NCBI RefSeq assembly: GCF_026151205.1
Contig: NC_087072.1
Location: 4,636,084 to 4,700,083, forward strand
Length of the DNA stretch: 64,000 bases
Reading direction: 5' to 3'
From: Bolinopsis microptera
Lineage: Eukaryota > Ctenophora > Tentaculata > Lobata > Bolinopsidae
The position numbers and the translations under genes are program-made. Of this stretch, positions 1 through 64,000 are shown in pieces. How positions within the stretch are numbered: position 1 is the first letter of the stretch; every line of letters starts with the position of its first letter. Below the pieces are notes generated by a model. It was not told the DNA's origin. It saw nothing but the letters and a program-made list of their open reading frames with translations, and searched no databases.

Positions 1-625
1 TTGTTGATAGTGATAGTGACAGTGAAGATGAATTCTGTCCGAATGAATCAGAGGAAGTAAGCAATGAACCATCAGCAGAAGGAGTGGAAGTTTCGAGTGA
101 AACTGAAATTTCAATAGAAGAATCTGGTAATGTAGAGACCAGTAGTGAATAAGTGAAGTCAGAAAGTGTCGGTGATGAAAATAGAGACACAAGTGAGCCT
201 GATGAATTTCAGAGTGCTTCTCGTCTGATGAGAATCAAGACTGGGTAGATGTTGTAGTCAAGAGGAATAAGGTATTAGACTTTAAGAGTGAGGATGTCAT
301 TAGGTATAACTCAGCAGATCATACCAACGATGTGTGGCAGAGAGCAAGTATAATTGGACCTGGATGGAAAGAAAATTCTGTAAGGAAGGAAGACATCAAC
401 GTCCGGAACTTGGTGAAAGAACCAGAAGGTACAACAATTCAATTGCGTCTCAGTGAGTGTCAAGTGCAGAAAAAATCACATGATTCTTTTAACACAGAGT
501 CTAGTGTTGATACGGTGATGATACCAAAGGAGAGATATGGTGAGGTGTGTAATCAGTTTATCATTTTGTGGAGACACAGTACGATCGAAGACAGAGAGCT
601 GATAAATGGAGACACAGAGAGCTGA
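1..625 (+). pseudogene. Decayed retroelement pol-like fragment
   Basis: Two open segments lie on the plus strand. The first enters from the left edge and ends at a TAA at 150-152; it is very acidic and Ser/Glu rich. The second is open from about 210 to the stop at 625. Its peptide has a basic start, a W-Q-R-A-S-I-I-G-P-G-W-K motif, and then I-P-K-E-R-Y ahead of the tandem repeat. From family knowledge, the spacer between integrase and reverse transcriptase in copia-like elements of invertebrates has a similar layout, so I infer a retrotransposon remnant. No catalytic motif is present and the frame runs into a tandem repeat, so it cannot be functional. It could also be an unrelated acidic host protein; the family call is weak. 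Confidence 0.35.
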
Positions 626-965
626 TAAATAGAGACATAGACGGGTCGGAGACGAAGGCTGATAAATGGAGACACAGAGTAGTAGTCGGAGACGAAGGCT
701 GATAAATAGAGACACAGAGTGGTCGGAGACGAGAGCTGATAAATGGAGACACAGAGAGCTGATAACTGGAAACACAGACGAGTCGGAGACGTGAGCTGAT
801 AAATGGAGACATAGACGGGTCGGAGACGTGAGCTGATAAAAGGAGACACAGTGTAGTCGGAGACGAGAGCTGATAAACGGAGACACAGATAGCTGATAAA
901 TGGAGACACAGAGTGGTCGGAGACGAGAGCTGATGAATGGAGACACAGAGTGGTCGGGGACGAGT
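572..965. repeat. Tandem repeat, ~24/36-bp units
   Basis: Units built on GAGCTGATAAATGGAGACAC alternate with a short GTCGGAGAC spacer and repeat about ten times with mild divergence. Long minus-strand frames across it are repeat artefacts. Confidence 0.85.
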
Positions 966-1284
966 TACGGGAGAATGCAGATAGGCTGGAAGGAGATACA
1001 GAGTCAGAATGAGTCATAAAATTAATATAACAGTAGTTATATCGAAATAACAGTGCAATATCATTGATCACAAAAAATCAGATAAATCAGAAATTACTTG
1101 GAACTGAAAGAGCTGTCGATATTGAAATGAAAATTAAAACAAAGTCTTAATAAATAACTATCGGAGAGTATCACCCAACAGGGGCGGTGAGGAGAAGATG
1201 GTTAACATACCTGGAGTACAAGAGAGACAGTGACACTAAACCCACGGATTGAGATGCGTAGTACATCAACTTGTATTCTAAACG

Positions 1285-1535
1285 GAGACATCGAACGAGA
1301 TCCAGAAGAAGACATCTGGAAGGAGAAAAGAGACATGAAACGAGATCCAGAAGAAGATCTCTGGAAGGAGAAAAGAGACATGGAACGAGATCCAGAAGAA
1401 GATATCTGCAATATTCAGAACGAGGAGCGGAGACCTGGAGCGAGAGCCAGAAGAAGATATGTTGAACAACGAACGGAGACTCGGGACCGGATCCAGATGA
1501 GGATGTTCGCAACGAAGAATGAGACGGGGATAAGA
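1285..1535. repeat. 45-bp purine-rich tandem repeat
   Basis: About three good copies and two decayed copies of a 45-bp unit containing GAACGAGATCCAGAAGAAGA. As a frame it would encode an Arg/Glu-rich repeat, but there is no sign of a real gene. Confidence 0.75.
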
Positions 1536-1599
1536 AGAGACGAAAGAGAAAATGGACAGATAAAGTAAGCCGTTAAGTTTGGATATTGTGAAACTTTAT

Positions 1600-1782
1600 T
1601 AAATTATTGTACCAGTATAGTAAGGTTCTAAGAAAGAACATATTTTGTAAAGTTGTGTAAGCCGTGACCGGGCAAGAGATATGGTCTATAGTAAGAGATT
1701 TTCCATTAAATTACTGTACCAGTATAGTAGGGTTCTAAGAAAGAACATATTTTGTAAAGTTGTGTAAGCTGTGATCGGGCAA
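1600..1782. repeat. 107-bp tandem repeat, units 1-2
   Basis: A unit containing AGTATAGTAAGGTTCTAAG and GAACATATTTTGTAAAGTTG recurs with a period of 107 bp. Further units lie at 5695-5806 and 6326-6420, so one array of about four units was later opened by two LINE insertions. Confidence 0.85.
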
Positions 1783-2012
1783 GATTAGATTAGATTAGAT
1801 TAGATTAAGAATAATGACATAAACATCATCACTAGTTTTAAACATTCTTTCTGATTTCCTCATTATCAGAACTGTGAACATTTCACAGCCTTCGTCATTT
1901 TTAAAAAACAAACAAATTCTATAACTAACATAATTGTCATAATTTATTTACATATAAAAAAGTTTAAAAAGTTAAAAACCGTTAATTTAAAAATAACTAA
2001 ATAAAAACAAAT

Positions 2013-4229
2013 TCATGAGATATTTATTCCCTTTCTCTTGGCAACACACGGATTTTTATGTAAATATTGAACTTGTTGCTTCTTCTTTTCGATATAATTT
2101 ACACCCTCTATTTTAGCTAAAACTATATTTGACACTTCCCAAAAGTTGCCTGTGTCTACTAAATTATTAGTCTTTTTAAATTCTTCTAGATTAATTTTAA
2201 AATCAATAACAGACACCGAATTTCTAACAAAAGATGGCAATTTGTTCCAAAAGCTGATAACACGCTCTGATAAAAAATTATTAGACAAGGTTTTAATATT
2301 TCTATCAATATTGTTAGATTTAGTGCTAACAATTTTATCTCCCGATCTACTTAAATTGAAAATATCTTTTCCATACTCAACCAATCCATTTACAATTTTG
2401 TAGGCTTCAATCAAATCTCCTCTAACCCGTCTCTCTGCGAGTGTTGTAATCTGTAAGGCATCCAACCTTTCACTGTAAGGAAGTGTTCCAATATCATCAA
2501 TAAGGCGTGTGAACCTTCTCTGGACATTTTCCAGTTCAATGATAGTAGCCCAATTCCCATGGCAGGCAGGTGGAGACCACAACTGAGCACAATACTCCAA
2601 GTGGGGTCTTATTATAGTTTTATAAACATTTCTCATAACGTTAAGTTCTCTTATAATGAGATTCCTTGTAACCCATGCAATCATACTGTTTGCTTTACTA
2701 ATACAACTTTTAATATGTTTCGACCATTTCAAATCTGAAGAAGTTAAAACTCCAAGATCTTTCTCTGCTTCAATACATTCAAGTGTAACACCACTAAATA
2801 CATATTCTTGAAGGGGATTTTCGTTAAATGGAACATGCATTATTTTGCATTTGCTAGGATTAAACTTTAACAGCCACACATTTTGCCAGTTTTGCAAGCT
2901 TTCTAACATATTGAAAGTGCTTTCAGTGTCATTGGCATCCATAATAACTTTAAGATCATCTGCAAACAGTTTTGATATACCATTAATACAATCAGGCAAG
3001 TCATTGATAAAAATGACAAACAATAAAGGACCTAAAACAGACCCTTGTGGGACGCCTGATAAAACATCACGAAGGTAGGAATATGCTCCTCCAACGAATG
3101 TCTTAAATCTTCTTCCAGATAAAAAGTCTTTCACAATATCTAAAGTGTTACCACTTATACCCAAATTTCTCATTTTAGTAAGTAGTCTATGATGTGGAAC
3201 ACTGTCAAATGCTTTACAAAAATCTAAGTAAAACACATCTACGGGTGCACCATCTTCTAATAGTTCGATGATACATTCTACACTCTCTAATAGATTAGAT
3301 AAACAAGATTTACCTTCTACAAATCCATGCTGGTTTGGATTTATCTTTTTACTAACAAAACTCATAATATGCCTCCTTACTAATTTTTCATATAATTTAC
3401 ATAAAATGCATGTAAGTGACACTGGTCTGTAATTTAGGGCATCTTTCCGACTACCCTTTTTATAAAGAGATGTAACATTTGCTGTCTTCCACTGTTCTGG
3501 AATTTTTCCACTTGAAGCACATGTTTGAAATAATTTAGTCACAGCAGAAACAAAACTTGAATTATGTTCAAGTTCTTTTAATAATTTAGGATGAATGCCA
3601 TCTGGCCCTTTACTTTTACTAATATTAATTCTTTTCAGTTCTCTGCCAACATCATCCATTGTTATCTCAATATTTTCAATGTGTAACTCATCCGCAATAA
3701 AATAACATTCTCTGTTCAAAGGTCCATCTGGTTCTTTGACAAAAACTGAAGCAAAAGCATCAGCCAATACTTCGGCAGTTTCAAAATTACTTTTGGTCAA
3801 AGATCCGTCCGGTTTTTCCAGGGATGATACACAACTTTTTAACACTCTTTTCCCTCTTAAATATGCATAAAATGGCTTCGTATTATATTTCATACACTGA
3901 GTAATTTTTCTTTCATAATTAACTTTACACTTAAATGACTTACTATCAAACTGTCCTTGTTGGTTCAGTGCAACATTAAGATTTTCAGAAGAAGGATTAT
4001 TATCAAAAATATACCAACATTTATCTGTCTTTTTCCTGCATCTTTTTAGGGATGAATTTGCCCAAGGCTCACATTTAAAGTTCTTTTCCGTCGGAACTAT
4101 ATCAGATACTAAGTTAAGCTTTGAGTGTAACTCACTCCACATATCTTCAGAAGTTAAAGTACCCTCACTAAAAGACCAGTCAATTTCAGCTGATCTGTGT
4201 AACAATTCTTTGCCAGAGACTTTTCCCAT
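2013..4229 (-). pseudogene. CR1-like ORF2, reverse transcriptase part
   Basis: This is the reverse transcriptase and C-terminal portion, 738 residues open. Visible RT blocks in order are KGPDGIHPKLLK, NYRPVSLTCILCKLYEK, DFCKAFDSVPHH, the SGVPQGSVLGPLLF block and FADD, which replaces the usual YADD and keeps both metal-binding Asp residues. The thumb-like RPHLEYCAQLWSP block typical of CR1 elements follows. The frame opens with Met at 4229 but the endonuclease lies upstream in another frame. The two frames overlap over 4154-4229, so ORF2 is broken by a single frameshift just after the endonuclease, or is read by recoding. The rest is uninterrupted, which suggests a young copy. Confidence 0.88.
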
Positions 4230-5025
4230 AATTTTCTAGGCTCCTTTGCAGCTTCATCATCTTGCTTACTGTTACTAAGACTTAGATTTAATTCTACATT
4301 AAAACAAACATGATCGCTCTTTCCCAAGGGGGAGACAATCATTACTTCATTGACAATAGCTTCGTTTGTAGAGAGAACCTGATCTAGTGTACTCTCTTGA
4401 AGTTTACCGCTGACAACTCTACGTCTGGTAACTTCATCTGTGATATACCAAACCAAGCCATTGTCTTGTACACATTCCATAAAATTCTTTTCTATAATTA
4501 AACCCTTATTACTTGTTCCTAAAGGAGCATTAACAGTTCCACTAAGCCAAGATACATTTGGTAAATTTAAATCTCCAACTAGGATTGATTCAACATTAAA
4601 AACAGCTAGTTTTGCAATCATTTTGGTCATCGCATTGTTCTGCGCTTTAGAAAGAGACATTGATCTATAAATACATGCAATATTTACCCTACCAATGTTG
4701 CTATCGAATTCAACAGCAATCGAATCAGTGACCCTAAACCAATCTATGACAACTGGGTTCAAAGAGTCTTTAATATAAATAATACAGCCTCCACCACTAC
4801 TAACAGAACTTTCTCCTACTTCTTCCTTAACTGTAAAATCTCTATCTTTTCTAAATATTTTGAAACCAGGTATGCTAATTTCAGCATCAATAATTTCATT
4901 GTTAAAATGAGTTTCATTTATGCAAACAATGTCAGACTGGTACAGCGAAACAGCACTTCTCAGTTCACAAAACTTATTATATAAACTATTACTGTTACTA
5001 TAAAACAATTTAAGGTTTAGGTATT
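4154..5025 (-). pseudogene. CR1-like ORF2, APE endonuclease part
   Basis: Apurinic-endonuclease-like domain at the N-terminus of ORF2. Visible motifs are CINETHF near the start (catalytic Glu), the GGGCIIYIK strand, LVGDLNLPNVSW (Asp and Asn of the active site), LDQVL, and the C-terminal SDH triad end (LGKSDHVCF). It nicks target DNA to prime reverse transcription. It overlaps the end of ORF1 by a few bases, has no ATG at its head, and leaves frame at 4154 instead of running into the polymerase. Confidence 0.88.
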
Positions 5026-5690
5026 CTTTATCTTTGCTTTCTCTGCAAGTCGCTTTCTCCGTTCCTGTCTCACAAAAAATTGGACGTCTCTGTCAGCTCT
5101 GTTCAGATCCTGATTGATCCAATAAACTTCTTTCTTTGCTTTTTCAGAATCCACTTCTATCTTCCAACCTTTACCATAGTTACTCCAATGCAATGCAGCC
5201 TCTTTTGATTTTAGTTTTACTATCAGCGGTCTAGGTTGATGTTCCCTGCTTTCACCAGATTCGGTTAATTTACCTGCCCGGAAACAGGACACAATCACGT
5301 CTTCTTCCATGCCACAGGTTTCATGTAAAAACTTGAGATCATTGCTTTGAGATCTGTTCTCTTTGATAGCCATTTCGGGAACGTGTCTGATGATCACATT
5401 ACATTCTCTTTTGATCCGTTCAATCTTGTCAGCATCAATCTGTTGGACTGTTGCCTTCACTAATTGAGTTGGTGGCTTGTCACTAATAGTTGCCTGGAGG
5501 TCAACCTTCGCGGCATCAACGTAGCTCTTCACTTTTGAAGATGATTCATTGACTATATCTTTTTTGACAGCAGCCATTGCTGTTGGTAACTCGTTCTGCA
5601 GACTGTTTTTAACAGCATTGGTAACCGTTTCATTAATGGTTTCACTCAACTTAATCAGCACTGTTGTCGCATTGACAATGCAGTGTGGAC
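5017..5690 (-). CDS. LINE ORF1 protein, 5'-truncated
   Basis: ORF1 of the CR1-like element, about 220 residues remaining. The visible order is a K-C-P-H-C motif at the cut 5' edge (possibly the end of a zinc-binding finger), an amphipathic coiled-coil-like stretch (about residues 10-75), then an RRM-like region with VIIRHVPEM and DVIVSCFRAGKL, and a basic tail ending at 5017. Such proteins bind LINE RNA as chaperones. The element begins inside the ORF at about 5692, so no native start codon is present. ORF1 and ORF2 overlap slightly in different frames. Confidence 0.8.
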
Positions 5691-5694
5691 ACTT

Positions 5695-5809
5695 AGAGAG
5701 ATATGGTCTATAGTAAGAGATTTTCCATTAAATTACTGTACCAGTATAGTAAGGTTCTAAGAAAGAACATATTTTGTAAAGTTGTGTAAGCCGTGACCAG
5801 GCAAGAGAT
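5695..5809. repeat. 107-bp tandem repeat, unit 3
   Basis: One further unit of the array at 1600-1782, isolated between the two LINE insertions. Confidence 0.85.
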
Positions 5810-5816
5810 ATGGTCC

Positions 5817-6325
5817 AAGAGAAGAACGTTGGTGCACTTACTGCTTTTTCAGTAAAGGGCTCAAACCTATCGAGGACGAAAGCCATGTATTAATTGACTG
5901 TTTGCTTTACTCCTCAGTTAGGGAAAAATTCAACTTTTATCCCCAAAACATCACTGACCTAGCCGGTCTGCTCTCCAACAAAAATCTAGATCCTACCAAA
6001 TTTACTGCCACAGCAAGAGCAATCCATTCAATTCTCTCTGTGAACGAACAATATACAGCCTATTATAAGAGCCCAGATTTCCACTCAAATACTGGCAAGT
6101 GCATAATGCTCTAGGAACTCAAAATAAACTCATGAACCATACAAATTTGATTTACTTAAAGAAAATAGCATTATATTATAACATTTCTATTTTATCCCTA
6201 CACATTTGTAAATGATTAGAAGTGTGTAACTTAAATTATTTCAGAATTATAACTATTGTGAACTCAATAAAATAATTATCACTTTTGTATCCTTGTATCC
6301 TTGTATCCTTGTATCCTTGTATCCT
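5817..6325 (+). mobile_element. 5'-truncated LINE with TTGTATCC tail
   Basis: The last part of a non-LTR element on the plus strand. The open frame from about 5822 to 6114 starts with a CCHC-type finger (C-x2-C, x13, H-x4-C around CTYC and HVLIDC) of the kind found at the C-terminus of many LINE polymerases. It is followed by a 3' UTR, an AATAAA at 6267-6272, and a terminal 8-bp microsatellite (TTGTATCC, about five copies, to 6325). ATGGTCC at 5810-5816 and ATGGTCT at 6326-6332 flank it and both derive from the host tandem repeat, giving a target-site duplication with one mismatch. Confidence 0.75.
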
Positions 6326-6420
6326 ATGGTCTATAGTAAGAGATTTTCCATTAAATTATTGTACCAGTATAGTAAGGTTCTAAGAAAGAACATATTTTGT
6401 AAAGTTGTGTAAGCAGTGAT
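6326..6420. repeat. 107-bp tandem repeat, unit 4
   Basis: The last recognisable unit of the array, directly after the plus-strand LINE tail. Confidence 0.8.
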
Positions 6421-6830
6421 TAATTGAGATGAATTTAGGGTAATATTGTGTAATATGTAGATAGTGTAATGATTATAATAAGGCGGTCGTGGGGTCCAGT
6501 ATGTGACGTAGTATTTTGGGCATATATTAGTAGACGACAGTTATTGCAGTTTAAGTGCAGAGAGGTCAGTTTAACATATGTTGGGTCAGTACGAGGTTGA
6601 ATTATGGAGTGTTTACAGAATACTAGTGTTACAATGTTGTGGCTATCGACAGGACAGTTTGAAATTCCTGGGAAATGGTAGGGTTAGTTTTTGGAGATAG
6701 CTCAGTGCCAGTTTACCCGATCGAGAGGGGGGTCATTTTGATACCGGGCAGGTTCTGTAGCTAGAACCTGTTAAGGTTAGGTCGTTTAGTTAGGTAGATG
6801 GCTATAGTGGTAAGTATAATATTGGCGGCC
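6421..6830. other. No gene seen
   Basis: No convincing reading frame. It contains short G-rich direct repeats that lead into the minisatellite to the right. Confidence 0.5.
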
Positions 6831-7640
6831 GTAGAATAGTGGAGCATTACGTAGTTACTATTATCAGGCTTGGTTGTGGCCGGGGTCAACAATGGTTGGT
6901 CCGACACCAGGGGATGTCTTGACAACACTGGGCTCTGGCAGAGCGAGAGTCAGCAATGGTTGACTCAGATAGGTAAAGCTAGACTAAGAGTAAGAGCCCG
7001 GGAGAAATAGTCAGCGCTGGTTGACTTAGATAGATAAAGCTAGACTAAGAATAAGAGCCCGGGAGGAATAGTCAGCACTGGTTGACTTAGATAGATAAAG
7101 CTAGACTAAGAATAAGAGCCCGGGAGGAATAGTCAGCACTGGTTGACTTAGATAGATAAAGCTAGACTAAGAATAAGAGCCCGGGAGGAATAGTCAGCAC
7201 TGGTTGACTTAGATAGATAAAGCTAGACTAAGAATAAGAGCCCGGGAGGAATAGTCAGCACTGGTTGACTTAGATAGATAAAGCTAGACTAAGAGTAAGA
7301 GCCCGGGAGAAATAGTCAGCACTGGTTGACTTAGACAGATAAAGCTAGACTAAGAATAAGAGCCCGGGAGGAATAGTCAGCAATGGTTGACTTAGATAGG
7401 TAAAGCTAGACTAGGATAGTAGTAGAATAGTGGAGCATTACGTAGTTACTATTATCAGGCTTGGTTGTGGCCGGGGTCAACAATGGTTGGTCCGACACCA
7501 GGGGATGTCTTGACAACACTGGGCTCTGGCAGAGCGAGAGTCAGCAATGGTTGACTCAGACAGATAAGGCTAGACTAAGAGTAAGAGCCCGGGAGGAATA
7601 GACAGCAATGGTTGACTCAGATAGGTAAAGCTAGATTAAG
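6831..7640. repeat. 61-bp minisatellite with ~590-bp higher-order repeat
   Basis: A 61-bp unit containing GTCAGCACTGGTTGACTTAG and AGCCCGGGAGGAAT runs about ten times between 6950 and 7640, several copies being identical. A ~130-bp leader (GTGGAGCATTACGTAGTTAC through CTGGCAGAGCGAGAGTCAGC) occurs at 6836 and again at 7425, so leader plus array form a higher-order unit of about 590 bp present at least one and a half times. Confidence 0.9.
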
Positions 7641-8195
7641 GGTAGGATTAACGGCAGGAAGTGTGTTGCGTAATATTTGAGGCAGTATGAATCGGAGTAA
7701 TTAGGAATTTGTTGCATAGTATTTGAGGCAATATGAGTCTAAGTGACTAAGCGTTGGTTGAGCAAATATTCGATTATTCATTGTTCAGTTAAGTACCTTG
7801 GGCACCTTTATTATACCCCTTGTTTGCATTCTCACCCTATTCGATAGAGGGTCATGGTTGATACCGGACTAGTGTGAGGGACCAGGACCAGTTATGGTTG
7901 GGGCCTGGTGAGCACGGATGGAACGTGTCGTTAGAGGTTTAGAATCGGCAGTGGTTGTCTCAGGGCACCTAGATTAGGCACGGTCAAGGCGAGTTGACCG
8001 TGCTATCCGTGTTTTATGTTGCAGCACTAGATCGCTGGGCGTTTATGGGCGATACGAGTCTGGTTAATTAGGATTTGAAGTAGAGGTTGTCGAATTATTC
8101 ATTGTGTTGTTTCATAGTTTAATTTTGTTTACCTTTTATTATCACGCTCGTTTCCATTGTCCAAACCCTTAATTAAATGCAAATAAACTTCGAAC
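7641..8195. other. No gene seen
   Basis: Low-copy sequence with GTTGCGTAATATTTGAGGCA-like short direct repeats near 7665-7730. No frame of note. Confidence 0.4.
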
Positions 8196-8204
8196 CGAGA
8201 AGCA

Positions 8205-8380
8205 AGTGTCCACTGCTTACATGATAGCTATTTATGAAGCTTTGATAAGACCTCATTTTGAGAATTGTGTCCAATTGTGGAGAGCGTCCAAAGGCGGTTT
8301 ACCCGTCTGATTGATGAAGTGGGAACTCTTCCTTACAGCCGTAGACTGGATATCCTCAATTTGACAACGCTGGCAGGTAA
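8205..8380 (+). pseudogene. CR1-like RT thumb fragment
   Basis: Short fragment, about 55 codons over two frames, reading YEALIRPHFENCVQLW then RRFTRLIDEVGTLPYS. It is clearly homologous to the RPHLEYCAQLW and RRFTRLIDDIGTLPYS blocks of the LINE at 1783-5692, but on the opposite strand and with a small deletion between blocks. It is a dead remnant. Confidence 0.75.
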
Positions 8381-8473
8381 TTAACTTTGGATCCTCACAT
8401 TGATTCCATTCTAAATTCTAGCCATAAACAAACAAAAAAAATTAACAGATAACTCCGTTGACCATTTGAATGA

Positions 8474-8625
8474 TAATGAACATAATAGCCTGAGGTCCCC
8501 AGGTAACACATAGCCATGTACTGTGTTACTGGGCCGCGCGCTCAGCTTGTCATTCCGCCGAATCTCTATTCGGTTAATGAACATAATAGCCTGAGGTCCC
8601 AAGGTAAAGCCATGTGTATACGCGT
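8474..8625 (-). repeat. Dispersed palindromic repeat, copy 1
   Basis: Two partial copies in tandem of a short repeat containing TACCTGGGGACCTCAGGCTA-type sequence, followed by a CGCCG(C)TCAGTAAC-like right part. Copies 2 and 3 lie at 50873-50965 and 60954-61042. No coding capacity; it is likely a short non-autonomous element. Confidence 0.65.
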
Positions 8626-8719
8626 ACTGCTTGACGCGCTTGTTTCACTACTGCAAGCGAGAGGGCTCTGGTTAGAGCAAGGACCAACCCAGCGATCGCT
8701 TCTTTTCAGCATTTAACTG

Positions 8720-10960
8720 CCACGGGTCCTATTTCGAAAGGCGCAGTTTATATCTCCGCCAAAAGCAAACTCCCCAAATTGCGCGCATTACTGTAACTTC
8801 TGTCAAACTTCATGAATCGAGATAAATTATTTTGCAATGTATCCAGAGTTATTATGTGCACTTGTATGCTGCAGACGTATTTCTCCATAAAAAGCAAAAT
8901 AGCGTAGGAAGCTTTTGTCGAGGTGCATCGAAATTAATCTTAAATGATTCCTCGTTCAATTTTGGTCGAGCAGCGTCAACTTAGTGCATAATCAAGCAAG
9001 TTATAAACAAATTTCATACGTATCAAATTGGATGTGCTTATGTGTTATGGCGGAAATATACGTTTGTGCGCGACTTGAGCCGCGCCGCATAAGAATTGCG
9101 ATTCGTGTAGCTGTAGGGGCTGGAGTATGCTATTTATTATTTCATATTTATAGGTGCTCTATCCAGAGCCCTTGCGCTTGCAGTAGCGCGCGCCCGCCTC
9201 ACGGCGGTAAAAAGGACTTCTCTTGACTTGTGAAACAAGCGCGCCCGCAGTGGCGCGAAAGCACATGGTTAGGTGAATATTTATAGATTAATGAAATGTT
9301 GCATTGTAAATATTTAGAATTGACGATATATTTTGATCTAAAATTCACTTTTATAAAGCAGGCTTTGGATTTAGGTAAGATTATAATTTATTTTAAAAAC
9401 CACAGATAGTTTTAAATTTAATTTGTTGTATAACTATAAGAAAGTTAATCCTGTTTTCATGAAAGCGCGGCTTTGACGGCCAGTTATTGACTTATACATA
9501 AAATTGAACTGTAAATAGAAATGCAGATATATTGAAGTTTAAAACTTTCAAAACGGAGGCTTATAAATATTATTATATTATGATTGTAAAATAAAGGATT
9601 AAATTTTAAATTTGTTTCACTAAATTTGTTTCACTATAACGTGCGCCATTTCAAAAAGAAAGCGCGCGCTGTTTCGGAATCAGTGTCCGAAAATACATCG
9701 AATTAATTTGGTCTCAACTGTCGGGGGCCCTTTTAGAAAATCTCAAAGATCGACTGTATTATTAGCACGCTCGAAAGTTTTAACTTAATTGACGATTCCA
9801 ATTCATGGCAGCTCGGCGCGGCACAGTAGCGCATCTCGCCGATCTAGCCAGTGAGTGTGCGGCGCGGCGCGGCACAGTAACGCATCGCGCTACAAGTTTT
9901 AACCATCAGGCTAAAAATAGGATTTGTAACAAACGATGACAACAAGGTTCAAGCACACGTGAAATTGCATGGCCAAATTGCATCTATTATATTAATTTTT
10001 TGTAGGTGCTACATTCCATCCATTACATCGTTACAGTAAAACAAATTTTTAGTAAAACAAATTTTATTTTATACCCACAATCAATTCATATTTAGTTCAA
10101 ATATTTAAAGTCAAAATAACCATTTCACATAAGTGGTTATATTATAATAAAATAATTTGTGATAAATTAATAAATTAATTTACACTCAAAAATGAACAAA
10201 ATATACACAATTTTTACCTAGTGCAACACTGGTTCAGCGCGCGGCTGATCGAAAAAGTTTGATTTGATTTACTAACTACAGTGTACAGCGTACATGAAAA
10301 AATTACTTACTGAATCTTTTAATACTAGACACATTTTAATTCAGATGTTGTTCAATGAGTTAGCCACAAAAATGTTCAAATTATGTAGGAGGGTAAAGGA
10401 CACAATTGCTAGTAGTGCTTCTTTGTGCCCGTTGACTACAATGAACATTTTGCGGAGTTTCTCCAGACGGCTTTTATCGGAGTGCGTGTTATTTACTTGG
10501 TTATGCACAAGCCATGCCAACATTTTGTTTTTGTGTCAGCCGTGCTACCAGGTTGCAGAGTATTATAAACACTAAACAATTATACACTATACAAATTTGC
10601 TAATACAATATCATGCAGAGTCCGATCTAGCTGCAAACGTCAGACACCACAGTTCAGCCGCCAAGTACCGTTTAAGTGAACACCGAAACACGAGGTTTAG
10701 GTGTCATTTTGTAAATCACTTTATGGATGGATAATTCAGTAATTGTTGAAGAAAATTACAGTCACTGCCACCTATAGCGTTATGTCATGGGTCTGATTAA
10801 CGGCCAAGAATAAACGTACGTGCGCGCTTAAGAAACCCGCGCAAATGTTGAGGTAGGGAGTAGCTGCGGCGCGCTTTTAACATATATTACGTATAGCGCC
10901 GTACAGAAACGGCAATATTTAAGTAATTAAGTATTTGTTTACATAAATTCCACGTTTTTA
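8720..10960. other. Non-coding, CpG-containing patches
   Basis: No convincing gene. There are several GC/CpG-rich islets (9060-9260, 9640-9670, 9805-9895), the last holding two near copies of a CGGCGCGGCACAGTA block about 50 bp apart. A weak plus-strand frame at 10294-10575 matches nothing I recognise and lacks coding signals. Confidence 0.4.
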
Positions 10961-10968
10961 TCAATAAT

Positions 10969-11751
10969 CTAGCATGGTCCAAAACTGTTAAAGTTGTCAT
11001 TATGCCACTCATTATCGAACCTGCTTTGGGCATCTAGAAGAGATCGGTTTAGCCTTGATTTGATTGAGTTACAGGATGTGTTCACAAAGTCAGGTTTATT
11101 CTGTGGATTGGAGTCCTTGAATTGATTCCAAAGCCAAGAAGATTTATAAATAAAGTTATGGCTTGGCTTTGGTGGTATTAGACGGTCATCCCTCAGTTCA
11201 GACATGTTAAGTAAAGAGTAGAGAGATATGGGTACCCTATATTTCACTATTTTAAAGAGTTCAGTTATAGTACGAAGTTTGTAAAGATTATGAACAGTAA
11301 GGAGTTTATGACTGTTAAATAATGGTTTGGTTGATTCCTTGGAATAGAATTCAGCTCCTAGTTTTTGACAACATAAGGGTCTAACAAGTTTATTATGAAC
11401 AGCCGATTTAGAGCGGACACACTTTGCACATGGTTTAATACGTGGATTAACAGAGTTATTAACATTAGACTCATATTTACCCAGTATTTTACATTGAATA
11501 GGTCTAGAACGAGCACATGTTTTGAATTTGTTTTGGTATGAGTTTGCATCTCCAAAAATTATTCTAATACATCTCTTCTGTGTTAAGAATACAGGGTTGA
11601 TAACTTGGTTAGAGACACCACCCCATACTGAGATGGCGAACGTAAGGTGTGATTCAAATAGTGTGTGGTATATCTGCTTGTGCAGTTTTATAGGTAGACA
11701 GTTTTTTATGCAACGACACAGATTATAACAAAATAATAAATTTAGAGCCAC
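10969..11751 (-). mobile_element. 5'-truncated LINE, RT C-terminal region
   Basis: A single open frame of 260 residues. The block LPIKLHKQIYHTLFESHLTF...WGG, then TQKRCIRIIFGDANSYQNKFKTCAR, followed later by EFYSKESTKPLFN and LLTVHNLYKLRTITELFKIVK, is the conserved C-terminal region after the RT thumb in a widespread class of animal LINEs. The polymerase core with its Asp-Asp motif is missing, so this is a 5'-truncated copy with an intact frame. About 35 residues (roughly 90-125, with two C-x2-C pairs) interrupt the usual spacing between the KTCAR and EFYSKE blocks and may be a lineage-specific insertion. Confidence 0.78.
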
Positions 11752-11759
11752 TACATTGA

Positions 11760-13490
11760 ATTGGCTACTTTTACTACGCGGATTTTTATTGACGGATATT
11801 AATCGTCTAAATTTCTTCGAAGTAGCGTGCGCTGGGCCAAATCATTTGGAAAACAAATTTTTTTTTTCCGAAAACAAATTTAAATTTTGGTATTTATTAA
11901 TAACAATCAAAACATATCATATCATAAAAATAAAGCCGCGCGTTGGTTGACTGCCTCAGTAAGGTGAATAATTTAAGCTTGAAGGTGCCCTGCGCATTTA
12001 CAGAACCTTATGCGGCGATCACATATTCATGAGGACCTGTGAGCGCCAAAATTAATTTAAAGTTTCTAGAAGTCATACATCACTTTGAGTTACTCATGCT
12101 TTTGGATTATAAGAGTGCGGATTGTCAGGTATTTCATTCATTCATACTTAATCGGTTTAAAGCTGTATATTTAGAAATCACTATTGTTTAAACTACGAAA
12201 GCAGAACGTAGATAATGGACAATATACCGACGACAATACCAAAAACCCGAGTGCCGCATTGACTTTTCCGGATCCGTTTTTACCGAAGGCTTATCCACCA
12301 GTTACTCATGCTGCATGTATAGTCTGATAATATTTTGTCTTATCTCTAGCAAGCATTCTGTAAATTGAAGTGTCGTATTTATTATAGAAGAGCCAGCCAA
12401 CCTCCGCATTATAGTCTTTTGTGTGCCAAGTTCGTTAATTAACTTGGCACAATGGTCAAGGATTTTTATTGAATTTTTATATAGGGTCATTGTTATATTA
12501 TTTGTATTTTGTTTTTTGACAAAATTATAATAAAATACACGAATATACTTGATGATTTTATTAAATTGAAACGTTCAACAGTTATTTATTCCTGGATTGA
12601 GCTGTTTTCTTTGGTCGCATACACGCAATTATCTAAATTATGAACTATAAATACAGTATCGTATATTATTTGACATTAACGGGTGATACTCGTAAAATAT
12701 CTGTTCCATATATTGGACCGTCGACGAGTCCAACTCGGCGCGCGTCCTGGTAGGTTGTAAACCTACAACATTTGACACAGAGATTAATAATATATAAGTT
12801 GTTCCGCTAAATTTGATTCGTGTCTAAATTGTATCATATTGAATCCCCATTTTAAATTTGGTCATTTACAATTTATTTAGATCATCTAATAAATCAGCTC
12901 GAATAGCTTTTCAAAACCAAATAAGTACCATAGTACTAGAAACTAATACTATAGTATTATTAGTACTAAAAAATAAAAGTATTTTCATCTAATATTATTT
13001 TCTGTCGCTTCACAAAAAACTTTAAACTGAAACAACTTTAAACTGAAGTACTTCCATTTAAATCGTCAATTTCATATAATTACAAAAATACCTGGTGCTT
13101 GCCCGACGTTACCCAAGTTTTAGAGTAGGCCGGCGAGGAGACATGAAATGATACTATTGAAAATTATGTTTGTATGATGTAACAGTATGTAGATGAAGTT
13201 TTCAGTAAAAAAATTTGGAAAATTAAATGAAGGGATTAGGGTATCGGGCATACACTCATCGGGTTTAACATCAGATCTTAAAAAATTGTTAATTCTAAGA
13301 AATAAAATAGCATATTTCATACTTTTAAGCCAATGAACTGTATTTTAAAAATGATATTCGAAATAAAACAATATACATCTACTATACAATTTAAAATCAT
13401 ATCTAGTTAAATAAAACATGCAATGCAATGGCTTCCTGTTATAAATACAAAAATATCATAATTAATTGTGAACAAGTCCATGTAAAAACT
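11760..13490. other. No gene seen
   Basis: AT-rich, with no supported exon or RNA gene. Short unsupported frames at 12302-12490 and 13120-13320 (minus) have no recognisable content. Confidence 0.4.
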
Positions 13491-13496
13491 TTATAA

Positions 13497-15086
13497 CTAA
13501 TCATGTTTAAAATGGGATCTTCGAAAGAACATTACAAACCCAAAGTAAACGATTCTGAAGAGTAAATAAGAAACAAATATTGCAATAAGAAGGACAAAAC
13601 CTATAATGTCTAAATGGTACATCTCCAAGAAATTCTGCTGTTTGATAACCTGGTTGACCAAGTAGTCCAAGTTTCTGTACTTTAACAGCAAGTTCAAGTG
13701 ATATAGCAATTTTTCTTTTCCATCAGCTGGCTCAGTGGTATAGATGTCGACCGCTTTAGACATCTCAGCGCGATATGAGTCATTTTCTTCTGTCATTTTA
13801 TTAAGTATGTGATTCAGGTGTTTCTTTGTCATTTTGTTAGGAAGAATCATTTCTCCAAAACCTCTGTATTGAACGGACTCACCATTAAGAGCCTGTTCTG
13901 CAAATACAGGAGTACACAACACTGGAACCTGGTAATATATTGTTTCAATTTTACCATTGTTCCCACAATGTGATATGAAGAGTTTGATAACTCCACTAGC
14001 CAATAGGTCTCGTTGGGGGATCCAGGATGAGAGATAGAACTTGGTTGAAAGTGCAGGGAGTTTGTGTTGAGTTTCTGTGTGGACTTTCAGAATAACACTT
14101 AAATTGCTTTCTTCTAGTACCTCAAGCAAGGTGGTGTGCCATTTCAACCATGTGAGATCAGTGTATGTTCCCATTGATACAAGAACAATGGGGCCCGTTT
14201 GTTTTTCAACAAATTCTTTTACATCACCTTGAAGTGGTTGTCCTTCCTTCAAACTTGAACCTCCAACTTGAACCACATTATTAGCAACTTGATATGGGAA
14301 TGAAAATGCTGGATGATCATTCAAAATGAAAAGCTGTATTCTGTCATTTAAGGATTGAGTTGATTTAACGCCATGTTTTTCATAAGTCGGTTGCAACATA
14401 TCCTCAATAGAAGATGTCAACATTGCTCCGCCGGAAACTAGGTTATACATAGCATAGAATCTCTTCCAAAATCCTGGTTTTTCTCCATTGAAAACTTGAA
14501 TTGCCAGACCAGGTTCGCTGCAGAGAAACATGGGAAGATTTTGAACCTCTCTAGTTTTGCTGTACTCAACCTCTGGAATGTAGGCAGCTAGTGGAATGTC
14601 ATCATCATTAGTCACTGCAAGAATTGGAAGAGCAGTTCGTTCCTCAGCAATAATAAGATCAAATTTTCCTTTTTCTATCAAGGCTAAGAATTGATCACTA
14701 GTGTAATAGTCGATGAACATGCGATAGAGCCTTTTCCAACTTTTTCTACACAGTTCATTTGAAACCATAGTATCTGTGTACATGAACTGGTCCCTCCCTG
14801 AGTTTATTACATCTTCCAAGCATTCATATACTATATCATCAAATTCTGTTGCAGTCAAAATTTCCCAGAATGGCGGAAGCAATTTGAAGTTTTCGTGCTG
14901 AATAGTATGACGATCATCAATCCTGAGAGATACAAAAGTTATTTCGTGTCCCTGTTTGGCGAGTAGATGTCCAATATCTGACAAGGCAAAATAGTGACTA
15001 CCCGGAAATGGGGCAGTTACAAGTATCTTAGCTCCCTCTGAGTTGGAAAATAAAAACAGGAATAGCAGCCATTGCAGTTGTATCAT
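13497..15086 (-). CDS. UDP-glucuronosyltransferase, copy 1
   Basis: A single-exon gene of 529 residues, the normal length for the family. It transfers glucuronic acid (or another sugar) from a UDP-sugar to small lipophilic molecules in the ER. The N-terminal signal peptide (residues 1-18) is followed by PFPGSHYF with the catalytic His at residue 31. FDLIIAEE (142-149) is the position where vertebrate enzymes carry the catalytic Asp, here Glu148. The donor signature starts at about residue 354 (SSWIPQRDLL) and includes LFISHCGNNGKIE (369-381) and FAEQALN (395-401). A membrane helix lies at 493-516, followed by a short basic tail with the ER-retention-like end KHD. The start Met sits right at the signal peptide and aligns with copy 2. 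The next gene is a tandem paralogue about 1.7 kb upstream. Substrate cannot be told. Confidence 0.95.
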   Translation of the reverse strand: MIQLQWLLFLFLFSNSEGAKILVTAPFPGSHYFALSDIGHLLAKQGHEITFVSLRIDDRHTIQHENFKLLPPFWEILTATEFDDIVYECLEDVINSGRDQFMYTDTMVSNELCRKSWKRLYRMFIDYYTSDQFLALIEKGKFDLIIAEERTALPILAVTNDDDIPLAAYIPEVEYSKTREVQNLPMFLCSEPGLAIQVFNGEKPGFWKRFYAMYNLVSGGAMLTSSIEDMLQPTYEKHGVKSTQSLNDRIQLFILNDHPAFSFPYQVANNVVQVGGSSLKEGQPLQGDVKEFVEKQTGPIVLVSMGTYTDLTWLKWHTTLLEVLEESNLSVILKVHTETQHKLPALSTKFYLSSWIPQRDLLASGVIKLFISHCGNNGKIETIYYQVPVLCTPVFAEQALNGESVQYRGFGEMILPNKMTKKHLNHILNKMTEENDSYRAEMSKAVDIYTTEPADGKEKLLYHLNLLLKYRNLDYLVNQVIKQQNFLEMYHLDIIGFVLLIAIFVSYLLFRIVYFGFVMFFRRSHFKHD

Positions 15087-15202
15087 ATTCCTGAGTGAGA
15101 TTTGTTTACTATGAAATATGTATGGGAATTAACTATGAAGTAAGCACATATTTGTGTAAGATAACCTCCCAACAAGTGTGTATGCATTTAAAAAAGTCTT
15201 TA

Positions 15203-15667
15203 CAAAATTTCGCCATATTTTCGGACCGCCAAAATTTCGGTCGTCGTAATAGAATCCGTCGCATTATCTTTTAGCTTATTTCAATGACTGTGCCTTCACT
15301 GCTTTATTTTGTTTCTAAAAAGTAATATCAAGTAAAATAAATAAATAAATTCTGGCATCTTGGGACAAATTATCACCACACCAATGACGAATTGAATGTC
15401 AAGCAATACAGTTTAAATTTGCATTAAAATACATGTATGTGCTAACATGAAAGTCTTACAGTCTTAATACAGACTAAGTTTGAACATGATTTTACCGAAT
15501 TTCAGAAATTTCCTTACTGCTTACTGTCACAAAAAATGATGAAAAATACCCTTATTTTCTGTGACGTCCGAAATTTGACGGTTTTTGTTCAATTTCGCCA
15601 TATTTTCGGACCGCCAAAATTTCGGTCGTCGCAAATTAGGCCGCCATAAATATGTCTTGTAAGGTAG
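15203..15667. mobile_element. ~465-bp MITE in UGT copy 1 flank
   Basis: Present upstream of UGT copy 1 and absent at the matching place upstream of copy 2, where the flanks AAGTCTTT and GCAATATAAT are almost adjacent. It has short inverted ends (CTTTACAA and TTGTAAGG). It carries one ~50-bp block containing AATTTCGCCATATTTTCGGA twice in direct orientation, at 15214-15260 and 15592-15640. A related block occurs in the element at 44246-45053. No coding capacity, so it is presumably mobilised by a transposase elsewhere. Confidence 0.65.
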
Positions 15668-16748
15668 GCAATATAATATTAATAATGAAACAAGTTTTTG
15701 AAGTATATAGTTTACTTTTTATCTTTGTTTATTAATCACAATACAAATTTATCATATAACAAAACGAGTATATTTAATTGAGTTTGAGGCGTCCTAATCC
15801 TCTACATATTCAAGATTGGTGCTTCTCTTGTATCACATATAATAATCAATTCAATATGAATTTAAAAACAGATAAATAGACTTTAAACAATAATTAATGT
15901 CTTTGATATGTCACGATCAATTGTGTTTAATCCAATTACAAAATCACATTCACACTTATATACGGGAATAATCAGTAATTGAACTTCCATAACTATGATT
16001 CAATAGGCATAACAACTTAAGTAATAGACAGGCTCCATAAATCATTATTTGTAAATCATTGCTATAAAATGACTTACCATAAAAATTACTATTCGTTATT
16101 AATTACCAACATAACATACATGACATATTAACTAGTTAGAATGTTGAAATTTCGCTGAAGTCTTCCCCTCCTGATGAATATGATCGTTGAATTGCATGAT
16201 ATTGAAATTAGACCAAATTTAACTACTTAGACTTGAGTCAATTATATGGGCAAACGTTTAAAACATTATGAAAGCATTTTAAAATGTAGCTATAGCTACT
16301 TCATTTTGCAACTAGTTGAGAGTCTTTACTTTCAACAAAAGCTTCTTATTTTCTTTGTTAAACTGCTAACGTAGTTTCATATCGAATAGCAATGGTTCAG
16401 TCAATGAAGTTAACCCGGTATAGAATTAAATCTCTGGACAGAGTTAGATAGAATTGCTCCCTGGCCGCAGGTTGTAAACATTCATTGTAAATAAATTAAA
16501 TATATTAAGCTCATCAAATATTGATAATTAATTAACATGCAGATATAAAGATTGATAGCATAATAAATTAGAGAAAAATGACACACAATTTCGAACTTTC
16601 TCCTAATCATAACAATCAGATCAAAGATGAATAAAAAGTATGCCTGTCTTATGAAGTAAAATATTTTGTTCGGAATTATAGCATCTTGCCAATCAATTGA
16701 GCATAAAATAAACATAAAATACAGAACATTTAACTAAAACGTTTTCGA

Positions 16749-18338
16749 CTAATCTTGTTTTTGACGAGATTTACAAAAAACCATTACAAACCCACAGTAA
16801 ATAATTCTGGAGAGTATATACGAAACAAATATTGCGATAAGAAGGACAAAACCTATAATGTCTAAATGGTACATCTCTAAGAAATTCTGCTGTTTGATAA
16901 TCTGGTTGACCAAGTAGTCCAAGTTTCTATACTTTAACAGCAAGTTTAAGTTATATAGCAATTTTTCTTTTCCATCAGCTGGCTCCGTTGTAAAGATGTC
17001 GACTGCTTTAGACATCTCAACGCGATATGAATCATTTTCTTTTATCATTTTATCAAGTACTTGCTTCAGGATTTCCTTTGTCATTTTGTTAGGAAGAATC
17101 ATTTCTCCAAAACCTCTGTATTGAACGGACTCACCATTAAGAGCCTGTTCTGCAAATACAGGAGTACACAACACTGGAACCTGGTAATATATTGTTTCAA
17201 TTTTACCATTGTTCCCACAATGTGATATGAAGAGTTTGATAACTCCACTAGCCAATAGGTCTCGTTGGGGGATCCAGGATGAGAGATAGAACTTGGTTGA
17301 AAGTGCAGGGAGTTTGTGTTGAGTTTCTGTGCGGACTTTCAGAATAACACTTAAATTGCTTTCTTCTAGTACCTCAAGCAAGGTGGTGTGCCATTTCAAC
17401 CATGTGAGATCAGTGTATGTTCCCATTGATACAAGAACAATAGGGGCCGTTTGTTTTTCAACAAATTCTTTTACATCACCTTGAAGTGGTTGTCCTTCTT
17501 TCAAACTTGAACCTCCTACTTGAACCACATTATTAGCAACTTGATATGGGAATGAAAATGCTGGATGATCATTCAAAATGAAAAGCTGTATTCTGTCGTT
17601 TAAGGATTGAGTTGATTTAACGCCATGTTTTTCATAAGTCGGTTCCAACATATCCTCAATAGCAGATGTCAACATTGCTCCGCCGGAAACCAGGTTATAC
17701 ATAGCATAGAATCTCTTCCAAAATCCTGGTTTTTCTCCATTGAAAACTTGAATTGCCAGACCAGGTTCGCTGCAGAGAAACATGGGAAGATTTTGAACCT
17801 CTCTTGTTTTGCTGTACTCAACCTCTGGAATGTAGGCAGCTAGTGGAATGTCATCATCATTAGTCACTGCAAGAATTGGAAGAGCAGTTCGTTCCTCAGC
17901 AATAATAAGATCAAATTTTTCTTTTTCTATCAAGGCTAAGAATTGATCACTAGTGTAATAGTCGATGAACATGCGATAGAGCCTTTTCCAACCTATTCTA
18001 CACACATAGTTTGAAACCATAGTATCTGTGTACATGAACTCGTCTCTCCCTGAGTTTATTACATCGGCCACACATGCATAAGCTATCTCATCAAATTCTG
18101 TTGCAGTCAAAATTTCCCAGAATGGTGGTATCAGCTTGAAGTTTTCGTGCTGAATAGTATGACGATCATCAATTATTAGAGATACAAAAGTTATTTCGTG
18201 TCCCTGTTTGGCGAGTAGATGTCCAATATCTGACAAGGCAAAATAGTGACTACCCGGAAATGGGGCAGTTACAAGTATCTTAGCTCCCTCTGAGTTGGAA
18301 AATAAAAACAGGAATAGCAGCCATTGCAGTTGTATCAT
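16749..18338 (-). CDS. UDP-glucuronosyltransferase, copy 2
   Basis: Tandem paralogue of copy 1 with the same length (529 residues) and the same single-exon form. The frame is open for 49 more codons upstream to 18485, but the Met at 18338 starts the signal peptide and aligns with copy 1, so it is chosen. His31, Glu148, the SHCGNNG donor loop and the FAEQALN motif are all kept. Compared with copy 1, residues 117-420 differ at only about five places. Residues 84-116 (acceptor-binding half) differ at ten, and 421-437 and the cytosolic tail are also divergent. About 100 bp of sequence upstream of the start codon is shared with copy 1, so the two genes probably share promoter elements. Confidence 0.95.
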   Translation of the reverse strand: MIQLQWLLFLFLFSNSEGAKILVTAPFPGSHYFALSDIGHLLAKQGHEITFVSLIIDDRHTIQHENFKLIPPFWEILTATEFDEIAYACVADVINSGRDEFMYTDTMVSNYVCRIGWKRLYRMFIDYYTSDQFLALIEKEKFDLIIAEERTALPILAVTNDDDIPLAAYIPEVEYSKTREVQNLPMFLCSEPGLAIQVFNGEKPGFWKRFYAMYNLVSGGAMLTSAIEDMLEPTYEKHGVKSTQSLNDRIQLFILNDHPAFSFPYQVANNVVQVGGSSLKEGQPLQGDVKEFVEKQTAPIVLVSMGTYTDLTWLKWHTTLLEVLEESNLSVILKVRTETQHKLPALSTKFYLSSWIPQRDLLASGVIKLFISHCGNNGKIETIYYQVPVLCTPVFAEQALNGESVQYRGFGEMILPNKMTKEILKQVLDKMIKENDSYRVEMSKAVDIFTTEPADGKEKLLYNLNLLLKYRNLDYLVNQIIKQQNFLEMYHLDIIGFVLLIAIFVSYILSRIIYCGFVMVFCKSRQKQD

Positions 18339-18713
18339 ATTCCTGAGTAAGATTTGTTTAATGTTTATTATGAAATATGTATGGGAATTAACTATGAAGT
18401 AAGCACATATTTGTGTAAGATAACCTCCCAACAAGTGTGTATGTATTTTATTTTGGAAAGTCTTTGCTTCGCAATATAATAGCAATAATGAAGAACAAGT
18501 TTTAGGGAGTATACAATTTACTTTTTATCTTTGTTAATCACAATAAAAATTTATCATATAACAAAAGTATATTTAATTGAGTTTGAGGCGTCCTAATCCT
18601 CTACATATTGGTGCTTCTCTTGTATCATATATGATAATAAATTCAATATGAATTTAAAAACAGATAAATGGACTTTAAATAATAATTAATGTCTTTGATA
18701 TGTCACGACATAC

Positions 18714-21700
18714 ACCAAAACCTTTTTTTCCGAGATTCGGGATTTGACTTCATATTAAGAAAGTATAGATTACAACAATAAGATTTGATGACTATCAGAC
18801 TGAGGATATTTGGTTAACCTCTTCTCACAATGGAGGAAATTATCAACAGCAAAATCAACCACATCATCAAATTTGTGGAACAGTCAAAAAGACTAGAAAA
18901 AAATCTCCTTGGGTAACCCTCTAGGAGTTAACATGATTGATTGGGAATCGAGCGGTTTACTCGATTAATGTTTACTCAAAATTATAATACAAACAGTAAT
19001 AGATAGAAAATAGTAACGTTAAAGAATTCTTTAAAAAAAACCCTCTGGAAAGGGCACTGCACACGGTTTATCAAAAAGTACACTGTGATCATGAAGTACT
19101 ATGAACTACAGATTTAAAAACACAACGCTTCACGCTACACATGATATTACACATCCATAATATCGATCCTATAGGTTAAGAAGTTTAGAATTGCACTGAA
19201 CAGCTTGGACTATTGTTTTTAAAATTTTGTGCAAAATTTTACCATCAGTGATTAATGATTTTGGCCGGTAACTCAGCGCTTACAGTAATTATGAGTGCGC
19301 GATTGAGATTAATGTATGGAAAAAGAATTTAGCGGCAGTGAAATGCTTGCTTATCTACGCTAAGTGGGGGTAGTTATGCGAGTGGTTATTATATTGGTAG
19401 TCAGTAATTGCATGTTGTTATTTAATTTGTGTCATTTAGTGTAGTTTCTATGTGCTGGGTTGTGTGATTTTCATACTGCTCCCTGTTGCAAGCCATTAAT
19501 TAGACAATAGACTTAATTTAAACTTAGATTATATTCGTTTCAGTTGAAATTCGATTCAGGTTAAATGTTAAAAGTTTCAATTTCACGTCGAAAGTTTAAA
19601 TTTCACGTCAGGAAATATAAAATCCACATAGAAGCACCAATTCCTTGTCTGCCCGCTGAAGTACTACAACTGAAGTGGGTTTGCTCTGAGACAGGTAGTG
19701 ACAGCTTCAAGAATCCAGAGGTCTGTTGCGTTGATATTTATTTATTTATGATTTCGTATATACTTTGGGAGTCCTGGCATGCAGCTAGCAGTCATTTTAA
19801 ACGTTTTTTAGCTGATTCTTTAACTGAACATTATTTACAGTCCGTACAAGAAGCCCTTTAAAGGATTATACAATTGAATAATAAATGACGAAGTTACAGA
19901 CCGAACAAGGCCGAGAGAAGCAAAAAGATTCGTCTTATCAAGCTGATTACGATTCTGTAAAAATTATTTCTTTTTAAAACTGACACTTTTTGAGTTATAG
20001 GCATTTTAAGCCTTAAATCTGCCTTTTTTACGATGAATTTATTAAGTCCTTTGAGGCCAGATTTCATACCTTAAAACTCAAAATTGAGAGAAAGCCTGTT
20101 ACAAAAAGTTGGATATGATCATCAGCTACACTCACAAGAGAAATGTTCAATTTGCTTACGCGTCCAATTTGTGAGCTCTGTTATCAGTAAAGTTTATTAG
20201 CTTTTAAAGTGTAAAGGGGGGCCTGATGGCTACTTTTTACCAAGATGCAGTGAAACAGATTGGAACAACAGAGGCGGTTTTTCATTCTTTGTACAAGAAG
20301 ATCGGTCGAAAAGATCATGTTGAGTTCACTGAGGAGCTGGTATTTACAAATGGAGGAACGAAAAAGGATCTGTCATCGTTCTTTTTCTAAGTTGTCAATT
20401 GTTCGCTAGACTTGATCAAGTTGCTGAAAAGTGGATGTTTAGAAGTAGATTCGTTGAAATCGGAAGCGAAAACATGCAATCAAAGAACTAGCTGAGGTCC
20501 AGAGTGAGCTACTGGTTAGCAAAAGGGAACAGATAGATATTCTTCAATCTGGTATTCAGACTACATTGAAGAAAGAACTGAAATCATACAGCGAGGCTGT
20601 TAAGAAGACAACTGTTGAATCGATCACTTTGAAGAAAATTCAAACCGCTGTAAAAGACATTGTAAAAGATAGGAGTAAAAACCTGATGATATTCGGTTTG
20701 GAGGAAGCAGCGGATGAAGATATTCACTCTACAGTCAAGGAAGTATTCGTGTCGATTGAAGAGAAACCCTTTTTTAAGGCAGAGAGGATCGGGAAACAGC
20801 ATAGTAGTGACATTTCCAGGCCTGTCAAGGTCGTATTGGACAGTTCAGCCGCATTGACAGATCTTTTGAGAAAATCGAAGGAGCTCAAAAGCACGATTTT
20901 CAAAAATGTTTACTTGACACCTGATCGAACCCTGGAGCAGAGAGTAGAACATCGAAAACTGGTAGCACAATTGAGAGAGAAAGCTCGAGAAACGCCAAAC
21001 GAACATCATTTTATCAGGAAAGGTGCAGTTTGCAGTCAAGCAAAATCAGTAGAAGATAAGGACACTGTCTCGACAAGTTCAGCAATCAAAAGTAGCAGTG
21101 CAGGAGTAACTAAGAAAAAGGAAAAGAAACCCAGACCACTTTTACCGCATCATATAGCGTGTAATCGACGACCACCACTAGGATACGTGTCACCAGTCAC
21201 AACTGACTCATCAGATTATGATAATTTGTTATTATAACTGGGTTGATTTCTGAGTGATAACGCTGCTTATCTATTAACAGCAACAAATTTTCTGGATTAC
21301 ATGACCGATAAGAAGTTTGTTAAGTAGATACATACAACGGTTTTAATATTATTACATGACACATTATAGGATTGAATTAATATTGTTATTAAAATGCTCA
21401 TTGTAGCCATATATTTTAGATTTTCATCATCATACACTCACAAGAATTTTTGGAGCGATATCTTATGACCTGGGTGATTGGTAAAATGTACAACTTTTTT
21501 TGCAAAAATTTCAATTTTGCTTCTCTCGGCCTTGTTAGGTCTGTAACTTCGTCATTTATTATTCAATTGTATAATCCTTTAAATAGCTTTTTTTACGGAT
21601 TGTGAATAATGTTTTTTTTAAATCAGCCAAAAAACGTTTAAATTGACTGAAATATCGGTATTTCAGTGACAGACTTCTCAATATTTCCAAAAATATCCAT

Positions 21701-21816
21701 TTTCCCGAATGTGTGTACTTTCAAAAAATTTGTCCAATGCCTCAAATCTTACAGTTGTAATCTATACTTTCTTAATATGAAGTCAAATCCCGAATCTCGG
21801 CAAAAAGGGTTTTGGT
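18714..21816. mobile_element. 3.1-kb TIR element with LINE ORF1-like gene
   Basis: Terminal inverted repeats of about 63-75 bp begin ACCAAAACC and include GAGATTCGGGATTTGACTTC; left 18714-18788, right 21742-21816. A second, inner inverted pair (19790-19926 against 21517-21650) shares ATTCAATTGTATAATCC and its complement. The terminal and inner parts are about 100 bp apart on the right but about 1 kb apart on the left, so the left arm seems to have received an insertion. The element interrupts the duplicated UGT flank, whose empty version is at about 15929. Just outside, CATA lies on the left and TTAA on the right; the empty site reads TCAA, so any 4-bp duplication is unclear. No transposase is visible. 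Confidence 0.8.
20226..21237 (+). pseudogene. LINE ORF1-like nucleic-acid-binding protein
   Basis: Coding starts at an ATG at 20226 (MATFYQDAVKQIG), is broken by a stop near 20390 and frame changes at about 20390-20500, and runs on without interruption from 20566 to 21237 (223 residues). The intact part has an amphipathic N-terminal helix, RSKNLMIFGLEEA (the RNP-like strand of an RRM fold), KAERIGK, VKVVLDS and NVYLTPDRT, and then a basic, Lys-rich tail. This order (coiled coil, RRM, C-terminal domain) is that of LINE ORF1 proteins. There is no endonuclease or polymerase downstream; the TIR arm of the surrounding element follows instead. It may be LINE debris or a gene acquired by the DNA element. 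Confidence 0.65.
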
Positions 21817-22042
21817 TTAATTGTGTTTAATCTAATTAAAAATCACATTAAAAATCACATTCATCACAATCTTATTCGTTCAGTTAAAAATATGGGAATA
21901 ATCAGTAATTGAGCTTCCATATGCCTTAATAGGCATAACAACTTAAGTAATACGACAGGCTCCATAAATCATTATTTGTAAATCATTGCTATAAAATTAG
22001 TTACCATAAAAATTACTGTTCGTTATAAATTACCAACATAAT

Positions 22043-23380
22043 GTTACATACATGTTACATGGCGAGATCTCCATCCAAAAGGATTAGTCTGCGTCGACTG
22101 CGTCATTGCTTTGTATTATACAACTTCGGCGGGTAACATTTCTCCATCCCTTTCGGTCTGCAGCTAATCTTCTCATACAATCAATCGTGAGTCCATTCCG
22201 ATCCAATCTCTGCTCAGCATCCTCAATAAATACATCATTTAAGGTCTTCCTAGGCCTGCCTCTTGATCTCTTCCCATGCTTGGGTTTCCATTCAAGTAAA
22301 TAGTTGGGTAACCGATCTTCAGGCATTCTACTGACATGTCCAAACCAACGCAGCCGTTTTGTTGTTATTATGTCAGCAAGAGCAGTTATTTATGCCCTTC
22401 TTAAAACATCCTCATTACTTACTTGATGGAACCACCTCACTCTCAGGATTCTTCTTAAGCAGTACTGATGGAAAGACTCCAATCTTCTTGTCTGCACTTG
22501 AGTCGTGTTCCATATCTCACATCCATAGGTCAGAATGGTAAGAACAGCTGCGATGTAGATTCGCACTTTGTTGTTAATGCTTATGTTCTTATTCTTCCAA
22601 ATGTTGTTGAGTTGGTTAAAAGCTCCAGTTGCTTTTCCAATCCTGACACTTATTTCTTTATCAATCTTGCCATCTGATGTAATTTTGGCACCCAAATAAG
22701 TGAATTGAGTGACCTGCTTTGCAGAGTTTCCAGCGACAGTTATATCTATGGTCCTATTCTCTGGGAGTGGGTGCTGCGATGTATCTTTCCCAATGACCAT
22801 GATCTCTGTTTTCTTTGCGTTCATCTTTAAACCCCCGAGCCCACAGTATTTCGCAATATTGTCCGTAGTTTCTTGCAGTCCTTCAACAGTGTCATCCATT
22901 CCTGCGATGTCATCAGCATAGTCCAGATCAATGACACATTTTTCCGGTTGTCTGGAACTTTGTCTGTACTGAAGAGTAAAACCACGGGATATATTTTTAA
23001 ACTTCTCTGCAAGTTCTAATCCCCAGTTAAGTACAAGATTAAAAATGGGGGGCCCTTGCACATCACCTTGTCCAGTCCCCGAATCGACATCAAACCATCT
23101 TGTCAATTCTCCATTGACACGAACTGCACTTTCAGTTGCTCTAAAGAACGCTTTGAAAACATTGATATATTTTGTCGGAAGACCATAATGTTCAAAAGCT
23201 TTCCAAATAAAGTCACGATTGATTGAATCAAAAGCAGCTTTAAAATCAATAAAGTTTATGTACAAAGGGACGTTGAATTCTATACAATTGTGTATTATAC
23301 AATGAAGTGAGTACAGCTGATCTATACAAGAACGGTTTCTCCTGAAACCACACTGATTCTCTCTGAGCAATTTAAAAAAA
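22043..23380 (-). mobile_element. 5'-truncated RTE-like LINE
   Basis: Inserted in the duplicated UGT flank. ACCAACATAAT occurs on both sides (22032-22042 and 23381-23391) while the empty paralogous site has a single copy near 16106. Coding content is reverse transcriptase from the NQCGFRRNRSC block onward. The 5' part, including the endonuclease, is lost. Confidence 0.88.
22084..23375 (-). pseudogene. RTE-like reverse transcriptase, one stop codon
   Basis: RT blocks in order: CGFRRNRSCIDQL, FIDFKAAFDSINRD (catalytic Asp), GTGQGDVQGPPIF, and DYADDIAG with the YADD box. The RTE-type end follows: TYLGAKITSDGKIDKEI, the YGCEIW region and LRRILRVRWFHQVSNEDVL. One in-frame TAA at 22387-22389 separates this from the final 80-residue tail (GKRSRGRPRKT), which is otherwise in the same frame and ends at 22084. 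The copy is 5'-truncated and has at least this one stop. Confidence 0.88.
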
Positions 23381-23679
23381 ACCAACATAATATACATGAC
23401 ATATTGACTAGTTAGAATGTTGTAATTTCGCTGAAGTCTTCCCCTCCTGATGAATATGATCGTTGAATTGCATGATAATGAAATTAGACCAAATTTAACT
23501 ACTTAGACTTGAGTCAATTATATGGGTAAACGTTTAAAACATTATGAAAGCAATTTAAAATTTAGCTATGGCTACTTCATTTTCCAACTAGTTGAGAGTC
23601 TTTACCTTCAACAAAAGCTTCTTATTTTCTTTGCTAAACTGCTAACGTAGTTTCATATCGAATAGCAATAGTTCGGTAA

Positions 23680-23727
23680 ATTAAGTTAACCCGGTATAGA
23701 ATTAAATCTATACCGGGTTAACTTAAT
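23680..23727. other. Perfect 20-bp inverted repeat
   Basis: ATTAAGTTAACCCGGTATAG and its exact complement are separated by 8 bp (AATTAAAT). The same left arm occurs once, without its partner, at about 16408-16425 in the UGT copy 1 flank. The palindrome therefore marks the far end of the duplicated segment. Confidence 0.8.
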
Positions 23728-25462
23728 AATTCACAAACAGAATTGTTTAATAACCAATATACTAACACAGTACCCTACAGGATAGCAATGGCCTCGGTTA
23801 AGCAGAAGTTAGCAAGTGCTCTGGATTTCGACAAGACTGTGGTTATCAAGCAAAATGGAAATATAAACGGGTTTGGATTTTTCTTCATAAATTTAGGAGT
23901 CTTGTGTTTCTACAGGAAACCGTTCGTTAATATTTGACTCAACCTTCAAAGCCGGATTCTCTCAGAGCATTTATTTCGAATCACTCAATCTGTACAGTTA
24001 TATACAATAAGGGCAGTACTGTGTTATAATCATCAAAACATAAGCCATACTATTCCTCTATATCATCAAGTACGATAACAGCCACAAAACGTGGTGGTAA
24101 AAGTCTTGATATTACCGTGATTGATATTACCGTGATTGAGGAAGCACAAGGTGTTTTATCATTCTGTATCAGTCCGTATCCATGACGAAATTGCTGCGCA
24201 CGTTTTTACCCCTTCAAACGAATCTTCATGGGAGCAATGGTATAGTACAAATTAATTGCTATTTGTAGCTGTGACCAGGTGCTTTCACGAAGGTTTTGTT
24301 GTGTGTTATGTTTTAAGGTGTCAGTATGGAGTGGCGAGTAGGAGGGGTCTGGCTACACCTCCATTATAATTGGTATGGATATTTTATTTCTTTTTAATTT
24401 GTCTTCTCGAAATCTGGCACTCCTGGACACCATGTTAGTCTTGTTTTCGTATTTCATGTTCTCGGATCTGTAGGACTTATAGTTTTATTTCGCAGGAGAT
24501 TTGGAACCTGATTATTATTATGGCCTTCCAAAAAGCTAAGCCGGCTGAGTATGCCTTGCTACTATAGAAAACCGAGTTGGTATCATGTCCACATGTCATA
24601 ACACATGTCATAACACATGCCTCTAAAATATAATAGGATCGCTACGTGACAGACCTCAAGTCACGTCCCTAATCTTAGCAATAATTACTTCTCAATCAAA
24701 CGTGACATTTTCACGTGCCAGTGGCATTGCAAAACAAGTACATGTCAATGGGGAGGAGACATTTGATGATGTGCTCCCTGATGTCACTGAGACCATATCA
24801 TCCAGCCTATATTGAGGTACAGATTTAAGGAGATAAGATGCACGCTGCTGCCAGAATATATTAGAGTGGGGCAGGGCACAATTAGGTTTGTCACTGCACT
24901 CAATAAGTCGACAGAATAGGTCAATATTCCTCATTTCATGCCTGGAACTCGGCGGGGTTTTCTTTTTTTGGCGACTTTCTCATTGCTTTGACAAAGAGAA
25001 TTGCCGTCGTGGGAAGATTCCAGACTACTAGTTTGGGAGGGACTGTCAGGTGGTTTTGGCTGGTGTTTTTATTCAATCCCACATGCACATGAAAACAAAA
25101 ATCATCAAAGACGACCCGCTCACGGAAAAGCTCAGACAATCGAACATTGAACTAATCGATAACAATTATTATATAAAATATTATACCTCGAGGAGGCCTG
25201 TACAGTATATCATATATTAGATTAATATGGAACTTCAGCTGAAATTAAGCGAATACTATGAATCTTAAAGCTAATTCGAAAATTTTTTGTTTGTTGTATC
25301 GCGCAATTAATCTCCACCAAAGATTACTCCCTCACTTCATAGTTCATAGTCTTTATTTCACTATTACAATAGTGAAACAAATCTGACCAATCTCCGTGCA
25401 ATCTAAATAATATCATCATAATTCCACTTTATATTTCACACTATTTCACTTATATTTTTCAG
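23728..25462. other. No gene resolved; 5' end of WD40 gene expected here
   Basis: The first coding exon of the WD40 gene must lie in or before this stretch, because the exon at 25463 opens with a single base that completes a codon. I found no start codon with a matching phase-2 donor that I trust. Short frames at 23743-23937 (plus) and 24692-25139 (minus) have no recognisable content. Confidence 0.4.
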
Positions 25463-28400
25463 GGTGCACCAAGCCTCAAAAGCGATCAACATAAAGCGTG
25501 TAATCCCTACATTTAGTGTTAACGGCGTGTACAGTTGCCAGTTATCATCAGTCTCAGATCAACTGGCAATGGGGTACGGAAATGGGGACGTTGAAGTGAG
25601 TACTTGCTACTTAGAGTTGTATCTTAACATTTATTAAACCAATAGATACTTAAGATAATATATAATATATGTTATCACAATATGAACTTCTAGTTAGTAT
25701 TTTAGCTTACCAAGTTGAGCTAGAACCTGAAACAACAGTACACTTTACAACAATATTTCGGCAAAGTAAAAACTCGAGTAAAAACAAACTGCAGTGCCAA
25801 GGTTGGTGGTGAACAAAGGCAAAAGGCACAACAACAACAGATCAACTAACAGATATATTGACCAATGGCCTATAAGTAAATTAACAACAGAGTTTAATGT
25901 TGTTAACACGAGCTGCGGTACCAGGTGCCCTATCAGGAGTTCACACTTCACACTTTAAGATTACAGCTGTGCTAACTTTATACCACTTCTGGCTTATCAC
26001 TAATGATCTAATCACGTGATCAGAACGGTGAAGTTGTTAGCACGTGACCACCTCGTGGTGTGCTCTGTGTGTAAGGTCCGAGGTCTCTTCCACTATCGGG
26101 GCACGAGGCTTTTCAAAAATAAATCAATTACGTTGGATTCGAGAACGTGAACCCAAGGACACGTTTTAAATTTCAATTTATATATCCTACTGTCCTATTA
26201 GTTACTAGGATACAAAGACACCTTCATGCAATCCGATCAAGTTCTACAGAATACTAACGCGGTATCTTTTTGCATGCAATTTTTGGATGTCTGATTTCAG
26301 CCCTATTATATCGCAGAGACGTCTGAAATCTGAATTATCATTGCGAAGTTTGTTGGAAAATTTAATTTTTTTCAAACGGCGGAAATTTCAATTGTTCCTA
26401 CAGCACGTCCAACTGTATTCGATAATGTTTAACAGATAAAACTGAGCATGAGTATATTGTTAAAGATCTCAAGAGTTTCAAAACGTGGCTGAGTATGGAA
26501 AACGTGACAATTGGAAGCTAAAAGAACTCGACTTTTTCAATCACATGTGGCTTCTTCACGCATTGCATAGTGTCCGACCAAAAAGGTACTTTTAGGTGCT
26601 CGCCCCAAATTATATAAGAGAATTGGTCGTTTTTTGAGGCTAGACCGATCTTAGAAGCCACCTTTAAACAGTATTTCAGTAAATCTTTCAATCAAATATT
26701 TGAACGTGAGTAGACAAAGTAAGTATTAACAGTTTAGATCAAGTAATATTTGGCACCGATGGACCAACATTTAAACAATACAATGGTTATCATGATATTA
26801 AATTCACATGTGAACTAATGAGGGCCATAGGTTAAGATATTGAGTCGCAACTTGGATCTTATCGTTTGTTTATAACGTATCCAACAGTAGGGCCACCCCA
26901 TACGGGATATCAAAATTGCACAGTCAGAAGTGCCGCTATTGTGTGTTATTGAGCAAAATGGCCCTTGAAGTGGGTAGCAGAAAACGGGCGCCAAGAAACG
27001 CATTGAATTTGAAATTTGAGGATAAAAATCTGATAACCAAATTATATTATGATAAATATTATCAATCATAATATAATTTTATATCATACTAGAAAGCCCG
27101 GGAGGAAGTTAATAGTATTCTTCGATAGTCAGTTTTTATAGCATCAAAAAATATCCTTCACAACCGAAAATACAGCCAATTAAAATGTAGCTCGCACTGA
27201 ACACAACGTAATTACAACAAAACCGATGGAAATGTCGTAACAACATTCATTGCACGTGCACTTGCACTTTTGAACACCGTTACCATGGTTACCATGCAAC
27301 TTCCTATTTTCTACCTAATTTGCACGTGGGCGGTCGTACAAACAGAAACTGTTGATTACGTAATCCCCAGCCAAACCACCCTCCCCCCCCGGTCATCCAC
27401 CGCTATCATTTAAAACCCCCTCCCCCGGCTGGTTACGTAATATTTGAACGTCTTACCCACAGGTTTATAATGTAGAGACCGGAGAACAGATCTCTCTTAT
27501 CCAGAATGTTTGTAAAAACCTTCCTGTTACTTCCATCAGATACCTTTACGGCTCTGGAGCTTTCTTCGCAACAGGTTACTTTAGTTCACACATACTATAC
27601 ATCATGCTTCTTTTAGTTTCGTTCTGCGCTAAAACTTCTGCCTTTACAAGATGATCGCGTTGTTATTGAAATGTACGACAACTGATCACAAATGATGTCT
27701 TTTTTAACGATTAAGACAAAACATTACTCATCATTTGACGTTCGATCATAATCCGTTTTAAAACGCCCAAACGACGACATTGTTCAATTGAACAGCCATT
27801 ACATGAGTAATATAAGTATATCCAGTGTTCTGAACACATTACTTATTATATTTATAATCCTCCGAATATTTCCAGGTCCTAGTGGTAAAGTGCGGCAGAT
27901 AGACCCCTCACAAAACATAAACCAGTGGGTTTTGGAGTTAGATAACAACGAGATAAACTGTGTAGACGTTAATCTTGATAACACCTATCTCGCGCTAGTC
28001 GGCAAGGTTTTACTACTTACATTTCTTACTAGTGTTAATTTAATGTTTGAAGAGAAGTCTCCATTCAATGAGCTGCAAACTAGTTAAATATGGATTATAT
28101 TAGAGCCAGGCCAGCCTAACTCCGGGCTCATTGTCGGTAGCATTTGTTTGAGCTCACTCTAGTCTCAAGTACGTGTTTTCACTGTGAACAATTAATTTGT
28201 AGTTACTCTTTTAATTGATGCCGCTCTAGGAACTAATAATACTGCTAACTTTGATCGTTTGTTTTGAAGTAACCAATGCTACTTGTCTCCTCGACTTAAA
28301 CTATCTGCTAACTGTTTTGAAGTTACCGATGCTCCTTGCGAAGGTGATCTTGTGTTTTACAGATAACATCATAGCACATCACACAAGTTTTACAAGTTTC

Positions 28401-31400
28401 ACATAACACAGCCCTTAATTCGCTCATATACATTATACATGCACAAGTGAGCCGATTTAAAGATGTCTGCCTTTATAGTTTACTTAACAGTTAACATTTG
28501 AAGTTTACGAAGCACGACTAAAGTTTGTTGCTCGTTATAATTCATCTTTGCAGCGGTTAAATGAGAGCGCGCGCCGACTTAAATAATAAAAAAGGATAAT
28601 TTAAAGATCGAACACGTGAATTTAACATATTTTAACAATATTTTGACGTTATAATTGGCTTTTCCAGTTACCATACGTGTTTGTCTATGACGTGGAGACT
28701 TTCAAAGTGCTTACTGTTTTTGAAGGACCTAAAGGAATTAGGTAAGTAAAAGATGTGATATTTTCTGCAGAAAAATATATTGTTTGAAAGTTAAACAAAC
28801 TTTAGATGCCGATCATGTGACATCCAGTATTGACTTTACACTGTCTGACTAATTAATTCGGAAAGACGCACAGTATTAAAAGTATTAAAAGTAAGCGAAA
28901 TTTAAAGATCGACTGGGAAAAACAATTTCCTGATCTCGTACAAAATCTGTGCACGTCAAAGAAAAGAACATTCAATTATTGTTACAATGAAAGTAGCAGT
29001 GAAAATAGGAAGGTTTTATGTTTTGACCGAGTGGCCTGAGAAAATAAGATTGTTCTGCACAATATTATGTGTTCGTGAAAATACCAAGGTGATTAATAGA
29101 ATAACTTAATTAAAATTTTCACATTTCAAAACGGTTAGAATTTCATCTAACTGCAAACTTACGTTAAAAATGAAATAATTAATAAAACGTGAGGAGGGGT
29201 ACTTAGTACTTCAGATGAAAATACGAATATCAGATGAACCTTCGCTGGTCCTGAATCTGGTGAATTAGATTTATCCTGTGATGAACTGTGAGACTAATCT
29301 ATAAATTCCTTTGAAGGCTCGTAATTTGAAATTCGATACGTGAACTGACCCGCATTGGGCAATGTGCTAAGTCGGCCGCCAGTCGATTTGATTAGGCCCA
29401 AAACGGCTGACATAAACCTTTAATTGGGATGGGAGCAGTTTCATGACTGACTGATGAGTTGTTGTCCAGTGAGCAACTGTCTAGTGAAGGGACTGTATAC
29501 TGAAAACACATTATCATGCTATCTTCTCAAGTCTACTCAATCAGCCACTTTTCATTGACCACAGCGTTATACTTCGTTGTGAAGTGTCTGTAATGTGGGC
29601 TACTGTGTCTATGCATTGTTATGCACACAAGCACTTTATCGTAGCGTAATATGAAAATGTCGGAAATATTCACAGGCTAGTACTGGTTTTAAAATAAAGA
29701 ATATAACAGTTTTAAACTTGTGTAATTATATACTTGTTGGTTTATTGGGTTCATTGTGATTAAGATGTATTGGCCTATTGGTGAGATGACAGAAGTGTCT
29801 TTAACTTTGCTGCTCAAAAAACATGGAGCTCATTCTTATCTGGGCTGTTTCCACAGAACTCCATTGGAACTGGGTTCATTACCTATTCAAACTTATTTTG
29901 CTACACAGACCCCTTCCTCAAAATAACGAATCAAGTTTTTTATTACTTCTTTTTTATTACTTTTCGGCTTACTGAAATCATGAAACGATTTTAAGTCGCC
30001 AAAATTTCTGTTTGATTAAAAATGCACGACAGCCTCATCCGAATGTTACCGAACAAATTGAAAAATCATACCAGGAAAATTAATTTAAAAGTTGATTAAT
30101 AAAACCCCCCGTTATCAAATTTCAAAACAATGCCACGCCGCTAATAAATTATTGCCCGATGTTTTAATCGATTCCACGATTCTAAGAATGTAAAAGATTT
30201 GCTGCCCTTCTGGAGTATTTACGGATAGTCAGTTGGTGGGATATTGACAGATCAGTGTCATCAGATTATGGTTTATACTAACTGATATACGCCCTCGAAT
30301 TCCCTACCAACAACCTACCAATAACCTACCAATAACCTACCAACAACTTACCAATAACCTACCAACAACCTACCAATAACCTACCAATAACCTACCAATA
30401 ACCTACCAACAACTTACCAACAACCTACCAATAACCTACCAACAACCTACCAATAACCTACCAACAACCTACCAATAACCTATCAATAACCTACCAATAA
30501 CCTACCAACAACCTACCAATAACCTACCAATAACCTACCAATAACCTACCAATAACCTAACAATAACCTACCAATAACCTACCAATAACCTACCAATAAC
30601 CTACTAACACATACTAACAACCTACCAATAACCTACCAATAACCTACCAACAACTTACCAATAACCTATCAATAACCTACCAATAACCTACCAACAACCT
30701 ACCAATAACCTACCAATAACCTACCAATAACCTACCAATAACCCAACAATAACCTACCAATAACCTACCAATAACCTATCAATAACCTACCAATAACCTA
30801 CCAACAACCTACCAATAACCTACCAATAACCTACCAATAACCTACCAATAACCTATCAATAACCTACCAATAACCTACCAACAACTTACCAACAACCTAC
30901 CAATAACCTACCAACAACCTACCGATAACCTACCAACAACCTACCAATAACATATCAATAACCTACCAATAACCTACCAACAACCTACCAATAACCTACC
31001 AATAACCTACCAATAACCTACCAATAACCTAACAATAACCTACCAATAACCTACCAATAACCTATCAATAACCTACCAATAACCTACCAACAACCTACCA
31101 ATAACCTACCAATAACCTACCAATAACCTACCAATAACCTATCAATAACCTACCAATAACCTACCAACAACCTACCAATAACCTACCAATAACCTACCAA
31201 CAACTTACCAACAACCTACCAATAACCTACCAACAACCTACCAATAACCTACCAACAACCTACCAATAACCTATCAATAACCTACCAATAACCTACCAAC
31301 AACCTACCAATAACCTACCAATAACCTAACAATAACCTACCAATAACCTACCAACAACCTACCAATAACCTACCAATAACCTACCAATAACCTACCAATA

Positions 31401-33827
31401 ACCTAACAATAACCTACCAATAACCTACCAATAACCTACCAATAACCTACCAATAACCTAACAATAACCTACCAATAACCTACCAATAACCTACCAATAA
31501 CCTACTAACACATACTAACAACCCACTAACAACGTTGCCATTAGGGCGTAGCTCCTCGTGAGCCTCTCTTGTCGTGAATTCCTCTCTCACGTGCGCTTCT
31601 TCTTATCTCCTCTTAATTTTTCGTCGTCTTACCGAAATCAAATTAAAAAATCATATCAAGAAAATCGATAATTAAAATTAAATATTAAAACCGCCCAAAA
31701 TTATGTAGTTGCCCAGTTCCACCTCCCAACTGGATGGTGGACTGGAATTACCAAAATAACTGTACAACAACCGTTACCGCTGATCCTTGTCCGCTGCATT
31801 CTCTGAACAGTGTATACCATTTGCTGTTTGCAGGAACTGTTCGGTGTGCTTTGCACTTGAAAATACATCTGGTCAGTACATAATTATGGAACTAGTTGAC
31901 TTGTGGTTATTAGCAATTAAACCAAGAACTAGATATTTCAGTCTGGAGGGATCCCAAACAGGGCACTCACAGCGCCTCTTCGTAACCAAGTTCGATCCTG
32001 TAGACAAGTTTACTGTGATGAGTGCGGGGTGGGACAGCAGTGTCAAACTCTGGGACACTAGAACTAACAGTGTCATTTGGAATGTCTCTGGTAGGTTGGA
32101 TTAAATAACTTTAAAGTCCAAATCCAGGCCTTAACTATGATTCAATTGTCTCTGCACGAAGCCTCCCAGATTCAATTTCTTGTTCAACTGCGATTTAAAC
32201 TGATTATATGGTTTATCATTGATGCATTATTCTTCATTCAAATGGAGACAAATTTTTAAAAAAAATTTCATATTTCAGTCAATAACAATGCTCAAAATAA
32301 TAATCTGCATGCTAATTGTGAGCTTATTGTGTGCTAATTATGTGGTAACTACTTCATATTACAGGTCCCAAAGTATGCGGTGAAGGAATTGACAAGTCAG
32401 GAAATTATTTAGTAACAGCATCTTGGTTTGTTAAAGACGCTCTGCAGGTAAATCCTAAATTATTTAAGTATTTTAGAATTTATTTGTTAAATGTTATTGT
32501 TAGCTTGTAGAGTTCGTGTGCTTGTTTGTCACTGACAAAAGAACATATTACTTACCGACTGCTGCATTCACGAATGCGTCATGTTGAAGAATTGTTTATT
32601 TGGAAAACAGCTTCTGTCAATAAAGTTGGTTCTAATTAGATTTACGCTTCAATAAATGAAAACATTGCATATAATAGTGCACGTCAATTTCATATGCGTT
32701 GCCCACTGTATTTGAATTCGGCAGAAGCCGCTGGATAGTAGATATATTCGATACAAGTCAAGCTTAGTCTCTATTGATGAATAAGAGTCGTAAAAAACAA
32801 AGGCCTTTTGTCTCGTATCCAGGATAATTGGCCCTAACGAGTTTGTGCGATGTTAAAGCAGGGTAGATTTACAAAGAAAGGGTGTTCATTAGTCACGCAT
32901 AGAGGAATGTTTGGAGTTTTTTTGAATCCCCGATTGTCATCAGTCGCTAAATGTATCAGGTTTGTTTGGCATTGAAGTTCATACAATTTTTCGCGGTATT
33001 CGCAATTCGGCAAGTGCTTATTGTTGTCTGGTTACTGACTGGTCTGGCAAAATAAAATCGGTCACAAAGTACTACCACGTGTTTTCATTTGATTTGGAAC
33101 CCGCGTAAATATTGTAATGATGCAAATCTTAATTTCAGCAGTTAGTGAGTTACCGCGCATCTATACTATATAAGTATTATATACTATAAAATATAGACTA
33201 TATATATACTAGCTTCTAAGCTATGCGCGCTAAGCTAAACTCTACTGTATCATTACATTATTAAAAATGATGAAGTCTAGTTGAGCCGTACTATACAGTA
33301 TACTCAGTAAAAACCACGTGAAATTTGAATGAATTAGTCATTAGCCATGATCATTTTGCTTATTTCGCTCCATTTCAACCATAAAGATATAACATCCTCA
33401 GTTATGGGATACCAGATCTCAGAAACTGGTCTCGACTCTGAATTGTCGAACTGTGGAGGATTCAGAGTTTTTGTACTGCGGACAGTTTTACACCCACGAC
33501 AAAGTCATCTGTGGAGGAAGTGGGGTCACAAATGCTAAACTCGTGGATACTGTGGAGAATAAGGTACTGTTTAAATTAAACGTGCATATAAATAAACCGA
33601 TTTTCAGTGAACTTTCTGCTTTCAAATTATATTTTTGGTTCAGTTAAAAAAGATTGAAAGAAGTTTATTTTTCCGCAGAACAATTTGACGCTGATTTAAT
33701 ATCCCAGGTAGTTGACGAGGTTATGACAAATCTGAAAGTGATGCAGAGCTTGTGCCTGTCACGTGAGAGGAAGATGTGTGTGACAGCTGGTCTGGGAGAC
33801 CACGCCACGTGCGCCACTTTCTCATGA
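25463..33827 (+). CDS. WD40-repeat protein, eight exons, 5' end missing
   Basis: Exons 25463-25595, 27463-27574, 27876-28006, 28668-28741, 31942-32090, 32365-32447, 33423-33563 and 33708-33827 (TGA) all have AG/GT borders and compatible phases; together they give 313 residues. Visible WD motifs include GYGNGDVEVYNVETGE, GPSGKVRQID, LPYVFVYDVETFKVL, and SAGWDSSVKLWDTRT, the best match to the repeat consensus. The later repeats have GPKVCGEGIDKSGNYLVTAS and a GGSG turn. A seven-blade propeller is likely, acting as a protein-interaction scaffold. The pattern (IC)G-GID...LVTAS is shared with a group of little-studied WD40 proteins, so I give no symbol. The start codon was not found. Intron 4 is 3.2 kb and contains a minisatellite. 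The gene converges with the EF-hand gene, the stops being 625 bp apart. Confidence 0.85.
28742..30300. other. WD40 gene intron 4, left part
   Basis: Intronic sequence without a recognisable gene or element. Confidence 0.5.
30302..31532. repeat. 11-bp minisatellite, ~110 copies
   Basis: An 11-bp unit (CCTACCAATAA, with CAACAA and TATCAA variants) fills 1.2 kb inside an intron of the WD40 gene. Variant order recurs in blocks, and the sequence CTACTAACACATACTAACAA occurs at 30601 and again at the right end (31502). This suggests growth by block duplication as well as slippage. Confidence 0.95.
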
Positions 33828-34451
33828 CATCAGAGCTTTCCAGAAACTTGTCGATAAATTCTTCCGGTCAGATGCTCTGTGGAGTGAAAAACGTTGAATA
33901 GAACTTTGTAGAAAATCAGACGAAGCAGGCAAAGTATTTATAAAAACAGAGTTCTATATTGGTGATCACGTTTTTTCAAGAACTTCAGTCTTTAATTGAT
34001 TTAAAGTCACGTATTTGTATTTGACAAAACTCTTTTCAGTATTCTTTAGCTTTTAAGATATAATACGACCGTCAACGGTTTTGTATTTAGTTTTTGCGAT
34101 ATCTGTTCCGAAATACAGTGTAAAAATGTATGTTGGTTTTAATTAAACGATAATATTGTTCCCATAGAACTCAGAAGCAATTCATTTTTTCATGTTAAAA
34201 CAACCAAAATAAAAATTGTGACACGGTACAAGAATCAAAAGCAAGTAAGATTCAGTTTCCTGTGATCTAAAACTTCATATTTTTGCAATAATAACAGGAA
34301 AACCCAGGATTTTGCAAAATAAAATCTCATGATAAAAACAATATTTGTTTTGTTCTGATCAAATTTTTTAAAATCTCCCGAGCGACAATTTAAAATCAAA
34401 TAAGAATCTCAACTCCCAATGTTAACAACTCTGAATTAAAAGTAGCTTCTA

Positions 34452-36245
34452 TCAAGTGTCACTACCAGACGGCTCTGGTTCCGGGATGGGCGATATTTGA
34501 CCTGACGTGAAAAACAGATCCGATAATTCTTTCTTGCTGATCTTTCCATCAAAATTAGTGTCTATAACTCGCACAACTTTCTGAAATATGACAAGATTAG
34601 CGTCCATTACAATTCGCAAAGCAAGCTAGGATTTCTAATAGGCAATAAATTGCCATGGTCACGATGGATCCAGGATTTTGCCGATGTTTAAATTCACTGT
34701 TAAATGAAATGTTCGCTATAATAGCGATTCCCCGCTAACACCGACTTCTCCGCCAAAAATGGGTGTATCTCCAAAATGCCAGACTAACCTCTACAAGATT
34801 CTCTAGTTGGTCCACGGTAAGGTCTATCTCAACTTTCCTCATCATATCGCTAACTATCTCCATCAACTCTTCTCCCTCCAGAAACCCATCTCCTAAGGAA
34901 AGTGGCGTGTGAATTTCCCTGAATCTTTAAAGAATCATATAAATAAAATGTCGGTAAAACAAGCAAGATACGACACTCTCAAGAATAATTCCACTTACTG
35001 TCCCTATCGTAGTGTTCGAAGATCTCAGTAAACTCCTGCTTGTTCAGGTTCTTGTAAAGCTCAATATGGTCCAGGAAGTTGGTGGGAACTTGGAGGATCA
35101 GCTTCAGCTCATCCTGTTCTATCAGCTTGTCGTGGTTCCCGTCAAAATGTGAGTATATCTCGTTCATTATTAGATCCATCTCCGCTTCCTTGATAGAGAT
35201 GTTCTGCGAATTTTCGCATTAGAAACGAAAAAGCATGCAATGTAATTCCAATATATGTACTTCCAATATACTTCCACTGTTAATATGTACATAAATGTGA
35301 GTGCATATCGTTAATCTTAGTAAAAACACCTAAGTTCTGTATCAAACCCTGTTGGTCCTGATAAGATCTGTCATGAAACTCTCCAGCTCTTTGCGCTCCA
35401 ACCTCCCACTGTTATCACGATCGTAATACTCCCAGATTCTCAGAAAGTTGGGGTACGTCAGGGGTCTGTTTTGTATCTTGAACTTGAGGAGAAAGTTTTC
35501 CTCAACAGGAAGGATCTTAGACATCTCCGAAAGTTCTATTTTACCATCCCTGTTTAGATCATAGCATTCCAGGAGGGTTTGTTTCAGTCCCGCTATGTCT
35601 GACTTGGAGATAATCTGGCCCTGCGAAGAAAGATCGATATCATCTTTGTTAGATCTTTAAGTTGGTACTTAACTAGGAAGCACTAAACAGCGCAGCTCAC
35701 AGTTGCAAAATACTTTCTACCTGTGCTTCAAAGAGGTCTGATAGAAACTTGTTAATTTCTTGTTCCTCAATAAAACCGTTCCCATCTGAGTCGTAGTGCA
35801 TCCAAACGTCACGAAAATCAGCGGCAGACAATCTGAATAAGAGTATGGGTTAGATTCTACTTAATAGAGAAAGTCAGGTCATGAACAGGTCTCATAGCGT
35901 TCAGAGTCAATGTACTCACTACCTGTTTGTATGCCGTAAATTAGTCGTTAATTAGCGACTAAATACCTCAGCTAAATGCTTTAAGATCAGAACACTGTAC
36001 AAGTATACAACAGAAAATACTGAATTTGTATTATTAAAATGCCTGAATATCCTCTAGGGCTAATTGCTTTAGGAACTAAGATTGCTATTAGAATTACAAT
36101 GAATATTCTACTGCCTTATTCAGACACAAATTATGTTCTCAACGTTTGTAATTTAAATCTTAGTATATGAGCTAAAAGAAAGCAAATAATAAGTAAAGAC
36201 ATACTTGACTCCCAGGGGTATCGAATCGAAAAGGAACATTGTCAT
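34452..36245 (-). CDS. Six-EF-hand calbindin/calretinin-like protein
   Basis: Six exons in transcription order: 36245-36205, 35832-35721, 35620-35348, 35203-34999, 34892-34789, 34580-34452. All borders are AG/GT, phases match, and the sum is exactly 288 codons (287 residues). The six calcium loops are DSDGNGFIEEQE, DLNRDGKIELSE, DRDNSGRLERKE, DGNHDKLIEQDE, DRDRDGFLEGEE and DTNFDGKISKKE. Each ends in Glu at position 12 and has Gly at position 6 except loop 4, which has Lys there and His at position 4 and is probably weak. The layout and the LPVEENFLLKF spacer are those of calbindin-D28k, calretinin and secretagogin, cytosolic calcium buffers or sensors. Two Met codons (36243-36245, 36237-36239) could start it. 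The tail is Pro/Glu/Ser-rich. Confidence 0.92.
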
Positions 36246-37470
36246 TATATGACTCAGGAATCTACATCGCCAACCCCACCGAAGAAAATGTGCAGATAAC
36301 AAACGAGGACATGCCTAGAAAATGGTTTCCTCAAATTAAGCGAGAGTCGTTCAGTTGGCACCAAGTTGTAGTTAACGAGTTAACTAAGACAGGTATTAAG
36401 CCACTACATATTGTAGTAAATTAGCGCGACTAAAATTAGGGAGATAGCATGTTCAGTTCCTCGGGAATAGATGGCCTAATTAGCAACCACTTAGTGGCCT
36501 AATTAGCAATCACTTATTGTTGTGTATCTTGGATAATTCCTGTATTAATGATCCCTTAGCTGTGTTGTCGTATACTGGTCATTCGCACCTGAGCAACCGT
36601 TTATCTGCGTACAACTAAATTACTCGTACGATGTCATAAAAGAGGTTGGTATATACAAGAGGTTTGTGTATGAACGAGGAAGATACGAGGATCACTATTT
36701 GGCACAACAAGGATCACTGTTTGGCACGGCAAGGTTTAGTGCAATGGTTTATATAGTTAAACTAGTCTGCCTGTTCTGAGTGACACAAAACAAATCTACT
36801 AAACTTGTCTACTTTGTGCTGCTCACGGCTCGTATACCTACCTATTTCGTCACCTAATATGTAGATTGTCTGAGTGGAAATTATTAACGAAATAAGAAAA
36901 TGATTTACTAGAATAAGAATAATATCAATAAATCGTAAATAAAACGTCAAGGAATCGTAAATGAATCGTAAATAAATAAATGTTGAAACAAACGCCCTGG
37001 CCCGACACGGATCGAAACTACTAAAAGTAAAGGGTGCCAAGTTAACAAAGGTACTGATGTTAAAAAAGAGGGTTTGAGGATTGCTGAGAGATGCAGTGCC
37101 TCGCGATGCCTCGCGGTCTAGGATTGGGCGTACCAATACCATGATATTGAAGGCTCTTTTTGACAAGTTTGCAACTTTTAAAATGCGACTCAAAATATTC
37201 TAGCAATATGTACCATGATTAACTTCGGTCTCATTGAAAGTCTACTTTCACTGACAAACTCATGTGAAAGAGTGGTAGTGAAACTTTTATGCCAATAATT
37301 ACTAAATAAATTAAAGATAGCCGTTACCACATAGCCAGAACATCTGGTACAAACCAAACAGTCTTCCTGATAACTCTAACATCATGATACTATTTTGTTA
37401 TCACGCGGCGCTTGTGCTACTATACTGTATTAAGTTACAGTTAGGTTACAGTCAGTTCAAAAAATTATGT
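36246..37470. other. Intergenic, no gene seen
   Basis: The expected promoter region of the EF-hand gene is at the left. Two small direct duplications occur: CCTAATTAGCAA(C/T)CACTTA at 36474 and 36497, and AGGATCACT(A/G)TTTGGCAC at 36688 and 36710. A minus-strand frame at 36762-37193 has no recognisable domain. Confidence 0.4.
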
Positions 37471-37482
37471 GTAGTGTGTATT

Positions 37483-38996
37483 CAAGGATCGACCGGGACC
37501 AGGACTGGAAAAAAGTGCCGGGACCGGGATTGAACCGAGACCGGGAATAAGACCGGGATCTGGAATAAGATCGGGACCGGGATTAAGCCGGGATCGTACC
37601 TAACAAAAATTTTACTTTCAATATTCTTTGATCTTATAATTGATCATGTATAATCAATAATGGCGTTAGGTGCAGTATTTAAACAATGTGCTATGTCAGC
37701 AAGTTGGTTGATCAAGTTGGTTGATATTAAAGTCACTATTGTGACGGTACAATGTACATTATATTTGGAATTGACGGTACAATTATATTGGATTGTTAGA
37801 ATATTCTACATTTGATTTAAGCGTAAAAAATATTACTTGTATTTGGTTATCCGAATCTATTGGAGTCCGATTAGCCGTCGCGTTGTGGTTTATCAGAGCG
37901 ACTCTTTACCTATAAGGTAAATGGTAATCTCAAGCCGCCAAAGAGTTCCTGATCTCCAAGTTTAAGAGAGAGGTGGGGCTTCCGACAAAGAAAGAGTACA
38001 AGAATAAGTGCGGACAGTGATATCGAGAAGGGAAGAAACAGTGATACTAACGACTCAGTCAGAGAGATTAACGATGATGCAGCGACTTGGAACCAACTGA
38101 CCAACTCCTACGCAGTACTTCAGACGGGCCCTGATCTCTGAACAACGTGGTAAGGGAAGATGTTACCAGATATTTGAAGGACAAGCTGGAGCCCCAGAGA
38201 CGTAATCCTCTGGAGTTCTGGAGGAAAAATCACACTCTGTACCCCATCTCACCTCCTTTGTCCACCTCCTTTCTCAGTCGCAAGTGAAAGGGCTTTCAAG
38301 GTGGCGAAAAACATTGTAGGAGATAGCAGACTGAGCCTCCTGCCGGAAAACTTAGAAATCAACTTGATTATCAAATACAAGTACAACTGAAGAGTGAAGA
38401 GCCATAAACTACGAAATATATATCAGCTCAAGTTCCCTCCTGATTGGTTAATGGTTATTGGTTATATTACCTTGCCCCGAACAATCTGAACAAAGACGAC
38501 TCGGACGACGAGAGTATTGTTACGGAGTCTAATGAAGAGGCAGTTAGATTTACCGACGAATCAGATGACGAGGACATTACGTAGGGTAGCATGTGTTAAT
38601 TTACTGACTCTGACACTACAACCTTGGTATCCTTTACTGATTAAAATCACAGCTATCAGCACAACAAACCAGCACTTAAATCTGACACTAAAACCTGGTA
38701 TCCGCTACTGTTTAAAAGCACAAGCACAGCTCACCCAACAAACTGGCAATTAACTCTGACAGTGTTTTGTTGATTAATTGGGAAATAATTTTGCTTAAAA
38801 TTTCAGTTTTTCAAAAAAATCGTTCATTTGTGCAAAAAGTTTTTCGATAATTTAATAAAATGGTCAAACAAAATTTAGAAAAAAATCCCGGTTCGGTCCC
38901 GGTCAAAATTCGGCATTTTAGCCGGGACCGGGATTCCCGGTCCCGGCCGATTTTTGACCGAGACCGGGATTAAGCCGGGATCCCGGTCGAGCCTTG
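37483..38996 (+). mobile_element. hAT-family DNA transposon, defective
   Basis: Bounded by an exact 8-bp duplication, TGTGTATT at 37475-37482 and 38997-39004, the length typical of hAT elements. Ends are CAAGGATCGACCGGGA on the left and the complement of CAAGGCTCGACCGGGA on the right. Inside each end are several copies of a CCGGGACCGGGAT motif, as expected for subterminal transposase-binding sites. The element carries a broken transposase. Confidence 0.9.
37900..38390 (+). pseudogene. hAT transposase C-terminal region, broken
   Basis: The hAT dimerisation domain is recognisable in pieces. DVTRYLKDKLEPQRRNPLEFW and NHTLYP lie near 38158-38243. After a small deletion and frame change comes PPFSVASERAFKVAKNIVG followed by LSLLPENLEINLIIKYKYN, ending at a TGA (38388-38390). 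The SERAF and NLEINLIIKYK blocks match the most conserved part of hAT transposases. The catalytic N-terminal region is not visible, so the copy is non-autonomous. An acidic stretch (38498-38581) downstream may be a remnant of a C-terminal tail. Confidence 0.82.
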
Positions 38997-39004
38997 TGTG
39001 TATT

Positions 39005-40040
39005 GCTGTAAAATGTAAGCAGTGTAGAATTAATAAGTTTAAAAGTGTTAAAAGTGTTAAAATTGTTAAAAGTGTTAACAGTATCGGCTGCTAGAAGTAA
39101 AAGTATTACTATTGGTTAGCTAGCGAACAACTTAAACTTGTTAATGTTCCATGAACGACAAACGTTTAAATCGTTTAACGTCCGTAAATTGGCAGCGTTA
39201 TACCCTCTTGCGGTAGAAATGGGCTAACTACTGTAGCCTACTTTACTTTATAGCTGTTTTATACACAACAAGCTTATCAGAATATAATACATCTCAGTAA
39301 TAGGAGAACTGGAAAACATACCGGTCTCCACATAGCACAACTGCAGTGCTAAGTGATGTATCCTTATGTTTCGCTATGGAAATGCACAAATATAAAAGTC
39401 ATTAAGCTTTCATCGATTCGAACGATGAAATCGAACCTGCTACCGCATACTAAAGATTCGTAAAAAATTCGTACTTTTTTTTGCGCTATGACCCATACCA
39501 CATACCCAGGTATTATAAACGAATTCAGCTACTTTAAGAAAAGAAACCTTTTTGCTCGATAAGTTACCAATTACTAAGTTATGATCATAACAATAACTAG
39601 TGATAGTTGGACGTGACGTGCTCCTAAAGAAAGGTATACAAAAGGGACTGGGTCTAGACTAACGATCTTCTTCTCATATTTTTACTCTTTTACTCTTTTC
39701 TAGCTTTACAGCTAAATAGTTATTATACGAACCAGCTGCGTCACACTGAAATGAATTACACGAAAAGACGCCCTACTTAATGAGTTTTGTACGCAACATT
39801 AGCTTTAGTCTCTAATGCTTTCAACTCTTAAGTGTTTAAAACATGATTAAATATTAAATATTCAGACACTTCACACTAGGGAAGCTTGCAGCAATCAAGC
39901 TGTAATCCAAATATGAACCCAATATGGAAACTATAGAGCATGTTGATTGTTGGTCACATTTTTCATGTTTAAAAACAGGTTTTAACTTTTTTTAGAGCTA
40001 TCTTAATCATGAAGGTAATAATAATAACACAATTAAATAT
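39005..40040. other. No gene seen
   Basis: Intergenic AT-rich DNA with a short AAAAGTGTT tandem patch at 39039-39080. Confidence 0.45.
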
Positions 40041-40247
40041 CACATAGGGGGGGTCCACGTTAAAAAAAGTTAAAAAAGTTAAACTAATTAATGTTAAATT
40101 TCAAAATTCAGGCTTAGAAAGTTTAACTTTTTTAACATAAATTCAAATTTGGGTTGAAATTGTAAGACTAGACTAGTTTACTTTTAGGTCATGCGTTGGT
40201 ATTTTTGTTCATTAGTCATTACATGTAGGAATCTAGGAATGCCCATG

Positions 40248-40934
40248 TATAGAAAACCGAGTTCTCTTGGTATTTAGTGTATGCTAGTCAAGCTCTAGTC
40301 ACGAAGCACGAACGGCAGGGCGTACCGTATAGTAGAAATGAAACGAGTAAACTAAAATGGATAATTAATTAAATGGAAAAGTAATACAAAGTGAACGTCA
40401 ACAGATAAAAACCTCCAAGTGTTCGCTCTAATCAATTGACGTGATTATAGATCACTCGACGTGTCTAATCACAGCTGGTAGTGCTCAGTAAGACTGGCTA
40501 CCGTCAATTTGAATCCCTTAAAATGATTAAGGGGCAACTAAGAAGTGAGCTCTCCACATCCGGCTCTTCGGGTATACTCTCAAAACTCGTCACGCCACAC
40601 TGCGTGACGGCACAACGCATCTGCTTGTACCACGTGACACGCCGTCTCGCCAATGAGCACTCCACTAGCAGTCACGCTGTGGTCGCGAGGACCAACCACA
40701 GGTCTGGCTGTTAGTCAGGTGCAAAGTGAGCGGACGGCTCGTTACAGACAGTTAGTCTGACAGTAGTTCTGCCAGCCAACCGACTTACACTCAAAATGTG
40801 TAACTCCCAAATACGAACATATAAAAACATTGGTTAATATATACCCGGAAACACATACTAAATTCTACGTCCCGTAAACGTTATACTAAAACTAAGATAT
40901 CCTAAAAGATATCTCTAAATACCATATTACAACA
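40248..40934 (-). repeat. 3' LTR, 687 bp
   Basis: Left-hand LTR. It differs from the other LTR at only a few positions that I could see (for example CCGAG against CGGAG near 40257, and AAAATG against ATAATG near 40521). Confidence 0.92.
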
Positions 40935-41520
40935 TCTCTACCCAAAAATTTTTTTCGAATATTTTAAAACAATAAAATAATCGCCCTTTTCAAAATTTAA
41001 ATTTCAATGCTCCAACGCATCAAAAGTCCAAAACTTAAAAATAAGACAAGTCTCAAAATATAATACACGGCCCTAACCCTGTGCATTAAATTCAAATCAT
41101 CAAAATCCTAAAGTTAAAACTGAAATTGACTTCCACAAATCTTTCAAAACTTTCCAAAACTTTCAAATACTTCCCTTTTGCACCAAGTTGTAGAGTCTTT
41201 GGTGTTGAGTCTTCATCATTAGATAGAGATGTATCGAATCTCTAAATCTTCTTTGACAAGCAAACAAAGAAGTCAAAATAAATTCGAAGATTTCTACGTT
41301 TCCACCACTAAAGCAGCCCTGAGCGAGTCGTGTTGCGAGTAAAGATTCTAATATCCCTATCAGTACTGTTCTGAAAGATAACACGTGTTATACCTAAGTA
41401 AGGTACGGTTCCACTGCTAAATACTAAGTGGAAAGTCTAGCTAAGTGAGTAAGACTATACTGTTCTGAAACTAGATTCCAAAAGTAAGTGTACTTCCCTA
41501 TCCGGGCATCTCCTCGTCTT

Positions 41521-42753
41521 CTACTGGTTGAAGAGTTTTATAAGATCCGTAACTAGTCTAACGTTGTATCCTAGACGATCAGGTTGTCTCCGTTCCTCAG
41601 GTCTCCTAGTGTTATATCTGCGCTCCTCCCTCGGAGGGCTCTCATGTCTTCTTAGATCCACAGGAGAAAGCGATCCTGTTGTGTCAATGTCGTGCCCCAC
41701 TGTATCATACGACATAGAACTGCTATGACCCATCGTTCCTTCACCAACAACCGGACTCGATGATCTTCTAGCGGCCGATCTCTCTCTAGCTGGAGTGAAG
41801 AATTCTGCAGAATTATCAACTGTTTCCACACTATCGCCTGAAGGAATGTTATGTGTGAGAGGTGTTACAGTACTAAAACTAGGATTAGTAGAATTCAGAT
41901 CTAGTTGAGCAGGTCTATTAACAGCCCTAGGAGTTGAACTAAAACTAGGTTGCTTGTAAATGCTAGCTGCACCATCCTTCTCCAGACGAAACTTCTTCGG
42001 ATGAACCTCTCTTCTCCTCACAACTGGTGCTCTTCTCAGTTGAAAATCTGTCTCCTCTTCACTATTACTATCGGAATAATCTACAAATCGCTCCGATGAG
42101 TCCGTCTTTAACTCAGCTCCACTGCTCTTAGCCTTATTGTAAATGTATGCCTGAGGTGGCTTACTTGCTGTACACAAGACCCCTCTCTCTAGAGAGCTTA
42201 CATCTCTAGTAACCGCTGAAACATTTTCCACCGTATCAACTGCTCCCGCAACTACTGATGCCTTCTCTGTAGTATCAGCCTGAGTAAGACTAAAATTGCA
42301 ATGGTGGCTATCAACTTCAGGCGTAATCTGAACAACGTTTACTGTGCTATGGTCATCACTAAACTTCTCATCAAACAATAACCCCGGAATCATACTATCC
42401 TCAACACTCAACTCATTGCAAGATTCCTCGATCATATTACTGCAATCATCCTTAACCACTGTCTCGCTGCTAACCGGTACCTGCAGCCTCTTAAACAGTA
42501 TCGGGTGTTTACATCTATAATGTTCACGTGTCACCCGGTTTACTCCGTCTAAGGCAGCTTCAAGACTAAAAGTGCAACTGCTACTAATGCTCGCTACATT
42601 TTCTCGAGATTTACCATAACCCTGGTATTTATAGCGGTTAAATCCACCACACTTCTGGTTTCTCTTCCCCGAGATATGCTTCGTGGTAAAAGTACAGTTA
42701 GCAAGCTCCTGAAGCTTCCTGATGACAGAAGACGACACTTTCGAAAATCTCAT
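41521..42753 (-). CDS. RNase H remnant fused to long disordered region
   Basis: 410 residues open. Residues 13-35 (KLQELANCTFTTKHISGKRN) resemble the end of the Ty3/gypsy RNase H domain, where an IPGK-N motif precedes the usual ADxLSR. The rest is low-complexity, rich in Ser, Glu, Arg and Thr, with no domain I recognise; it would normally be occupied by integrase. Because protease and polymerase core are gone, this frame is either a deletion remnant or the coding part of a non-autonomous family whose conserved frame has another role. The near-identical LTRs imply it was open at the time of insertion. Confidence 0.55.
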   Translation of the reverse strand: MRFSKVSSSVIRKLQELANCTFTTKHISGKRNQKCGGFNRYKYQGYGKSRENVASISSSCTFSLEAALDGVNRVTREHYRCKHPILFKRLQVPVSSETVVKDDCSNMIEESCNELSVEDSMIPGLLFDEKFSDDHSTVNVVQITPEVDSHHCNFSLTQADTTEKASVVAGAVDTVENVSAVTRDVSSLERGVLCTASKPPQAYIYNKAKSSGAELKTDSSERFVDYSDSNSEEETDFQLRRAPVVRRREVHPKKFRLEKDGAASIYKQPSFSSTPRAVNRPAQLDLNSTNPSFSTVTPLTHNIPSGDSVETVDNSAEFFTPARERSAARRSSSPVVGEGTMGHSSSMSYDTVGHDIDTTGSLSPVDLRRHESPPREERRYNTRRPEERRQPDRLGYNVRLVTDLIKLFNQ

Positions 42754-42818
42754 TACAATCTCATAAATACGTGTGTTTTTGACCGCGGGTGACCTCCTCT
42801 TAAATCTAGGGCCACCCT

Positions 42819-43028
42819 TTAGAAGTTTAAAGGCACCTGACTGTTAGGTCTATACACTCTGTTCCAACTCTGTTGGCCATAACCACTCTGATATGAAGAC
42901 CCTCTGTCTTGATATCTACCTCTATTACCAGCTAATCTGCTCGGACAGTTCCTCTGAAAATGTCCAATATCACCACACTCCCAACAACCTTCCAACTGAT
43001 GGCGAACGTTACGATCATCATTTCTCAT
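42819..43028 (-). CDS. Gag zinc-knuckle fragment
   Basis: A 69-residue frame containing CWECGDIGHFQRNC, a CCHC zinc knuckle of nucleocapsid type (C-x2-C-x4-H-x4-C), followed by an Arg/Gly/Tyr-rich tail. It lies 0.3 kb inside the 5' LTR on the minus strand. The capsid part expected upstream is absent. Confidence 0.7.
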   Translation of the reverse strand: MRNDDRNVRHQLEGCWECGDIGHFQRNCPSRLAGNRGRYQDRGSSYQSGYGQQSWNRVYRPNSQVPLNF

Positions 43029-43355
43029 GGTAGCTTAATCTCACAAATACGAGCTATCTATCTAGATTTAACTGTACTGCGAAGCTTACAAACGGCTGTA
43101 AAACTGGGTGCTCGTTAAAACGATAGCACTGAACTGGAATATACAGGTACCACAAAATGCGTAGCAACACTTACCAATTCTAGTAGGAAGTACTCAAGAT
43201 CTAGAACAACCTCCAACGTAATTCTTCTGAACTGCGACGTACACCGAACTTAGCTTAGCAAATGACAACGTTAGGATCTAATCGAAACTATACTGAATAT
43301 AGGTGATAATAGAAGGATCACGAGCAAAATAGCAACACTAAAAGTGGCCTCCAGA

Positions 43356-44042
43356 TATAGAAAACGGAGTTCTCTTGGTATTTAGTGTATGCTAGTCAAG
43401 CTCTAGTCACGAAGCACGAACGGCAGGGCGTACCGTATAGTAGAAATGAAACGAGTAAACTAAAATGGATAATTAATTAAATGGAAAAGTAATACAAAGT
43501 GAACGTCAACAGATAAAAACCTCCAAGTGTTCGCTCTAATCAATTGACGTGATTATAGATCACTCGACGTGTCTAATCACAGCTGGTAGTGCTCAGTAAG
43601 ACTGGCTACCGTCAATTTGAATCCCTTATAATGATTAAGGGGCAACTAAGAAGTGAGCTCTCCACATCCGGCTCTTCGGGTATACTCTCAAAACTCGTCA
43701 CGCCACACTGCGTGACGGCACAACGCATCTGCTTGTACCACGTGACACGCCGTCTCGCCAATGAGCACTCCACTAGCAGTCACGCTGTGGTCGCGAGGAC
43801 CAACCACAGGTCTGGCTGTTAGTCAGGTGCAAAGTGAGCGGACGGCTCGTTACAGACAGTTAGTCTGACAGTAGTTCTGCCAGCCAACCGACTTACACTC
43901 AAAATGTGTAACTCCCAAATACGAACATATAAAAACATTGGTTAATATATACCCGGAAACACATACTAAATTCTACGTCCCGTAAACGTTATACTAAAAC
44001 TAAGATATCCTAAAAGATATCTCTAAATACCATATTACAACA
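43356..44042 (-). repeat. 5' LTR, 687 bp
   Basis: Right-hand LTR, same length as the left one. Expected to hold the promoter for minus-strand transcription of the element. Confidence 0.92.
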
Positions 44043-44245
44043 CATGACAAGAGTAAAACAGTCATATAACATAGGTACAACCGATAAATAATTGATACAT
44101 TTGATCATTACAATAATAAATTATAATTCATAGAAATATAAACAGCTGATTCATAAATAATTTATAAAAAAACAACAGATTCCATTCACAGTGTCAACAC
44201 TGAAAATAGGGCTATGATAATCTATATCATTAAATCTAGTGATAC

Positions 44246-45053
44246 TACCTTACTCGGGATTATTATGACCGGGATAAAGTGGTGGGTTTAGGGTAATTTC
44301 GCCATATTTTTCCCGAACCACATTTTCACCGGTCGTTAATAAACCCGCCTACTCAGCTTTTAGGGTTCCCAAGGGGTATGGGTGCTCATATTTTAATCGT
44401 TGTCTTATATTCACTAAAGAAGACTATTGGGACACTTGTTGTAGGTTTTTCGACTTCATTTGGCTAAAATTGCAAAAAATTCACCTTTTTGCCCAATTCT
44501 TGTCATATATCCTTATTGTCAAATTTGATTTAAATAGGCCAATTTTTAATTTCTTAGGTATTGACTATCTCTACATAATGAAATAGGACTCAAAGTAAAA
44601 GTAACAGTTAAATTAAAACTTGAATTTATTAAAACTGATGAAAGGGATGATCCAGATGAAGATAACGAAGATGATTACAACTTATTGGAAGACTAAACAG
44701 CTCTCCCTTTATCTTAATATCGATCTGGTTGTTGCGCTCCAAATGTTAAAAATTATTTTCCATCTAGTTTGATTAACCACGAGTCATTATTTCTGTCTAC
44801 TTTCAACAATTATTGATAATTCGACTTGTTTCACAAGTTTTAGCAATGCGAAAATTTCTAAAGTTCTTCCTTATCTCTAATAAGGAAATTTACATCTGAG
44901 ACAAAATTTTTGAATCTAAAATTGAAAGGTTGGACACCGGTAAAATGGCGACCGGGAAAATGTGGTGGGTTTTGAGCAATTTCGCCATATTTTTCCCGAA
45001 CCATATTTTAACCGGTCGTTAATAAACCCGTCGTAATAATCCCGAGTAAGGTA
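44246..45053. mobile_element. 808-bp MITE with perfect 20-bp TIRs
   Basis: TACCTTACTCGGGATTATTA at 44246-44265 and its exact complement at 45034-45053. Near both ends lies a ~55-bp block in direct orientation (AATTTCGCCATATTTTTCCC, 44297 and 44980), similar to the block in the MITE at 15203-15667. No coding region. No clear target-site duplication was seen. Confidence 0.85.
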
Positions 45054-45079
45054 ATCGTAATGAATTAATAACTGAATAA

Positions 45080-45326
45080 AATTCTAATGATGTTTCATAA
45101 AAGTTATCGCTTAAACAAAGAGTCACTGTGTCACGATATTATATTACAAAATTTAAAATAGTGTCTAATGATATTTCATAAAAGTTATCGCTCAAACAAT
45201 GAGTCAATTTGTCACGATATTATATTACAAAGTTAAAAAGAGTCACGTCTAATGATGTTTCAATGTAAAAGTTATCGCTCAAACAATTTGTCAATATATT
45301 ATATTACAAAATTAAAAAACAGTGTC
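45080..45326. repeat. ~84-bp tandem repeat, three copies
   Basis: Three consecutive units containing TAATGATGTTTCATAAAAG, TTATCGCT(C/T)AAACAA and GATATTATATTACAAA, moderately diverged; the third is shortened. Confidence 0.8.
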
Positions 45327-45662
45327 AATGAAGTAAAAATTTTACAGGTGTTACTGTAATAACGTAAATAAAAGAACTTGAGGTTCTAATTTGAAGTTAC
45401 TTATATCATTTAACCTGAATATAAAAGTCTATCATTAAAATAATTTTCACTATAGTGCAGCCGAGTTCTTATCGTCGTTCATATATTTTAGAACTTCACT
45501 TGTAATACGATTAACATCATACGGTTGAGGAATCTTCATTATATCACGACATACATCATTATTCAGTAATGAAAATAGATGTTCCTCAATAATCTCTTCC
45601 TCGGACATTCCTGATGTCCTAAGACTAGGGAGGCTACCTCTTATGGCCAAACAACTGGCTAA

Positions 45663-47660
45663 AAAAGCACAAATCCTTCAGTACTGATCCTGAGATCGCT
45701 GAACTGTCACTTGAACGCAAGCAGCTGATGATTGCGAATATGCAGAACAAATTCCCGACCAACAGGAAGCATGTCAAGACCAACATCAACCAGCTAAGAC
45801 GTAAGATTACAAAGAGACTCAGAGATATCAACAACCGCAGTGCTGACACACTCGTCGAAGAGGTAAACAACACAGACGACGCCCGGAGATACTTTGGAGC
45901 CTCTAAGATACTCGCCAAAGGATATGTTAGACCAGCTCTAACCGTCCACAACCCTGCTGGGAATATCGCAGGTACTAATGAGGAGAAAGCGAGGATTATT
46001 AAGGAGTACTTTGAAGCTGAGTTCAACGACGCTGATGAGCCTACCCTTCCTGCCTTCCTTGACCCCCCATCTAGCCTTAACAGTCCCATCACCGTTGCAG
46101 AGATAGAGAGAGCCATCAGTAAACTCAAGTCTGGTAAAGCAGTGGGTATTGATAAAGTTCCTGGCGAGGTCATGAAAGCCCTGAACAACCCCCTCCTTCA
46201 TGAAGAGCTGGCTAATGTGTTCAACGAGTCTTTCGAGAAAAACATTCACATTGAAGCAATAGGAGCAGGCATCCTCACACCACTGGCTAAGCCTGGTAAA
46301 ACTCGTGGCCCAGTTAAGTCGATACGACCATTGACCCTGCTGAATGTTTCTAGAAAGATCCTGTCACTGATAGTGCTAAACAGAATAGAGAGAGCTGTGG
46401 ACAACTTCACCGGACCGTTCCAGGAGCTGTGCTGACCTAGTTTGGGCACAGAGCATGCTCATATCTGTGGTAATGAAGAAGGAGTTTGAATGGAACAAAG
46501 TGAGTATCGACATGTCAGCTGCCTTCAATACCATCCGCAGAGGTACAACAATTAGACTACTAGAAGCTGCAGGATGCAGGATGCTCCAGAGACGACCTGA
46601 GGCTTGTACAATACCTCATGGCTAACACCACTCTAGTAGTCAGAGTGTGTTCTACTGACTCAGAGATGTTCTCTTTCAACATAGCTTAGGAGCCTCCCAA
46701 GGAGACAGCACAGCTGGTAAATTGTTTACCCTCAATCTAGCTGGAGCTGTAGTGCACATAAGAGCAGTCCTCCCCTCAAGACCCAACCCTCCGATAGCCG
46801 ATAACCACATGCCTCTTGAGTCCGGCTATTCAGACGATTTAGAGGAGATTGGTGAAGATATGGAGGAGTTACAGGATATCTTTCAGATCTCCAAGAATAT
46901 TCTCAGTGAATGGAGTCTCTTTGTCATTGACACAAAGACAAAGTTTACCAGAGTGTATTTAGAAGAAGTTGGTGCCTGTGACAAGTGGGATAATGAACTA
47001 AGAGGAAGAGAGGAGTGGAGAAACGAGACAATTCTTGGTACTAAGCTTGGATCAGAGCAGGATGTTACTAATAGAATAAATAAATCTAACTCTGCCTTCT
47101 GGTCATTTGACAAGCTGTGGTGCCAGGGATCAGAGAGGAGTCAGATAACTGAGAAGAGAAAGATCAAACTCTACGACTCACTAGTAGTATCAGTGCTCCT
47201 GTACAACTGCTGCTGCTGGGCCGTACCTCAGCATGTTCTAGAGTCTGTAGATGTTCTTCAGAGGAAGCACCTCAAGCGCATCCTACACATCTATTGGCCT
47301 AGCTCAATATCTAACAAGGCCCTCTACGCTCGTACCCAGACCAGGCCCCTTTCCGAGAGAGTGGAAAAGGCACGGTGGACAATGCTAGGTCATGTTCTAC
47401 GCAGTGAAAACGACACACCTGCCTACCAGTCTCTGTTATTTGCTACACTAGGATGTCAAACACTAAAGGGACGAGTGGGTAGACACAGGACTAATTTGTA
47501 TGATATTATTGTGAAAAAGGACCTATTTAAGAGACAAATTTATTTTAAAAATGAAGATGATTTTACCAACTTAGTGAACTTAGCAAGAGATAGAGTAGGA
47601 TGGAGGAGTTTATTTACTTTGAGACATATTGAACGAATGAGTCTTCGTAAGCGTAAATAG
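45663..47660 (+). pseudogene. LINE reverse transcriptase with frameshifts
   Basis: Three frame segments make up one RT: 45663-46435 (pre-RT region, then KLKSGKAVGIDKVPGEVMK, SIRPLTLLNVSRKI), 46436-46620 (KVSIDMSAAFNTIRRG with the first catalytic Asp) and 46690-47660. The last holds GASQGDSTAGKLF, then SGYSDDLEEI at the YxDD position, and a C-terminal region with the LRGREEWRNETILGTKLG block. Frame changes near 46432, 46575 and 46689 make it non-functional. The clade is not certain. Confidence 0.8.
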
Positions 47661-47721
47661 GCCAGCACTTTGCTGAGCCTCTTTAGGTGCTCTTTTGTTT
47701 ATAGATGTTATTATATTATAT
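45663..47721 (+). mobile_element. 5'-truncated LINE, inserted in unknown gene
   Basis: Bounded by an 11-bp duplication, AACTGGCTAAA, at 45652-45662 and 47722-47732. Coding content begins mid-ORF2 and includes RT blocks. The tail after the stop (47660) is short and ends in AT-rich sequence, not poly(A). Confidence 0.85.
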
Positions 47722-49269
47722 AACTGGCTAAATGGCTCTTTAGATTATGAGAGCATCTATGTTTTGAAACAGAACTTCGATCTGGTTGTTTCACTTTCCC
47801 ACACCCCAATAGGTTCTTTACCTGCTTTAAGACTTCAGGGACTTCATTTTCAATATCTTCCGCGATATCAATTACATTTAGATATTTCTTTGAATCCTGA
47901 TTATTTTTTATTTCATTCAACGATCTATGCACAAGTTCCTCATCGTCACAACTTTTCAAATTGCTTGGACCTAGTGATCTAGTTAACTCTAGCATTACCG
48001 CAATGTGGGAAATAAAGGCAAAAGAATGCTTCCCAGTTCCCTGTCACATTTGCATGGACATAATTAGTAGATAGCTTTCCTTGTATTTTTGGAATAGATT
48101 GAATAGTTTCCGATGACAAGATTGGTTTCACTCTAGCTATTGGGTATGGCTGATGCACAGTATTCTGCACCACATCATCCGTACTCTTTGTTCCATTCTG
48201 ACATTCCGGGGTAGGTAAAATACTCATCATCCGACGACGTCTTTTCTTAGATTTTAGTCTTAATACCCGCTCCATGGGTCGCACAATTGATAACGTAGGA
48301 CACCTGGATTTTTTCCTCCGAAAATATTGTATATATTCTGTAGGCAAGCTTCCTCTAAAGAACACCCAAGTCTGAATAAAACCCGTTGAATTGTTTTGGC
48401 CTTGATAATCTGGCCAGGTACCATGTCGTTACACTTCCACAATTCAATTTCAAAATTCGTCCTGACCATGCATCTATCTTTAATCGTTTCGGCATCGAGC
48501 GCCTTTCTTCCGGATTTCTCCTTACAAAGTTTGTTTTTCGGCGTGGAAGTGCCATCTTCTGTGGAGAATCTTGTAGAAAGTTTGTTTAAAACAGTCTCTT
48601 TCTTCGCAATCACAGGCTTATCACCTTTTCCATCGTGTACTGGCAGTCTAATTGTACTCAGAGAACTTGTTGGAGGAGTATTTCTAGAGTTCAATTTGTC
48701 CCGATTTCCCTGCTGATTCTCATTCTTGATTGCAGTTCCACCTTCAATGAGTCGTGTAGACAACTTGTTAAGTGCTGTTTCCTTCTTTGAATTTAACACT
48801 TTCTTGCTGCTGTTTATCTTATCAACATCAATTGGTCGTCCAATTGTGAATTTAGAATTGTCTACTGTGGGAGTTCTCGTGGTTAAATTATCAGTGTTAG
48901 CCCGCAAATGCTCCTTCTTCTTCAGACCCGTCGATGAAGATTTATCCATAATCGTCAATTTGCTTTGCACCGTCGGTTTCTTAATCTTTGGAATCCTAAA
49001 AGTAGGGACAGCTCTCCTCTTGAATGAGTTGCTTGTTATTATCGCAGTAGTGATAACATCAGCAGATGATTCGTCTTCAGAATCATATTGAGTTCTAGGT
49101 TTTGATGAATCAGCAGCCCTTTTTGAAGTGTTGACAACAACTGATACGTCCTCAGTAGATGGTTCGGGTACAGGGATTACAGCTGGAGGAAGCTCCGGAG
49201 TATCAATACCTGATGATGTGTCCTCAGTAGATGGTTCGGGTACAGGGATTACAGCTACAGGAACCCTTC

Positions 49270-49600
49270 AAGCGAATGAGCGACTCTCCTGATGCCTTCG
49301 CTAAATTGCAACGTAAACATCTGTCGTATGTGAGACTTTCCATAACCCTTCCGCACTTACACCGCTAAGCCATATTCTTTTTTCGTATAATATGAATGAT
49401 TATATTAGTAAATTATACAATTATGTGTATATAATATAGATACAAGGTGTTTTTTTTGTAGAGTTATCAAATCGATTACAACTACAGAAAACAATTGCAA
49501 GAGCGAGGTACTACTAGTACTAAAGGTCAACACTCATAATTGAGTTTAATTTGGGTAATTATGTTAAAATTTGAACCGATTAGTCAGCCAAAATCTGATT
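49270..49600. other. No gene seen
   Basis: AT-rich stretch between the 5' end of the unknown gene and the right inverted end of the 9.66-kb block. Confidence 0.4.
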
Positions 49601-49709
49601 TTTAATTTATGTTAAAAAAGTTAAAAAAGTTAAAGTAATTAATGTTAAATTCCAAAATCTCGATCTTAGAATTTAACTTTTTTAACGTGGACCCCCCCCC
49701 CTCACATAC

Positions 49710-50870
49710 ATAATTATTTAATCTGAAGCAAACTTGAACTTCCCCTGCTAGTCGGACTGATAGACTGAGCAGTAAACAAACATACATTCCAGGTGCGGAA
49801 TTGTTGATCCAGTTATGACATCCATGTGTAATTACTGGTTAGTATTCCTTGATATTATTGAATGAAAACAACATCATATCCTCAGTCAGTAAATTGCATT
49901 GCATTAAAGTCAAATTATCTGCTAATGACTAGCAGTTGGATATAATAAAGGGCATGAACTTTAAGTGATATATTATTTACTATTTAAGTGATATAGCGTA
50001 CGGTTTACGAAAAGAAGAAACAGTATACGGTGGTGACTGGTGACATCTACTCGGCAAAAAGTGACGAAGTTCATTTTCCACATTATGACCAACAAAAAAA
50101 GTACCGCAATGGCGAAATGTATAAACTGAGCCCGAATTATGTTTGAAAGAAAGTTTTAGAGCCTTGGGTCCTCAAAAATAGTTTGAAATACAGAGCAAAT
50201 AAAAATTAGCGTGATTAATTTTCGCAATTCTAAACCAAGAAAGAGTGAACACTAAACTCTAAAGGCAGCCTCACTTGAATAGACTAATAAATTCTAAAGA
50301 ATTACAGTCATTCCGTCTAAAACTCTAAATGTGAACAAAACTCCAGGGATGTAATCGAAATTCCAAATTATCTGGAAATAATCGAGAATTCTGAATCTAG
50401 AAGTTAATGTTTGTTGTTTGGGGACCGGTTTTTGGTACACCGGCCAATGTTTACAAAATCATATGATACATAACAATATCATATGAGAATTGAAAATGAT
50501 GATGTAACCTTTATCGTTTATTCATTAAAAAAAACCAAATCTTTAAAAATTTAAACTTGCATATCATGATTTATTAACATAGTGACAAATAATTTCATTT
50601 GATACGACAGATGATCACACGCACTGTTTTATGAGCTACTTGTGTTGGATTAACGATTAGTTGGCAGTGGGCAGTGCCGAGTCGATAGCACAGTGCTCTG
50701 TATCAGTAATGATACTTCGAAAGTAAGTGAGCAGTGAGTGATTGTACAATGTCATAATCAAACTGAAATTGCTCGCACTGCAGTTTACAACTTTGGCACT
50801 CATTATATGTGAACACACAATGTATTATTAATAGATCCATAGCATAGAGAGACAACAAATTTAAGCAACA
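49710..50870. other. No gene seen
   Basis: AT-rich intergenic DNA; no supported exon or element. Confidence 0.45.
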
Positions 50871-50872
50871 GG

Positions 50873-50965
50873 CACTTTACCTGGGGACCCCAGGCTATGA
50901 TGTTTATAAACATAAATGGAGACTTGGCGGAATGACAGGCTGAGCGCCGCTCAGTAACAGGCACA
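50873..50965 (+). repeat. Dispersed palindromic repeat, copy 2
   Basis: Contains the perfect 15-bp palindrome CCTGGGGACCCCAGG at 50880-50894, then GGCGGAATGACAGGCTGAGC and CGCTCAGTAACAG. It matches copies at 8474-8625 and 60954-61042. Confidence 0.75.
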
Positions 50966-51123
50966 ATGCTCATTCAAGTCGGTATCGACTCAAATGTACC
51001 ATGACATTTAGAAAACAGTTGTGCATTGCATGATATATTCCCCGATACATTACAGTATTCCTCTTCTGTATTCTGTAATGCAGTCTTTGGGATGAAAGAT
51101 TTTGCGTTGCATGGGGGCGTGTT

Positions 51124-51170
51124 ATAGAGGGAAATACTGTATATCAATGATATACAGTATTCCCCCTCTA
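51124..51170. other. Hairpin-forming inverted repeat
   Basis: AATACTGTATATC (51133-51145) and its exact complement (51149-51161) are separated by 3 bp, and the stem is extended by imperfect TAGAGGG/CCCCCTCTA arms. No T-run follows. Confidence 0.7.
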
Positions 51171-51677
51171 TTGTCTATAACGTACCCCTGTACAACACTG
51201 ATATTATCATTGTGATCAAATCACAGTGATTGTACTGATGAGGTCGCTGCAGTTGCTCGTTTTGAGAGGTTTTATACAAAACTTTAAATGTGAATAATGA
51301 TGGGGTGGCATGGTGCAAATTTGATTTGACACGTGTCAGCAATCCGAGGACTTTACTGGTCGACGCTGAAGTTTACTGCCCAATCATTGTGACGTATCGG
51401 ACAGGAAGGGCACGTACATGCAGTTGACTGGAATATAATATACTGTGTGGCCGACTACAAAAGCACTCTCTATCCTCAAAGGTTAGGATAAGATATAGCA
51501 AACACTGTTGAGAGATGTGTTGCTAGAAGCACGACGAGAACAATTAATCCTCTCCAGGGCTCTGTATCTGGTCTAGAACCCCTTCTACTGTAGATATATT
51601 GCCCCTTTTTATCCATCAGACCTGCCCTTTATAAATGTAAGTGCGGTGTGTGCGGAATCGCGTGTATTGACCTAATA

Positions 51678-51870
51678 CAGTAAAACCCTAATTTACGATT
51701 TTCCGCAAACTCCGATTTATCGCGGCCATTTCCTTTCCCCAAATAGGGCTTAACATACATAATGTTAACAATCAAAACCCCGATTTAACTGTTAACGCAA
51801 ACCCCGATTTAAATTTACCGCGCAGCTTTTTCCTTTCTCCCGAACTCCGAGGTAAATCGGGGTATTGCTG
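51678..51870. mobile_element. pogo/Tigger-like MITE, 193 bp
   Basis: Flanked by TA on both sides (51676-51677, 51871-51872). The left end CAGTAAAACCCTAATTTACG and the right end (complement of CAGCAATACCCCGATTTACC) are the diverged inverted ends seen in pogo/Tigger elements. No coding region. Confidence 0.75.
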
Positions 51871-51872
51871 TA

Positions 51873-52790
51873 TTGCACTTTAAGGACCATCAGTCATTAT
51901 TCGTTCTATCAGATTTGTGTATTTGGTATAGCTGTGTATGATGAGATAAGATTGACAATGATGCCATGTTAAGGTCAAAAGTTTTTCATGACGAATCATC
52001 AAACACATCGGCGAGTACAATTACTTTAAAAATCAGGAAAAACATATATATACTTATAGAGCAACAATGGCATAGATTTTTATGGCATAGATAGCTAAAA
52101 TGTTTGTCCAATAACTGACATTTATGCTATTTTATGCCATTGGCCTCTAGAAGCCTCTATGATGCTTGAAGTATAAAGGGTCACAATTCCTATGATGAGG
52201 AGAGAATGGACTCTGGCCATATCAGTTGATTGCTTTGCAGTAAGAGTGGTGCAATCTGCTGTTTTGCCGTTTGGACGACTAATGTGATTAATAACCTCAC
52301 GAAATTTACAAGATATTGCACAATAAAACGTACGGTCAGTAAAACGTACAATGTTGTGAAACGAAAGCTTCAAGGGTGATCGGAAATCTTATACTATATT
52401 TATAAACTTCAACTTTCTGAAGCCATATTTGATGCTTAACGTGGGTAATCTGGGTTTTCTAGCATTGTTCAGTGTCTGGGTCTGAAGGCCGCTCGCTTAC
52501 TCTTTTGAAACTTACAGTTACAATATGCTGACCGCGACTGAAAGATTCGTAACTTAAAATGATCCCTCACTGTTATATCTTATTGAACTTCGGAATATAG
52601 CTTAATAAGGAATAAGAATGCTTATTGCTTAAGTTACCTATTATAATAATAATAGAAAGTTGAATAATTAAAAGTAGATGATACGATGAAAGGTACCGAC
52701 TCGTTACAATTCTATATAATTCACTATAACATAACTTATAATTGTATTCGTATTGAATTCATTCAATTTCCACGGCATTACAAATATGTA
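51873..52790. other. No gene seen
   Basis: Intergenic; the minus-strand frame at 52122-52373 shows no recognisable content. Confidence 0.4.
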
Positions 52791-52794
52791 GCCT

Positions 52795-54536
52795 TTAATA
52801 TCCAGGAGATAATCTCGACATGGCAGAATAAACTGAAACGCACGTGGCATACATTACAGAAACGGGCCGGCTGAAAAGACACATGATCCGGGAAACTACC
52901 TGTCAGTGCAACATTGAAGCCTTAGCTACTAAGTTAGTATTATTTATTAAGGCAACCCGCAACTTTAGCAGTCCGTCTTGCGTGATCAAAGTAAAAGTCA
53001 AAATAAGCTTGCCAAACCCAACAGGGCAATGTAGACAACAATAATGAGTTTGAGGAAGATCATCACAGCGCACAGAAACATGTGAACGAAATGGAATTGC
53101 AGCATATCTACGACAACGAAACAGACACCATTGATCCATAATTGAGTAGAGAGTGTAGTTAGAAGACAAATGACTATAAATACAGAATTGAATAAGGACG
53201 ATAAAGTAAAACAGTTTGATTATAAAAACAAAAAGAAGTCAGTAATTATTTAAATCTAACGTAACAACATGATGTAAATATAATGGTTAAGCTCAACTCA
53301 CAAAGTCTGTCCTCTGAGGTACGCCAGAAACGCGGGGTTCTTCATTTCAAACACTCCAGATCGTTTTTCCCTTCGCTCTGTGACAGGCTTAACAGTGACA
53401 AGCTTAATTCCACCACCTTCTCCTTTTCCTCCTCCGTGGCTGAAGGAGTTGGCGATCACGGAAAATCGCTTCTTCGCCTGAAAAAACACACATCGTTAAA
53501 TATATGTAATTTAAGAAATGGTATTTTTGCTTAAATTTGTCTTTGTATTGGATGCATCTAAACACTCAGTTGATATATTATATTTATATTAAGATTGTTT
53601 AATGTCTGTAATTCACGTATTTGAGAATATATGGTTGCCTTATCGCTTTCATCTACCTTTCTAAACCGTTCTGACATTTAAACTCAAATATACCGGTCCT
53701 AACAAACGTAACATATAAACGGCGCTAACATAGAATAAGTGACGATAACTAGTGTAGCACAGGCCCAATTAAGTTTAACAGTACGTAATTAAATCATTAC
53801 AGCACCATTGCCTCATGGTGACAACTTGAAACAGTTATAATATAGTGGTCACTGGTCACTGGTCATCATGGTCGGGGCTGTAATAGGTGGCGGTCATTAT
53901 TTTTCTAGCGCGTCAAAACTTTTTCAAAACTATTGGTTAAGGTATAGTGCCAGGTATAAGTCATTCGCAATGACCAATGTTAATTGCGTGAAATATTACG
54001 GCGCTCTTCGACATAGAACCGGAGATAGTTGAGCCAGGTTACAAATAAAAGACATCATTTAACTTCCATTTATACATTAAACCTACATTACAACTCACTA
54101 TTTCATGACATTAGATAAAATCACATTTTATAACCTTGGTAAAAATAGTCATCCTTTTATCAAGATTTCCCACAATCAAAAACGACCAACCATTAAAGTA
54201 AACAATTTTTAAACTGACCACCCCAAATATTGAATAATGTTATGATTAGTTAATATTTTAACGAAGATACATCACGATTTCCTCTCGGTTTCCCGGCATT
54301 GAGCTTCTGCAGTAATTCTGGATGAGAACCGACCATAGCCATGATATCAGGCTGAACATTACTATTAGATACTTTAAAGTCCATTAACTTGAATTAAATG
54401 ACTCATTTGTCTCCCAAAATTTCGCTATCATTAACTAATATTTCCGAGACGGAATACTAAGTCAGATTAACATAAAACAATTCCTGCAGGGTTAAGTAAG
54501 CTGAGCTCTAATTAGTCCTGGTCCACTTACTTTCAT
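52795..54536 (-). CDS. Possible small uncharacterised gene
   Basis: Minus-strand candidate model: start exon 54536-54531 (ATG AAA before a strong GTAAGT donor), 54351-54271 (a PDIMAMVGSHPELLQKLNAG stretch), 53477-53302 (pyrimidine tract plus CAG acceptor, good GTGAGT donor) and a last exon perhaps at 52870-52795 ending in TAA. Phases agree throughout, giving about 112 residues. The third exon is the best supported: it encodes a Gly/Lys-rich segment (HGGGKGEGGG), then LVTVKPVTERREKR and NPAFLAYLRGQT. I recognise no family. The last exon is the weakest part. It lies 0.4 kb downstream of the HECT gene on the same strand. Confidence 0.4.
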
Positions 54537-54969
54537 TATTATACTGGATTTATGGATTAACCCCTAAGAAAGGTTATTCAAACAATTATCAAAACCTAAT
54601 CTCTATTCAAAATATTTCAGGACTACTTGTCTTACATATAACAAAGATATTCAGCTAGCTGAAATTCAAGGAATTATCAAAAAGAACTATAAAAACCTCG
54701 TCTGAAATCAAAACAATCAAATTACAAATCCACTAAGTGGGTCCATTTTCCATTATTACCATTGGCGAGCGATAAGTCCAGTTCTAAAGTTTATATGCCA
54801 CAGTGGACAATACCACACTTTGCCACAGTGATATATACTTCTTGAGTACGTATCTGTCGCGCTATATAACTTAAAACTCGCATAATACGTGGTGAACCAA
54901 GAAATCAATAAAATGAATTAATCTAACTGTATATAAGTATAAGACCCAAAACTGCTATAAAACTATAAG

Positions 54970-59498
<4,529 letters not shown>

Positions 59499-60293
59499 CT
59501 GAAATACATAAGAATATATCAAATATCTTATATTGGGCATTGGTCAATAAATACTAAATAGTCTCATGAGATCTGGCTTGTAATCAATTTAATAGGTTCG
59601 AGCCTGTCAGTATTGCCTCAGAATACATTGCCTAATGGTTAGAAGCCTAATGGTTGTAGGAACTGATATTAACCGAGTTTCTGATTCAGGATGTTACTGA
59701 AGATAGTAATGAAAATGTTTTAACACCTCAGTACTGTGTTTTACTACAGCTCAACCTGCTCAGTCTGACTATTTGGGAATTTAAACTCTTGATGGTTAGA
59801 ATGTTAGATATATAGAAATGTAAGATATACAGGGTGTACCGCATAAAGTGCGACTTTCTTCCACTTTAATAGTTTTTGACAAAATTAAACTTCACAGTTA
59901 TTTTTAACTAAATTTTGTCAGAAATATAGTTGAATTGATAAAAATAATAAAAAATATGGTAAATAGTTAAGCATCTAAGCAAAAGAATCTTCCCAAAAAT
60001 TAAATATTGTAGTCTGAAATTGACATAACTTATTTGAGGCCCAAGATGTTCAAAATCTAATAAAAACGTTTTAAAGACCTTCCACAAAATTTTCAGGGTG
60101 ATTGATCAAAAACAGTTGGAGAAAAAAGATTTTTAGACTCGATTTTCACTACGCACGATAGAAAATCGCTCGCTCAATACAATTACTCATGAGCGCTGAC
60201 CTTTGACCAACGAAATTTTTTGAACGAAATTTTTAGATAGGACCAAAAGCAACTGATAGAAACTAATCTTTTCTATCAAAAGCAACTAAAACG

Positions 60294-60333
60294 GTGGTAT
60301 CCTCCTGGTGTCCTGGGGTTTGGCAGGTTCCTC

Positions 60334-60388
<55 letters not shown>
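60294..60388 (+). mobile_element. 44-bp retroposed scrap with 51-bp poly(A)
   Basis: GCAACTAAAACG at 60282-60293 and 60389-60400 brackets 44 bp of sequence (GTGGTATCCTCCTGGTGTCC...) plus 51 consecutive A (60338-60388). Flanking duplication plus a pure A tail is the hallmark of LINE-driven insertion of an RNA 3' end. Confidence 0.85.
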
Positions 60389-60389
<1 letters not shown>

Positions 60390-60542
60390 CAACTAAAACG
60401 TTGATTTCGAAAAAAAATTCCTGAGACCTCTTAATTACATCAAGCTTAAGTTCCTGAGGTAGTACCATAACAGAATAGCAATTTGTGATAAATCAAAAAG
60501 TGATAGCGAGCGACTTGAAACTTGGTATGCATAAATTCGACA

Positions 60543-60830
60543 AACTAGCAGGAACCCGTCTAACCCTAAAGTGGTGTCAAGACTCGAGAGACTTAAATAA
60601 TTATTACCCATTTAATTCGCGTTTTTGAAACCACTTGGGAGTCCAAATTTTGGGCATCAAAATTCTTATTCCTTGGCCAATTGTTTATTTTTTCATGCTG
60701 ATTTTTAAAGCATTAAAGCATTTGACCCAGTCACAAAAGTTTCCATTGATATCTTTTACGGTTTTTGCGGAAAGTCACGTTAAAGTTGATGCCGTGGTGT
60801 CAGTAAAATAGCACGGATCCATAATCCATT
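60543..60830 (+). repeat. ~285-bp dispersed repeat, copy a
   Basis: Begins ACTAGCAGGAACCCGTCTAA and ends near GTCAGTAAAATAGCACGGAT. Copies b (61393-61676) and c (62103-62308) lie in the same orientation. Confidence 0.85.
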
Positions 60831-60953
60831 ATATACTATACATGATATATATATCCATATACATGATATATATATAGAGAATTAACCGTCTTTGCAAAAT
60901 TAAAAACCATATTCTGTGAATCTGTGTAAAACATCTCAGTTCACCATTTCCTA

Positions 60954-61042
60954 ACAGCACTTTACCTGGGGACCCCAGGCTATTATTATGTTAGAATAGA
61001 GAATAGAGATTCTGAGCGCCGCCCAGTAAAACAGCACTGTGT
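60954..61042 (+). repeat. Dispersed palindromic repeat, copy 3
   Basis: Same CCTGGGGACCCCAGG palindrome (60965-60979) and GAGCGCCGCCCAGTAA right part as copies at 8474 and 50873. Confidence 0.75.
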
Positions 61043-61392
61043 GTCCCTTTGTCCAGGCGGGCCTAATCGGTCTTCATTACTGCACTCGGCAAATGTCAGC
61101 CTCGTAATATGTAATAACTCGCGGGGTATAGGAGGGACGCTTACTGAGTTACTGGAGGATCTCTGGAAGAGGCGATCAAAATTGTCGACAGCTCAGTCCT
61201 GATCAAATAATGGGCCGAATGTAGTGAATAGAATAATGCAGTTATATAGGAAACGATTAAAACTCACAAAGAATCTCTTTTGCGCTCCTTAACTTGCGCT
61301 ATTTCCTAACAGTGCACTGACTATTTCGTTACTTATAGGGTTAGACGGGTTCTTGCTAGTAGATATAAACCCTGTGCGTTATACAGTATACT

Positions 61393-61676
61393 TACCAGCA
61401 GAAACCCATACAACCTTAAAGTGGTGTCAAGACTCAAAAGGCTAAAATAATTATTACCTATTTAATTCGCGTTTTTGACACCACTTGGGGGTCAAAATTT
61501 TGGGCACTTAAGTTCTTATTCCTTGGCGAATTTTCTATTTTTTCATGCTGATTTGAAGGCCATTAAAGCATTTGACCCAGTCAAAAAAGTTTCAGTTGTA
61601 TATCTTTTACGGTTTTTGCAGAAAGTCGCGTTAAAGTTGATGCCATGGTGTCAGTAAAATGGCACGGATATATATA
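61393..61676 (+). repeat. ~285-bp dispersed repeat, copy b
   Basis: Diverged full-length copy of the repeat at 60543, about 850 bp downstream of it. Confidence 0.85.
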
Positions 61677-62102
61677 TCGTCTCGCTTTATATATAGTAAG
61701 ATAGTTTTTAGCAACTGCTCCCATAATATTTTGTATCATTTCTCAAAAAAGTCACACTTTCTGTGGTACACCCTGCATATAGAAATATTGATGGACATGT
61801 TCATTTGAAGCTCAAGATATTGGTACAATGCCAATGAATAGTCCAGCATCATTTTATGGCCTGAATGTGTTGAGAATTGTTAAACTAATTACAACACTAC
61901 AAATTTATTAAATTTATTGAGTATTAAATGCAACGCGATGGAAATATTTTAAGCGGGTAATACCCAGGATACATGAAGACTTTGTTGTAACTTTGTATGA
62001 AAAGCATTAATACCTCACTGCTACAAACAAATAAAACACAGAAGGCACAAAATGTATTAGTTCATTCTAGACGAAATATTTGATTTCTTAAACATTCTAA
62101 TC

Positions 62103-62308
62103 ACTAGCAGGAACCCGTCTAACCCTAAAGTGGTGTCAAGACTCGAGAGACTTAAATAATTATTACCTATTTAATTCGCGTTTTTGAAACCACTTGGGAA
62201 TCCAAATTTTGGGCACTAAAATTCTTATTCCTTGGCCGATTGTTTATTTTTTCATGCTGATTTTTAAAGCATTAAAGCATTTGACCCAGTCACAAAAGTT
62301 TCCGTTGT
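62103..62308 (+). repeat. ~285-bp dispersed repeat, copy c, cut at G tract
   Basis: Closer to copy a than to copy b. It stops after TTTCCGTTGTGG, where copies a and b continue for about 80 bp, and is replaced by a G homopolymer. Confidence 0.8.
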
Positions 62309-62330
62309 GGGGGGGGGGGGGGGGGGGGGG
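62309..62330. repeat. 22-bp G homopolymer
   Basis: Uninterrupted run of 22 G, followed by an inverted repeat made of ACCCAAAAAAAACCC and GGGTTTTTTTGGG (62334-62411). Confidence 0.9.
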
Positions 62331-62699
62331 TGTAACCCAAAAAAAACCCAAAAAACCCAATCCCAGTATGACCTTTTTCAGGGTAGGAGTTGGGTTTTTT
62401 TGGGTTTTTTACAAATTTTTCATTTGAAGGAAATAAAATCATGTAGGCACCTAGCAAAACAATTATCAGTACAACATCACTGTTGTGGTTCATCACTACA
62501 ACATCACAATAGATATAATCGCTTAAATATCACCCAAAAGCAGTATTTTATTCACTGATGTGCTCAGAAGAAGTTGGCCATCCAGATATGATATCAGTCA
62601 TATGTAATGCTCACTTCGATGGCCATGGTAAATTGAGTTAGTAGGGACGCAACTCACTGATGACCCCAACCCTGACCGCAACCGGTATGAGAGGAATAA

Positions 62700-63738
62700 A
62701 GCCTTTCTTCTCACCTTCACGATCTCTGTTTCCGTTTTCCTGATCATCCGCTTAACGAGAATCCATGCTCTATCTCCAACTGAAAGAATCTTGCAGTTAC
62801 CATCAGCTGCATGATCACATGTGATATTAAGTGATATCTTCGCTTGTTTATGGCCCTGGAGTCGCTAAAATCTTGACTGGGATGGCATTTGATCTCGCCC
62901 TCCATTGAGGCAAACCTCAACAGCCGTATCATGATGCAGAGCATCACCATACACAGTTACTATTTTCGCCCATTCCTCTGATGAGTCAATATCCTCCACT
63001 TCCTCTTCTTCATCATCTGTTTCCGCTTCGTCACTCTCTGCTCCGTCAGAAGATGGTTGGAAAGCCTCTCCTTCAAAGCTACAGTGTTCTTGAAGGAGTT
63101 CTCTACCCCTTGAGACTCCCTTCTTCATAGCTTGTAACAATCTTGGAATTGAAGTATCTTTACCTCTAAATAGTTTCTCTGCTTTCGGATGCGGTATAAC
63201 AAGCTTGTTGCGAGAGTGGGCAACTGTTACAGGAATCAAATTTTTGCCGAGTGCATCAAGCTCGAGGGAACGGTTTGATTTGCCCATGCCAACCAACATA
63301 TCCTTAGAACACAGATTAGTTCTAATGCCTGCATGGAGGCCTATGCGCAGGAAAGCATAAAGTTTGCTCGCAGGCATCAGATGTAAACAGCCAGGGCATA
63401 AAGTGTTGATAACTGTTGTCAGCTGTTACACTGAGAATGTACAGCATCAGACCCTCGACTGTAATAATCGCATCATCAAAATTTTTACAAGTAGGCAGGT
63501 GGTCTTTCAATGGTTGTGTGAAGCTTAGGTGGCCCAAGGCGTCACCGCTGGATAGAAGCTGGGTGGAAGCCCTGGTCTGATGTGAGGCTCCCAGAACTTT
63601 GAAAAGGGGTATCCTGCTGGTGCCCTCTTCCAGACACTCATCGGACAGCATGATGAAAGCCACTACCTCCGCGTGGTGAAGACTGGATACTGGACAGGCA
63701 GGACGGTCGACGGGAGACATTGAGCCCCGGAAGTTCAA
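62700..63738 (-). pseudogene. Frameshifted transposon-like coding block
   Basis: A minus-strand frame from 63738 to 63322 (138 codons; PVSSLHHAEVVAFIML, then LMLYILSVTADNSYQHFMPW) passes by frameshift near 63350 into a second frame to 62865 (CEQ/SKLYAFLRIGLHAGIRTNL, NLIPVTVAHSRNKLVIPHP, a long Glu/Asp run). A short third piece reaches 62720 (GDRAWILVKRMIRK) before a GTGAGA donor-like site. The conserved-looking RxGxHxGxRTNL stretch, the single copy and the broken frame suggest a decayed transposase or transposon-associated gene. I cannot name the family. It may extend right past 63738. Confidence 0.45.
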
Positions 63739-63739
63739 T

Positions 63740-64000
63740 AATTTGATCTGTTGACTCCTTAACTCTTGGTCTACAAGAGGCTTTGAGACTCGTAAATCTT
63801 TACTGTGTATTGCACAGTAGCTAAAGAGGTGTTGGCTGTTACCCTGTTCAACCTAGTCTACTATGACCCAGCTAGACTGGACCACACTCTGGTAGTCAGG
63901 ATACGGCTCCCTATGCCCGGGGTACCGGGTAACGAGGTAGTCAGGGGAAGGGTTAGTCCCCGCTAAAGTGTAGCTCTGTTTTCAATCTAACCTCCTTATG
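63740..64000 (+). other. Right edge, possible repeat fragment
   Basis: A plus-strand frame at about 63838-63965 reads FNLVYYDPARLDHTLVVRIR and ends at a TAA. It is too short to assign and may be the end of another element. Confidence 0.3.

Follow-up and report, generated by a model that had tools for sequence, protein, structure and literature searches.

Inverted-repeat DNA elements that carry captured sequence have been described in animals under the name of Pack-TIRs, and single-copy cases are among those described (PMC8277862). In the available part of that source, gap filling is proposed as the origin of the single-copy elements, while the multicopy ones are proposed to derive from replication fork switching followed by transposition. 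A related arrangement is found in MER6, which the available text of PMC6887750 presents as a Mariner-derived MITE holding V-SINE-like sequence. On the side of the retroelements, the closest described protein is ORF1 of type II, encoded by LINEs of the clades L1, CR1, L2 and R1 and, according to the portion of PMC4120745 at hand, composed of a coiled coil, an RRM and a CTD. Finally, LINE derivatives that retain ORF1 only exist as well, as exemplified by mammalian HAL1, or half-L1 (PMC5322556, available excerpt).

The locus described here belongs to the ctenophore Bolinopsis microptera and lies in a stretch of 64,000 nucleotides of contig NC_087072.1, with a GC content of 37%, which is referred to as the window and within which all positions are counted. 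It consists of a block at 18711-21819 that, like the Pack-TIRs of PMC8277862 as far as the available text describes them, has the inverted ends of a DNA element around other coding sequence; unlike them, its cargo resembles a transposable-element gene, and a target-site duplication is unreadable. In analogy with MER6, MITE-type ends enclose a putatively retroelement-related piece; MER6, in the accessible part of PMC6887750, forms a multicopy family in which this piece is SINE-like, whereas the present element is a single copy and its frame is ORF1-like. A putative ORF1-type gene without ORF2 brings the block close to HAL1, which in the excerpt of PMC5322556 ends in poly(A) and is flanked by duplications; the block, in contrast, has neither of them and is bordered by inverted ends instead. 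With respect to LINE ORF1 type II, as outlined in the part of PMC4120745 at hand, the likeness is in the order of motifs, judged by eye, and in a predicted RRM-like topology. The differences are a tail of about 60 residues at the C-terminus of the frame, as read from its sequence, the lack of a recognised ORF2, endonuclease or reverse transcriptase in the unit, and the lack of any significant sequence match.

The architecture of the block is defined by two pairs of inverted repeats, one within the other. An earlier note on this DNA had placed long inverted ends of 63 bp at 18714-21816, together with inner inverted repeats, and both pairs are present, the outer one being slightly larger than described. 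Specifically, the left outer end (18711-18788, forward strand, with ACCAAAACC starting at 18714) and the right outer end (21742-21819, reverse strand) are 78 nt long and 93.6% complementary, while the inner arms, at 19789-19925 on the forward strand (137 nt) and 21515-21649 on the reverse strand, are 89% complementary over 137 columns. At 178 bits, the top-scoring inverted repeat of the element lies far above the 39.2 bits reached at most by 30 shuffles of that stretch in which blocks of two bases were moved, and in the whole window these outer and inner pairs are the only inverted pairs reported with a 14-nt seed and a length of at least 40 nt. The distance between outer and inner repeats is markedly unequal on the two sides: the left spacer (18789-19788), single within the window, measures 1000 nt, and the right one (21650-21741) measures 92 nt and is dissimilar from it. 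In fact, the alignment of the right spacer with the left 1000 nt scores 18, against a mean of 19.4 and a maximum of 27 over 200 shuffles. The idea that outer and inner repeats are a single inverted end of about 300 nt, split on the left by an insert, was therefore rejected; a simple insert being unsupported, replacement or nesting remain. Spacers that are unequal and dissimilar fit a mosaic produced by capture, repair or nesting, and by analogy such a mosaic would also fit the type of origin proposed for Pack-TIRs in the available text of PMC8277862.

That the block is an insertion is supported by a paralogous site in the same window. Two UDP-glycosyltransferase frames on the reverse strand (13497-15128 and 16749-18338, the second matching PF00201 with an E value of 5e-31) are the product of a tandem duplication, as their copies are 95.1% identical over a DNA alignment of 1701 columns and 491 of 530 columns are identical at the protein level. 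The sequences bordering the block belong to the duplicated region. In particular, the left flank (18508-18708, forward strand) is homologous to 15702-15916 and the right flank (21819-22060, forward strand, its first base overlapping the right outer end) is homologous to 15919-16126, so that in the paralogous site (15702-16126, forward strand) the match to the left flank stops at 15916 and the match to the right flank starts at 15919. Everything from 18708 to 21819, including both repeat pairs, the spacers and the ORF, is missing from the paralogue, and the breaks of the alignment at these two positions fall within 3 nt of the inverted ends. Since the block is missing as a unit, it came in at this site, or left the other copy, as a unit. 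The simplest reading of the comparison is that it entered the second glycosyltransferase copy after the duplication, although it may instead have been lost from the first.

The junction itself does not reproduce any simple prediction. When predicted empty sites were compared with the paralogue over 46 nt, the best agreement, an edit distance of 6, was obtained for 0 or 1 duplicated nucleotides, part of this distance being ordinary divergence of the flanks, and no duplication of at least 2 nt gave the best predicted site. An AT duplication results in a distance of 7 of 46. A TA duplication, suggested by TA at 18711-18712 and at 21818-21819, was discarded, its distance of 8 being worse than the 6 found for 0 or 1 nt. 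No clean target-site duplication is thus readable and, as the junction deviates from all of the simple predictions at a few bases, such a duplication cannot be claimed.

The two copies of the duplicated region differ at other points too. Both glycosyltransferase frames are open in one piece, and the copies differ by several insertions. Beside the element, a second block of approximately 22032-23390 is absent from the paralogue; ACCAACATAA is found on both of its sides, at about 22031 on the left and at about 23381, where an A run precedes it, on the right, and once in the paralogue, so that the pair looks like a short target duplication. A reverse transcriptase frame on the reverse strand (22390-23502) extends past this second block. 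Moreover, about 430-450 nt of the first glycosyltransferase copy (15206-15634), located between 44-nt direct repeats, are missing in the second copy and are possibly a small terminal-direct-repeat element; a related pair of direct repeats, 683 nt apart, is found at 44267-45030.

Further repeats are distributed along the rest of the window. Direct repeats of 687 nt (40248-40934 and 43356-44042), 99.7% identical and 3108 nt apart, enclose a frame of 440 aa on the reverse strand (41521-42843) with no Pfam match at the cut-off, and 40248-44042 is a candidate young LTR element without pol. Tandem repeats are present at 30303-31505 (11-bp unit CCTACCAATAA, about 110 copies) and at 6948-7413 (61-bp unit, 7.6 copies, 96% matches), and a 214-nt stretch occurs in three direct copies at 60535-62307, the second being 84% and the third 95% like the first. 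SRCR and ephrin-receptor-like domains are recognised by Pfam in a frame at 55935-57203, and, with the glycosyltransferase and reverse transcriptase frames and the GC content, the window has the look of animal DNA. Neither Rfam, at gathering scores over the whole window, nor a tRNA scan returned any match.

Between the inner repeats of the block lies one long open frame on the forward strand, which extends for 259 aa from stop to stop (20458-21237), has its first ATG at 20686 and was analysed as the protein P0001, corresponding to 20467-21237. In a simple model based on base composition, an open frame of 257 codons is expected about 1e-6 times by chance in such DNA; chance hardly explains it. 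Upstream, an ATG at 20226 opens a piece of 54 codons on the same strand (20226-20390, stop at 20388-20390), and from its position and strand we infer that it is the 5' part of the same gene. The two, however, do not join: they are in different frames, and between 20407 and 20455 the main frame is interrupted by six stops. The third frame is open at about 20333-20491 on the forward strand, overlapping both, and this stretch may connect the ATG piece with the main frame after two shifts, or may be there by chance. Because of this difference in frame, the gene looks broken when it is read unspliced, while a spliced 5' part may leave it intact. It follows that, unless its 5' part is spliced, this copy of the gene probably has no function.

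To which class of proteins the frame belongs is suggested mainly by structure prediction. The earlier note had called it LINE ORF1-like, with an RRM-like layout, and the motif order and an RRM-plus-helix prediction of low confidence fit this description, while no sequence method reaches significance. Specifically, a single-sequence structure model of 20653-21015 (forward strand) gives the order strand-helix-strand-strand-helix-strand-helix, which is that of an RRM with a following helix, at the low confidence of a mean pLDDT of 49 and a pTM of 0.33; a longer piece is modelled less well (pLDDT 45), with only low-confidence helices ahead of the RRM-like part. A Foldseek search with the predicted structure gave 849 matches with E values up to 10, none of which at 0.001 or better. 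The top row, with an E value of 0.045, is something other than an RRM and is followed by U1A (E 0.13), and U1A or RRM is named in 10 of the best 50 of the 849 matches. At the sequence level, P0001 has no match in Pfam (E up to 1) or among PDB sequences (E up to 10).

A comparison closer at hand is offered by a LINE of the same window (2013-5727, reverse strand), composed of a reverse transcriptase frame (PF00078), an endonuclease frame (4154-5092, reverse strand, PF14529, E 1e-8) and a frame in ORF1 position (5017-5727, reverse strand), the last labelled from its position and motif order; endonuclease and reverse transcriptase overlap at 4154-4235 in different frames. P0001 matches the frame in ORF1 position with an E value of 0.081 in a stretch outside the RRM-like part, and their similarity is that of shuffled sequences (z of -0.04 in local and 0.58 in global alignment, 1000 shuffles each); by eye, aligned motifs follow in the same order. 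The LINE frame is likewise without a Pfam match at the cut-off, and the negative Pfam result of P0001 therefore weighs little. Taken as a reading of the predicted fold, the product of the ORF was probably a protein that binds nucleic acids through an RRM and has the layout of LINE ORF1 type II, namely a helical part, an RRM and a C-terminal part. Its relationship to that class, not demonstrated by sequence, is plausible but weak. The protein sets of cnidarians and molluscs include multi-copy predicted proteins with the same general layout, which offers a lead.

As for enzymes, the earlier note had reported that the block lacks a transposase, an endonuclease and a polymerase, and the Pfam scan agrees with it: in 17 stop-to-stop frames of at least 45 aa between 18711 and 21819, among which the main frame was represented by the 256-aa P0001 and by the 121-aa piece 20653-21015, no family of these three kinds was recognised, and the only rows obtained were below the curated cut-offs. 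Shorter frames may contain decayed remnants of a transposase. Likewise, no LINE ORF2 with endonuclease and reverse transcriptase was recognised within 18711-21819. Two reverse transcriptase frames of the window are above the Pfam cut-off and a third is below it; the one at 22390-23502 lies outside the block, on the other strand and in a separate insertion.

The best explanation of these observations, to which we give somewhat better than even chances, is that a non-autonomous inverted-repeat DNA element, mobilised in trans and with the ORF as a passenger, inserted once at 18711-21819 long ago. The outer ends would be recognised by a transposase encoded elsewhere, and the ORF would have been captured by the element, as happens in Pack-TIRs; mobility, mobilisation in trans, capture and the ORF1 nature of the cargo are what we infer on top of the observed inverted ends, the absence of the block as a unit from the paralogue and the frames that do not join. 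A special case of this explanation is that the ORF was brought by an inner inverted-repeat element (19789-21649), which would have jumped into the outer one (18711-21819). The two repeat pairs with unequal, dissimilar spacers speak for such nesting, and so does the CAGTCA with which the inner arms start, an end type known from some Tc1/mariner elements; against it, no duplication is visible by eye at the sides of the inner arms, and neither repeat pair has a separate copy in the window, so that this route is considered rather unlikely. Insertion by reverse transcription of a LINE derivative with ORF1 only, the inverted ends having another origin, has a precedent in HAL1 (PMC5322556, in the excerpt available) and is nonetheless very improbable, as inverted repeats mark both borders of the block, its 3' end has by eye neither poly(A) nor a simple tail, and no clean duplication flanks it. 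A different question, which concerns the cargo and not the insertion, is whether the ORF is unrelated to LINE ORF1 and is a remnant of another element or of a host gene. The missing matches in Pfam and among PDB sequences, and a comparison with the LINE ORF1-position frame no better than shuffles, would agree with this; yet the low power of a Pfam test that the LINE frame itself does not pass, and a predicted order of structural elements that is that of an RRM, make it quite doubtful. The insertion itself is most likely of an ordinary class, and its cargo is what is unusual.

A more far-reaching possibility is that a lineage of DNA elements made the gene of an ORF1-type protein that binds RNA or DNA its own and spreads with it, the protein assisting, for example, transposition or RNA handling. 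In keeping with such a hybrid family, the ORF is enclosed by the inner inverted repeats and these in turn by the outer ends, and its frame is long and non-random; only one copy is found, however, and its gene reads as broken, and we regard this possibility as unlikely. In the 64-kb window there is no second copy of the outer ends, of the inner repeats or of the ORF, the next tblastn match of P0001 after its self-match having an E value of 4. Outside the window, pattern searches with P0001 gave 50 stretches in IMG/VR and 124 in GTDB genomes, none of which was confirmed, and the exact 47-nt core of the outer end has no occurrence in IMG/VR. One degenerate motif pattern gave one stretch in IMG/VR (L001) and another gave none; in GTDB genomes a degenerate pattern gave two bacterial stretches (L002 and L003). 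All three were rejected as chance matches: L001 has 62% GC, many upstream stops in the matched frame and no tblastn alignment with P0001 at an E value under 0.6, and, of L002 and L003 inspected by eye, one has a frame full of stops and the other encodes a protein sharing the short motif alone. Nor did the window or these collections yield copies of the ends that lack the ORF, or copies of the ORF joined to a LINE ORF2, the two results that the earlier note had named as refuting its reading. As IMG/VR and GTDB hold viruses and prokaryotes, these negative results say little about copies in animals, for which the two collections are unsuited. In the literature, no DNA transposon encoding a LINE-type ORF1 appears among the matches listed for open PMC full text, a search that leaves subscription papers and Repbase uncovered.

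Stated in full, the hybrid would be an inverted-repeat DNA family whose sole gene is a LINE-derived ORF1-type RRM protein used for its own spread, a proposal that we hold to be improbable. The RRM protein would, for instance, shield or fold the nucleic acid of the element, or would draw on a LINE machinery. If true, this would join class I and class II strategies within one element. Should the ends and the ORF prove to be retained together in further copies, an ORF1-type protein would be encoded by a DNA element, a combination absent among the literature matches listed; if not, the locus would be another MITE-like element holding a retroelement piece, as described for MER6 in the available text of PMC6887750.
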